Shown here: one piece after another, positions 1 through 64,000 of the stretch
Layout: every line of letters starts with the position of its first letter
Position numbering within the stretch: position 1 is the first letter of the stretch
Source: Pseudopyrenochaeta lycopersici
Lineage: Eukaryota; Ascomycota; Dothideomycetes; Pleosporales; Pseudopyrenochaetaceae
Direction of reading: 5' to 3'
Length of the DNA: 64,000 bases
Assembly: GCA_003313425.1 (NCBI GenBank)
Contig: NHZP01000027.1
Span: 744,001 to 808,000, forward strand
The notes under the pieces: generated by a model
The model's database searches: none
What the model saw: only the letters and a program-made list of their open reading frames with translations
Told to the model about the DNA's origin: nothing
Position numbers and translations under genes: made by a program

Positions 1-3000
1 GCACGGCAGGTTGGAGGGTGGAAAACTTACCTTCAGCCTTACGTGAAGCAACTCTTCCTCCTCACCTAGCGCTTGATACAGTGTCTCCATCGCTTGCAGA
101 CATGCGAGGTTTAGCTCGGAATGAGCATAATTGGTCTCCTGCCAGTTCGCTGTCCGAGCCAAGGCCATTCGACCTTGACCGACAGCATGCTCAAGATCCC
201 TCGTGGCTGTCTTCAGTCTGACGTCTTGGATAAATGTCCTTACGAGTCCGATTCTCTCGAGCTCTCCCTTGGCTACTCGTGACTCGGAAAACGCAATCGA
301 AGTGGCCTTCCGCAAGAACTTGCGCGCCTCCTCGTAGTTGCCAAGTGCCTCATACAATTCCACAAGGAAGAGGACCGCATCAAGGTTATCCCAATCATTT
401 GCGACCACTTTCCGCTGGAGCGCAACTGCTTCATCCAGTCGGCCCTGCTTAAATCGAAGGTAGGCTCGCCCTGGATAGGGGATATTGCGTTCATCGTCGC
501 CCTCGTTGAAGACGTGTTGGCACGTCTCTTGCACGAGGTCAATCATCCCATCGGCCTCGTCCATCTTGCCGGCGTCGACGAGAACCCGCGCCAGGGCCAC
601 CATGATCTGCAGCGTGGTTTCTTGTTCGATCCCGAAGCTTGCGAGCCGAAAGTCCATGGCGCGCCGGCCAAAAGACTCAGCCTCGTTATACCGGCCTTGC
701 TTGCTGCACGACTCGATTAATACCTCGAGCAAGACGCATGCCTCCTCGCGCTCCTCGGGATGCTCGACCTCCAAGAAGCGCAGCACGTCTCGCTGCACCA
801 GTTCTGCCTCAGGCCAGAAGCCTAGCGCCGGGAGGATGAAGGCGAGGTCCTTCTTGGTGTCGATTGTATCCTCGTGGTACTCCCCCCGCAACTCCCGTCG
901 CCGCTTCACGAGCTCCGCCGCCAGCTCTAAGGCTTCAGTCATGTCCCCCTCAGCAACAGTCGCCCGCAACAAGTCCGCCAGCAAGTCCAACATGGCGTCA
1001 GCTGTATCGCCAAGCACCCGCCGCGTCGAGTCAATTGCCGCCCGGTAGTGGGCCACTGCCTCAGGGTTGCGGTCCGTCTGCTCGCAGACGTAGCCCAGAA
1101 AACCAGCCGCCAGCCTCGCCGGCTCTGAGTCGGCTGTTGCAGCCGCAAGCACCTCGCGCGCCAGTGGCTCCGCGGCAACGTAGTCAGCTACATCGATGTG
1201 CAGTCTGGCTAGGGTGCACATAGACGTTAGCAAGTCTAACGTCGCGACACCGCCGGCGTTCACTCTCTCCCGCTCGAGCGAGGCGGCGTACAGGCGACGC
1301 GCCTCGTCCAGTTCGCCTCGCAGTTCCTTGCACGTAGCTTGGATGTACAGCGCCAGGGAGACCATTTTATTGTTTGTCTCAGGCACGTGGCTGGTGATGT
1401 GCAGGAGCCGCTCAGCTTGCACCTCGGCCTCGTCGAGCTGCCGTGCCCGCAACAGGGTTGCGCACAGGTCCTCTACGGCTTTGCCAGTGTGGACGTTCAT
1501 CTCGCCGTGGGATCGAACAGTAGAGGCGACGCGGCTCTGGAAGAGATCAATGGCTTCAGCTGACTTGGCTGCAACGGAGAGCGTCAGGCCGAGCTGGCGC
1601 TCCGCGTCGAGAGTAGTCTGATGATTATTGCCGAGCGTGGCTCGATACGCAAGCACGGCTTCCCGGCCGTAGGCTTCGGACCTTTCGACCTGGGCTTGGC
1701 TCCTGAGAGCCTCGCAAAGGGCAGTCTTGACGTCTGCTAGCTCTAAGGCGTCGTAGGGATCGGACTGCTTGAGGATATCCAGCACCTGCTCTTCGAGGAG
1801 ACTTGCTTGGGCCCAGCTTCCGCACTTGCCCAGCGCGGCGGCTAGGTTGCGCTTTTGCCTGATCGTGCTCGGGTGCTCGGGACCTATGGTGAGTTGGAGA
1901 TGGTCTACCAGCTTCTGTAGCAGCTGGGCCTCTTTGTCCCACAAACGACGCAGTCTGTAGTGCATGGCAAGTTGCTCCAGCACTGCATGAGTAGCGTGGG
2001 ACTTGCGTTTCCCGTGTACCTCGAGGCAGGTTTCGACCATGTTGGTAAGGATAGGCTCCGAAATCTCGTGCTGCCAGCAAAGATCCAGTCCTACTGCTAG
2101 GCCGATGAGAGTATGGAAGACCTCGAGGAAATCCTTGGGCTTTACAGCACGCAGCCTGTGCGGCAGAGACTTGGCTAACTCGGCCGCTGCTTCACATTTC
2201 TGGGCTCGGCAATAGTCTAGGACGAGACTTGCCTTGAGGTAAAACAAAGGTCCAGAGAAGTCCAGGGTTTTGTTGCCCTCACTGCCGTCATAAAAGATGT
2301 GGTCCTGATGGATTCGGTCGTAGAGCTCGAGCACTGCTTCTTGGATTTTGACTGCCTCTTCATACCTCCCTAGCTGCGACTCTGTGCTCGCACGCGCAGT
2401 CTCGGCTTTGACGGTGACAGGGTGGTTGCTACCGAAGGTGTCAGAGGCATTGAGAGAGACGGCAAGCGCATAATCATTTGCTTCTTGAATCCGTCCAAGA
2501 AAAGATGAGATGTAGATTTTGTCGATCATAGACTCGAACAAGTCGACATGGTCCGGGGGCAGTTGTGCCTGGCGTTGGGCGAGGACGGTTTGGTGCAGCT
2601 CCCCAGCTTCCTCGATCTTACTCTGATAGAAGAGTACGTTGTACAGTACTGTGATGGTGCGCAAGGTAGTCGGGTGTGCTTCTCCCAGGGTCGTTCTCTG
2701 AAGCTCGAGAGTGCTCCTCAGCTTCACTTCTCTCTCGGCAGCGGAGTCGATGCCGTCGCCGACTGAAAGCTGTGTTTCTTCCCTCTCGAGCTTCAGCTTT
2801 TCCAGTGCCGCCTGCAGATTAGCCGTAGCCTGTCTGTTCTCGTCTGAGTCCTCGGGAGCAGTTGGATGATCGCCCAGCCATTTCTCAAGGGCATCTGGGC
2901 TGTTTCCCTGGTCGGCAATGTCCCTGATTATCTGCAGCTTCACGTACTCGTCCAGTTGTTTGAGTTCTTGACGATAGTCATCGTCTTCGCCTGCCTCCTC

Positions 3001-5259
3001 CAGCTCCTCCAAGTCCTCCAATAGTGCCCCAGGCGTATGCTTGTCCCGGTCCCCGACAAACATGCGCTGCCCCTGCTGCTCAACCAGCTCCACTACCCTC
3101 TGCCTGTTCCCCAGCTGCACCGCGACATGCAGCCTCGTCCTGCCATGGCCCGGGTCGCCCTTGTCGAGCAACGTGAGGACAATGTCTTCCAGCCCAAGCC
3201 GCCACTGATACAGCTCTTCTTGGTCCAGCGACTTGCCACTCCACGTGTGGGAACACTGCTGCGGCCGCCGCCCCGCGTCCACGGCAATGCGCAGGAGCTG
3301 GTCCAGCATGTCGTCCGGCTCGACGCGCGCCCCTGCCTGCAATAACGCGAGCACCGCAGGGGCGTTGCCTGCATAGACTGCCATGGCGAGCGGCGGCACC
3401 TCCCCCACGGGCGCGTTGACCAGCGCCCGCACGCGATCGTGCCCCAGCAGGTGGAAGAGGACATGGATGCCGCGCACCGTGGCGCGCCCTGAGGCCGCCG
3501 AGTGCAGGATGGTGTGCGAGCCCAGGTCGACGGCCGCGCCGCGCGCCAGCAGCAGGTCGATAGTGGCGCTGTCGCACGTCGCAGACCCCACGGCGGCCTC
3601 AAGAGGCGTCTTGCCGTCCCACCGCGTCTCCAGTGGCGCCCCGCGGTCCAGCAGCAGCCGCACTGCTGCCGCATCGCCCAGCCCTACAGCGACGAACAGC
3701 AGCGGGACGCGTGCGTCGCCGGCTACTAGCGGAATCTCAACAGCGAGTGCCTGGCCTGCGACGCGCGCATCTAGCACAGCGGCTGCTACTGCTGCGCTGC
3801 CGGCCTGCAGCGACGCAGCCAGCACGGCAGCGTCCAGCGGGAGCAGGCTGTCCTCGAGCAGGCGGCGCACGATCGCGGCAGCAGCAGCGTCGCGGCGCCT
3901 GACGACCGTGCTGGTAATAGCCATAGGCTCTTCGCGGCTGCCAAAGCGGGCGCCGCGGGCGACCAGAGCGGCGAGCGGCCCGAGGCCCACCCAGCAGGGC
4001 GCGCGGGCGACGGCGTAGGAGAGCGCAGTGGCGCCGTCGGCGTCCTCGTCGTTGACAGCGGCCGCGCCCGTGCCCAGCACAAAATTGAGTGTCGACTCCA
4101 GAGCGCGCGGGGCTGCAGCGCCGTGGATGAGCAACAGTAGCAGGGCGTCATGCTGGTGGACGAGGTCGAAGAGGCCCAGCGGCGGCACGCGGGGCGATGT
4201 CCACAGCGAGTCGCGATAGGCGCGCTCCCAGTCGAGCAGCGAAGGGAGCAGGTGGTCAAGGTTCAGGGCAACCGCCAGCGGATACGTGCCTGCCGTCCAG
4301 CCAACCTCCTCGACGCCAAGGCCAGTCTGGAGGAAGGCGTCGACGAGGGCGGCGTTGCTGGTCGCGATGGCGACTTCCAGCGGCGTGCCTGCCACCATGC
4401 AGCTGCCCATGGCCATCCCAGGATCCGGTATCCGCTGCCGCAAGGCCTCCTTCCCTCCTGCAGCCGCGCCCAGAAGCTCGAGGGCGACGCCTGCCTCTTC
4501 AGGCGCGAACTGCCCGAGCCAGTGCAACGGCGTGGCCCGCGGGCGGCCGCCTGGCAGCATCGAGACGCCTCTGCTGAGAAGCCACCGAAGCACGTGGACA
4601 TGGCCGCCGCGACAAGCAGCGACGAGCAGATTCTCTCCCCATGCCTCATCCGTGGCCGCCACATGGGCAACCAACAACTCCACCAGCGGCAGTAGACCGA
4701 GGCGGGCTGCTGTGACCAGCAAGTTCCCCTGCATCTGGGCCCCATTGTCGTCCTCCACCAAACATGGGACACATTCGAGGTGCTCGTCATACTGTCTTCC
4801 GATGTCATGCAGCTTGATGTGCGCCTCTGCGAGATGGACCCCTTCGAGAACCGTCTCTCCATTCTGCCGAATATCAAACGTCCTCCTGAGCGCGTCTGCT
4901 TGATGCATCTTCTCATACAGCCGGAGCCGCTCGGCAAAGTACGTTTGGCTGTCGAGCCTGGACAGAGACTTCTCGAGCCTGGCGATGGCGTGGTCCATTT
5001 CCCACAACTCTGCAGGCACTTCGCCCATGACAGATTCATGGAGCCTAAAGACAATGGCGAGAGCTTTACAGCTCCCCATTTGTGCGGCCTCGGCCAGGAG
5101 TCTCAGCGACTGGGCAGTGTCGACTTTCTCTGTGCCAACATTAGACAGGTAGCACATGGCAAGGTCGAATAGAGCCGATCGTTTGCCAACATTGGATGTC
5201 GACGTTTCTATTGCATAGCGGAGCTGCTCAAGCAGATCGACTTGCACCGCAAGCGGCAT
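1..5259 (-). CDS. Sel1-like/ankyrin/TPR repeat region, probably the C-terminal part of the kinase gene at 5482-6698; truncated by the left window edge
   Basis: One minus-strand frame is open from the ATG at 5259 to the window edge. It begins with a helical Sel1-like stretch (from LLEQLRYAIETSTSNVGK; AMCYLSNVGTEKVDTAQSLR), continues with degenerate ankyrin repeats (AACRGGHVHVLRWLLSRGVS; GDAAAVRLLLDRGAPLE; GRTRLHVAVQLGNRQRVVEL, about 4700-3080) and then a long array of kinesin-light-chain-type TPRs (LGEAHPTTLRTITVLYNVLF; TIGPEHPSTIRQKRNLAAAL; TLGNNHQTTLDAERQLG). A GTAAGT donor at base 30 suggests the exon ends at 31, so the last 30 bases may be intron. GC content and codon use are normal, with no RIP scars. 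Ankyrin and TPR arrays are protein-binding modules, so a sensing or scaffold role is inferred. The first ATG (5259) is probably not the true start: the order kinase, Sel1-like, ankyrin is repeated in the intact gene at 20179-25550, so I take this as the downstream part of the kinase gene. Confidence 0.85.
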   Translation of the reverse strand, partial: MPLAVQVDLLEQLRYAIETSTSNVGKRSALFDLAMCYLSNVGTEKVDTAQSLRLLAEAAQMGSCKALAIVFRLHESVMGEVPAELWEMDHAIARLEKSLSRLDSQTYFAERLRLYEKMHQADALRRTFDIRQNGETVLEGVHLAEAHIKLHDIGRQYDEHLECVPCLVEDDNGAQMQGNLLVTAARLGLLPLVELLVAHVAATDEAWGENLLVAACRGGHVHVLRWLLSRGVSMLPGGRPRATPLHWLGQFAPEEAGVALELLGAAAGGKEALRQRIPDPGMAMGSCMVAGTPLEVAIATSNAALVDAFLQTGLGVEEVGWTAGTYPLAVALNLDHLLPSLLDWERAYRDSLWTSPRVPPLGLFDLVHQHDALLLLLIHGAAAPRALESTLNFVLGTGAAAVNDEDADGATALSYAVARAPCWVGLGPLAALVARGARFGSREEPMAITSTVVRRRDAAAAAIVRRLLEDSLLPLDAAVLAASLQAGSAAVAAAVLDARVAGQALAVEIPLVAGDARVPLLFVAVGLGDAAAVRLLLDRGAPLETRWDGKTPLEAAVGSATCDSATIDLLLARGAAVDLGSHTILHSAASGRATVRGIHVLFHLLGHDRVRALVNAPVGEVPPLAMAVYAGNAPAVLALLQAGARVEPDDMLDQLLRIAVDAGRRPQQCSHTWSGKSLDQEELYQWRLGLEDIVLTLLDKGDPGHGRTRLHVAVQLGNRQRVVELVEQQGQRMFVGDRDKHTPGALLEDLEELEEAGEDDDYRQELKQLDEYVKLQIIRDIADQGNSPDALEKWLGDHPTAPEDSDENRQATANLQAALEKLKLEREETQLSVGDGIDSAAEREVKLRSTLELQRTTLGEAHPTTLRTITVLYNVLFYQSKIEEAGELHQTVLAQRQAQLPPDHVDLFESMIDKIYISSFLGRIQEANDYALAVSLNASDTFGSNHPVTVKAETARASTESQLGRYEEAVKIQEAVLELYDRIHQDHIFYDGSEGNKTLDFSGPLFYLKASLVLDYCRAQKCEAAAELAKSLPHRLRAVKPKDFLEVFHTLIGLAVGLDLCWQHEISEPILTNMVETCLEVHGKRKSHATHAVLEQLAMHYRLRRLWDKEAQLLQKLVDHLQLTIGPEHPSTIRQKRNLAAALGKCGSWAQASLLEEQVLDILKQSDPYDALELADVKTALCEALRSQAQVERSEAYGREAVLAYRATLGNNHQTTLDAERQLGLTLSVAAKSAEAIDLFQSRVASTVRSHGEMNVHTGKAVEDLCATLLRARQLDEAEVQAERLLHITSHVPETNNKMVSLALYIQATCKELRGELDEARRLYAASLERERVNAGGVATLDLLTSMCTLARLHIDVADYVAAEPLAREVLAAATADSEPARLAAGFLGYVCEQTDRNPEAVAHYRAAIDSTRRVLGDTADAMLDLLADLLRATVAEGDMTEALELAAELVKRRRELRGEYHEDTIDTKKDLAFILPALGFWPEAELVQRDVLRFLEVEHPEEREEACVLLEVLIESCSKQGRYNEAESFGRRAMDFRLASFGIEQETTLQIMVALARVLVDAGKMDEADGMIDLVQETCQHVFNEGDDERNIPYPGRAYLRFKQGRLDEAVALQRKVVANDWDNLDAVLFLVELYEALGNYEEARKFLRKATSIAFSESRVAKGELERIGLVRTFIQDVRLKTATRDLEHAVGQGRMALARTANWQETNYAHSELNLACLQAMETLYQALGEEEELLHVRLKVSFPPSNLPC

Positions 5260-5481
5260 CTGCGGTATTGCCTACGTCGTGCCATTTGTTAACGGCTCTC
5301 TCAAGATCAACTGCGGGCAGGGGATTCATACAAATGTCGCCACTGATGAGCTGTCAGCTCCAGCAAAGGGTTCAAGAGGCGCGGCCCACTGTTTGTCTTG
5401 GGTAGGAGGGAAGCCGACTTGTCGCCTAGAACGGTATTTAGTCTGGGCAGCTAATAAGCTGATGGCAATTACAACACTGAC
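5260..5481 (-). other. Exon junction between kinase and ankyrin parts: likely intron 5343-5481 plus an apparent one-base frameshift near 5272
   Basis: After removal of the 139-base GTCAGT...CAG intron the coding frame runs through 5342-5276 (NPLPAVDLERAVNKWHDV), then would reach a TGA at about 5225 unless one base near 5272 is skipped, after which it reads directly into the ankyrin frame. A no-frameshift alternative is a single intron from 5477 (weak donor GTGTTG) to 5272 (GTAG). I favour the first because the intervening peptide looks coding, with the start of the Sel1-like region following it. Confidence 0.5.
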
Positions 5482-6698
5482 ATCCAGAGATTTGCAGCGA
5501 GAGCTTTATTCTGGCGGAAATAGCTGACGATTCTTTCAATGTCCTCACGATCGTGCGCATTGTCCTTTAGACATGCCAGAAGAACACGGGTGATAATCTG
5601 CACAAGCGAGCCGCTTTCGCCCCCATGAGCTTCCTTCAACGAAGTCATGCTTCGGAAGAGCAGCTCATCTTTCGGTAGGGTGTTGAGCCGAGACACGGCC
5701 GCCATGACATCCTCGCTGCCTATGATTTCACCTAGACTCTTGTAATATCGCACGCCTCCCAAGATCAAGTCCCAGCAGAGGAGTCCAAACGAGTAAATAT
5801 CACACTTGAACAGCGCTTCTGCCTCCATTGGAACAGGGGCATTACGGCATCGTATCTCCGGTGCGTTGAATATCAATGTTCCGAGATAGACTTGGCTTCT
5901 TCGCTCCGACGTGTGAAGATCAATCAATGAATGACCAAAGTCAGACAACTTCGCAACATATGGTCGTCCGTACCCCTCGAAAACTAATGTGTTCTCCATC
6001 TTCACATCTCCATGAGCTATCGCGCACTTGTGGAGAGCCTCAAGTCCGCTCGCAATGTCGTGCATGAGATGAGCCTTGGTGATAAGGTCCAGCTTTTTGT
6101 CCGGCGCGAGACTCTGGCAAAAGTCCCTTAGAGTCCCAAATGGAGCAAACTCGGCAACAAGAGAAACATTAGTGCTGTGCTGAGAGGACTTGGATGCAAA
6201 ATCAGGCCGATAACCGAGCAGAGAGACGATGTTCATGTGAAACTGCAGTGGCAGATGGGTGAGGATCCGAAGCTCCTTCAAGACTGTGGCCACAGAGCGT
6301 TGGTGAGCAGATGAGCTTGCCTCGTCTAGTGGGTCATCCTTCTGAAAGATCTTGATCTTCTTGACGGCCACCACGGCGGGTTTACCATCTCTCATCTCAT
6401 TAAGCGTGCATTTTTCCACGCTGTACGAAGCCCCATCGCCAACATACTTGCCTACTCCATCCCAGCCGCCGTCGAAATCGGTAGCCTTGTAATACCGCAG
6501 CTTTGTGTAATCCTCCTGCGATTCAGGCTTGGATCCCAATCTCTTCCAGCTCAGACTGATTAAATAAGTCCATATATCAACAGGCTCCAGCTTGCCAGAT
6601 CTTTTGGCTCCCAAGGTGACCTTCCCGTCCTCGGGATGGACAGAAACGGATGTTATCCCAGAGGAAAGCACAGTACGGAGGTCCCAGGTAAGACTCAT
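5482..6698 (-). CDS. Ser/Thr protein kinase exon (N-terminal part of kinase-ankyrin-TPR protein)
   Basis: Start chosen at the ATG at 6698 (MSLTWDLRTVLSSG); the frame further upstream has no ATG. About 405 residues. The glycine loop is at residues 87-94 (GDGASYSV), the ATP lysine in VAVKK (K113), and a glutamate follows in LKELRIL. The catalytic loop is HGDVKMEN (D231, K233, N236; Gly replaces the Arg of HRD), DFG begins at D253, and APEI marks the activation-segment end. All catalytic residues are present, so an active kinase is expected. The first possible stop (5471-5469, after MSVL) is probably skipped. A GTCAGT donor at 5481, a CTGAC branch site and a CAG acceptor at 5343 give a 139-base intron leading into a frame reading GDICMNPLPAVDLERAVNKW, which then needs a one-base shift near 5272 to enter the ankyrin frame. 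Divergent from the HeLo-pseudokinase gene at 7027. Confidence 0.85.
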
Positions 6699-7026
6699 CT
6701 CGAAATTCCATAAAAGGTTACGTAGAGAGGGAAAGAGCAGAAACAACAAAAGAACGCTACAGAGATGTGCATGTTCAGCCTGATACGCAACCAGCCTGGT
6801 CGGAATCTGATTCCCGCGGCTGAGGTTCAGCTCGCAAGATACTTGACAGCTTTGTCAGCCTGCCAAGACTGAATAGGAATAGTAGCGCAGCCGACCGGTA
6901 ACTGCATGTCGCTTGTCCGAACTAATCATGTCATCCATTGATTGAATCCGGCCCCTCCCCCGCCTACTTTGCGGCCCGGTTTCGTTGCCCCCGCATCCTA
7001 ATTCCAACAACACAACCGACTGACCC
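6699..7026. promoter_or_regulatory. Bidirectional promoter of gene pair 1
   Basis: The 328 bases between the two divergent start codons (6698 minus, 7027 plus) must hold both promoters. I see a pyrimidine-rich, C-rich stretch before the 7027 ATG, common in fungal promoters, but no convincing TATA box or known operator. The shared short intergenic region makes co-regulation of the two genes plausible (inference). Confidence 0.5.
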
Positions 7027-8734
7027 ATGGAAGTAGCCAGCCTTATCTTGGGTGCTGTCATCTTGGTGAAACCAGTTTGCACTACCGTTGACGATATCCT
7101 GAAGAACTACAATGGATTCGGAAAAGATGCCGAGCGTCTGCGCTTACGCTTCGCAGTATCCAGGACCAGGCTGGACTCAATGGAGCGTGTCTTGTTCGAT
7201 GAGAACAAATTCTCCCCCATCATGACCGGCCGTCTGATTGATCACCTCCCGGAGAAATTATGCGACGACATGCTGGCACTTCTAAGACAGCTCTACGGCC
7301 TTCTGATGGAATATGCGGCTGTCCGTGTCCAGTACAATATGGAGCAACATGAGGCCAAAGTTGGTGCCAATAGTCTGGCAAATCTGTCGCCAGAAGATCG
7401 CACCAATGTCTTTGCACTGGACAAGAAGACAATAGATGCATCGCAACAGAAAGCCGTAGGATGGGCACGGAAAATGATGTGGGTGGCCTTCGACAAAAGT
7501 AGCACCGAGAAACTCGTGTGCGAGGTCGAGGCGTGGACAGAGAGAACACAAACGCTGCTAGAAGCTGCATGGTGGCCCCTATCCTTCTTCCAGACCCTGG
7601 AACGGCTGCAAAAGCTTGAGCAAGATAAGGACGCCAACACCGTTGGATTGCTGCGTGGCATCGGAGTTCGCAAATTGCTTGTCACCGACCCGACGTTGAT
7701 GCTTTCTCAGTACAAGGCGAAGGAAGCTATTCCCAAAGATTTTTGCTCTAGCTCCAAGATTAATGCTTTTGACTTGGGTACCCTAAATGGCTCGGATGGA
7801 CACTACATGGCTGAGTACAAAGAGTATGCACCTAGCAGCAGGGGTTTAATCAGTGCCCCCGTCGTCCGACAGCGAGTCACCCAGCTAGCAGCCCTACTCC
7901 ATGAAGCTCCCATCTCGGATCCAGCGCTGAGGGTGCTGCAGTGTACACACTACTTCGAGGACACCCCAAAATCACGCTTTGGACTGCTTTATCTGCTTCC
8001 ACCTGCCGCCGACACAAGGCAACATCCTACGACGCTCGCCAGCATGCTGGATGCCAAGTATAAAGGCACTCGCCCGTCTCTGACCGCAAGGATACGCCTT
8101 GCCCACAAACTCGCCTTGTGTCTACAACGGCTGCACACTTACTCGTGGGTGCACAAGTCACTGCGACCAGAAAACGTTCTTCTATTCCCATCAAACAACG
8201 GACTGTCCGAAATTGAGGAAGCACTCGAGGATCCACGGCTTGTTGGGTTCGAGTACTCACGGCAGGAGTTGGACTTTTCCGATCAGTTTGGAGAATCAGA
8301 GATAAAACGAAATATCTACCGACATCCCACTCGGTGGGGACAACCGACCAATCGATTTGACAAGATCCATGATATATATGGTATGTTATAAAGGCATTTT
8401 GCTATATTTCATCCTAGCGACTAGAACACAGGGAATACTGATGATAAACACCTCATACATAGCCCTCGGTGTACTCCTTCTAGAAATCGGCCTTTGGTCT
8501 CGAGCAGATCAGTTCGACAACGGAGCCCTCGTTGCCCCTACCATGGCTAACAACCCAGTCGCTGTCCAAACCAAGCTTCTCAAACACGCACAGGTCCGCC
8601 TCGGATTCTACGCCGGCAATGCATTTCGTGATGTCGTAGTTGGGTGTCTTACTGGTCAGTTCCCTGAAACAGACATCACTGAAGGGTTTTCTCGTTTGGT
8701 TCAAGGGCTCGATGTAGTAGGAGCCGCTGTCTGA
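7027..8734 (+). CDS. HeLo/HeLo-like domain plus pseudokinase protein (MLKL-like architecture), 541 aa
   Basis: Exons 7027-8380 and 8463-8734; intron 8381-8462 starts GTATGT and ends CATAG, restoring HDIY-ALGVLLLEIGLW. Residues 1 to about 200 form a HeLo-type helical region: MEVASLILGAVILVKPV, GFGKDAERLRLRF, RTRLDSMERVLF, and WVAFDKSSTEKLVCEVEAW, which lines up with the conserved W-x(3)-D-K part of HET-s-type HeLo domains. Residues from about 240 to the end are a kinase fold with dead motifs: HKS (H376-K377-S378) replaces HRD, so the catalytic Asp is Ser, and GFE (407-409) replaces DFG; RHP replaces APE. The protein therefore should not phosphorylate. HeLo/HeLo-like domains act in fungal regulated cell death by targeting membranes and are related to the MLKL bundle; a death-effector role here is inference. 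A kinase gene lies 328 bases away in divergent orientation. Confidence 0.88.
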
Positions 8735-9210
8735 CTTATATCGGCAGCCGGTGTATGATGTAACGTAAATCTGATCGAAATTCACCAGCACATCATCCAA
8801 GAAGAGTATACATTTCCTCCTGTTATAGCATACTAGACCTATTCCTTCGATTAACAATTTTTACTAGTCATAGCGTGTTTGTTGGCGAATCTAGCTATCA
8901 ACTCCCTTTTTACTGTTAAAATAAGTTACGTTCGATGCTTGCTCCAAGTTGATTAAGCGCTAGCTTGATATCGTAAGCTGCTTTCTACAAACAACAGCCC
9001 GAATGCACAAGGCTACGCTTGCATCACATGTGGCTGAGTCTTACCGGTTCTGGGTGCCTGATTATTCTGCAAACTGATCCTACGCTTTTCTGTTACGTGA
9101 GTTTACTGTTAGCTGCTGTTTCTGACATATTCACACAGACTGTTTGCAAACTGGCATTCGACCTTCTGCTATGTCTGTTTTTTTGCTGCGAGTTTCGATT
9201 ATCCTCATTA
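8735..9210. other. Intergenic, no gene recognised
   Basis: Downstream region of the HeLo-pseudokinase gene and upstream region of a decayed HET-NACHT gene. Only short incidental open frames; no RNA gene or repeat recognised. Confidence 0.5.
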
Positions 9211-10159
9211 TACTGCGTCTTCCATGTATAGACCACTCTTTTAAGGTCTGTCTCGCCCAGTTTGACCGCGAGATTCTTCCGTATGCTATCCTATCCCGTA
9301 CTTGGAGGCGTGATGGCGGGGATGTCCTCTTCAAGGATATGACCGATGGCAGTGCAAGAGAAGAATCCGGATACGGTGAAATCGCCATTTGAGCGGAGAC
9401 AGCTGCGAGTGATAGTCTTAAATAGTCTTGGATTGATACCGGCTGCATCGACAAGTCAAGCAGTGCAGAGCTTTTGGAAGCGACCAACTCCATGTTTCGC
9501 TGGTCCCAGAACGCAGAGAGATGTCACGTTCATATCCCAGCCGTTTTAAACAAACCTTTTGATGAAGATGGCGAGGTGTCCTGAAGACAGAAGCCAGCCT
9601 TCAAGAAGCGCAGATGGTTGCTGGAGGATAGACGCTTCAGGAACTCATCACTCCAGCATCGGCTGAGTTCTTATCTAACGAGGAAGAGTGGCTAGGGACA
9701 GGTAATCGCTTGAACAAACGCTCCAAGACATCACTGAAATACCAATCGAGGTCCCCCGAGGGAGCCATCTGTGTCACGTCAGTGAGGATGAGCAACTCGC
9801 GTTGGCAGCGACACGCTAGACAGCGCGTAAACAGGACGAGGCATATGGCCTATTAGACATTTTTTACATCTAAATAACGCTTTTGTATTGAAAGGGCAGC
9901 AGAAGGCGATGAACCGGCTTCGTAAGGAGGTTCGGGGGCTACTCTGGATTTCGCAGCTGCTTTGGCTCATGATGTTTGGAGCAGAAGTCGAGAAGAGATA
10001 GCAGACAAGGTATGCCGATGGCTATCAGCGCCAGATCTATCCTTTAACTACCACCAAGCCTTAAGCCTGCGTCAGGCCAATATTGGTGCGTGGCCCACGT
10101 TTATCGAGTTGCGATTATGCCAGTCCCATGTTTCCGCCTCCCTGACTGTCGTATCTTAG
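9211..10159 (+). pseudogene. Decayed HET-NACHT receptor (NLR) gene, N-terminal part only
   Basis: Pieces of a HET domain appear in order but in different frames: ILPYAILSRTW and VLFKDMTDGSAREESGYGEI (9270-9390), WIDTGCIDKSSSAELLEA (about 9430-9490), NSMFRWSQNAERCHVH (to about 9540), TLQELITPASAEFLSNEEEW (about 9630-9690), SLEQTLQDITEIPIE (about 9707-9750) and EDEQLALAATR, stop, TARKQDEAYGLLDIF. These match the usual order of HET blocks (AILSHTW, WIDTCCIDK, TLQELIAP, ARxEDEAYCLLGIF). From about 9962 the frame reads WLSAPDLSFNYHQAL, the conserved linker that precedes NACHT in fungal HET-NACHT receptors (WLSAPDPSTNYHKAL). The similarity ends near 10120, before any P-loop. Stops, frameshifts and a missing 3' part make it a pseudogene. 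The blocks are read by eye against family knowledge. Confidence 0.75.
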
Positions 10160-11661
10160 ATAGACCCAATTCCGCATTGAGTGAAGGAATATGATGGGGG
10201 ATAGCGGGGGGAAACAGGCTCGTTCGAATGACCTGCGGTCATGCTTAGAAGACTAGTAGTTGCACGGTGATCGAACCTTCCCGGCACAAGCAGCGGGAGA
10301 GTGACCCGGTCACCATGGGAGACACAGCTAGGCGTGTATGTACTGTATGTACATATTGTAGTTTTCTGTAGTGTACAGTCGCTAGCGAATGCGGCTTCGC
10401 CTTCCACGCAGCTGCAACACCGTTTTGCACTGATCTGCCAGTAGGGGTGCTCTGCCCACCTTCCGTATGGAGTTGAGCGCTAAACGTCTGCAGCATTCTT
10501 AACTCGGCAAACGAGGCCGAAACCATGCTGGCGAGTTGGCCTTAATCGTGATGCTGCCCACAAGGGAAAAACCGCATTCCCTAGGGACTCATACGAACGT
10601 CATTACAAGTCTCATTATAAATAGTCTCGTCCTAAGCAGCCTAGTGTTAAGTAGCTGTGTCCTTTATTACTATCTCACAGCATTAAATCACGTGGCTGTC
10701 AATAACAAAGTACTGTGTAGGGAGAATGGATTGATACTGGTGTACTGATGCATATCTCTGTAACAATCTGTGCTTGTACCGCTCCCGTTCTCTGACCCAC
10801 ATACTGTATCACCGTCTCGCAAAGCAAAATGAATATGGCTTACGCTGGCATGTAGGATTGGCCAATGCAAACCTGATCCAGAACTGGCTCCAGAGTTGCC
10901 GATGGGGCGTGCTGCTTTCGGTTTTACGCCTGTTGAGGAAGTTTATATCTTTTTGCTAAGTGTGACCAAGTAGGACTGTTCAATATCGGCGTGTAATTGA
11001 GAACCGAGAGACATAAAAAGTCACGCCTAGGCGGCGACTACTTGTAGAGTAATCCTTTTTAATAAACTTCTGTAGCGCATTGCCTCCCCTAACCTGTGGA
11101 GATAAACGCTCAGCCACAAGAGATAGACTAGGAAAACGCAACAATATAGTTAGTAACCTCCGCCAAATTAACCCTAGAGAAACCTCTTTCTAATTATTCT
11201 TAGTAGTTTGATCTCGCTGCGTCTTGTAATGTTATTAACTATGCGTAGGTTCCAGGTTCAACAGATTTAGCGAACTTCTCTTCGGGTCATATAATTACTA
11301 GGATAGATTTAAGGATATAGCCTTAGAACTGCAACAACACAGTAACGTTCCCATTACCGCTCCACATATTGGTCTTATTTCAAGCAATTAAGAAGAGGCA
11401 TGTGAATTGTACTCCCAACTCCTTGTCATCCAAAGGGCAGGGTAAGGTTCTAGGCACTGCTTCGGAAATAAAGGCAAATTTTAATTTTCTATAGTCCATA
11501 GACGGGATTCAATATCCGCGCAACTTTCCTGTTAACTAATATCTCTGTTGACTACGGGAACTATAACCCCTTCCTCCAGGAGTTCTACGTTAGACCAAGC
11601 AAGCTGTTGTCCTGGGAACGCTTCCCTGGAACTGGCAATAGAGCTAGCATAATCCTGTTCA
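10160..11661. other. Intergenic, no gene recognised
   Basis: Moderate GC falling towards AT-rich from about 11100. No NACHT P-loop continues from the upstream pseudogene. Only short incidental open frames. Ends where the sequence becomes alignable to the Ty3 element at 33669-41180. Confidence 0.5.
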
Positions 11662-13506
11662 TATAATAGGAATTAAGTATAACACTATCTTTAATATAGT
11701 CTACAGATTTATAAAAGTAGTAGAAATATCACTATTTAGGAATAATTATAATATAAAATAACTAGCGTTTATTATATTAGATAGACTAATATAATACTAT
11801 AGTATACCTAAGTCTATTAAAAGTAATAGAGATAAAGCTTTTTATATCTAACTTATAGTCTACTTTAATAGCTATAATAGGGATATAGTAGAAACTATTA
11901 ATAGCTTATTACTTATAAATAGATAGATAAATAGAAAGAATAAACTAAATGTTAAAAACTTATTTAAAGATTTATAGTAATTAATAATAAAATAATTAAA
12001 TTTTATTAATAGTATAACTAGCCTATTATAATAAATTATTAGAATTAGCCAGAAAAATACTATTCTCTACTAATTATAAGAGATACTTTAATATTTTATA
12101 AAATAATATTATAGTATTAAAGCTAAAGTAATTATAAAAATAGCTAAAGAAATAAGACAAATATATAAATAACTCTAGGAAAGCTTTAAAGAAGTATAAT
12201 ATAATAGTATTTCTTGCTAAAATATATAAAAAAATAGTACTTTAGCTAAAAAAAAAAAGAATAAAGTATATTTACTTATAAAAAACTTATATAATAAATA
12301 ACTAAGTAAAGAACTTAACTATATATTTATTAGACAATTTTAATTAAAGAATATAATAAACTTATAAACTATATACTTAAGCTACTACTAGATATAAAAA
12401 TCTACTTATACTTTTATACCTTAAAGTTAGAACTAGCTAACTTAGTAATATTATTATTAAAAGAATTCTAATATAACTTTAAAAAAAAATTAGTTTAAAG
12501 TTAAGAAAATCCCTAAATACTTATAATATAGAAGAGTTAATAACCTAAAACTAAAGTATTAATACTTAGTTAAATAAAAAAGATACTTAAGTTTAGAAAA
12601 TATATAAAAACTTAAGGAAAACCTAAAAAAACTATTAATAAAAATTAATAATTACTAAAATAAAGAGAAAACTAGACAAAAGGATAACTAACTTTATATA
12701 TCTTTAACTTTAGGTTAGTACTAGAAACTAGAAAGAACTACAAAACTTCCTACTAATAAGCTATTACTTACTAGAACTTTGTAATATTTAAAAAGAAAGC
12801 TTTTAAATATACTCTAAGTACTAAGTTATAAACTAAACTTTAAAGTATTAGAAGTATTTTTAAGTAATAAAGCTTATACTACCTCTTACTTTTTAGTATT
12901 TTACTCTTTTGTAGCTATTATCTCTTCTATATAGTAATTAATTAAATTTATTTATTGTTATAACTACTCTTTTTAAGGCTAAGTAATATATAGCTTTTTA
13001 AAAGCTTTCTTACATACTTTTATTATAACCTTTTATATATTTTTACATTACTTTATTTATTTCTAAAATTTTATTTTTTAATTAACTAGTTATTTAAACT
13101 CTAAATTTATAACTTATATATTATAATTTTACTTTTAATAAAGATATTTACTATTCTTTTTTAAGTAAATATAAACTTTATATCTTTAACTATACTTTAT
13201 ATATATTATATACTTCTAAACTATAGCTTCTCTAAAAGAGTTAATATAATTATAAAAGTATTAATGTTAAATAATACTTAATACTTAATTAATAATTAAG
13301 TATTATAAAATATAATATAGTAAAAAGTAAGAAATACTTATATTATATAATAAGTACTAAAGAGAGCGCTAATATAAGAGGGGAATAGTATTATAATCTT
13401 ATAAAAACGTTACTTTAGTAGCCCTAGTAGGCGGTTATAGATATTTAGTAAATAACTAAAGTTATATAATATACTTAGCTACTTAGTATAATTGGTCATA
13501 CTAAGT
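11662..13506 (+). mobile_element. Ty3/gypsy (chromodomain type) 3' fragment, RIP-mutated: integrase, chromodomain and first part of 3' LTR
   Basis: From AGGAATTAAGTATAACACTA (about 11668) onward this copy parallels 38600-40200 of the complete element: the integrase end, then a chromodomain-like stretch, then the 3' untranslated part. It is more heavily RIP-mutated (very AT-rich, many TAG/TAA). The 3' LTR begins about 13389 (TATTATAATC, equivalent to TGTTACAATC in the complete copy) and is interrupted at 13506 by the copia element; it resumes at 19490. The element is 5'-truncated at about 11662. It lacks the telomere-like insert found in the complete copy. Confidence 0.75.
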
Positions 13507-13682
13507 TGTCAGATAAGAGGCATAAAAACTGAAGTATACGAATACTGCATCGTGGACAGTATCACCTATGTATCATCGATATATTAGGTCTGTGTTTAAA
13601 AGGAGAGAGAATAGAACTAACAAATAGCATAATTAATTCTAATCTACGATTATAACTAAAAAGATTTATTAAAATTCTAATA
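13507..13682 (+). repeat. 5' LTR of copia element
   Basis: 176 bp, same length as the 3' LTR. Starts TGTCAGATAAGAGGCATAAA; ends TTCTAATA, where the 3' LTR has TTCTGACA. Confidence 0.85.
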
Positions 13683-14230
13683 ATTAAGAGTCTTACTAAC
13701 CCTATAATAAGCAAGGACTATATCTTACGTAAATATTACTAGCGCACGCGACGCTATAATTATCCTTACTAACTACATAAACTACACGCTATAGTTACTA
13801 TAACTAAAAGTAAAAGTAGAGTTCTATAATATATAAGTAATTACAGACTCTAATAGAACTAGAGAACCTTTACTAGAACTAATCCCCCTAGTCCTACTAT
13901 AATTAGCTAACTATATACTAGCTATAGTCTAATAATAGGTACCTAGCGCGTTATTAAACTCTTAAAGTAACTAAGTTAGATTATTAAGCTAGATAATAAG
14001 ATTAAACCTGTCCTAAACTAATATAACTCTAGCTATACTAATAAAACTATTAGACTTATTAACTAAAAGCTAAGAAATATATAAGGCTAATTAAGATAAC
14101 TATAAGGTATAACTTAAAGCTTATAAGATTAATAAGAAGAAATATAATAGAGAATAGGCTAACTGTTAGTTACTTATAATACATATTTAGAGTATAGTAT
14201 TAGCGTATATTTAGCGTAACTACTACCTCC

Positions 14231-14480
14231 TGTTATGGGCGAAGAGGCCTAGCTAACGAGTGTGCATTTGTCCTTTACTACAGAAGGAGAAAGATAGAGA
14301 AGAGGTTACAGGTATCCTTAGAGGATATATATATATATTTATACAAGTAAAGAGGAACGTGCTCCTCTAGCTGCTAACTTGTATAAGCTAATAAGAAAAG
14401 GGGGCAGAGGAGATTAAGGAGTTCCTTCCTCGTGCGATAGTAGCGAAGCTTCTCCTGCTTAAAGGGCGCAGCCCATTACA
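14231..14480. mobile_element. 250-bp solo LTR or short non-autonomous element with TSD CCTCC, nested in the copia element
   Basis: Begins TGTTATGGGC and ends GCCCATTACA, a near-perfect terminal inverted pair with LTR-type TG...CA ends. It is flanked on both sides by CCTCC (14226-14230 and 14481-14485). Base composition is far closer to normal than the surrounding RIP-mutated copia sequence, so it probably inserted after most of the RIP. No coding capacity. Confidence 0.7.
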
Positions 14481-14722
14481 CCTCCCTAGTACTATAATTT
14501 ACTAATAGATTATTAATATCTAAAGGATAGTAGGAATTAACCTACTTAAAGAACGCTAATAAGCATAAATAAGATATTATAATATATTAAAGCTAATAAG
14601 GACCCTAGTAAACTAGGATATCTAGCTTACTAAATATAATTAAGTAGTAACTAACGCTAAGACTAAAGAAGTTATAGAAGTATAATATAATAATAATATT
14701 ATAGAAGACTTCTTATTAGTAG

Positions 14723-15186
14723 TGTGCAGGAACAGAGGCCTCAGCCAACTTCTCCCTGTCGATGGTAGCCTTGAGCACACTGAACACAGCTAGGTAGTCA
14801 TCCCATCAAGGATGGTATGAGAGGTAGGAGGTAGATAAACAAGGATGAACAATAAGGGGGGGAGGTAATAACTGTATCTGTAGTAGCTGTATCCGTCTAT
14901 CTGTCTGTACTGTCTTAATTACTTTTTTTTTGTAGATGTTTTCTGGGTGTTTTTCTAGGTAGTAGATCCTTAGATGTTCCCCTGCTGGATTCCTCTGCCT
15001 GCCTGCCTCCTTATATCCTTATTTTTCTGCTAATCTCGCTTAATTGCCTTGAAGTCTGAGCTGTTGTGGCCTAAGCTGCTGTGGCCTGAGCTGCTGCATC
15101 TGAACTGCTGCATCTGAACTGCTGCATCTAACTAGCTGAGATGCCCTTAGTGGCCAGGTGACCAGGTCACCAAGTGCATCGGCACA
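14723..15186. mobile_element. 464-bp unclassified insertion (solo-LTR-like) nested in the copia element
   Basis: A block of normal GC content with ends TGTGC and GCACA, flanked by GTAG on both sides (14719-14722 and 15187-15190; TAGTAG in both flanks leaves the exact edge uncertain). It contains short tandem units around 15060-15120 (repeats of GAGCTGCTG and GAACTGCTGCATCT). No coding frame. Probably a solo LTR or small non-autonomous element. Confidence 0.5.
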
Positions 15187-18100
15187 GTAGTAGAAAAGGT
15201 AGCACCTATATAGGTAACTACCTTCTCTAGCTAGGTAGCTAAAGATAACCTAGACTATAATAGAAAAGAAATAATAAAACTTTTCTAAGAGTATATAAGC
15301 TACTCCTACTTATAAAAGAGTAAGTAGAAGAGTGCTTTTACTACTAGAGACGCTATATACTCTACTAGTAGTAAATCTAATTAAAGCGTATAGAGAAACG
15401 CCTCTAGTATAGCTAAAGAAGTATTATTAGCTTTATAGAGTAATAACTATAGTAGAACTTAGAGAAAATATAAATTTAAGTAAAGTAGTACTAGATCTAA
15501 GTATTCCTCTCTAGAGGATATAGTAGTAGTTAAAGGTATAATATACTATACTTATAAATAGTGCTATAATCTTTTTAATTATTTCTATCTAAATAAAGAT
15601 AGGGTACTTATATAGTTTACACTAGATTTAAGAATAGCTAAACTTATTAAGTATAAAAGAAAGTATAACTTAGAGCTAATTAAATTATTAGACTTAAAGC
15701 GCTAATAATCTAAGACGCTACTAATTAAGAATTTATATATACTAACTCTTAAAGTTATAAAAGATTAACTAGAAAGAAGGGTTATATTGATAATTAAAGT
15801 AGCGTATACTGCGTTAGTGTTCTTAATAAAGAACTAACTATATCTACTAAAGAATATATTTATCTTTAATTTAGGCGCGATAATATATATCTATAATATA
15901 GCGTAACGCTTAACTTACCTTTATTTACCTATTCTTAGTAACTACGTATAAATAAGTAACGTATAAATATAGATTAAAGAGTATAGTACTATATATATTA
16001 AAGTTAAGTTACTATATAGTATAGAGATACTCTAATTAGAGAACGTTACCTTCTACCTAGAGATTTTATATAACCTTATCTTATTTAGACTACTTAGATA
16101 GTAAAAAATTTAGTAAGATAATAAGAATAAACCTATATTATTAAAGAGATAAGATAACTTAATTATTACATACCTAATAGAAGTATATAACTAATAGGTA
16201 CTTAAGTAATTAGATATAAATAATAGTGCCTTTTACACCTAATTTAACTCTTAAACTAAGTAGTTACTATAAAGAGTAAGTATAATACTATAGTATAAGC
16301 GCCTAGGGTATCTAAGGCCTATAGTAATTAAATAACTTATCTAATAATCTAAGAAGGTGCGTATTAAAGGCGTTAGTATAGTTAAGTATAATATATATAA
16401 GAGAGCTAAATTAAAGCGTAAGATCTGCAGAGAACCTTAACTAAGTAAAGAAGGACTAGGAGGATAAATTATAATTAACTTTTACAACTATAAAGTTAGA
16501 AGCTACTTAAAAAAAAAGAGCTAAATACTTATTACTAACTAATTCTTAGTATATAACTAGGATTTCTACTTTACTAATAATAGACTAGCATAATCTATTA
16601 TTTAGTTACTAGATAATTTTACATACTTCCTTTATACGCAGTTTAATATTTCTATAAAAGTAATTAAGATAGATAATAAAATAGTAACTATTAAGTTAGA
16701 AATTAAGAGATAGTACACGTCTAAAAGTATAAAGGTTAAGCCTTCTACTCCTAATACTTAATTATAGAATAGTAGAGGAGAACGCTTAGGAAGTATAATA
16801 AAAGAAAAGGTACGTATAATATAGCTAGATACTAATCTTCCTTAGAAACTATAGCTAAAAATTATAAGAGTAGTAGTATACCTATATAATAGAACGCTAA
16901 ACTACTTAAACTACTAGAAAAGCCTATATAAGGTATTCTTTATAAGGGTTACTACTATAAATAGTATTATTACTAGACTATAGAAACTAAACTAAGCTTA
17001 TCTTAAAGTATATAGCTATAAGGTATTTATAATAACTAATAATACCTACTAAGAAAAGTCGCGACTATAACGCTTAGATCTAAAAGCCTAGATTAGCTAT
17101 TTTATTAGCTATTAATCTATAAATATTTACTAAGTTTAGATTCTATTACTAGCTAAAGTTATTAGTATAAGAAATATAGTCTTTAATAAAAGCGTAGTAT
17201 TTAGTAGTAAAATAAAAAACTTTATAAATAACCTTTACATAATACTCTATAGGAGATTATAACGTAGGTAAAAATAATTAAACTACCTATACTACTATAA
17301 TAGGGACAGCCTAAGACTAAGTTATTCTATAAAGATAATATAATAATAGGAGAGAGCTTAAGCCTATAAAGTTAAAAATTAAGAAGTTACTAAAATAGAA
17401 AATTAATAGACTTATACCTAATACTACTAGATACTCTACTACCTATAGCTCTCTATAGCTAGGCGTAGACTAATAAACTTAAAGCTAATAGTATAATAAT
17501 ATAAGGCTTATTAAAGATAGAACTATAGGTAGTAGTATTTATAGCTAGTACTTAAGTAGGGCACGTAAAGTAATATAAAGGTTAGCCTATTAATAAGGCA
17601 CAGCTAAAGAGAATACTAGTAAAGAGGGTAAAGCCTTACTAAAACTAATTACTACCTTTACTAGTAACTTACTTAAAGCTTTAAGATTATCCTTTATATA
17701 AAATATTTAAGGAAGTAGAATAAGAATACCTAAGGAGCTATAAATAAATAAAGTCTTAGGCTAAAGTGCTAATTACTCCTATTAAATAGAAAGGCTACTA
17801 AATATTAGACTATATATAAGGGTATACCTATAAATTAGATAAATACTATCGCCTTATTAAATATAAAGCATAACTAGTTATTTATAGTAATTAGTAATAA
17901 AATATTACGTTATAAGATATATACGTAGCTACTTTAGCTAGTAGGTCTTTTTAAATACTTATAGTAATTACTGCTAAGTTTAACTTTAAACTTAAATAGT
18001 ATAATATTACTAATATATTTATGCATATAACTATAGATAGAGAAATCTATATAAGAATACTATAAGGATACTAGAAGCTTAGAATAATCTTAAAGCTTAA

Positions 18101-19313
18101 AAAAATACTTTATAGTCTTTAAATTTTACTACTCTTATAGTAAAAAGAATTTATCTTAACTTTTACTAAACTAAGCTTTAAATAAGTACTATATAAGGCC
18201 TACTGTATAATTAAAGATAGTATTATTATTTTCTTTTACGTTAATAATATTATCTTAGCCTACTACTAGAAGAAGGAGGTAGAAGCTTAATAAGCTATTA
18301 AGGCTCTTTAAGAAAGATATACTTTTACAGGTAGAGAAGACCTATAATAGTTTCTTAGTATTAAAGTTATAAGAGACTAAAAATAATAATTAATTTAACT
18401 CTCTTACTTAGCTTATACTAATAAAATTAGTAGACTTATAGATAAGAAAGATATCTAATATAATACCCTAATAGTAAGCGTTAAACTCTAGCTACGTAAG
18501 AGATTAGTATTACTATTAGAAGTTAATAAATATTAGCGTAAGATTAGTTCTTTACTATTTACTACTATTACTATATAACTAGATATTACCTTTATATTAT
18601 CGCGCCTTACACACTTCTTTATTAACTTTAGTATAGAGTATTAGGAGGCTACTAATAGAGTCCTACTCTACCTTATAGTAATAAAATAAAAAGTACTCTA
18701 ATTAGAAGAAGATAATAAGCTTAAAGTAGCTAGTAACGTATTATTTACTAATAATAGAGTTAATAGAAAGAGTTTATAAGGTTATATAATTAAGCTATTT
18801 AGTAGGCTTATTACCTAGAGAGTAAGTAAACAGGATATAGTTACTACCTTAATAACTAAAGTAGAACTACTTATACTCTCCTAAGTAGTAAAGAAAGCTA
18901 TCTTTACCTCGCAACTTTTTAAAGAGCTCTAGATATTATTACTAGAGTTAACTATTATAATTTAATATAATAATATAGAGATAATTTAACTCATTATAGA
19001 AGAGATTATAAAACTTTAAACTAAACTTTAATATATAGATATCTATAACTACTAGCTATAATAAGAAGTATTACTAGGATAAATTTAAGTTAAATATATA
19101 GAGTCTTTATAAATACTAGCAGATAGACTTACTAAAGCGCTGCCCTTAAATAAATAAGAGAACTTTCTTAATTAATTAGGACTAGTAAATAAGAAACTAG
19201 CCTTAGTAAAAGAGTTAAAACTTAAAGATATATAGACTTAAATAGAAGATCTAATAATTATATAAGATATAGGTTTATAGTAGCTTAGAAGATTACTCTA
19301 AGCTAAGGGAGTG

Positions 19314-19489
19314 TGTTAGATCAGAGGTATAAAAACTAAAGTATATAAATACTATATTATAGACAGTATTACCTATGTATTATTAATGAATTAGGTCTGT
19401 GTTTAAATGGAGAGAGAATAGAACTAACGAATAGCACAATTAATTCTGATCCACGATTATAACCAAAAAGATTTATTAAAATTCTGACA
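19314..19489 (+). repeat. 3' LTR of copia element
   Basis: 176 bp. Starts TGTTAGATCAGAGG, ends ATTCTGACA and is followed by the TAAGT duplication. Confidence 0.85.
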
Positions 19490-19778
19490 TAAGTATACTA
19501 AATATACTAAGTATACTAAGTTACTTATATAACCTTTATAAATATAGATTACTATAATCAACCCTCTTAACTTATTATATTTAACTTTAATATTATACTT
19601 TATAGTATAAGTAATAGTTATACTAATTATTCTTAAACCTTTTAGTACTCTTTATAGAAGCACCTTCTTACTATCTTAGTATTAAAAGCTTTGTTTATTA
19701 AGTCTCTTACTCTATCCCTAAGAACTAACTTTGCGGTCTTACTAGTTATCCTTACTATTAGCTTTTAAGATTTTTACA
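19490..19778 (+). repeat. Second part of the split gypsy 3' LTR
   Basis: Follows the TAAGT duplication and matches the 3' two-thirds of the LTR seen at 33669-34057 (for example CTCTTTATAGAAGC; CTTACTATCTTAGTATTAAA). It ends TTTTTACA at 19778. With 13389-13506 it forms one LTR interrupted by the copia element. Confidence 0.75.
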
Positions 19779-20178
19779 ACGCTATAGAATAATGCACTGT
19801 GTAAATTAGGCGTAAAGGCGATAATACAAATATAATTTATAGGTAGGAGAAGTTCTAACTATTTAGTAGTAGCTACAGTACAGTACTTTAAGAGAAATTT
19901 AGTAGATTTTAACGTGTACGTGGAGTTATTGTGGCTTGAAGTTGAAGTACCCCTCATATTTTGCGGCACGGTGGGTTTTGCGCGACGCAGGAGGGGGGGG
20001 GGGGGGACGTTAGTAGATATGAAAATCGAGTATCGCTCTAAGACTAACGAAATCACCGTTCATCCCGTGTGGCCCTGGTGATGCTGCTGCGGCAAAGACG
20101 ATTTAATAGCCGTTGGGCGAGTCCATATGTCGCCATAGTGCTTGACTAGACACTACAGGCTCGAGCATGGATCCTATT
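19779..20178. other. Intergenic downstream region of the kinase-ankyrin-ZZ gene
   Basis: The boundary between the AT-rich transposon block and the gene island. It holds a G homopolymer run at about 19991-20006. No gene recognised. Confidence 0.5.
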
Positions 20179-23100
20179 CTATTGGCTATGCAGATCTCTA
20201 TCCTGGTTCTCCCGGTAGTCAATCTTCGTCCAGTTCAACATCTCGTGCCACAACTCGTCTCTTTCAGGCGGTTCTGTACCTTGCTCCTGTGTAGGTCTCG
20301 TGGGAAACCCTAACTCGAACTGCTCCTTCGTCATTATGCTCTCGTCTATTCTCACACGTGGATGCCTCTGGTCATGAGTGGGCTCGCAGGTAGTGCAAAA
20401 ATCCGCGTTTGGACACGTCTCGCAATGATATCGGACCCCTTTGATAAATGGGTTGGCATGGTCCTTCACTGCGCAAGCAGTGCCATCACAGCTGAAGCCA
20501 TAATGCGTGACCGGATATGGAGATCCCCAAGGGACAACCTCGCCGTCAAAAGTTAGCTGCCCAGATTCATCGAGCCAGCCGCTCTCCCAGACAGTCTGTT
20601 CCACGAATCGGCCCTCAGCTTTCATCTCCTCATACTTCTTCTCACTGATTTGGCTGTTGCGCTCTACTGCAACGCCGTGGACGTATAAGCGTGGGTGAGC
20701 ATGACTCTCCATGCAACCTTCGCAGAAGCTGGCGGTTTGGCATGGCAAGCAGCGGGCGCGGTCTCCTCTGATGAATGAGTGAGACCAGACCTTGTTGGCA
20801 CAAGCGTCACCTGCACAGAAGATGCCAAAATGCTCTACGAGCCCAATATTGCGAGCTCCAAGGTTGCTGCCTACGGTCAGAAGCGATTGTCGTAAGTCCC
20901 CTACATCAAACTCCTTGTATGGCTGTTGTCTAGTCTTTAGCGCGGTGTCGCTAGCAGTAGCTGGTTCTGAGTTGTGTAATGGGGCCACAGGTATATCATC
21001 CGGCCTTTTTGATGACCTATCGGAGATCGCGCTCATTGATTGAGTCAAAAGCTCAAGTCTCTGCACAGTAATCTTGCGGATCTTGTTGTTGTGGCAGCCA
21101 CATTTCGCTTTGACCTGAAGAGTAGCTCGTAAATCCTCCAGACGTAGCTCTTGCCCCTGCAAAATCTGCAGATGGAATTCTTGGAACTCTTCCTTGGTCA
21201 TGGCTGGAGGGTTAGCTGCGCAGAACCGATCTGGGTTTGCACCACCGTCCAGGTATCGCAAGCAGCGTAAGATGCCCTGCGTATCATATGATTCGATGCA
21301 TTTTAGCTTCAAGATCCTTTCGTATATATCCTTGAGAGGATAAGGGTATCTCACAAGCATTGGCGAGTCCGGCAGATCCGCGGAATTCCGGCTCTTTGAG
21401 TACGCCATAAAGCGATCCATGTATGAGTCTGCCCATGTCGAAATCTCATGGCCATCTCCAAGCACTCGCAGGACGACCTCGAATAGAGCGGCTTGCTGAA
21501 TGTGATCTATTCCAATATGCGAGAATTCACCAAGCCACGGGACGTTTTTGGTTGCTGATAGTAGAGCATCATGACGTTTGTCGTTATCCCCAGCAAGCGG
21601 CTCCGAAGATATGAATCCGATTGTTGCCTCTACCATGATCCAAGGTTGTACCAAGCTATTCACCAACTGCTGATACTCAAATGTGCCTGTCATGTCCTCT
21701 CCAGTCATGTCGGGATAGTGTTGGCCAATAATGCGCAAAACGATGGTTTCTAGGCCTAGCATCTTGGAGCTGGCGTGCTCCAGTTGTCGCATTTGCGCGA
21801 TGAACGGCTCAATCGCCTCGTAGAGCTTCAATATCGTGGAGTACATGGGAACATGCTCTGATTCGGATGATGCCCTGTAAATCAAGCTTGCGATTGCGCT
21901 ACTTCGCTTCGCAAGGTTCTGAAGTGGTTGCGGAATTTGACCACGCGTAAGAAGCTGATTGCCGAAGAGAAGGACATGCGACCTGGCCATAGATAGTGTG
22001 GACTTCCCTGGTCCAGGGGGTATAGATACATCGGCGCCTGCGTCAAGAAGCAGTTTCACCGCAGAGAGGTTCTTATTGGCAATTGCGACATGGAGAGGTG
22101 TCAGGCCGCTGACATGTCTAGCATTAACATGATCTGGCCCAGAGAAATGCTTCAAGATTAAGGCTGTTAAAGCATCAAATTTATCGGCCGCTGCATGCGT
22201 GCCATCGTCCTTCTTTAACTTCTCCAGTGGTTCGAGGTCTACATTCACGGCCATGTGAAGGATGGTCTGCTGAGTAGCAGGGTTTATCACAAAGTCGGGC
22301 CGTTCTTGTGGATTATCCAGGCTGAGAATAAATCTACGCATTGTCAGTATCTTCGCCAGTGCCATGGCGTTGACGACCTTACTCTATGGCTCCAAGGAAA
22401 TCATGGAAGTGTTCACGGATCGTAGGAATCATGAGTGTCCCGGCAACAGTATAACCAGTGCTCAGTATTCGATTCAAGCCACCACCTCGTCGAATGAGCA
22501 ACCTGGCTAGATCATATGACTGACGTACAAGTGCCATGTGCAACGGCGGGCTTCCATGCCTATCTGGGACGTCCGGAGGTACTCCAGTATTCATCAATCT
22601 TTCGGCGAACCAGATATCAGCCCTATGGCTGGCACATACGTGCAGGTAGCTGGTGGTGTCAGCAGTGCCCGGTGGGTACGATATGCCTTGCTTGTACTGA
22701 GCACCAAGTTCGATTAGACGATCAAATGTTGACTTCGCTCCATGCCTTATGCAAGAGTGTAAAGGTGTGAGCCCTGTCACAGGATCTGGAGTGTCGATTG
22801 CGGCCACAATGGCGTCAAAGGAAAGAAGGTTCGTTGCCATCTCTTCATTTCCCGTCTCTAGGGCACAAAGCAGTGTGCTCTGTGTCCTAGAATGGAAGAC
22901 TAGAACAGGCTCTATGAAGCCGAAGTTGTCCAGCACTCGCAAGGTTTCTTCAGCAGCAGTAACGAAGTGCGAGCCATGCACGGCAATCCGATTAGTGGTG
23001 TATTCGGCACTGACAGTATATCGCACAAGAGAGTCACCTTTTCCAACACGCCAGGCTCTGCCAATCGACTTCTTTTCTACAAGCTCGTCATGGCCCACCA

Positions 23101-25550
23101 TACCTGTTAGCAGATGTTCTAGAATTGCTGCAGTGTGAAGTTGGGCTGCTGCTTCGACGCTGTAAGTGAAGTATCGCTTGCGTTCTTCGAATCTTTCAGG
23201 AATACTGCCTTCAGATATCGCGATGATGGCCTTCACGACGTCAAGACGGTTGGTCCCAATGGCTTTGAGCATCGCATCACCCTCGATCATGTCTAGGAAG
23301 AAGTAAGTATTGTTCATGGAGGATGTCCCGATACACCATGCTTGTCGAATTCGAACACCACGATCGTGAAGCGCTTGCGTAATGGTTTCAATGTCTTCGG
23401 GCCGCATTATCGCCAGATAGTCGAGCAAATTTGCTCCATTTGATAGATGGATACTTGCCCCAGCCTCAATCAGGTAGAGAGCCTCTTTGGAGCGGCCATG
23501 CATGCTGGCAAGGAGCAGAGGGCTCTCGCCAAGTCCGTTTTGAAGATCGATGCTGCAAGCATGGCCGTGGATGAGATCCTTAAGCATTTGGATATCTCCA
23601 AACAAGGCCACAGCATGGAGAGTTGTGTTTCCATGTCCAAAAGTAGGTTCGTCTGCACGGCCATCGCCCTTGAGACGTTTGGCGTGTCGTTGGAACCCTT
23701 CTTGTGACTGAACTTCCAATGCATTTTCTGCCATTCCGTGGAGTTCGCAAAGTCGCTCGTCTCTACGCGTGGTATAATTAGGGTGTTCAAGTATTTCTGG
23801 AATTCGGTCCAGTATCCAGCGGCGTGCCGTGATTGCCTCGTTCACCGCGGCAATGATTGTAGCATTCAGGGCCTCGCTGGTTTCGCCGTCGGTGAGACTG
23901 CCTCCAAGAGCATCTCGGATGCTCAAGATTGTCGATGATGCAAACATGGCTTGAATACCGCCTAGCTTTATCAATTTGAGTAACAATCTGAAGACCTCGG
24001 TCGGATCCTTCCGGCATCCAACCCCAGAAAGCCTGCAGGATATCATCACGTAGAGAGAGCTGTATGCTATTGCCGTGTTTTCTTCGTGGCTTCCAGCGGC
24101 GGAAGGTTGCTCGTATTGAGCTAGCATGTCCTCCAATGCTTGATAAAAGCATGTCTGCAAGGGCGCTCCCAGAACGGCTAGGAACTCAATAGATCTCGGT
24201 AGCTTGAAGAGCTTAGCATTGCACAGGTTTACTAAACTAGACAAGTTCTGTACTTACAAGTTCAAACTTGCTAGGCAACGGCTGTATCGGCTGCGCCGCA
24301 TATTGTCTACTATTCCTATTCGTAGGTGTATTGTTAGAATTGTTAGCCAGGGGGGGAAGGGGGCTGCGGAATGCTCACGGCGTTGGCACAATATTAAGCG
24401 ATTCTTGTAACTCCTGAGCAGCCACCTCAAGGCTTCGAGTAAGTGGTTCTAGCGCCAGCGTGTGCAAGAACAAACGTAGCAAGTGATTTCGGTCCTCACT
24501 GCTGAGGGGAATGGGCTCGATAAAATTTTCAATACTAGCTGCGACGAATGCACAAAGACCATAACCGACGAGTTGAATCTGCGTGATCGCAGCGCGTCTA
24601 GATGCTGTATCGGCAGGAAGATCAAAGAAGGTGGAGAAGGGCTCGTTGCCATCGGCCAGGACCCTCCATACTAGCAGTCCGAATGAGTACACATCCGTGA
24701 GATGTAGTTGGCTTGAAGTCAGAGCATCACCACCTTCTGGAGCACGGAAGTAAGGCGTATATCCTACAAGATGTGTAGTGCTGTTCTCCATTTCGAGGCC
24801 TGGTGAAGAATTGATGACAGCGCAGCCGAAATCCGATAGCTTTGCAACATATTTGTCTTTGTCATGAGGAAATACTAAGACATTCTCAGTCTTGACGTCT
24901 CCGTGGGTTATGCCACAGCTGTGCAGTGCCAGTAGACCCTCCGCAACATCAAGACACAGCTTCTTTTTTACTTGGAGCTCGATAGGATGAATCGACCTAT
25001 AGCGCTGGAGATGGGCCAGTGTGCCAAATTGGGCATGCTCCAGAACAAGGCAAACGGTAGTCTGGGTTGTGTCGCTGGGATCGGGTGTCCACAGGATCCG
25101 TTGTAATGAGACAATGTTCTCGTGGTGTGCAAGTGGCGGATGCGTCAGTACGCGGCATTCAGTGACCAAGGCTCGAATTTGATGCTTTACTGTGGAGGTG
25201 TAGCCTTGTGTACGGCCTGCTGACCCAAGCCCCGCTTTAGAGATCTTGTATGCAAATACAGGGCTGCTCGTCGGATATGTGCTCTTCCGCTGCGGCAATC
25301 TCTTTACCAGAAATGAGAGACCATTGCCAATGACATCCAGACTCGAGAGCGGGGTTAGCTCCCGTTCGAAGTCGACGCCATCGGAGCGGAGGATCAGGTT
25401 AGATATTGTGAGAAAGATGTTGCTGATTGCCGGCTCTTCGGAGGTCTTGAAGGCATCACTGTCTCCGGAGTCTGCCAGACTAATAGATCTCTCGGATAGA
25501 ATGAGGGACGAATCGGCATCCATGGCGAGATCGGTAGGAGCACCGTACAT
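20179..25550 (-). CDS. Kinase-Sel1-like-ankyrin-ZZ-finger protein, 1734 aa, four exons
   Basis: Exons 25550-24379, 24315-24258, 24202-22383 and 22333-20179 total 5205 bases (1735 codons). Introns: 63 bases (GTGAGC, branch GCTAAC, end AATAG), 55 bases (GTAAGT, end CAAG) and 49 bases (GTAAGG, branch ACTGAC, end CGTAG). Each removes the stop or frame change that otherwise splits the region into three. Residues about 70-380 are a protein kinase: G-loop GNGLSFLV, FAYKIS lysine, HGDVKTEN (catalytic D218), DFG at D240 and RAPE; all key residues present. About 411-600 is a Sel1-like helical region, with ankyrin repeats at about 600-1010 and 1035-1130 (GLTPLHVAIANKNLSAVKLL). The C-terminus has two ZZ-type zinc fingers at about 1519-1566 and 1627-1679 (FCAGDACANKVW with CLPCQTASFCEGC; CDGTACAVK with CETCPNADFCTTC). 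The likely role is a receptor-like or scaffold kinase; ZZ and ankyrin modules bind protein partners. Divergent from the HeLo-pseudokinase at 26018. Confidence 0.85.
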
Positions 25551-26017
25551 GAGACTCGAAAGGGATGCTAGTTTGGCGGCCGAAGTGGATGCGGCCGGGG
25601 CGGTGCTGTGCTTATCAATGACTCGACCTCACCAGGAACAACGCACAACGTCGTATAGCCTCATGAAGGTTCAGCTTCAAGGGTGACACACAGCTCAACT
25701 TTGATTTTGCCATCTTCTTATTGGGTCTGAAGCGCTACCGCTCTTAACGAGTCTATGATTGGTGTAGAGCTTGGTGTCGTTCACCGGAAGCCTAGCTGGT
25801 TATTTGAGGCGCTGCCTCGGTAGGGTTGCACAGGCGCTCGATTGGTCGCGACACGCGGCCTAGACTGCGCCACCGTCAACACTTCGCCTTGTGGCATCAC
25901 GCCTCATTCCAGGAGTTGCGCAAAGCTAAAGACAAAATACCTATCAGCCTCCCTTGTTTCCTACGTGATGAGTGCTTTGGCCTGCCTGACCCCAATCACT
26001 CGTCCCAAGGACCCGTC
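25551..26017. promoter_or_regulatory. Bidirectional promoter of gene pair 2
   Basis: The 467 bases between the divergent ATGs at 25550 and 26018. No confident core-promoter element seen. An in-frame upstream extension of the plus gene to 25826 lacks an ATG and looks non-coding in composition, so it is counted as 5' leader. Confidence 0.45.
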
Positions 26018-27790
26018 ATGGATGTTGCATTCGGAGTTGTGAGTGTGATAGGCGTTGCGATTCAGCTCTTCCAGACCATCAAGGCTTCGTACGAACTCTT
26101 GAGCACGGCCAAGGGCTTGGAGAAGGATGCACCCGTTCTGCTATGGAAGCTCAAGATCCAACAGGCACGATTCGTTAGTTGGGGTCAATACTTCGGCGCA
26201 GAATCTGGAGTTCTAGATGCACAACTGCAGGAGAATGGCTTGTTCGATGTAGTGGTTGGCCTGCTGCAACAAACAAAGCAAATGCTCAGCCATGCGGATA
26301 CTCTTGCATCTAAGTACGGTGTCCATTGCCCACCGGGCTCATTTCCACTGCTACCGACTAGCTCTACAGCAGCGAGACAGACAATACCTTCAATCAACGC
26401 TAGAATCAGTTTCAAGCTTCGCTGGGCAGTATCAGACAAGGCTAAATTTGCCTCTCTCATAGCAGACCTCAAAGATTTCAACGATGGACTTCATGCACTA
26501 TTACGAATCAATGAAACTGTTGCCATCGACAGGCTTATCCACTCAGCTGTCCTTCGAGGGACCCGCAACGCCAGCCAGGTAGAAAGTGTCAATGTTGCAT
26601 GCAGGGAGCTCAAGGAGTCTAGTAGCTCATCACCACCGAATGTTGCTCTGTTGTACGACCACATCCAGAGTTCTACGCAGTCAAAGCTTGCCATCATGTC
26701 TCCTGAGGACAAGGCCATGGATATGTCACAGCGGCGGAGCCGTACACAGATTGAAACATTCAAAGAACGTACGACATCTGAATTTCGGACTGTGGGTCGA
26801 TATCGCATCTACGGGAAGGACAGCAATGGCCAAGAAGTTACAGACAACATCAGAATCCTGATCGAGTGGAAGGAATTTGATCCCAAAAGTCCTGTGAAGG
26901 CACTGATCGACAGGCGCGTCAATCGCATCGCCGAGCTGCTCTCTGCAAAAACGCCCAAGCCTACGGATTTCCGTATACAAGATTGCCTGGGGTTTTTCGA
27001 AGACGATGAGTTTCCTAGATATGGCGTGATGTATAGAGTGCCTCAGTCGGCAAGCGGACAAGTGGTCTCTCTCTACAGCCTGCTTGGCAGGAGCGAGGAT
27101 CCATATCTGCCCGACTTGGGAGACAAGTTTGAGTTGGCTAAAATCCTCGTCACTGCACTACTGCGGCTTCACGATTGCGGATGGGTGCATGGGTCCCTCC
27201 GCTCGAACAACATCATTTTCTTAGCCGACGAGGATGAAAGCGAAGCTAGACATCTTCGTGACCCATATATTCATGGGTTCACCTTCTCAAGACCCACCGA
27301 CCCCAGCGAGATCACATTGGAATATTCTATGACGCATTTCGAGCACGACCTTTACCGGCACCCTCAAATCGCGCAGTTCACTTCCCGCAAGGTTCTAAAA
27401 GATATGACTGATCATCAAAGGTTCCAAACTGTTCACGACCTTTACGCCTTGGGGGTCATCCTCTTAGAGATTGGCTTGTGGAGGAGGATCAACACCCTTT
27501 GGAAAGACAAGTATACGCAGGCGAGATTCCATGAAAAACTTGTTACTGCCTATGTCCCTAGATTGGGCCCCAAGATGGGTATTATATACAGAGACACGGT
27601 ACAGCGTCTATTGACTGTTCCCGTTACGCAAGAAACCCAGAGGGATGCAGCATCAGACGATGCGAAGCAGGACTCTGACACGGTTCTCGATTATCACCGT
27701 GAAGCATTGGTACCAGAAGTCTTACCACTCTCTGATAGTATTCAATCATACTGGAAGTTCGTGGCGAGGCTCGCAGAGTGCAAGGTATAA
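26018..27790 (+). CDS. HeLo domain plus pseudokinase protein (MLKL-like architecture), 590 aa
   Basis: Single exon; start at MDVAFGVVSVIGVAIQLF, which is where HeLo domains usually begin. Residues 1 to about 200 are a HeLo (prion-inhibition and propagation) domain: a hydrophobic first helix, then LEKDAPVLLWKLKIQQARF, SWGQYFG, and RWAVSDKAKFASLIADLKDF, a typical signature of the family. Residues about 270-590 have a kinase fold with dead motifs: H391-G392-S393 in place of HRD (no catalytic Asp), GFT (420-422) in place of DFG, and RHP in place of APE. It shares the layout of the protein at 7027-8734, including VHxSLRxxN and LGVxLLEIGLW. Known for the family: HeLo domains execute cell death in fungal incompatibility. 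Inferred: this is the effector or adaptor of the adjacent kinase-ankyrin-ZZ protein. No amyloid-type C-terminal motif is apparent. Confidence 0.88.
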   Translation: MDVAFGVVSVIGVAIQLFQTIKASYELLSTAKGLEKDAPVLLWKLKIQQARFVSWGQYFGAESGVLDAQLQENGLFDVVVGLLQQTKQMLSHADTLASKYGVHCPPGSFPLLPTSSTAARQTIPSINARISFKLRWAVSDKAKFASLIADLKDFNDGLHALLRINETVAIDRLIHSAVLRGTRNASQVESVNVACRELKESSSSSPPNVALLYDHIQSSTQSKLAIMSPEDKAMDMSQRRSRTQIETFKERTTSEFRTVGRYRIYGKDSNGQEVTDNIRILIEWKEFDPKSPVKALIDRRVNRIAELLSAKTPKPTDFRIQDCLGFFEDDEFPRYGVMYRVPQSASGQVVSLYSLLGRSEDPYLPDLGDKFELAKILVTALLRLHDCGWVHGSLRSNNIIFLADEDESEARHLRDPYIHGFTFSRPTDPSEITLEYSMTHFEHDLYRHPQIAQFTSRKVLKDMTDHQRFQTVHDLYALGVILLEIGLWRRINTLWKDKYTQARFHEKLVTAYVPRLGPKMGIIYRDTVQRLLTVPVTQETQRDAASDDAKQDSDTVLDYHREALVPEVLPLSDSIQSYWKFVARLAECKV

Positions 27791-27895
27791 AGATTAGTAT
27801 AAACACGCCAAGCGACGTGCAATCGCAATACAGAAAATGCTAGAGCGCTAAACCCCGCACCCTCCAAAACAAAGTAATGTTAGCATAGGGAGCCG

Positions 27896-28237
27896 TCATG
27901 ATACGACTGCTGCGCACGAACAGGCGCCGGTCCAGCTCTCCTGCAGCGTTCCATGTTTGCTTTCCATGACATCAAGGCTTCTTAGCAAGGCTACCAGCGT
28001 AGGATGGCGCTTGCTAGTGATCATTTGACGTATTGTAGTATCTGTGACCAACATCTGGAGCCTCTCTATGAGGTAACCTGCTTGGTGGAGCTCTAATGCC
28101 TCCTGATAACCGGCAGAGTGAGCGGTTGCGGAGAGAGACTGGTTTACACGATTAGAAATGTACTTTTCGGTCAGCCCTTGTAGCGCCAGCGTGAGTGGAA
28201 GGTAAGTGAACTTCCCCTTAGGCCACTTTGGATTCAT
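27896..28237 (-). CDS. Hypothetical protein, 113 aa, doubtful
   Basis: ATG at 28237 (MNPKWPKGKFTYLPLTLAL) and stop at 27896, in normal-GC sequence. Composition is plausible for a helical protein, with a Cys-containing tail (GACSCAAVVS). I recognise no family. It converges with the HeLo-pseudokinase gene, about 105 bases from its stop. It could be chance or a relic. Confidence 0.25.
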   Translation of the reverse strand: MNPKWPKGKFTYLPLTLALQGLTEKYISNRVNQSLSATAHSAGYQEALELHQAGYLIERLQMLVTDTTIRQMITSKRHPTLVALLRSLDVMESKHGTLQESWTGACSCAAVVS

Positions 28238-28575
28238 GTCCCTCCCCTTACACTAGAAGGGACCCCGCTGTCCTAGTTCAGCATCAACAAGCGGTTGTGG
28301 TGGAGAGAAAGCTAGGTGACTAAACGCAAAGAAGATGGAGCATACTCCCTGCTGGGCATTTTTCAATATCAACTTAGCGCTAGTTTATAGCGAAGGGGCG
28401 GCTGGCGCCTTTAGACGCCTTACGGATAAGATCTACATGCTTAAAAGATAGGTTTAAGACATATACAGCGCATATTCTCGTAATGACAATAAGCGCATTA
28501 AGGATACGAAGGGTAGACTGCAAGCATATTCCTACCGCTGGGTTCTTAACAACACCACTTTCTAGTTTCAAAAGC

Positions 28576-28816
28576 ACGTAGGAAGACTAGTACGAGGGCC
28601 TTCATGGCAATCGGAGTACTTCTAGATGATGCAAGCCACTCGTTCATGCACAACATAGAGTCATTCTTTTGGGTATTCTTCTGGATATGCATTCACTATA
28701 ACGGGCCAGGTAAATTTATTAGGGCAACGGAGTTTAAGTGCTGGAATTACGAGGATGATCGAAAACTGGCTAAGATAAAGTTCAGCACAATCCGATCATT
28801 TACTATCTCCGTCTAA
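28576..28816 (+). pseudogene. FunK1-type fungal protein kinase, C-terminal fragment
   Basis: Reads KTSTRAFMAIGVLLDD then SFMHNIESFFWVFFWICIHY and FKCWNYEDDRKLAKIKF. This is the highly characteristic C-lobe of FunK1 kinases (usual form TGTRAFMAIGVLL ... HSFMHDLESFFWVLFWICIHY). No N-lobe, HRD or DFG part is found upstream, where the plus strand has stops in all frames. The fragment ends at a stop soon after the signature. FunK1 genes are often multicopy and associated with transposon-rich regions. Judged a relic. Confidence 0.72.
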
Positions 28817-29185
28817 CAAGGACAATTATCCATCTGTTTTAGACTCTTATATAGTAATAGAATATTAAATAAGTTTTCTTAAAACTTATCTAGCTCTTAA
28901 GTTGCCACAACCCCGTCGCATGCGCTTATCCAACGCCAGCTCGTTGTCTCGCGAGCTAATCACAGCTAGGCTGAGTACGTAAACTGCTTCGGTACAAGAG
29001 GATACTTTTCAGTCATAGTTTAAGCTGGCAATTAAGGGGTCTCTAATTAGATACTAATTCATTACCTAATAAGTGGATTATCTGAAAATGGATGGGCAAG
29101 ACTCATGGTTGGCTCCTACAATGGAGAAGCGAGGAGCAGGAAGAACGTATATAGCTAACGCTTCGGGTTGCATGGCCATAATAAA

Positions 29186-29265
<80 letters not shown>

Positions 29266-29794
29266 CAACGCAACGCAGCGCGATACAACGCTAGGCAGCA
29301 AGGCTGAATACAGCCTTGTGGCTGGTAGAAGTGGCTATTCTGATTTGGCAGCTTAGGCCATCTTCATTATCCCAAGGGTAAGCGTAGGATGAGAGTTTGC
29401 GCGGCGTGCAAGAACCGGGAGTTGCGATTGCAGGCGAGGAATGGTAGCTTTAATGCCTACGCGACGCATTTCACCGGAATGCCTCTCACCAGAATAGCCT
29501 TACCGGAAGCTACCTAGCGCATTCACGTTATTGGGGCATATTCGGGTGTTGTTCACTTGTAATAACATACTGAACCTCTCGCGCATTCGACAAAGATTCA
29601 TCCGGTGAAGCCACAATATTGGAACTGCACGGAGCCAAGCGCTGTTTCAGTAATTTGGGTTACCGCGACCTATAAAATGTGAACGATAGACGCTGAAGTA
29701 ATCGAAAGTCGACTGTTTGTGGTTGCAGGTGCAATCAACTCATTGTGCAAATACGTTCAGCAATACCGAAGCGGCCACCATCCTGGGCATTACA
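28817..29794. other. Intergenic with microsatellite; promoter region of the HET gene
   Basis: No gene recognised. Contains the (CA)36 repeat. The stretch 29450-29500 has a loose repeat of (T)CACCGGAA/ACCAGAATAGCC units of no evident function. Confidence 0.5.
29189..29260. repeat. (CA)n microsatellite, about 36 units
   Basis: Uninterrupted CA dinucleotide run of 72 bases. It creates spurious Thr-His or Cys-Val open frames that are not genes. Confidence 0.97.
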
Positions 29795-31803
29795 ATGAGT
29801 GTTGACTCTCGAGGATTACGATGCCAGGCTTGTCATGGGTTTGGGCAATATTGGCAAATGGAAATGAGCCTGGAAAGTGTTCGCGAGGCAGCATCTCTGG
29901 GATGTTCTCGTTGCAATATTTTATTAGAGTCTATGGTCTTCTATCGGCACCGTTGGCTTCACCTTGGAAAGGATGAAGGGACTATCGTTCGAATGGTTAT
30001 CAGCAAGCCTTTGGTAAGTAACGGTCTTGTTATGACAAATTTGAACTGGAAGTCTGAGAGTGGAGAGACAAAAGATGTGCCAATTCAAATTATGGCAGAG
30101 GTAAGTCTATATCGTTCTTAATAGCGGAGATTACGACTCACTCTCCACACAGGATGATGTCTCATTCCTTTGACCCTTCGTTGCGACGGGTCGAGCAGTG
30201 CCTCTATACGCAACTGATCCTTCATGTTTTAATTTCCTTCGCTCCAAGATCGCGCCCTGCGATGAAAACCATGATGACTGCACATGAATCAGTAACGCAG
30301 CCACTCGCACCAAGGCGATTGCCAAAAATTCCCAACCACGACGATAGTAGTCGAGCAATCTTATTTGAAACCTCAGGCCACAGATACAAGTACGCTGCAC
30401 TAAGTCACTGCTGGGGATCGAACTGCGACATTCCCAAGACAACGAGAGCGACTCTAAAAGCACACTTATCCAGTGGAATACCGGTCTCCAATCTTTCAAA
30501 AACGTTCATCGACGCCATGGATATACTAGAGCGTTTAGATATACAGTGTATATGGATTGACTCGCTTTGCATTGTTCAAGACGATGAAGAGGATAAGTCT
30601 AGAGAGATTCCAAGAATGGGGAGCGTATATGGCCAAGCGTATATCCCTATCGCCGCGACACTTGCGGAAGATGGAAACTACGGTTTATACAGCCAAAGAT
30701 TGCAGCGTCGCATTAGGGTACGGACCGCAACCGGCATCGCACTCAAGGTTGCTGTGTACGATAAGAGTCATCATGACGTATGGAAAAAAGGAGAAAATTT
30801 CTGGGCTGCTCCTGAGCTTCCTCTGTTTGGGCGCGCCTGGGCATTTCAAGAACGCTTGTTGGCTAAAAGAGTAGTGCATTTCACTCCGGCTGAGCTAGTA
30901 TGGGAGTGTCGCTCGTCCGTGGACTGCGAGTGCGGAGACCTCCAAAACCCACAAACGAGTTGGCCTGAATTTGGGGTAGGGAAAAATTTGAAAACGAAGT
31001 ATGCGCAGGTGGCAAGGTGGGGAAGTGATATGTGTCGACTTAACTTCTGGCACGACATCTGTGCTCAGTACAGTGCAAGGCAGATAACGCGGGTTGCTGA
31101 TCGTCTATTAGCTCTATCTTCCGTCGCAAGGCAGATCGATATGCCCGATTTTCTCGGCAGGTATCTGGCAGGAATATGGGAAGATATTTTACCAGGCGGG
31201 TTGCTGTGGTGGTCAGAGTACACGAATCCGAGTCTTTACTCAACGGGCGACAGAACACACTGGCGAGTACGATCGTCTTACGTACCAACTTGGTCCTGGC
31301 TATCAGTCGAAGGGCGCGTGAGTACATGGGGAAGATACATTAAAGCGCTGGTCCGCATACACTCCATCCAATACACGATCAGTGGAGAGGATAGTTACGG
31401 TCAATGTCTTGGGGGAGTGACCACGATCACTGGCCGAACATTGACCGTGCAAGTGGTCGATGCCGTGCGAGAAGATGGGCCAAGCAGTAAGGAAATACGG
31501 CTTGCTCATGAACAGGAAACCTATGACTTCACGACAGATACTAGTCCTTTCGAGCTGTCAAGTGAGGAATTAGACAAATCAGAATTACTAGCGCTCTGCT
31601 TCAGCGTCGCAGGACCCCCTTATGTTCATGCAATCATTTTGAAATTGGTGTCGGGCACGGCCGACAATTATGAGCGCCTTGGATTAGCTTCGATACCGGA
31701 AGATCTGTTCATGGGGCAAGCGACTAGGTTGATCAAGCCTAGTTTGAAAAAGGATGGTTTCACTGAACAGCTTATTCCTCAGCAGAGGGTATACTTGTGG
31801 TAG
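29795..31803 (+). CDS. HET-domain (heterokaryon incompatibility) protein, 5' part possibly frameshifted
   Basis: Exon 1 from the ATG at 29795 encodes LRCQACHGF and SLGCSRCNILLE, the Cys-rich start common in this HET subfamily. A GTAAGT donor lies at 30101. The main exon ends at 31803 and holds the HET domain: KYAALSHCWG, TFIDAMDILERL, CIWIDSLCIVQDDEEDK, YGQAYIPIAATLAEDGNYGL, then RAWAFQERLLAKRVVHF and PTWSWLSVEG, all typical. With the acceptor at 30152, the next exon opens in a frame that looks homologous (GRAVPLYATDPSCFNFLRSK, then PCDENHDDC, the C-x4-H-x2-C block) but contains a TGA at about 30171 and must shift frame near 30285 to join the HET frame. An alternative acceptor at 30198 gives an open but less family-like N-terminus. 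Function by family: triggers incompatibility cell death when activated. Its stop lies one base before the AT-rich block. Confidence 0.75.
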
Positions 31804-33668
31804 CTATAGTTTATTTTAAATATAGTCTTTCATTTTTTACTTTCTTTTATATAAATAAAGTTATACACTTTTTATAAGTTTAATACTATAAAAACTTTTA
31901 TAAATGGTAATTAGTCTTATAAGTTTACTATATTTAGTAAAGAGTATTAATTTTTAATTATAATATTATTAAGTTTCTAATAGTTAACGTATAATATTTA
32001 CTTCTTATTCTTTTTTAGTATAAATAATATAAAGTATCTTACTAGTAATTATAAGTTTTTAATAATTTTTATTATTATTTATCTTAATATATTTACATAG
32101 TATTTTAGGTTCTTTTTTTAATAAACTATAAATTAAGCTAGAAGCTAGTTACTTTTTTTTATAAAATTATCTTATAGTCTTAAAGTTAGTATCTAAGTAA
32201 TACTTGTATACTTATCTTTTTTTAGAAAAGTAACTTATATTCTTTATACTTATTAAAATTACTAAAGTTATACTTTTTTTCTGAACTTTAGCTTATTAGT
32301 CTAAAAGTCTTTTATTAGTAGTTACTAATTTGGATTCTTATATCTTAAAGTTATGCTTAGTAGAAGTAAGAATTATTATTATTATTTTCTTATTTACTTA
32401 AGGACTTAGCTATAGTATAAGCTTACTTATAGTAGTATTTATCCTATAGTAATTAGATAAAAACTTTTAAATTCCTAGTTTATTTTTAAGCCATATACTT
32501 TTAACTATAAAAGTAATTATAGAGTTTAATAATATAAGTTATTTATTAGCTACTATTAATAGATATAATACTAACTTTAATACTAAGATAAAGCTAGCTT
32601 ATTTTATTACTTATATAAAAATATAACTTTATTATACAGTTACATGAATAAAGTTTCTACTACTAGCGCACAAGCTAGCCTTACATGCATTTATACGTAA
32701 AACTTTAATGCTATATATCTTAGCTAAAATATAATATAATTATATTTATATTAAGAATTACGTACGTAGTGAATATTTAGTTTACTAACTTTATACTTAT
32801 CTATATATAATAATTTATTATAGTATACTTAAAATAAAGTAGTAAATAAGCATTACTAGTATATAATACTAGTACTCTTTTAATATACTATAAAAGCTAT
32901 CCTCCTCTTCTTTAGTAGCGCTATAATTATTATACAAAAGATAGAATTTATATATATACTTCTTAAGATACTACTAAAGGTACTTAATTAAGTTAAGGTT
33001 AAGTAAGTATACTAGCTAGTTAATATTAGTAATATAGTACTTATAAAGAAACTTACGGGTTACTATAGCTATATATAATATTTATAAAGTAAAAGGCCTT
33101 TTATTAAAGCTTAAATAGAATTTTAAGTAAAGTAGCTACTTTTAAGAGTATTAAAATTACGCTCTATTATAATAAGCATACGTCTCTACACTTACTTATA
33201 TTTATTTATCTATATTAATACTTATACTATTTATACTAGTTTCTTATTAGTATTATAAGTTTCTAGTATTCTTAAGTTCTATTTCTCTTAACGTATCCTC
33301 TAAGTAAGCGCCGCGCATAAGCGAGCGCCGCACCTACTAAGTTTAAGTGCCTCTCTTATCTCAATATATAATAGCTTAATACTATACTCTTTAAATACCT
33401 TTAAATATAGTAGATATCTAGCTTACTATCTTAGCTATTTATATATTAAATTAGGTGGAACTATATTACTATAGTAATCTTTAATATATCTAAAAAAAAT
33501 AATCTATTACTAATATACTAAAACTACTACTTAATATAATTACTAGCTCATGTAAGGAAGCCTTCAGAGGTAAGACTTGGATATATAAAATAGATTTAAG
33601 CTAGTACTAAAGTAGACTAGTACTATAATATATATTATAATAGTAGGATAGATAAAGGTATAATAGAC
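31804..33668. other. AT-rich RIP-mutated block with transposon relics
   Basis: Very AT-rich, with stops in all frames. Only the mariner-like remains on the minus strand (separate entry) could be recognised; the rest (31804 to about 32850 and 33490-33668) is presumably older RIP-mutated repeat DNA. Confidence 0.6.
32860..33480 (-). mobile_element. Tc1/mariner-type transposase relic, RIP-mutated
   Basis: On the minus strand at about 33015-32985 the frame reads VYLLNLNLIKYL, explained as PYSPDLNPIEHL after Pro/Ser/Glu codons were RIP-mutated. It is followed by a Lys/Tyr-rich tail as in fungal mariner elements. Upstream (about 33420-33340) a helix-turn-helix-like piece reads YIEIREALKLSRCGARLC. 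The catalytic core between them seems shortened. Edges and terminal repeats were not found. Confidence 0.45.
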
Positions 33669-34057
33669 TGTTACGATCCTGCTGAGAACCCTGCCCCAGC
33701 GGCCCCACCTGGACTACGTAGGCATTGGCCCAACAACCAAGATCACGTGACATGCTCAGTTAATTAGTCTAATCAGTAGTACTGAGCACACTGAGCACAC
33801 TAAGCAACCTGGATAACCTCTATATATATAGATTACTATAATAAACCCTTATAGATAATTATATTTAACTTAATATTATACTCTATAGTATAGTAATAGT
33901 AATACTAATTATTCTTAACTCTTAGTACTCTTTATAGAAGCGCCCTCTTACTATCTGAGTATTAAACCCCCTTTTATATAGCCCCTTACTCTATCCTAGA
34001 GAACTAACCTTATAGTCTTATTAGTTATCCTTACAAATAGTCTTTAAGATCTTTATA
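33669..34057 (+). repeat. 5' LTR of the complete Ty3 element
   Basis: 389 bp from TGTTACGATCCTGC to GATCTTTATA. Better preserved at its 5' end than the 3' copy. Confidence 0.88.
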
Positions 34058-37000
34058 CTTTAAACACTCTTAAGATAAGTAACACATATATAGAAAACGC
34101 AGTCTACTATACTACTAGGCTAGGTAACGCTGTTACTAAACTAGACCTCTTCTATAGTAATTAATTTAAGCTTAAAGAATAGCTACTTTAGTTTAACCTA
34201 TTCTTTAAGTTTAATTCTACTACTATAGAAGATAATAACTAAGTAGTACTTATAATACGCTATATAAGGGGCGAAGCTGCTAAGTAGGTAAAGCCTTATT
34301 TAGTTAAGTACCTAAGTAAGGAAACTAAACTAAAGGAGTTAATTAGTATGTTTAAGGAAACTAGCAACTTTAAGACACGTATACGTTAAGCGTTTAAGCT
34401 CCTAAACAAGACAACTATCGCAGAATAAAAATTCTAGAACATGCGATAAACTTAGTCTGTAGCTAACTACGCTAATAAGTTTTTAAGGTATGCTAGATAA
34501 ACTAACTAGAACGATAATACTCTAAAGACTATATATAAATAAGGCCTAAAGGCAGACGTCTAAACTATGCTAATACGCTCTAGTATAGGTATTATAACGC
34601 TAGATAACCTAATTAATAAAACTATCTAACTAAATATTAAGCTCTATAAGCTCTATGCGCGACTTAGAGGATAACAATTAGGATAAATAAAAGAAGATAA
34701 GAAACCCTAGAAGGATTATCATAATAAGTTAAACAGCAGTTACCTATAATATTAGTACTAGCTATAAGGAGTACCTAAATAGTATATATCTAGAGGACCT
34801 AAAGTAATACACCTAGATAACCTTAATAGAGGAAAATTAGATAAAGGTAGAAAGAAAAAGGAAATAACCTACTTTAACTATAATAAGAAAAGCTATATAG
34901 CTAAGGACTGTAGGAAGAAGAATAAAGTAACCTACTAGATTAATATAATAACTATAAAAGAAGAAAATAGTAATAATAAATTATAGGAAGTTATTACTAC
35001 ATAGGAAGAAAAGGCTTAAGATATAGAAATATTATAGCTACCTCTCTAAGAACCTACTAAGAGAGAGATCTTAGGAACCTAGTATAGTAATAAAGAGGAA
35101 GAAAGTAATAACTTCCTATCTCTAGTCTATAAAGATAGTAAAGAAGACTTTAATAATACTATAGTACTTCTAACTAAGAAATAGAAAATAGAGAACTTTT
35201 AGAACTAATATTAACTAAGAACTCTAAGGCTATTAACGCCTATAGGAGTAGAAAAAGATATAGCAGAACTTAACTACTAACTACGCGCGTAATATATATA
35301 TAAAGTATAATATATTAACGCGCTAACTCTAGTAGAATAGGAAGCAGATATAGTATAAGGAATAAGTATAATTATCCTAGCTAAATAAGTAATATAAGAT
35401 ATATTATAAGAATATTATAATTACCTTAAATATTATATAAAGGTAATATAACAATAGGTAGAAAGGGCTAAGGAAGTATAGTACCCTATAAGCGTTAGAG
35501 ACGCCCCCTAGAAACTTTAATAAGCTAGATAAATATAGGTACTAGAACCCCTAATAGTTAAGACCTTTAAATATATATTATAACGCTAAATAATACTACT
35601 ACTAATATAAGAAGATACTTTCTACATACTAAGTATTAAGGACCTAGTGTAGTAAGAGTACTTTTAAGTTAATTTCTACAGTAAGATTATACTTATAGAT
35701 ACTAAGAAGTAAGACGCTTATACTTAGCTTAAATAATAACTATATTAGGAGGATAATAAAGAGAATATTAACCCCTACTAGTGTCTTATAGTAAAAGAAG
35801 CTAGAAAATTATATAAGCACGCAGAGGCAGCTTAAACCCTGTATACTATGCGTAAAGGACTATAGAAGTAGATACTAGACTATTTAAAAGACCTACGTAA
35901 TTAATACTACAGTGTTATCTACTAGTCCTTCTATACTATAGACCTGTGTATAATACACTATTTAAGTAAAATAGAATAGAGATATTTCCTTAATTTATTT
36001 TACTAGTGTAAATACTAATAGTATAACTGTCCTAAAGTTAAATATAATAACTACCTATAAGATAAGAGAACTATCCTCTATTTTCTAGGGAATAATAATC
36101 CTGTAGCTACTATAGTAATGTAGCTTATCTTTAATAGGAAGTATAATTAGTAGTAATAGCAAACGTGCCTTAACTCTAACTATCTTAAGTATAAAGATAT
36201 TAAGATAATAAATAGGTATTAGGAGGAACCTTTTTTAGAGTCGCGCCTACTAATAAGTAAGAACTATAAACTCTATATATAACAGGCGTATAAGGACTCC
36301 TTAAGCTAGATATTAGGCTTAATAGAAGCTAGATAAAGGCACTAGTAGATTCTAGAGCATAACAAAGCTATATTTCTGCGTAAGTAATAAGATAAGCTAG
36401 CTTTATCTTATTACTAAAATTAGTACTATATCTATTAACAGTAGCTAATAGATAACTAATACTATTAGAGTCTGTAATTACATACAAAGTATAGAATATA
36501 TAACTTATTATCTAGAACTATAGGGAGATAATTAACCTAGACGTCTTTAGACTATTATAACACGACGTAATACTAGGACTCTTATAGTTAAGAGAATATA
36601 GCATAGAAATAGATTAGAAAAAGAAAAGTTCTTATTTAGATGCTGTAGAACAGACGTAACTATAAGTAAGCCTACGCTGTAGCTAAGTGCTTAGGTAGAT
36701 AAGAAGATAATAATAGGAATTCTTACTTTAAATAAGGATAACCTTAAGGTATAAGGGTCTAACTTAGTAGGTACTAATAGGAGGCCTTTAGACTAATAAG
36801 CTAGAGTTAAAGAGTAAAGTATAACTCTAGTAATCCCTAATAAGTATAAAGAATATAAGTTACTCTTTTAGGAAGAGATAAGTATAAAGGTATTACTTAA
36901 ATATTAACCCTAGGATTACAAGATAATCTTATAGAAAGGAGAGTAACTAACTTTTAGCCTAATTTACAGTTTATTAGAAAAAGAACTTAAAACCCTACGC

Positions 37001-40000
37001 GAATATATTAAAATAAACTTTAAAAAGAGAATTATTAGAGAATTATAGTCGCTAGTAGGATACCCTACACTATTTATACTAAAAAAGAATAAGAAGTTAA
37101 GATTATGCGTTAACTACTAGAAACTTAATAATATTATAATAAAAAATTAATACCCTTTACTAAATATAGTAGAACTATAGGATTAACTAGCCTTTATAAA
37201 AGCCTTTCTAGTATTAGACTTAAAAGGAGCGTATAACTTTATTTATATAAAGAAAGGTAAGGAATAGAAGACTATATTTAAAATACGCTATAGCTACTAT
37301 AAGTATACAATATACTCTTTAGTCTTACTAACGCACTAGCTACATGCTAGGCGCTTAATAATAACGTATTAAGAGAATACTTAGATATATTAATTATTAC
37401 ATACCTTAATAATATCTTTATATACTCTAAGAATTTATAGGAGCACGTTAAGCACATTAAAATAGTTCTTACCTATTTAAGAAGATTTAGCTTACTACTT
37501 AAACTTAATAAATATAAGTTCTATAAAGAAGAAGTTAAATTCCTAGGATATATAGTAGGTGTATATAGAGTAAAGATAAGTAAAGAAAAAATAAGAGTAG
37601 TAAAAGAATAGCCTAAACCTAAAATAGTTAAAGATATATAGTTATTTATAAGATTTATTAACTTTAACTAATAGTTTATTAAGGACTTCTCTAAAAAATC
37701 TATCCTACTTACTAAACGCATAAAGAAAGAAATAAAATAGGAATAGGGAAGTAAATAAAGGAAAGCATTTTAAGTACTTAAGAAAGCCTATATTATACTA
37801 CTAGTGCTAATTACGTTCTAAATAGGAGAACCTTTATAGTTTAAAATAGATGCCTTAGACCTTACACTAGGTATAATAGTAAAATAAGAATATAATATGA
37901 AATAGTACCTAATTACCTACTACTTTAGGAAATTTACAGACTTAAAAGAGTAATATAACGTACATAATAAAGAGCTTATAGCAGTTATTAACGCCCTTAA
38001 CTACTAGCAGATCTACGCAGAAAGCTGCTTAGATCTTATAATATTTATAGACTATAAGAACTTAGTTAACTTTACTACTACTAAGACCTTAAACTAGAGA
38101 TAGGTCTAATAGGCAGAAATACTAAGATAATATAAGTTTAAGATTATATACACACTAAGAAAAGATAATAGTAGAGCTAATGCTCTTAGCCGCAAATTAG
38201 ACATCGCAGGAATAAAAGTAATAGTTAATAACACTATCCTTCAAGTAAACTAGGATAGAAGCCTAGGACCTAATAAGTTATTAAATCATACTATAATAAT
38301 TACGTCTAAGGTACCTAAAGAATTATAAGAAGTAATTATCTAATAACACTATAATAACCTAGTATATAGTTACCTTAGAATTAAAAAAATAATAGAACTT
38401 ATACAGCGACACTATAGCTTTAAGAATATAAAGGCTAAGGTTAAATAGTTTATTAAAAAATGCGCAGACTATTATAAGAAAAAATATAGTACCTATATAC
38501 TATATAGAGAAATATAAGCTATAGAGCTACCTAATAAACCTTAGGAAGATATTTCTATAGACTTTATATCAAGGTTACTACTATCTAAAGATCCCGCGAT
38601 AGGAATTAAGTATAACACTATCTTTAATATAGTCTGTAGGTTTATAAAAGCAGTAGAGGTAATACTATTTAGAAATAACTCTAATACAGAACAGCTAGCA
38701 TTTATTATTCTAGACAGACTAATATAATACTATAGTATACCTAAGTCTATTATAAGTAATAGAGATAAGCTCTTTATATCTAACTTCTAGTCTTTATTAA
38801 TAGCCGCGATAGGGATAAAGAGAAAGTTATTAACAGCCTATTACCTATAAACGGACAGATAAACAGAAAGAATAAATAAAATAATAAAGACCTACTTAAG
38901 GATTTATAGTAACTAATAATAGAATAATTAGGTTTTATTATTACTAATAGCATAACTAGCCTATAATAATAAATTATTAGAATTAACTAGAAAGATACTA
39001 TTCTTTACTAACTACAGGAGACACCCTAATCTCTTTATAAAGTTATATCCTAGTAGAAAAGCTAAAGCAGCTATAAAAATAGCTAAAGAAATAAAGAAAA
39101 TATATAAACAACTCTAAGAGAACCTTAAGAAAGCATAATATAACAGTATTTCCTACCAGAATAAGAAAAGAAAAATAGTAACTTAGCTAAAGAAGGGGGA
39201 TAAAGTATACTTACTTATAAGGAATTTACGCAATAAATAACTAAGTATAAGACTTAATTATATTAAGGTTAGACTATTTTTAGTTAAAGAATAAAACAGA
39301 CCTGTAAATTACACACCTAAGCTACTACTAGATATAAAGATCTACCTCCGCTTCTATATCTCTAAATTAGAACTAGCTACCTTTATAACGCTATTATAAA
39401 AAATATTTTAGTATAACCTAGAGGAAGAAAATAAGTTTAAAGTTAAGAAAATCTAGGAATACTAACAAAATAGAAGAACTAATAACCTAGAACTAAACTT
39501 TAGTTACCTAGTTAAATAGAAAGGATACCTAAGCTTAGAGAGCACGTAGGAACTAGAGGAATATCTAAGAAACTACTAATAAAAAATTAGAGAATACTAG
39601 AAAAGAGAAGAATCTAAAGAAAAGAATAATACACCTTAAAAGAACTAAGAACTAGAGGGAACTACTAGATCTACTACTAACAGCCTATTACTAATTAGTG
39701 CCTCCTAGTACTTAAGAGGGAAGCCCTTAAACGCACCCTAGGTGCTAAGCAATAAACTAAACCTAAGGGAGTTAGAAGCGTTTTTAGGTAATAAGGCCTC
39801 CGCCGCTTCTTACTCCTTAATATCCTACTCTTCTACAGCTATTACCTCCTCTGCAAGTTAGTTAATTAAATCTATTTATTATTATAACTACTCCTTATAA
39901 GCTTAAGTAACGCGCAGCTCTTCTAGAGCCTTTTTATGCGCCTTTATTATAACCTCTTACGTATTTCTAGATTCTTTTATTTACTCCTAAAGCTTTATCT

Positions 40001-40207
40001 TTTAATTAACTAGTTATTTAAACTTAGACTCTGTAACTTGTACGTTATAATGTTACCCTTAATAAAGGCACTTACTACATTTCCCTAAGCAAACATAGAC
40101 CTTACACACCTAGCTATACTCTATATACGTTGTATACTTCTAAACTATAGCTTCCTTAAAAGAGTAAATAAAATTATAGAGGCGTTAATAATAAGTAGTG
40201 CTAGACA

Positions 40208-40700
40208 CCTATAGTAGGGTAGTAAATAAGTATAGGTTAGGGTTAGGTTAGGTTTAATTATATAAGACCTGTACCTAAACTAGCTCTATACCTAATCTTT
40301 ATACGCTAGTAATAGGTATAGGTTAAGGTTACTGTAAATAGGTTAAGGTTAGGGTTAGGGTTATTAGCCTTAGGTACGTCTAGGTCTAACTAATTACGTC
40401 TTTTTTATATTAGGTCTAATACTAACTAATATATATCTAAAATAGCTAGTTATGCTACTAATTATAGTAAATTATTATAATTACTAAGCAACCCTAGTAG
40501 ATACCCGTAACTAAACCTAAACCTATACGTGCATAACCTTAGCCTTAACCTAACCTAGAGTCCGTGTGACCTAACCCTAACCTATACCTATAGTCCGTGC
40601 GACCTAACCCTAAACCTAACCTACTTATCTATAACCCTATACCTAACCTATACCTATAGTAGGTACCCGTAACCTATTTACTACCCTAACCTGTATATAT
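40208..40700. repeat. Telomere-like TTAGGG/CCCTAA inverted repeat segment inside the Ty3 element
   Basis: The left half carries GGTTAGGGTTAGGTTAGG (about 40233-40250) and GGTTAAGGTTAGGGTTAGGG (about 40340-40362). The right half carries CCTAACCCTAACC-type runs (about 40550-40640). The outer edges are related inverted sequences (GGGTAGTAAATAAG on the left; CTATTTACTACCC on the right). The sister copy at 11662-13506 lacks this segment at the corresponding place, so it is an insertion rather than part of the family. Confidence 0.7.
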
Positions 40701-40792
40701 TTAGGTATAGCGAGATATAGTAAGGTAAAAGTAAGAAACGCCCGCGTTATATAATAAGCACTAAGGACAGCGCTAGGACAGGAGGGGGATGG

Positions 40793-41180
40793 TGTTACAA
40801 TCCTGCTAAGACCCTGCCCTAGCGGCCCTAGCTAGACTATATAGGCATTAGCCTAACAACTAAGATTACGTGACGTGCTTAGTTAATTAGTCTAATTAGT
40901 AGTACTAAGCACACTAAGTACACTAAGTAACCTGCATAACCTCTATATATATAGATTACTATAATAAACCCTTATAGATAATTATATTTAACTTAATATT
41001 ATACTCTATAGTATAGTAATAGTAATACTAATTATTCTTAACCCTTAGTTCTCTTTATAGAAGCGCCCTCTTACTATCTTAGTATTAAACCCCCTTCTAT
41101 ATAGTCCCTTACTCTATCCTAGAGAACTAACCTTGCGGTCTTATTAATTATCCTCACTAATAGTCTTTAAGATCTTTATA
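40793..41180 (+). repeat. 3' LTR of the complete Ty3 element
   Basis: 388 bp from TGTTACAATCCTGC to GATCTTTATA, followed by TAGAC. Confidence 0.88.
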
Positions 41181-41299
41181 TAGACTTCTTCCTATATATA
41201 GTAGGACATAGCTACTAGCTATAGATAGTAATTCTGCTTATATAATATATAAGTAAGAAGCGTAACCTTAATAAGGATAGGTAGGAGGATAAATAAAAT

Positions 41300-42258
41300 A
41301 AGTTTTATTAATGCTAGGTGCAGAATAAAAGTAGAGGTAAGCCCTACTTTTATAGATATAAAATAAGATTACTAAGCTAAACTATAACTAACTAATAAAA
41401 GATAAAATATCCTTTTAAGCTTATAAATTAGATTTATAAGTAAAAGTAAAGAGCAGTAAAGAGGAGTTTTAAAGTAATAACCTAGGTTATTACTCTATTT
41501 TAACTTTTACTAAAAGTCTTAAGAATCTTAATAGTTTCTATAGTAATTAGAAATATCTGGAACTCTATAGTTACTAGCTCTATTTACGTACTTTAAGATT
41601 TAATCTTAGATAGTTTTATACGCTCTATAAGATAGCTATTTATAATTAAAAGCTTATAAAAGGAGATAATCTTTACAGCTTAACTTAAGGAAGCTTACTT
41701 TATTAGAAAAGGAAGTAATAGTTAATTATATACTTAATCTAGATTAATATAACTTTCTACTTATATATATAGCTTTATATAATATAGCTAAGAAGCTAAT
41801 ATCAATATATAGTAGAAGTTTAAAGTTAAAATAAATTAGCTATCTAACTTTATAAAGTATATAGGTAGTCTAATAATATATTTTACTTAAGTATATAATA
41901 AGTAGAGAGCTTTTTATAAAGATCTAAAGTTAGTCAATACCTAGATTAAGTAAGTAAAAGAGATAAAAGTAAAGTATAGTATACTAAATAAAAATATATT
42001 TAACTTTAATAAAGCTAGCTTTATAATAAGTAAGATAATAATTTAGCTAGTTATAACTAAGTTAGAAAAGAGAGTATAGCTAAAGGCTATGTAGCTAAGT
42101 AACTATAAGTAAGTAATATTAATTTAAAGTATTAATACTACTAGCTAAGTAATCTTACTTTTTCTAACCTTTACTAACTAGTATTACTATTATACTTAGT
42201 ACTAGAAAGAAGCTATCTTATATAACTAAGCTATCTTAGTAATAATAGCTAGATAACT
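41300..42258 (+). mobile_element. Fot1/pogo-type (DDE) transposase relic, RIP-mutated, cut by a gypsy LTR
   Basis: Read with TAG/TAA as mutated Trp/Gln, the plus strand from about 41860 shows a Tc5/CENP-B-like helix-turn-helix region, then FNFNKASFI for FDETGF (about 42000) and VTKLEKRVQ with a run equivalent to PGNREWVT (about 42055-42110), then LLFLTFTNQYY for PPFLIFTGQ (about 42150). These are the ordered landmarks of fungal pogo/Fot1 transposases. The match stops at 42258, where an LTR starts. The 5' boundary is uncertain. Confidence 0.55.
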
Positions 42259-44181
42259 GTTACGAACAGGAAGTAGGAAGGCGGCGGTTATGAGGATGAG
42301 GGAGGAGGCACGGACGACCAACGAGGAGGCCAAGCCTCTGAACTAACTAATAACGCTAGGATCACGTAATCCCAGAAAACCCACGCCAAGACGGACTATA
42401 TTCTATAGGACAGAGACAAACCTAGAAATCCTAGAGAGGGCCTTATAGGAATCCTATAAGATAATTATGTATATAGACTCGCATAATATAGCCTTATAGC
42501 ATATTATAATTAACTTAAGATAATCTATAAGTATACTACTATTCTATACTTCTACTTTTAACCTAACCTACATATCTACAGAATACTCTAAAGATATTAA
42601 CTAGTTAATACTAGTTACTTTATATTATAACTACTTAATTAGATCTTTAATATTTTAATTACCCTTAAGATAAGTAGTACTAGCGAATACGTAGCTACCC
42701 CTAACTCTTTAACTATAACTACTAAAGGTCGCCTAATTAGTAAACCTACTACGTTTAGTAGTAATAGATAATATCTAAAAGGATAGTTACTCTAACTTAA
42801 CCTGTACTTCTATCTCTATAAAGACATTACTAAAAGTAATAAGGCACCTATTATAATTACTTACCTTATAGGTAAAGTACTAGACTAGGTTACGCTATAA
42901 CTAGAATAATATATAAACTAGGAAGTTATTAACGCAGATAATACAGAAATATTTAAAGATTAGGATAAGTTTAAAAAGTATATTTAGTAAATCTTTAGAA
43001 TACAGACTAAGAAAGTCGCAGCAGAATAACACATACAGGAACTTAAATAATACATCTCTGTCGCTAACTATACTAATAGGTTTAAGTAGTATTCTATAAT
43101 TATTAGATAGGATAATAAGGCTCTTAAATATATATTCTAATAAGGCCTAAAACTATAGGTTAGGGAGGAACTTATAAGAACAGGATGCGTTATTAAAGAC
43201 CTTAAAAACCTAATTAATAACTATATAAGAATTAATAATAACCTATATAAACTAAACTAAGAACTATACAGCTATAAAAAAGGAAGAATAAACTATATAG
43301 GTAAATAAAAAGGCTATATTTACTACCCTAGAAACACTTACACTACTAGTTACTATACTTCTAATAAACTAGAACTAATATATCTAGATAATATTAATAA
43401 GAAGTAAGGGAATAGGAAGGAAGGAAACTAGAAGATAGATATAGAGAAGTTAAAAAGAAATTACTATAATTATAGGAAGAAAAGATACTTTATAAAGAAC
43501 TATAGGTAAAAGAATAAAGTTACCTAACTTAAAGTTAATATAATTAAAAACTTTAATAACACCTAATTTAGAGACTAGAAGGTAGTTACTACACATAACT
43601 ATAATACTATACCTTTATTACTACTATATTAAGATAATAACTAGATTATAGAAACCTATAGACAGGTTACTCTAAATATATAGGAGATTAACTAAAATAA
43701 TAAGGCTTTAGCAGAACTATATCTAGGGACCCTAGTTAACTAGGACTAACTACTACTTATAGAAAGTATTAAGGAAGCATAGGCACTAGATAATAAGATA
43801 TAGAGAATATAAGGTATAACAGCACTATAGAAAATACACAGCAGGAAATATATATACACGCGATGCTAAAACTAGAAAATAAAGTGTAAACTCTTAAACT
43901 AGAATAGTATATATTAGGAATACGTAATAGAAAATATTAAGTATATTAGATTCTTTATAGAATAAGCTAAGCAGTAAATTAACTAGAAAGCTGCGGCCTA
44001 AGTAGAGAAAGGATAAAGACTCTTCTAATATAATTACGACTAGAGAAACCTAAGACATAGACTACTGTTATACTTCTACTGCACATATAACTACTATAAC
44101 TACTATTACGCTATTAAGCTATAAGAAGGACACTTCCTAATACTAAAGGGAGCGTGTAAATAGTAATAGTATAACTACTAG
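42259..44181 (+). mobile_element. Second gypsy relic, 5' part (LTR and gag), RIP-mutated
   Basis: Begins with an LTR-like TGTTACGAACAGGAAG (42259) ending near 42592 (ATATCTACA). It then encodes a gag-like helical region (about 42950-43300) and a decayed zinc knuckle at about 43460-43510 where Cys codons are Tyr. At 44181 it is interrupted by the 12.7-kb element and continues at 56911. Confidence 0.65.
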
Positions 44182-44554
44182 TGTGCCGTTGCACAGGGTA
44201 CCTGGGCAATCAGGTGATGATAGGTTTCCTTTGTCAGCGAGATTTGATGATAAGACTTGGAGATGCGAGAGATCTCAACGTCATGCACCAAAACCTCATG
44301 CACCACACACTACGAGAATTCACTTCAAAACTGAGATTTTGCAAAGTAGCTAGTGCATTAGTTACGTCAATTCAATAAGATTTCAGACCATTTTGTTTAT
44401 TACTTTTAATCAGGCTCCATACTTACCTTCGTTTCTAGCAGACTACACAGGCAGGGCTGCTCCTGTTATTTACGCACGCTTAGATTCCAACGTTACCTCT
44501 CATTCACAACACCAGAACTGCGGGATTGTACCGAACCACCTTGTTAACTCCACA
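44182..44554 (+). repeat. 5' LTR of the 12.7-kb element
   Basis: 373 bp, identical in length to the 3' LTR. Four differences, all A here against G in the 3' LTR, each after a T (TG to TA). Confidence 0.93.
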
Positions 44555-44739
44555 TATAATGGCGAAGCCCAAGGGGCACAACGGTCTGTTCTAGTTAGGC
44601 TATAGCTAATGAGAGCAGAAAAAGCCTACATGGCATTAAACTGTCAACGTCGAAAACACAAATATGAGAGCGCTACATTGCAATACAGAGATCATAGGAT
44701 TACCTAGAAAGAGCTGGGTGTCTGTTTGACCCTAACAAA

Positions 44740-44892
44740 CCTTTGAGAGGGATGGCGCTGTTGCGGCCAGCCTTCAGAACCTTTGAGAGGGATGGCGCTA
44801 TTGCGGCCAGCCTTCAGAACCTTTGAGAGGGATGGCGCTGTTGCGGCCAGCCTTCAGAACCTTTGAGAGGGATAGCGCTGTTGCGGCCACCC
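44740..44892 (+). repeat. 40-bp tandem repeat, nearly four copies, in the leader of the 12.7-kb element
   Basis: The unit starts CCTTTGAGAGGGATGGCGCT and recurs at 44740, 44780, 44820 and 44860 (the last one partial), with one-base differences in copies 2 and 4. It lies between the 5' LTR and gag, where packaging or leader signals of retroelements usually lie. Confidence 0.92.
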
Positions 44893-45224
44893 CCTCTACA
44901 TTTTTGGAGCTAAGAGTTGACAGGGACCAGCTCTGTTGAGGCTGTATCCTTGTTATCTTGCTATGACAAATTAAGACTTCCTATAACATGAGCGGAAGCT
45001 AACTTAGTAGTAGTAGGACAAGAAGACGAACAAGAATAAGACAACAGAAAACAAAAAACGAGAACAACTATAAACGATCAGGAAACAATTCAGAAGTAGT
45101 ACAGTATCAGATTTTAGTCAATTATCAGCGTTAGCAAGGAACTGCCTAGTAGTTGCAGTCTCCTTATTCAGTTATACTGAAGGGCTGCAGCAGCCTATTC
45201 AGGATTCAGCCTTCAGCCATCCTC

Positions 45225-47309
45225 ATGGCTGAATCGACACCAGATTCGCTGTCATTCAGATCAGATCTTACGCCGGCTATTGAGGTCATTGAGAAACATA
45301 CTATAGATACCAGCAAAGTACTTGTGCCTATAAGGCCGGCAAGGAAAGACTTTCTATTTACAGGAAAAGACGTCACTGAGTTCCTAGATGACTTCAATCG
45401 CCAGGCAGACAATAGCGGCTATAACAACTATCAAAAGATAAGAATCCTTCCAGACTTCTGTGACACTATGTGCAGAAGCTTCATTAAGAAAATGAGGCCA
45501 TACAGGGTACCAGACTGGAAGAAGCTTCAAGAAGCAATGAAAGAGCATTGGCACGATCAAGATGTAGCTCAACGCATGGGAACGCGAGCGTTCCTGGAGA
45601 CCTATGTTTCTGAAACGTCAAGAAAATTCCCAGGACTATCTGAGTATTCAACCAACTTCGCAGCGTACAGTGACGCTTGCATTGAGACAGGCCAGCTACA
45701 TAGGACAGAGGCTGGCTTCTTTTTCGCCAGAGGCCTTCCAAGAGAAGACCAAGATATGATCTTCATCCACATGCATGAAGGGCCGATTCCAGACAAGCTA
45801 GAGAGTTTTGATATTAAGAAGATTTACACGTATCTCAAGCGCGTGTACCGCCAGAGAGAGGGGATGAAACAGATATCCCCTAGTCATGCAGAAAGAGAGG
45901 CTAAGCTTGCACACCAGATCCTGGATCAAGAAAAGAAAACATCAACAGCTGAGCAGCTGAAAGATGCAGTTGATGAGTATAAGAAAAGCAAGGTTCAAGA
46001 GGAAGCTAGGCCTACTCTTCCACCTAGTATAGATCCAGAGGTTCAAGACCTTATTTCAGCCCTCGGCGACTGGAAGATTAGCCTAGCTGAGGTCAACGAG
46101 ATGATGGTTCATCCCAAGCTTGGTCAGATTCTGAGGAACCCAGCTACGTACGCGTACTTCATCGGCCGAGTCGTCACAAGAGATGATGCCAAGCAGCCAC
46201 TATCGGAAAGGAATGATGGCTCGTACATGACGACGGCTCCTCGCAACTTGAATCCTCAGCAAGGCGCGATCACTATCCAAGGCCGTGAATATCGAAACAC
46301 TTGTAATATGTGCAACCTCCCTAGTCACATTGCGAGAGAATATGAGCTATATCAGCTGCTTTTGCATCTTAGCTGGATTAGCTTTAAGTAGAACAGGGAA
46401 GTTGGATATAAGACTTACTATTTTAGTCCTTCGCACAAGAGGTTAGGGCAAATCCAAGGAACTGCACCCCAAACGCTGCAGCTCCATTGGTTGAAACAGA
46501 AAATTCGGGAGTATTACAGAGTCACTGACGATGTCCTAGATCAGCCAGCGTCGGCAGTATGTCCAGAGAAGTTTGATGGAGTAGACTCAAGGCCTGCTCA
46601 ATATCGAAAGCTTAGACTACTAGCTGTGCAGCAACAGAAGGTGGTTAGTCCCAATACGAATACGATTGCAGAAGATAGATATAGCAGGATAGCCATAAGC
46701 CCGGCCAAGGACCTACTGAACTTTCAGAACGTCAGGATATTGCCAAGAGGCTCGACTGAAGCGTGTTTTGCCCTCGATGAGGTCACATCTCAGGACATTA
46801 TTCTTAGTGCTTTTAAGGAAGGAGCAGTGAATGCTGGCTCAACTTATGCAGCAACACGCTCTCAAACGCGTCAGAATGTCGGGAAAGATCCAGTTCTTAA
46901 GAAAGTCAGGCAGAGCAAAGTTCAGAAGCAAGCTCCTGCCAAACCTCCTCATTCTGAACAACCAAAGCGAGTCACAGTCAAGGACCATCGTATGCCTGTT
47001 ATGAGGGGCAACACTGCATTCGAACCAATGGATATTGAGGAGTTTGAACGAGTGGAGCCGATTCCATTCGCCAGCCAAGCCCATAACAAGCCATTCTCTC
47101 TCATACAGCCTCTGGACGACGATAGAAGCTTTCAGGATTTAAAAGCTGAGCCTGAATTTGTTAGTCAGAACAAGAAAAAGAAGAACCAGAATGACGGCCT
47201 TACTGACACGGAGCTCCGTCATTTACTAGGCCCGCATCCAAACCGTATCGCCACCACCATGCTACGTCAGGAGGTGCGTGGTGTGACTTTTAGGGACCTT
47301 ATAAGCTAA
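45225..47309 (+). pseudogene. gag and gag-pol linker of the 12.7-kb element, one internal stop
   Basis: The first ATG in frame is at 45225 (MAESTPDSLSFRS). A helical capsid-like region (FLDDFNRQADNSGYNNYQKI; ARGLPREDQDMIF) is followed by a single zinc knuckle CNMCNLPSHIAREY, where the final Cys is Tyr (TGT to TAT, a RIP-type change). A TAG at 46389-46391 interrupts the frame, which continues unchanged to a TAA at 47307-47309. The downstream half is a charged linker (QNKKKKNQ). Part of the gag-pol polyprotein. Confidence 0.75.
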
Positions 47310-47339
47310 CATCAGCTTCAAAAATAAGTTGGAAATATA

Positions 47340-48050
47340 TTGAAAGCGATTAATGAGCCTGCCGCGTCGTTAGCCAGCGTGAACGCCGTGGAATTGAGTA
47401 TTGGGCCGGCCAGCCAATCAGCAATCGCCAGGTCAGCTAAGCGAGACCTGTTGGAACCTGATTGGCTGACACTGCAGTGCCTTACCCCGCACAACCCCGC
47501 GTCCGCCCATGTCATTGGGGATGTTCGGAGGCATTTTTCTGATGAAGAAAAGGTTAAATCAAATCAAGTAGAGACGGTTGGTCTCGAAAAAGGACCGAAT
47601 TTGGAGCTTAACTCAATACAATTTAGGACTTTCAATGCACAAACTAGGCATGAAGCCCCGGGAACATATGACACTTGGCATGAAGCTTCAGTTGATCCTA
47701 CTGAACAAGAAGCCACGATAATTCGAAAGAAGATAGGCATAGCCTACGTGCAGTGTGACCTTCCAACCTGCTGGGCCTCATTCAATGGGCATGCAGTGAA
47801 GTGTCTCATTGACACTGGCGCACAGATGAACCTTTTGAGATATAGTGCGGCCAAGGCATTGAAGCTTACATATGAAGACTATGAGCAAGGTAGCTCGCAT
47901 CAAGATGGAGTGGTTACTGCAAATAGAAGCACTGATCCTTTTGTGGGAACTGCGTGGAGTGTCCCAGTCAAAGTAGGAGAGGTGACTGTTGTCAGTCACT
48001 TCAGGATCGTTCGAAACCTGACGAGATCAGCGATTTTAGGTGGACCTTAG
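47340..48050 (+). pseudogene. Retroviral-type aspartic protease region of the 12.7-kb element
   Basis: In the same frame as gag after two TAA codons. The active-site motif is CLIDTGAQMNLL (DTG at about 47812), with the second half ending SAILGGP before a TAG that stands where ILGxPW would have Trp. A CAGCCAATCAG hairpin (47411-47468) lies inside the coding frame. Confidence 0.75.
47411..47468. repeat. Hairpin-forming repeat, copy 1, within the protease frame
   Basis: A perfect 11-bp outer stem, CAGCCAATCAG (47411-47421) with CTGATTGGCTG (47458-47468), and an inner CAGGT/ACCTG stem. Confidence 0.75.
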
Positions 48051-48309
48051 TGCGCTTCAGCAAGGTTATTAATTCAGTATAACGTATATAGAAGGATCAC
48101 GTGCAGGATCATTTCTAAGAATGGAGACAGAAACGCCGTCTTCATAGCCTCTGATCCTGCTCCGCTGCATCCGAGAGACCATGTGCCGACTCCTAAAGAT
48201 AAGGAAAACATGTAGCAGACACCCTTTCTAGGGAGGAGTGTCTGGATTTAAGTGGAAGATACCTAGGGCGATGTTTCAGTTCAGAATCTTATTTATCTTA
48301 TGCTTAGGT

Positions 48310-50260
48310 TAAGTATATTCAGGAGGCTGAGTTTGTGAAAGCTTCTGTTGGATTTGGCGAATTTTCACCTATTTTTACGACTAATGATAAGCAGCAATTT
48401 GAAGAATAGGCAAAGCAAGTAATAAGCTATAGAGTTGGAGCCTCTGAGGATCCTTTAGCTGTGCGAGAATTGGAGTCTTTTTCAGTTATATGTGAACTTA
48501 ACCGTCAGGCGCAATAGGAAAAGAGAAGGAAGTACACAGGCAGTCAGGTCAATACCCTGCATAAGAGGGTAGCTGACAAGGTGCGACCTGTGGATATTCC
48601 TGCGGCATCAGATATTAAGGAGTTTGGGCGTGAGGATTGGAAGCGACATGCTGTTAAACTGCAACTCTTAAGAAAAAGTCTGAGACCTCCTGATATAGGG
48701 CCTTTTGATCACCTTTTTGAATGCAGACATGCAGCATTCCCACGGGGCACAAGATTGACACTAGAAAGGCTAGCCTCACAAAAGTTTGGATCTGAGTTAA
48801 CAAAATTAGAAGTTCAGCTATTTATTGAAATGTTGATGAACAGAGAAGGCGCGATCGCTTTTACTTTCTCTGAGACAGGACGAATTATTAAGGATGTATG
48901 TCCTCCATATAAGATACGGACTATTAAACATAAAGCTTGGCAAGAAAAATCGTTCCCAATAGCGCGAGCTGTTGAGGAAGAGGTAGTTACAATGTTCAAT
49001 GACAGACTCAATAGAGGGGTACTGGAAAGATGCGCCAGTCAGTACAGAAACTCATGGTTTCTGGTCAAAAAGAAGGATAAGAGTCATCGGATAATACTTG
49101 GGTCAATTAAGATGAACGCAGTGTCTCTCAGGGATGCTAATCTGCCTCCGACAGCAGATGAATTCTCTAAGCGTTTTGGTGGATGTCGTATTCTGTCTCT
49201 CATGGATCTATTCTCAGGATATGACCAGATCACACTTCATCCAGACAGCAGAGACATGACTGCCTTTCATACGCCAGTTAGTTTGCTTCGATACTGTACG
49301 ATGGTTCAAGGCGCGACCAACTCAGTTGCGGTCTTTCAGCGAGTAGTTACAAAGATTATAAAGGATCATTAGCCATATACTATTCCTTTTATAGACGACA
49401 TTACTGCTGGCGGTCCTAAAACTGACTATAGAGGAGAAGAAGCATTTCCTGGAGTAAGAAGATATGTGTTGGAACACATTCAGCAGCTAGACAGGGCTCT
49501 AGCTGACGTAGAAAGAGCTGGAGCTACAATTTCAGGCAAGAAGTGTCATTAGGGAGTCTCCAGATTGGGGGTAGTTGGATATGAAGTTACTGCGCAAGGA
49601 AGACATCCAGATTAACAGAAAGTAGCCAAGATTCTAGATTGGCCAGAATGCAGAAACGTGAAAGAAGTAAGGGCGTTTGTGGGTATCTGTGTCTACTACA
49701 GGATATAGGTGCCTAGCTTTGCTATTCGCGCGAAGCCCCTGTTCCAGTTAATAAGGACTGGCGTTGAATGGACATGGCAGGGGGCTCAACAAGAGGCTAT
49801 GCGTACCTTAAAGCAATACATTACTTCAGCCCCAGCGTTAGCGAGTCCTGATTACAAGAATAGAGGTATGCTTTTTGTGGCAGTAGACGCGAGCAAGGAA
49901 GGCGCAGGCGCGTCTCTTGAACAGATTGGAGCAGACGGAAAAAGACATCCGTGTCGATTTGAAAGTACAATATGGTCAAAAGCTGAGAGCCTCTGGCACT
50001 CAACAAAGCTTGAGTGCAAGGCGGTATTATGGGCGCTAAAGAAATTCAGAACCTGGCTATATGGACAACATTTTACCATTGAAACGGACGCGCAGACGCT
50101 CATTCATCAACTCAACAGATCATCGCCTGACGTTCCTGGGTCAGTCCAAAACAGGTGGCTCGCAGCTATCCTTACCTGGGACTTTGACATTAAGCATGTT
50201 CCTAGAAAGAAGAATGTCGTTGCTAATGCGTTGTCACGTTATCCGAAGCCAGAAGGATAG
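48310..50260 (+). pseudogene. Reverse transcriptase and RNase H of the 12.7-kb element, several TAG stops
   Basis: The frame differs from the protease frame; the change falls between about 48230 and 48310. RT landmarks: ILSLMDLFSGYDQITLH (about 49190-49240), FHTPVSLLRYC, QGATNSVAVF, and the catalytic IPFIDDITAGG just after a TAG at about 49371. RNase H starts at FVAVDASKEGAGASL (about 49868), followed by ETDAQTLIHQL and HVPRKKNVVANALSRYP. Stops at about 49371, 49551, 49613, 49706 and 50258 are TAG (or a Gln/Trp position), consistent with RIP. Confidence 0.8.
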
Positions 50261-51955
50261 GAACAGCCAGACAAGACTGAAGACGACCTCGAAGATTTCA
50301 TTGAAAACCTGGTCGCTAACCTCGAGTTTGCCTCGCCTGCTGAGACGAGTAGGGTACTGAATGAGCAATACTCAGACGAGTCAGAAGCGATTACTCAGTT
50401 CTTAACAAGATTTAAGAAGCCTGAAGGCCTCACGAGGGCACAACTTCAAGCATAGAAAAAGAGGGCGATGAATTTCTTTGTGCGAGAAGGCTATCTGTTC
50501 CGGAAGTCTATAAGGAATATAGCCATTCGTCGAGTTGTGGATGATCCTAATCTTAAGACTGCAGCTATATGGGAAGTACATCAACAGATTGGTCACAGAG
50601 GAGTGAACGGCGTCTATTTAATGCTTACTCAACAATACTGGTGGGAAAGGATGCATGAGGAGGTGCGACGCACGATTGCATCATGCGAACAGTGCCAGCG
50701 AAGATCATCAAGTCGTAAGCAAGAGATGCTGACGAATACCTACTGTCACGCGTTATGGGAACGAGTTACTATGGACGTTGTTTACATGCCGCATTGTCAA
50801 GGAAAGAAATTCATCGTGATTGCACGAGAATACCTTAGTAGATGGCCAGAGGCACGAGCAATAGCTGACAACAAGTCATCCACTATCGCTAAGTTTTTAT
50901 ATGAGGAAATCTTGTGTCGCTGGAGCATGACAAGGACGCTTACTGTGGACGGCGGGCCTAATTTCAGAAAGGTAGTCAAAGCCCTTGCTAAGATTTATCG
51001 TATTAGGAGGATCCAGGCATCAGCATACAACCCTCAGGCTATAGGAAAAATTGAGGGTGGTCACAAGCCAATATGCAACGCACTGGCAAAGCTTCCTGGA
51101 CCTTAGGTTAATAATCTTCCGACAGTATTGTGGGCAGACAGAATTTCTACTCAGAGTTAGACTGGATATTCTCCTTATCAGTTGGTCACTGGTCAGAATC
51201 CAGTACTTCCGATTGAGCTTGCTCTTCCAACATGGCAGACATTGCCATTCAGACAAGTAACATCAAGAGGCCAGTTATTAGCAGTGCGAGCTATGCAGCT
51301 AGATTTGAGAGATCAATTTCTTAAGGACGCAGTGTCAAGAACTAAGCGCCTACGACGCGAAAAGAAGGAATATTAGGACGATCACAGGGAGATTCGTCAA
51401 GAAGAAATCAAAGACGATGACTTCGTACTGATGTGGGACTCAGCTAGAGACATTAACATGTCAAGAGACAAGAAGCTTGCGAGCAGATGGCTGGGACCAT
51501 ACAAAGTCTTTCATGCTGACCAGGATAAAGGCAACTATCAACTCATAGACCTTGACGGCACGCGATTCAGAAACACTACCCCAGGATGGAGACTTAAACT
51601 GTGGGTACCTCGAGATGAAAGCAAGGTCGCTCAGGAGCATCGAGGTCGTGCAAAACTATGGGATCCTTCGTTGTGGGATGCTGAAGCCGACTTTTCACCA
51701 CCGCCTGCTCAATCTGACAACTCTTAAGATAATAAGTTCACAGTCATTGAAAATCCTAACCAAGACGCGATTCAGTCACAAGAGAAAGAGAATAATCCTC
51801 CTACAGACTTGGATTCATCTGAAGATATGATACAGCCAACTGCGCGCAGCCATCCTATCATCATACCAAGATCTTTAACAGAGACTGAGAGACGACAATA
51901 CGTTCGAATACCTGATTCAGAAATTGGTTCTGACTCAGAAGATAAGCTTGCTTAA
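50261..51955 (+). pseudogene. Integrase and C-terminal pol of the 12.7-kb element
   Basis: Same frame as RT. The zinc-binding HHCC part contains GHRGVNGVYLMLTQQYWW and CEQCQRR; the catalytic core has MDVVY (D), TVDGGPNF (D) and GKIEGGHKPI (E), giving a complete DDE set. The C-terminal region has FVLMWDSARDINMS and KLASRWLGPYKVFHAD, as in Ty3 integrases. It is interrupted by TAGs (about 50454, 51106, 51376) and by a TAA at 51727, and ends at the TAA at 51953-51955. The purine tract GCAGGGGAGGGG follows at about 51985. Confidence 0.8.
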
Positions 51956-52180
51956 GCCCAGGGGACGGGCTTTCATCTTGAAGCAGGGGAGGGGCTGTAT
52001 TTCCTTTGTCAAATTTTCGCATATTTTTACACATTCAGCATCACACACACGCAGCGCAACCTCCCAGACACATAAAAATGAGTCAAAACTGAACGAAATA
52101 TCATTTAGAGCCGCTGGGAGGTCGATCTCCTGGTTGCGCGATCGAAAATAGTGGAGAAACCAGGGTGTTGAAGGATCTGG

Positions 52181-52232
52181 CCAATCAGCAATCGCCAGGT
52201 GAGCTTAGCGAGACCTGCTGAAATCTGATTGG
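52181..52232. repeat. Hairpin-forming repeat, copy 2, between pol and the extra ORF
   Basis: CCAATCAG ... CTGATTGG with an inner CAGGT ... ACCTG pair. The sequence closely matches the hairpin at 47411-47468 over its whole length. Confidence 0.75.
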
Positions 52233-52300
52233 CTGGACAACTTGATATCTGCGCCAACAGCAGCAACGCAACCACGAGATCACGGAGCGACAATTCGAAG

Positions 52301-55300
52301 ATGCAGAATCAATTGAAGGAGGTGGAAGATGAGATGATTGATATTTTTAAGTGTGAAGGTGAGTTTATAGCTGCGTTTGGCAGTAAGATGAGACCCGCTC
52401 AGGAAACGTTCCTGAGTGGCCAACTCTTAAGAGGACCCGCTATGCCAGCCAATCAGGCAACAGGAAGGAGTTAAAATGATAGCAACTTCACCTTTTACTA
52501 CGTCGTCGAGCCTTGGCGGGGCTTTCAAGTAAAGTTAGGGAGGGAAAGATACCCTCCGCCGCTCGAACCCCCTCCAAATCTCGAGCCTGCGGTTGATCCT
52601 ACAGGGCCTGAGTTTCTCTTTCTTGCTTCCTGTCACTATCTATTGAAACTTTCTGAGGTAGACACACGAGTGCCTGTCAGGTACAAACTTCAAGCGATGT
52701 CACAGCCGCCTCAGACACCCAAACAGCCTGGGAAGCGTCCACTCCCACCGTCAAACCCAAATCCTCAACCAACCACAACTACAATTGAGCCTGCGCCGAC
52801 GGAGATCGTACGATTTACTAGCAAAGAAGCTATCAAAGACTACGGAACCGAGCTTAAGCGTTATAGTAACGTTGAAGTCCCTTGGCACGCAGGGATCACA
52901 GTAGACACTTGGGTTCGAAGCTTGCTGCAAGTCTCGCCTGTTGAACAGAAGGGCATGGTAGATGATTGGATGGTGGCCTTAGCGACTTACTTTGACAAGA
53001 CTTCGACCCTTATTATCGCGACTAGAGAATTCCTGAAAGGAAGACCGAGCCTGATGTCGCAGTATGGAGGCATCGCTGCTTTTGAGCAGCAATATCCTAT
53101 ACTCAAGGACATAGACACTTACAAGAAGAAGAGGAAAAAGGAGACAGAGAGCGCGTTTGCCTATCTGGACGAACACCATCAGCATGTACTGAGGCAGGTT
53201 CTCATTCCATATTCCGTTCAGGTGGTGTACTCGCACTCTGGCGTGACGGCAGTCCAATGGTTACTGCGCAGGACCTCGCTGGACAACCTCGCTCCCTTCC
53301 TTAACACAGCTCTTTACTATCGACGACAATCTGCGAGGAGGAGGCAGGATGGATTTGTTAACATCACTGACTGGGAAGAAGTACGTCAGCAGATAGCCAA
53401 CATGCCTGCTTGGATAAAGAAGTATTATGAGGATGGCAACGCCGAGTTGCGCGGCATCGTTATCAAGCACAAGATGCCTGCCTCCAAGATCACAGCCGAC
53501 AATATAGACACGCGCTCTAGACAAGGGTACCTTGACTGGATGTTCTGGACAGAGGCAATCAAATGGTATGGAAAGCAATTGCATGCAGGGACGAAGCTTC
53601 CTCTGAATGTGCCTATTCCACCTGAGTGGCTGCGGGAGAATCATTTCAGGTATCATGAGCAGACTAAGTTACTTCTTCCTGCTGCTGGCGATAGCAAGAA
53701 CGATTCTGCGACTGAGGCTGGCGTCCAGACGACAGCCTTAGCGATAACTGCCTCTGAACGTGCTGGAAGCCAAAGCCCAGCCACTTCATTAAACATTGGA
53801 GGGCGCACGCAAGTCATTAAGCCTTCTAGTCTTAGTTATCGACGCACAAGCAAAGAATTTGGAAGCGACATCCAGAATGAGCTAGAGAAGCTAGGCGAGC
53901 CTCGAACGGACAGGCTGTCTGTTACAGCTGAAAGCATTCAAGAAATCCAGCCAGAAGAACGACGTTTGAGAGGAAACAGGCGCACTCAACAACAAGTCAA
54001 GGCAGTAGAGGCCCTTCAAGAGAAATTCCGTCTTGGGCGGCGTCAGAGATTTCCCTCTACGCAGCCTCTCGCTCCAGATGAGATTCGCGTGAGAGACTCA
54101 GAGTCAGTGAGGCAGTTACGCGAAGAGTCAGAAATGCTGTTAGCAACACTTGACGACAGTATTGACGTTCGAGACTCAATTGAAGAAGACATCTCGCTTG
54201 AAACCAGCATCGCAGTGAAATCGCGCAAGGGATGCAACTGTATGAACAAACAGTCTGCTCTAGTCAAGATGACCGCGTCGCTCACGTCTAGGAAGTTGAA
54301 TGATGGTGAGCGCGTCCAGCTGATTGATACCTGGTATCAAGAGTGTGTGAATTTCAGCACTCTCAAGGATAGGCAGGGTAGTCAGGTATTCGACCATCGC
54401 AGGGTGTGCTGGCAACATTACCGTTACGTGGCTGGCAAGATAGGCCTGCTTACTCGAAGCCTCAGCATTTCAAACACAGTTCAGCTGCTCAAGATACTAT
54501 ACCATCGTCAGGATAGGTGGGGTCAGCTTCAATCGGACCCAGTAACTCAAGTTCTGTTCTCAGCCCCGTTTCGAGGAGACTATACGCATCAAGACCTGAA
54601 GAGCTATCGTTATCGCCCGGCAAAAGTTCGAGTCCAAATTGACTGGGACGAAGTTGCTAAGGCTCTTGATTGGGGAGTATATGTTAAAGCATTCAAGGAA
54701 TACGGCAGCATTACCTACGACGCCTTCAGCTGGATTTTTAAGGATCCTGAGCTAGTCTCAATCCTTGATCAAAGTTTTGACATGTACCTCTACCACACGC
54801 GGCTAATTGATAGCAAAAGCAACCTTGGCTGGTGTCGGGTAATGTATCATTCGTTGATGCAGCAGCTTGTGCGAGGTGACGTTGAATACTGGCTGCTGTA
54901 CGCAGTCTTGCGAAAAGAGCCTAACCTGATTTCCTACCCTTACTACACGAAATACACCAAGCCTGGGGATAGGACTTACTTCCGTCACGTTGACTTGAAC
55001 ATCTCTGAGGCTGTATACTCAGGCAGAGGCGTGGACATCATCCAAGGAAGCGTCTCTTTTGACGATGAAGATAAGGACAACTGCACGCAGATACTACGTG
55101 GCTTTCATAATATCATCCACAAGTACCAGAACTGGCGAGAAAACTCAGGACTCAAGAACTCCACTAGTTACATTGAGGGATGGGACGATAAGAGGGACTG
55201 GCCAGAGAGTTGCAGTGCGAAATTCCCTGACGTTGAATGGTTCAGCCAGCCTTGCAAGGCTGGTCACGTCCGCATCTCTGATCCTAGGCTGCCTCATGGA

Positions 55301-56158
55301 TCCACTGGGCCTGCAACCAAGCAACGACGAACTATCTTGCCTTAGTTTGTCAAGGTGGAAGAGGACATAACTACGATGGAGATTCCTGAGATGGGCTCCT
55401 ATCAAGAGCTCGCTGCTGCCTTTCAAAGCTTGACTGCCGCGCCAAAGTCACCGTCTGGACACTCAAATCACTATGGCGGCGTCAAGTAGGCCTTTCCTGG
55501 AGATATTACACCAGTGTACTCGTCAAACATTGCTAAGGCTGTGAACTGTCAGCTGAGATGGGATTCTCCGCTGGTTTTAGAGGAACTGACTGACTTGTTC
55601 ACGGATCAGCCTGACCCTGGTTTGATCCGTCAATTTATCAAGGATACTAGGAAGGCTACGGTAAAGATGATCAAAGAGCATTGGGTTGTCTGCCAGCATC
55701 ATGAGAAGCTTGCTTTTAGGGAAGACAAAGACCTCGGCGTACCTAACAGGTCGTTCTTCTCAAACGAAGGTATGAATCCAGCTCAGGAAGCTGAGTGGTG
55801 GAAGCACGATAGGCAGGTTGAACAACGCACTGCCCTAGACAAGGTTCTTGAGGAGCTTTCTGATAATCCTGATGGCAAGGCTGCTAGGATGCTGGACAGG
55901 AAGGAGAAACCGAGGCGCCTGTCCATCCGAAGCGCTACTGAGTCTCCACAGACTTCAACTCATGCCGGTTCACGAAGGTCGTCATCGCAGCAACAGGCGC
56001 TAGGTCAGTATTCGCCTGGTCAGTCACCTATGGGACCTCCTCCTGCGCCTTCTCGTCCTGGGCAAGCGCAACCTGACATGAGCGCGTCAAATCTGCATGC
56101 ACCGTCGCAGACTCCTCGTCGTAGCAAGAGGATTGAGGAGATCAAGAAGAAGAAGTAA
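52301..56158 (+). pseudogene. Accessory ORF of the 12.7-kb element; C-terminal region resembles PhyH-type 2OG/Fe(II) dioxygenase; three in-frame stops
   Basis: A single frame of about 1285 codons from the ATG at 52301 (MQNQLKEVEDEM), broken by TAA 52472-52474, TAG 55343-55345 and TAG 55487-55489; the largest uninterrupted part runs from the ATG at 52697 to 55345. The N-terminal third is helical, then a charged linker (53690-54200) with GCNCMNKQS. The 54980-55110 region has YFRHVDLN (H and D codons at 54986 and 54992), IIQGSVSFDDEDKDNCTQIL and RGFH (H codon at 55106). This HxD ... DD..N-C ... GxH spacing resembles phytanoyl-CoA-hydroxylase-type dioxygenases (HxD, then nGcL..vPGSH). The C-terminus ends in a Pro/Ser-rich tail with RRSKRIEEIKKKK. 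It is not a known Ty3 protein (no envelope signal peptide or membrane span seen). The dioxygenase call is inference. Confidence 0.6.
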
Positions 56159-56402
56159 GGCTTGACAGACTCTGATTGGCTGAGTGCCTCCAGGTCGTTT
56201 GAGGGATACTAGGACGATGGCATACTTGCTGGCGTCTTCAACAGTGAGGTTGAGGCGCATTTTCTTTTGTTTTTCCTACTGTCTTTGGGAGATTTGACGA
56301 TGAAGTGCGGGAGTTCATGAAGGAACCTGCACAATTACGAGGACTGCTCCTCCTGCAGAAATGCAGCCTATGCTGCCTTCCCTTTGTTCGTGGGGCAACA
56401 AT

Positions 56403-56432
56403 TTCTTTCTTTCTTTCTTTCTTTCTTTCCTT
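56403..56432. repeat. (TTTC)n microsatellite
   Basis: Run of about seven TTTC units between the accessory ORF and the 3' LTR. Confidence 0.9.
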
Positions 56433-56537
56433 TTCCCAGTTCTCTTCTCCTCCTGCTGGTAGTTCTACTTGCGAGGAGAAGGAACGATAAGTAGGAGTTG
56501 TGAGCTCAATGGGACTGAGCTCGAAGTAGGGGAGGTT

Positions 56538-56910
56538 TGTGCCGTTGCACAGGGTACCTGGGCAATCAGGTGATGATGGGTTTCCTTTGTCAGCGAGATT
56601 TGATGATAAGACTTGGAGATGCGAGAGATCTCAACGTCATGCACCAAAACCTCATGCACCACACACTACGAGAATTCACTTCAAAACTGAGATTTTGCAA
56701 AGTAGCTAGTGCATTAGTTACGTCAATTCAATAAGATTTCAGACCATTTTGTTTATTACTTTTAATCAGGCTCCATACTTACCTTCGTTTCTAGCAGACT
56801 GCACAGGCAGGGCTGCTCCTGTTATTTACGCACGCTTGGATTCCAACGTTACCTCTCATTCACAACACCAGAACTGCGGGATTGTGCCGAACCACCTTGT
56901 TAACTCCACA
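56538..56910 (+). repeat. 3' LTR of the 12.7-kb element
   Basis: 373 bp, TGTGCCGTTGCACAGG to TTAACTCCACA, followed by CTAG. Confidence 0.93.
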
Positions 56911-58183
56911 CTAGCAGGATAATTACATTAACTACTTATAGGATAAATAAACAATAAATTATTTGCTAGGATATAACGACGAGTATACTATAAACTAAAT
57001 TTTATTATAAATAAGTAATATACTAATAAATTATAGTAGACCTATATAAATCTAGGATATAAACGCTATAAGCTAGAAAAGGAAGTAAACAGTTTTAAGG
57101 AAAATTCTTTTTTAGATAGAAACTAGAAACTAAACCTTCCTATAGTAAGAAGGCTAGAACTAGGTAAGGGATTTGTCTATAACTAGACAGCACTAATAAG
57201 CAGTATTAGGCTATCTAACAAAAGGAAGAGAGTCTCTTCTAACTTAGAATAAAACTCTAAGGAAAGGAGCTAAAGGCACTAATAGATTCTAGATTATAAG
57301 TAAACTACATCTCTAAGACAGCTATATTAAAAGCAGGGCTATAACTTATCTTAAAAAAATACTCTACTAAATAATAGTAGTAAATAGAAAATTAGGAGGG
57401 ATGATAACCTACAAGGTTACTACTAGCCTTAGCCTAGCCTCTAAAATATACTAGGTTAGACTAGACGTCTTTAGGACGGCTGCCTACAATATTATACTAG
57501 GACTACCTTAGTTAAGATACTATAACCTAGTAATTAACTAGACAAAATAAAGAGTGTCTGTACGTATAAAAGATAAACGCGAGAATACTTACGTAATAGT
57601 TATATATCTTAGTAGATAAGAAGATAATAATAAGTATTAAGCCTTCGCGAAAAGCTAAGAAACAGCTACTTTATTAGCAGCTAGTAAAGAACACTAAGAA
57701 GAATAAAGAGTTTATTACTACTCCTAAGATCCTAAAAGAATATAAGGAATTTAGAGATATATTTACTAAAAAGGTAAGAAGAGGAGTACTACTAAAACAC
57801 TAAGAATAGGACTATAAGATAGAACTTATAGAAGGTAAGCAGCCTAGGTTCGTACTAATATACTTCCTAAGCGATTATAAGCTAGGCGCCCTAAAGAAAT
57901 ATATTAATAAAAATTTAGTAAAGGATTTTATTAAGAAATCTAAGTCTTTAGTAAGATATCCTGTTCCGTTTATACTAAAGAAAGATAGAGTACTAAGGTT
58001 ATGCATTAACTATAGAAAGTTAAATAACATTACTAAGAAGAATTACTACCTGCTACCTAATATATAAGAACTACGCGATAGATTAATAAGAGCTTAATAC
58101 TTTACTGCGCTAGACTTAAGAGGAGCGTATAACCTTATTAGAATAAAAGAAGGAGAAGAATAAAAGACTGCCTTTAGAACAGG
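56911..58183 (+). mobile_element. Second gypsy relic, 3' continuation (protease and RT), truncated
   Basis: Continues the relic from 44181. NYLQDKQTINYLLGYN (about 56930-56980) matches LQDKRTILYFLGNN in the complete gypsy copy (about 36055-36095), showing continuity across the inserted element. Protease relic ALIDS at about 57275; RT pieces RLCINYRKLNNITKKN (about 57990-58040) and ALDLRGAYNLIRIKEGEE (about 58110-58160). It breaks off at about 58183 in mid-RT. Confidence 0.75.
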
Positions 58184-58560
58184 GATGCATAAAATTTAGT
58201 AATTAGTAAATCTAGTAATTACTTAGTAATTACTAATTACTAATTACTAATTACTAAAGGTATACTTAGTAATTACTAAATTATAAATTAGTAAAAATCT
58301 AGTAATCTATATTTTATATTATATAGTTACTAGTAGTAAAATCTAGATTCTTTAACTATTAGAGACTAGAATATATTAATAAATTATATATTAAAAAAAA
58401 AGTACTTAAATTTAAATAAAAAATCTTTATTAATCTATTAAACTAACTAAATTTATAAAACTAACTAAATAAACACTACTATTATATATTAATAATATTT
58501 AGACTATAATATCTTATTATTCTATATATTATAGTATAGTAATATATAATATTATAATTA
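58184..58560. repeat. AT-rich tail with TAATTAC-type short repeats
   Basis: Multiple short repeats of AGTAATTACTAATTAC (58190-58300), then simple AT-rich sequence to 58560. No gene. Confidence 0.6.
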
Positions 58561-60073
58561 TATAGTAAACAAGCAGACGGCAAGCCTGCGTCAGGAAATG
58601 GACGCCCCCCGTTTGGGTAATCCGGGCCTCGCTTATGGATTCGCCCTACGCCCGAACAGGTAATCGGCCTCGACGGTCACCCATAAAACGCCCTTCCTCC
58701 GCCGTCATTTTCGCTCCTTCTCCTCAACCTTTTCTCTCTATTCCTATCCCTTCATTCGCACCGCCCCCCCCCCCCCCCTCTTCCCTTGCCTATACCAACT
58801 ACTCTTATTGGGCCTCAGCTAATCCTTTGTGAGGCATTTTTCGAAACCCGCCGGCCGCCCCATCACACTGCCTCCCCTCGTCCATGTCATTTCCCCCCCC
58901 TATTCGGGCAGTGCCGTCCAGCTTTTCGTGCTCTCACGATTGCAGCTGCTGAAACTAAGGCTCAGCTCGCATTCACAGGTATTTGGCGGCCCTCCTACTT
59001 TCCATGCTCAAGCTCGAGCTCTCGCACTCTCTCGCTTCTCGTCTTTCTTCGCTGCAAGCTTTCCCTCTTCCCTCGCAAGATGCTTGCTCACTTCACACCA
59101 GTAAGCTGCGATTGAAGGGCGACGCTCTCTACGCATCGTATGAGCTATACCAGCATGCGGTCCTATGAAAACCTATCCCCCCTCTCCTTGCTCCGGACTT
59201 GCCGATAGTAATTTCCTGCGTCCTTTTCTTTTCCCGTTTTGAGCGAACGAATGCGTAGCGCTCACGCCGTTGTCTCAGCTCTGATATGACTATATTGCGC
59301 CCCACCCCACCGGTCGAATATGCTGGCCCCATCCTTCCGGTAGTGGTGTGGTCATTCACCCGCATGACACATTAATTTGAGCCACCCTGGTGTCTGCGTC
59401 AGCGCTATGGCTCCAGTAGGATGCTCCGCCTCGAACGAGGCATACGGCGTTGCTGTAACATTGCAATGCAACCAGCAGGGGGCTGATACCTGGACGCTGG
59501 CAGCTGATAGCTCCAAGATGGCTGCGGGTGTGCCACAGGAAGCGAACGAAGCCCTGAAGCCAAATCACCGGACAACACAGGGCGCCGTTGACGAAAATCG
59601 CGCATTCATGCGTTACCTGGCACGGACTTGTTCTACGTAAGAGGGTGGTTAATGATCGAAGAAGAAGCTGGCGATCGATGGTTTCATTCAAGGTGATATG
59701 GATCCTTGGACAGCTGAAAGCCGCGCACGACCAAGTCGTAGCGAACCCTTGCTAGCCAATCGCCGGATGAGCTAAGCTAATTATTGACGCGGTGAGGCCA
59801 TCCACGCCGCTTGATAGAGCGATACGGGGGTCCTTTCGGAGACGCTGATGCTGACGGGTTTCTAGCCCGCCCGCCCTCCCTACAGAGAGCGTCCTTGCAC
59901 TGCTCGCTGCGCCCGTTACAACCATTTCCGCGATGAATGCGGCATTTATGCTGTCTCTTCATTCCTGGGCGGCAGTATCGACCGCGACATATAAAGCGAT
60001 GCTCAGTCCGGAGAGGGAGCTGCTTCTTTCCAACTCCTCGTGGCCAGAGTAGTCACCAGATCGCCACACCAAA
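58561..60073. other. Upstream region of the SANT/Myb gene, no gene recognised
   Basis: A sharp return to normal GC at about 58565. Contains pyrimidine-rich tracts and a C homopolymer of about 17 bases at 58763-58779, typical of fungal promoter or 5' leader sequence. Several overlapping open frames exist but none shows family features or a consistent reading with introns. Non-coding first exons of the gene at 60074 could lie here. Confidence 0.45.
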
Positions 60074-62131
60074 ATGGCCTCCTCTTGCAGCACCTCTTTA
60101 TTAGACCCTTTGTTTTCTATGAAATTTTGTCCATACGTTCCTCGAGCGGCCAAACCTAGGCCAAAATCCAAGGCCAAACCGATGTCTACAACCAAGACGG
60201 CAGAGCACAGCCGTTCAAGAGTCGACTCCTCCAAAGATGATGGGGACTGGTTCCATATCGACGATTTCCCAGTGCCAGATTCAAATGGATCTCGCTCTCT
60301 CGACCCGAGAGAACCTGGTCTGCTCGGAGCTGTAGACGCTTCTAGTTCTCTAGACCATGGTATTACCCTCCCACTGATCGTTGCAAGCCAATAGAACCGA
60401 ACTAACACAGGGGTGCAGACGTAGTCGATGGCCTTGGTGCCGCCACCGAATCGGAGAAGCCAGAGCATTACCAGTCTAGCTGGAAATCGCTTGACGGAGG
60501 AGGGACAGACCACGTTACGAGCGTGGCAAAGACGGACTCAACTCTGAACGATTTGTTTGACGGAAGCAGTCTGGGTAAGTATACGAGTGGATTGCGATGC
60601 TAATTTACTAAATTCACGATAGAAAATCCTTTCATTTTAGAGAGCGACGCAGCGGAAGAGCACCACAGTACAACGCAGGTCAAGCCTAGCAGCGGAGCAT
60701 CCGACTATCACGAGAAGGGCTACTACGCGACTGCTAGCACCGAAGGAGACCATGCTAGCATGCGTGCCCTCTCTGTGGAGGGTGTGGAGGGTCTTTGCCA
60801 TGGTGAGTAGTGTTCTAGCACTGGTTAAGGAGACCATTTTGACATCCTCAGAAGCGCCATCGCCGGCGGAGGACGAACCACTTTTCAACTTCGACGTGAC
60901 GAGCGGATCGCCGTTATCACGCAAACGGACACGCCTCTCATCTGTTGGCATGATAATCTCTTCGGCAGAGGTGTCGGACATTACGTCAGAACCGGAGCTG
61001 GAGGACCCTCGTTCAGCGAAGCGGCAAAGGCCGTCTGAGCGACAAGCAAAGAGCCTCATACTCGATCATGTGCCCACACCCAAGCCAACGCCTCTGCCGA
61101 CCCCCAGCGGCCCAGATTCTCGTTCTAGAGCCAGCAATGAGGCTAGCCCTAGCCCTCCTAACAATGACAGCCAAGGTCGTGGCGCCGGAAGCCTAGTCCC
61201 GTCTTCAAACAACCTCGATGAAGGTGGAGCTAGGAAGAGCCACGAGGATGGACTCGGTCAGGTCGATGAGGTGTCCGGTAAACCTTCGGTGAAAGCTTCT
61301 CAACGTAGTAGACGCAACGATCAGCTAGTCCAGAAGAGGGGGCGCGGTCTATCACGGACTACTCTTAGACAACCAGGCTGGGGCAAGCTGCCTACGAGGA
61401 CATCGCGAAACGTAACGTCAGCCCAACCCTGTCAACCATCCAAGTCCGGAATGGATAGCGCGAATTGGTCTTGCTCCCCACGAACATCATCTCCAAGAAC
61501 GGAAGTTGGAGGTGGAACCAACGCAAAGCATGGATCCAGCGACGATATGGCTTATCAGATAACCGATATCACGCATTGTTATGTGCCAGAGGGTTCGTCG
61601 ATTGTGACGGCAATTGTCCGTTACCGTGACTCGAGCTTGTCTCTTGACCCGGTAACCCTGAATCACAAGCTCCTCGGCGGAGAGAGCAAAATCATCCGCA
61701 TGACCCAGCTATCGCCTGATTCATGGATGCTACTAGGTTACCGATATGACGCTGGCACATTAGAGGCACCTGCCCATGGAAGCTTGACGCTGCTCAATGC
61801 GGACCAGATGAGGAGCAGTCACCATAGAGGTGCTCCCAGTCATGATGTTGACTACTCATATGACGACGGTGATGAAGAGGACGAAGATGGGGAGGAATAC
61901 AAACCTCACGCTAATCCTCACGCTACCGATAATGATCGGGGATGCCGCAGAGATGATACGTGCTGCCGACAACGAAAGCATAAACCGTGGTTAGAATCGG
62001 ACGAAGAGCGTTTGCTCTCGTATAAGGATAAGATGGGTATGAACTGGAATCAAATTACACCTCGCTTCCCAGATCGGTCAGAGGGCGCCATAAAATTGCG
62101 CTACTACACGTTGCGCAAGAAAGATTCGTGA
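60074..62131 (+). CDS. SANT/Myb-like domain protein, 627 aa, four exons
   Basis: Exons 60074-60359, 60419-60574, 60641-60802 and 60852-62131 total 1884 bases, in frame throughout. Introns: 59 bases (GTATTA, branch ACTAAC, end TGCAG), 66 bases (GTAAGT, end TTTAG; an alternative end at 60622 is also in frame) and 49 bases (GTGAGT, end CTCAG). The long middle is low-complexity, Ser/Pro/Arg-rich with basic patches (KRQRPSERQ; RRNDQLVQKRGRG), as in nuclear proteins. A conserved-looking block precedes an acidic run (DDGDEEDEDGEEYKP). The C-terminus carries one SANT/Myb repeat: PWLESDEERLLSYKDKMG then NWNQITPRF and SEGAIKLRYYTL, with the two spaced Trp of the fold. A DNA-binding or chromatin role is inferred. 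The start codon is the first ATG giving a continuous model. Confidence 0.72.
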
Positions 62132-62229
62132 AGCGATTGCTTTCATGCCACTTGACGCCTCGTCTGACAGCGTTACCGTCCCTGAATGCAGGTCATCTCG
62201 GCGGCCTGCAACGTGATGTATGCGATGAA
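62132..62229. other. Short intergenic gap before the hAT element
   Basis: 3' flank of the SANT/Myb gene; ends in GCGATGAA (62222-62229), the candidate 8-bp target duplication of the hAT element. Confidence 0.4.
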
Positions 62230-64000
62230 CAGGGTTGCTATGTATATTTTACTATTCATGAATAAAATACTATACATAAACTATTCACGATGAATATGTA
62301 TAGTTTTGAGGGCATGAATATGATTTGTATAATACATATATTTAGTCAGAGATTTATATATGAAATAGCTAGAAATTTGAAAGATTTCAAGTACAATTAG
62401 CTCTCAATATGAGGCTATTCGGCTACAGTGCATGCCCTATACTAGAAACGTGATAGGGTACTTGGCATTTACACACTGGGTCCTGTACTACTAAAATACA
62501 TCTTACCTATCAAATCCATTAATAATTTGATCCTAATGTCGTCGTCAACACCCGAACCTTCATTAAATACATCAATTGTAGCCTCTGACAATTCGTCTGA
62601 CGTATCCGAACTTGATTCTGCGTTGTTTGACGGCCTTACTGTCGCGGAAGACTCTACCCAGGCTGATGCCCTAATACGCCCCCGAAAACAACGTTGTATA
62701 CGAGCCAAGTCAACATGGGACCTATACAGGAGGCCAAAGGAAGGTGAATTAAAGAAAAGGGGTAACCGGAACTGCTGGTACTGCTCAATCTGTAATAAAA
62801 TGGAATATTTAAGTGGAAACGCGCGTACGCACCTTAAGGAACACCATGGGATTGTTATAGCTCCTGAAGGCAATCTCGTTAGGAAAGCTTCGGAAAATAA
62901 TATTCAAAATATGATGCAGAAGCAGGCAATCCGCGCAGAAGCTACAGCCCAGAAGAAGCTGGATAGGCAGCTTAAAGAGTGCATTAATAAGCCCCTGGTT
63001 CGAGAGGCCCTCGCAGAGCTTATCGTCGTTCGAAACCTTCCGTACAGTGCAGTAACCTGGCCAGAGCTACATGCACTTATCCAATCGGTAAATTATATGG
63101 CCAAAGACGTTCTTCCAACTAGCCATACGACTATTAGTAATATAATTCGCGAATCGTACGAATTAGATAAAGAGGTGCTTAAGAAGAAGCTCAAGACATC
63201 TATCTCATCCATACACTTAGCGCTCGACGTCTGGTCGTCACCAAATCGGAAGAACTTTCTAGCGATAGTGGCACATTTTGTCGATTCAGAATTCAAGCGT
63301 CGTAAGGCTCTCCTTGCTCTACCCTACCTACCTGATAGCCACGGTGGTGACGATCAAATTGACCCTCTATGGAATACGATTACCGAGTACGAAATACTAA
63401 ATCAGATTGGCTACTGCGTCGGCGATAACCACGGTTCGAACGATCTACTATTAAGGCGCCTTGCCCGTCGCCTTGATGAAGCAGGATTCGCTACCTATTT
63501 GAACGCTACCCAGCGTCGAATTCGCTGCCATGGCCATGTAATCAATATAGCCATACAAGCCTTCTTCTTCTGCCCAGATAAGGCGGCTGTACAGGCCGCA
63601 TTCGAAGCTGCTAGAAAGCAACTTCAAGACAACGACACTATCGATCCGGATGATATAGATGCGATCGTTCAGAAACAATTCCGAAAGTCAAAGCTTGGCA
63701 AATATGCATTTCGCAAGATGGGGCCTATTGGTAAGCTTCATAACACTGTAGTTACTATTCGATCCACCAATGCACTCTACCAAGCGTTTGTACGGCTCGC
63801 TGGCCGTATTATACCTCTAGACAACGAGACTCGATGGAATTCTTGGTACACAATGATAAAAGTAGCGCTGCTACTTAAGCGCTATATAATCAAGTTTCAG
63901 GAAGAGCACTACACTAAGTTTGATGATGATACAGTGACCCCGCAAAAGTTTCCGTTGCGCACGCACGAGCCACCCTCACAAGCACATGTACACCAAACTT
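62230..64000 (+). mobile_element. hAT-superfamily DNA transposon, 5' part, not RIP-mutated
   Basis: A candidate 5' terminal inverted repeat starts CAGGGTTGCTATG at 62230 (many hAT elements begin CAGGGTTG or similar), followed by AT-rich subterminal repeats (ATTCATGAATA-type motifs, 62260-62350) and then the transposase gene. The 3' end lies beyond the window, so the TIR and the 8-bp duplication cannot be confirmed here. Confidence 0.65.
62536..64000 (+). CDS. hAT transposase with BED zinc finger, C-terminus beyond the window
   Basis: ATG at 62536 (MSSSTPEPSLNTSIVASDN), open to the right edge (488 codons seen). The N-terminal BED-type finger is STWDLYRRPKEGELKKRGN, with CSICN (C-x2-C) and THLKEHH supplying the His ligands. 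Then comes a helical region and hAT catalytic-core landmarks: HLALDVWSSPNRKNFLAIVA (first acidic residue), YCVGDNHGSNDLLLRRL (second), RIRCHGHVINIAIQAFF (the typical C-x2-H block) and DNETRWNSWY (the conserved TRWNS motif). Dimerisation and final catalytic residues would follow outside the window. The frame is unbroken, unlike all other transposases here, so this copy may be recent or active. Confidence 0.85.
   Translation, partial: MSSSTPEPSLNTSIVASDNSSDVSELDSALFDGLTVAEDSTQADALIRPRKQRCIRAKSTWDLYRRPKEGELKKRGNRNCWYCSICNKMEYLSGNARTHLKEHHGIVIAPEGNLVRKASENNIQNMMQKQAIRAEATAQKKLDRQLKECINKPLVREALAELIVVRNLPYSAVTWPELHALIQSVNYMAKDVLPTSHTTISNIIRESYELDKEVLKKKLKTSISSIHLALDVWSSPNRKNFLAIVAHFVDSEFKRRKALLALPYLPDSHGGDDQIDPLWNTITEYEILNQIGYCVGDNHGSNDLLLRRLARRLDEAGFATYLNATQRRIRCHGHVINIAIQAFFFCPDKAAVQAAFEAARKQLQDNDTIDPDDIDAIVQKQFRKSKLGKYAFRKMGPIGKLHNTVVTIRSTNALYQAFVRLAGRIIPLDNETRWNSWYTMIKVALLLKRYIIKFQEEHYTKFDDDTVTPQKFPLRTHEPPSQAHVHQT

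What the first reader, a model, noticed from the sequence alone, without database searches (positions are those of the whole stretch)
20179..27790. Divergent pair: kinase-ankyrin-ZZ protein and HeLo-pseudokinase, a candidate fungal necroptosis-like module
Seen: an intact 1734-aa kinase with ankyrin repeats and ZZ fingers is transcribed away from a 590-aa protein with a HeLo domain fused to a pseudokinase (HGS for HRD, GFT for DFG), 467 bases apart. Known: HeLo/HeLo-like domains are membrane-targeting cell-death domains related to the four-helix bundle of MLKL, and MLKL is itself a helical bundle fused to a pseudokinase that is switched on by RIPK-family kinases, some of which carry ankyrin repeats. 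Inferred: the kinase senses a ligand through its repeats and controls the HeLo-pseudokinase, which would make this a two-gene death module in a fungus.
Basis: partly seen in the sequence, partly recalled or inferred. Interest (0 to 1): 0.93.

Follow-up and report, generated by a model that had tools for sequence, protein, structure and literature searches.

The report
Fungal MLKL-like protein with kinase partner
In one fungal genome, genes for a kinase with ankyrin repeats lie back to back, six times over, with genes for a protein that joins a HeLo domain to a kinase-like domain lacking catalytic residues (ankyrin repeats and HeLo domain each clear in five of the six), and the pair would likely act as a built-in cell-suicide switch resembling RIPK-MLKL necroptosis in animals.

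Summary
The 590-aa protein is a HeLo domain (Pfam E 1e-26) fused to a kinase fold without the HRD and DFG aspartates; the 1734-aa kinase-ankyrin gene reads through three introns, its ZZ finger just under Pfam's cut-off. Start codons lie 467 bases apart.

The adjacency is not a one-off. Kinase queries of the 62.7-Mb genome converge on eight loci. Six, including a second pair in this window, lie divergently within about 1 kb of a pseudokinase of this family; a seventh pair is split by AT-rich DNA. Cudoniella acicularis encodes both proteins under consecutive locus tags. By sequence profile the pseudokinase side finds HET-s first, then MLKL, a few bits ahead of other solved kinases; its HG/HK-x and GF-T/E/D motifs resemble MLKL's HGK/GFE. 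The partner kinase keeps its catalytic residues.

Against: five of twelve pseudokinase loci lack a partner; paralogue co-divergence was not shown; structure search does not single out MLKL; phosphorylation, membrane attack and death are untested. HeLo-like pseudokinases are mentioned in print; I found no paper on the kinase pairing. Best reading: a kinase-switched, necroptosis-like two-gene module, a new variant of fungal HeLo death clusters.

The parts
26018..27790 (+). HeLo-pseudokinase gene, 590 aa, intronless (stop included)
26036..26554 (+). HeLo domain, residues 7-179
26711..27787 (+). pseudokinase domain, about residues 232-590; HGS at 391-393, GFT at 420-422, beta-3 Lys 285 kept
25551..26017 (.). 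467-base shared intergenic region, presumed bidirectional promoter
   Evidence: promoter use is inferred
20179..25550 (-). kinase-ankyrin-ZZ gene, 4 exons (25550-24379, 24315-24258, 24202-22383, 22333-20179), 1734 aa
   Evidence: introns predicted
24378..25550 (-). kinase domain ORF (391 codons); HGD at 216-218, DFG at 240-242, Lys 102
   Evidence: Pkinase E 5.3e-22; catalytic residues kept in the family
22382..24244 (-). first ankyrin-repeat stretch (ORF)
   Evidence: Ank_2 E 3.3e-19
20182..22365 (-). further ankyrin repeats and C-terminal ZZ-type zinc fingers (ORF)
   Evidence: Ank E 9.1e-8; ZZ E 3.5e-4, just under Pfam cut-off
7027..8734 (+). second HeLo-pseudokinase in the window: two exons, coding similarity 7027 to about 8379 and from about 8462 to 8734; exact splice sites not set
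   Evidence: HeLo E 3.3e-8
2002..6749 (-). second divergent kinase-ankyrin gene of the window, with C-terminal TPR; introns and 3' end not determined
   Evidence: Pkinase E 1e-24; Ank_2 E 1.9e-21 and TPR_12 E 1.3e-9

Best explanation
This is a two-gene unit, present as six divergent pairs in this genome, in which the kinase with ankyrin repeats is predicted to sense a ligand and likely phosphorylates its HeLo-pseudokinase neighbour, which would then free its HeLo bundle to pierce the membrane and kill the cell. Shown by calls: the domain make-up, the loss of catalytic residues in one partner and their retention in the other, the recurrent divergent pairing, and the HET-s and MLKL profile matches. 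Inferred: shared promoter use, physical contact, phosphorylation of the pseudokinase activation loop, HeLo release, and death. The most likely natural trigger (inferred) is a non-self or pathogen-derived ligand bound by the ankyrin/ZZ region.
Against: Five of 12 pseudokinase loci have no kinase of this family beside them in the 20 kb fetched: C2a, C2b, the decayed C55, C3 (an ordinary kinase stands about 5 kb off), and C52a, fused to another kinase-like domain without catalytic aspartates. One of 8 kinase loci is an orphan and looks decayed. Paralogue distances do not co-vary significantly: r 0.33, 824 of 5040 permutations as good without Cudoniella; r -0.05 without C49 too. Only one other species could be checked for adjacency, and only through locus tags. 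C40's HeLo scores below the Pfam cut-off, C49's HeLo is not found, and C16's ankyrin match is below threshold. MLKL leads other kinases by under 5 bits, and structure searches rank MerTK, BRAF and JAK2 JH2 instead. No direct evidence of contact, phosphorylation or death.
Confidence: 0.5

Rival explanations
1. The pair is a functional unit but the direction is reversed or allosteric: the pseudokinase scaffolds, activates or restrains the kinase (as KSR does for RAF/MEK or JH2 for JAK; recalled), and HeLo only tethers the complex to the membrane.
For: The pairing itself says nothing of direction. JAK2 JH2 pseudokinase structures are among the top Foldseek matches (ranks 1, 11, 19, 25 and 37).
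Against: The HeLo domain matches a known cell-death domain, and the sequence profile's best kinase-type match is MLKL, an executioner.
Confidence: 0.18
2. The pairs are heterokaryon-incompatibility (allorecognition) loci: the executioner is the same, but the trigger is a mismatch between alleles or loci after hyphal fusion, not a pathogen ligand.
For: HET-S, the closest structure to the HeLo domain, is an incompatibility protein (PMC12881547 and PMC10197012, passages read). HET-domain genes lie near two of the pairs (window 30154-31800; L039:7845-9071).
Against: No population data. The closest database orthologue keeps 91% identity, which does not suggest extreme divergence. The rival mostly changes the trigger, not the mechanism.
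Confidence: 0.15
3. Passive linkage: one ancestral chance pair was duplicated segmentally and the neighbours have not yet separated; the proteins do not work together.
For: The pairs are paralogous, so they are not six independent origins, and paralogue distances do not co-vary significantly. Five pseudokinase loci and one kinase locus stand without the partner.
Against: The paralogues have fallen to 26-44% identity while keeping the same divergent layout, and the neighbourhood persists in Cudoniella at 59-60% domain identity.
Confidence: 0.15

Closest known systems
[quoted passage not shown]
   Same: N-terminal helical bundle fused to a C-terminal pseudokinase; HRD and DFG lost with HG-x and GF-E-type motifs; beta-3 Lys kept; a partner kinase that keeps its catalytic residues (PMC6013482 passages).
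   Different: The bundle matches HET-S HeLo rather than the MLKL 4HB in our searches; no RHIM-like [VIL]Q[VILF]G core in the two HeLo-pseudokinases scanned; the partner carries ankyrin repeats and ZZ fingers and lies next door in the genome; phosphorylation unknown.
het-S / nwd2 and HELLP / PNT1 fungal amyloid-signalling clusters
   Same: Two-gene cluster with a HeLo/HELL executioner and a sensor gene (PMC12881547 passages).
   Different: The partner here is a kinase, not an NLR, and the HeLo protein carries a pseudokinase in place of a C-terminal amyloid motif.
Fungal HELL-kinase/pseudokinase proteins noted in a 2025 review
   Different: The passages read name no partner kinase, no ankyrin kinase and no divergent pairing.
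RIPK4 / ANKK1 (recalled, not from a call)
   Same: Kinase domain followed by ankyrin repeats.
   Different: They were not among the 60 rows shown; fungal members also carry ZZ or TPR ends.
CHAT/S8-protease and gasdermin gene pairs of fungi
   Same: Enzyme-bearing sensor next to its membrane-pore executioner (PMC12881547 passages).
   Different: Activation by proteolysis rather than, as predicted here, phosphorylation.

Membership tests
HeLo domain (PF14479) | Profile match above the curated cut-off | tested here: met
   94.1 bits against 23.2. Of 11 family loci scanned, 7 pass; of the 6 immediate pairs 5 pass, C40 at 17.9 does not
HeLo domain (PF14479) | HET-S-like helical fold | tested here: met
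HeLo domain (PF14479) | Membrane permeabilisation and cell death | not testable with these tools
   needs bench work
MLKL | Helical bundle N-terminal to a pseudokinase in one chain | tested here: met
MLKL | Pseudokinase closer to MLKL than to other kinases | tested here: inconclusive
   MLKL is the best kinase-type row by sequence, 3.7 bits ahead of the next family and 4.8; structure search ranked JAK2 JH2, FGFR4, BRAF and MerTK, and MLKL was not among the rows shown
MLKL | HRD and DFG replaced, beta-3 Lys kept | tested here: met
   27 of 28, 28 of 28 and 24 of 28
MLKL | N-terminal bundle is the MLKL 4HB with two brace helices | tested here: inconclusive
   helices 164-227 follow the bundle but align within HET-S HeLo; MLKL not among the rows shown
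MLKL | Phosphorylated in the activation loop by a partner kinase | not testable with these tools
   only a Ser/Thr/Tyr-bearing loop, well kept among close relatives
RIPK family kinase | Kinase domain closest to RIPKs | tested here: inconclusive
   RIPK1 fills 12 of the first 14 PDB rows at 90.1-90.4 bits, but JAK1 scores 91.4, EGFR 90.2 and LRRK2 88.9
RIPK family kinase | RHIM or death domain | not tested
   only two HeLo-pseudokinases were scanned for a RHIM-like core; no death-domain row was listed for the kinase pieces at E up to 1
Fungal amyloid-signalling HeLo cluster | NLR sensor with NB domain next to the HeLo gene | tested here: not met
   the neighbour is a kinase-ankyrin protein; no NACHT or NB-ARC row
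Fungal amyloid-signalling HeLo cluster | Shared amyloid motif on both partners | tested here: inconclusive
   no RHIM-like core in the HeLo-pseudokinase; other motif families and the kinase not scanned

The most novel reading that the evidence does not exclude
Fungi run a true kinase-to-pseudokinase necroptosis: a family of divergent ankyrin-kinase / MLKL-like pairs, multiplied like an immune repertoire, in which phosphorylation rather than amyloid templating fires a HeLo pore. It would mean that the RIPK-MLKL logic is older than animals, or evolved twice, with each pair a self-contained sensor and executioner.
Probability: 0.3. Interest if true: 0.95.

Novelty: new variant of a known kind. 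Interest (0 to 1): 0.82.

Why it matters
Fungal necroptosis-like death is described, in the passages read, through NLRs that template amyloids onto HeLo proteins. A recurrent kinase / HeLo-pseudokinase pair would supply a kinase arm and make the question of a common origin of necroptosis directly testable: two genes side by side, clear catalytic residues to mutate, and several divergent pairs as replicates. The multiplied pairs also look like a sensor repertoire whose triggers could be mapped.

Tried and rejected
A fusion as a Rosetta stone: contig C52 carries a pseudokinase and a second kinase domain in one 1447-aa frame, but the second domain reads HDG and GFG, so it too lacks the catalytic aspartates, and it was dropped. 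The database protein P0021 does join a kinase with HHDIKPSN and DFG to this pseudokinase type, but it is one predicted protein and may be a gene-calling join, so it is not counted.

Co-divergence of partners: Mantel test on 8 pairs r 0.62 (154 of 40,320 permutations as good), but this rests on the orthologous C27/Cudoniella pairs; without Cudoniella 824 of 5040, without C49 too 382 of 720. Not supported among paralogues.

RHIM-like core [VIL]Q[VILF]G: none in the window HeLo-pseudokinase or in its Cudoniella orthologue. MLKL 4HB as a structural match to the N-terminal model: not among the rows shown; the 590-residue model's lists are filled by kinases.

Other collections: viral contigs and genome contigs gave no relative. 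A wider profile search of the protein database added only two rows, so adjacency outside this genome rests on Cudoniella.

Papers: searches listed none that I recognised as describing the kinase / HeLo-pseudokinase pairing (two returned nothing). I saw listings only, apart from passages of PMC12881547, PMC10197012, PMC12258605, PMC9815663 and PMC6013482 and one section of PMC12881547. Many papers are not held.

Corrections: an earlier count said RIPK1 fills 13 of the top 14 rows; the table gives 12 of the first 14.
Full report
What is there. The window is G000:C27:744001-808000 of a 62.7-Mb fungal assembly. The closest named relative of the HeLo-pseudokinase is from Mollisia scopiformis (86% identity over 71% of the query; Helotiales, Leotiomycetes), so the source is probably a related species (inference). 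The HeLo-pseudokinase gene (26018-27790, +) is one open frame of 590 aa with a Pfam HeLo domain (E 1.3e-26) and a DUF7580 match (E 2.8e-8). The divergent gene needs three predicted introns to give a 1734-aa protein: kinase, ankyrin repeats, and C-terminal ZZ-type fingers that score 20.8 bits against a cut-off of 21.4. The gene island (20-32 kb, 45-51% GC) lies between blocks of 20-32% GC.

The pairing recurs. Pseudokinase queries of the whole genome find one family: 12 loci, the same 12 and 11 of them. Kinase queries converge on eight loci: the first eight rows; seven of them fill the first seven rows and C49 is row 11. The next-best rows are weaker kinases (2.1e-5, 3.1e-8). Six of the eight kinase loci lie divergently beside a pseudokinase locus: C27 (this finding), C27 again at window 2002-8734, C13, C16, C40 and C52 at 250 kb. 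Between first in-frame ATGs lie 467, 328, 841 and 398 bases for the four with both N-termini read; for C16 and C40 the open frames are 284 and 557 bases apart, with first exons unresolved. A seventh kinase (C49) is divergent from a pseudokinase 4.5 kb away (gap GC 0.38), consistent with a pair split by inserted AT-rich DNA. The eighth (C27:740815-741402) has VFG for DFG and looks decayed; no pseudokinase query hit beside it. With random independent placement, six or more of eight kinases within 3 kb of 12 loci has a probability of about 6e-17. The pairs are paralogous, so this argues for kept linkage rather than six origins.

The partners share a make-up. The kinases at C13, C40, C49 and C52 carry ankyrin repeats downstream; the second window kinase has ankyrin repeats and TPRs; C16 has only a sub-threshold ankyrin hit (E 0.16). 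On the other side the HeLo domain passes Pfam's cut-off in five of the six immediate pairs; C40 is below it, and C49 has no HeLo hit. Of the 11 family loci scanned, 7 pass for HeLo (C55 not scanned). Five of 12 pseudokinase loci have no kinase of this family within the 20 kb fetched: C2a, C2b, the decayed C55, C3 (an ordinary kinase about 5 kb off), and C52a, fused to another kinase-like domain without catalytic aspartates.

Another species. In one search the orthologue in Cudoniella acicularis (also Helotiales) is G7Y89_g5657 (46% identity, whole length); the best kinase hit, far ahead of the rest (1230 against 210 bits), is G7Y89_g5656 (40% over 92%). Both sit on a contig of 42,624 bases. 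Consecutive tags imply adjacency; orientation could not be read. Domain identities to the window pair are 59% and 60%. No other named species appears in both lists.

Dead and live kinases. In an alignment of 28 HeLo-pseudokinases (21 of the 23 database rows, plus seven from this genome) the HRD Asp is kept in 1 and the DFG Asp in none, while the beta-3 Lys is Lys in 24 and Arg in 2. In 24 kinases (18 of the 50 database rows, plus six from this genome) the catalytic Asp, Lys and Asn and the DFG are kept in all, the beta-3 Lys in 23 with one gap, and the motif is HGD rather than HRD in all.

Likeness to MLKL. A profile of the 28 proteins finds HET-s first among all solved chains (E 7.9e-19, HeLo part). 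The kinase-type rows then begin with MLKL (E 4.2e-7), which fills 10 of the first 12. A profile of this genome's 11 loci alone again puts three MLKL rows first (best E 1.9e-8), ahead of HRI (5.4e-7). The leads are 3.7 and 4.8 bits; a single-sequence search of the window protein found only one weak kinase row. The printed alignment sets MLKL's HGN...GFE against the family's HG/HK...GF-E/T/D. Human MLKL has VAIK230, HGK331 and GFE351, with RIPK3 sites T357/S358 nearby (PMC6013482, passages read). The kinase profile matches JAK1 at 91.4 bits, RIPK1 at 90.4, LRRK2 at 88.9 and IRAK4 at about 85: tyrosine-kinase or tyrosine-kinase-like in type (group names recalled) but not assignable to RIPK.

Where a switch could sit. 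Between orthologues the segment 411-460, the activation loop and its surroundings, is best kept: 36 of 50 identical to Cudoniella, against 47 of 81 in residues 1-100, 33 of 79 in 100-180 and 32 of 90 in 181-270. It holds Ser, Thr and Tyr kept among close relatives (Thr/Ser at 433 in 24 of 28, Tyr 446 in 28 of 28). Regulation by phosphorylation here is inference.

How it most likely works. The ankyrin/ZZ region binds a cue (inferred); the kinase becomes active (inferred; catalytic residues shown); it phosphorylates the neighbour's pseudokinase loop (inferred); the HeLo bundle is freed and attacks the membrane (inferred from HET-S and MLKL). The partners would be co-expressed from the shared intergenic region (inferred).

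What is known. [quoted passage not shown] The searches named under Tried and rejected found no paper on the kinase pairing. Hence a new variant of fungal HeLo death clusters, with a kinase in the sensor's place.

Noticed in passing
window 2002-8734: A second divergent pair of the same two families, with TPRs at the kinase's C-terminus.
   Followed up: yes
L043 (C27:736001-744000), 3241-5402 minus: A third ankyrin-kinase of the family about 3 kb left of the window, with VFG for DFG and broken frames; probably a decayed member of the same cluster.
   Followed up: partly
window 30154-31800 +: HET-domain gene (PF06985 E 1.9e-27) 2.4 kb downstream of the HeLo-pseudokinase; another HET gene lies beside the C40 pair (L039:7845-9071).
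   Followed up: partly
window 45153-51106 +: Remains of a retroelement in several frames: reverse transcriptase and integrase zinc-binding hits.
   Followed up: no
window 12001-20000 and 32001-44000: AT-rich blocks (20-32% GC) on both sides of the gene island, as expected of repeats mutated by RIP (not tested).
   Followed up: no
L013 / C52:66304-70644: A 1447-aa frame with two tandem kinase-like domains without catalytic aspartates, the first of this pseudokinase family, behind zinc-finger-like cysteines (by eye).
   Followed up: partly
L029:3792-5921 minus (C52): Subtilase (S8) frame next to a DUF7580 frame, recalling protease sensors of fungal gasdermin clusters.
   Followed up: no
window 24378-25550 minus: Best NCBIfam match of the kinase is the bacterial anti-phage kinase MAD6 (E 1.3e-11, 43.7 bits, far below its cut-off of 460).
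   Followed up: no
P0025 (Xylariaceae sp. FL0016): The same kinase-ankyrin-ZZ order in another class, Sordariomycetes (ZZ E 4.3e-9; lineage), supporting the ZZ call in the window gene.
   Followed up: partly
window 52643-55342 +: 900-aa frame with a marginal PhyH match (E 1.3e-4), otherwise unexplained.
   Followed up: no
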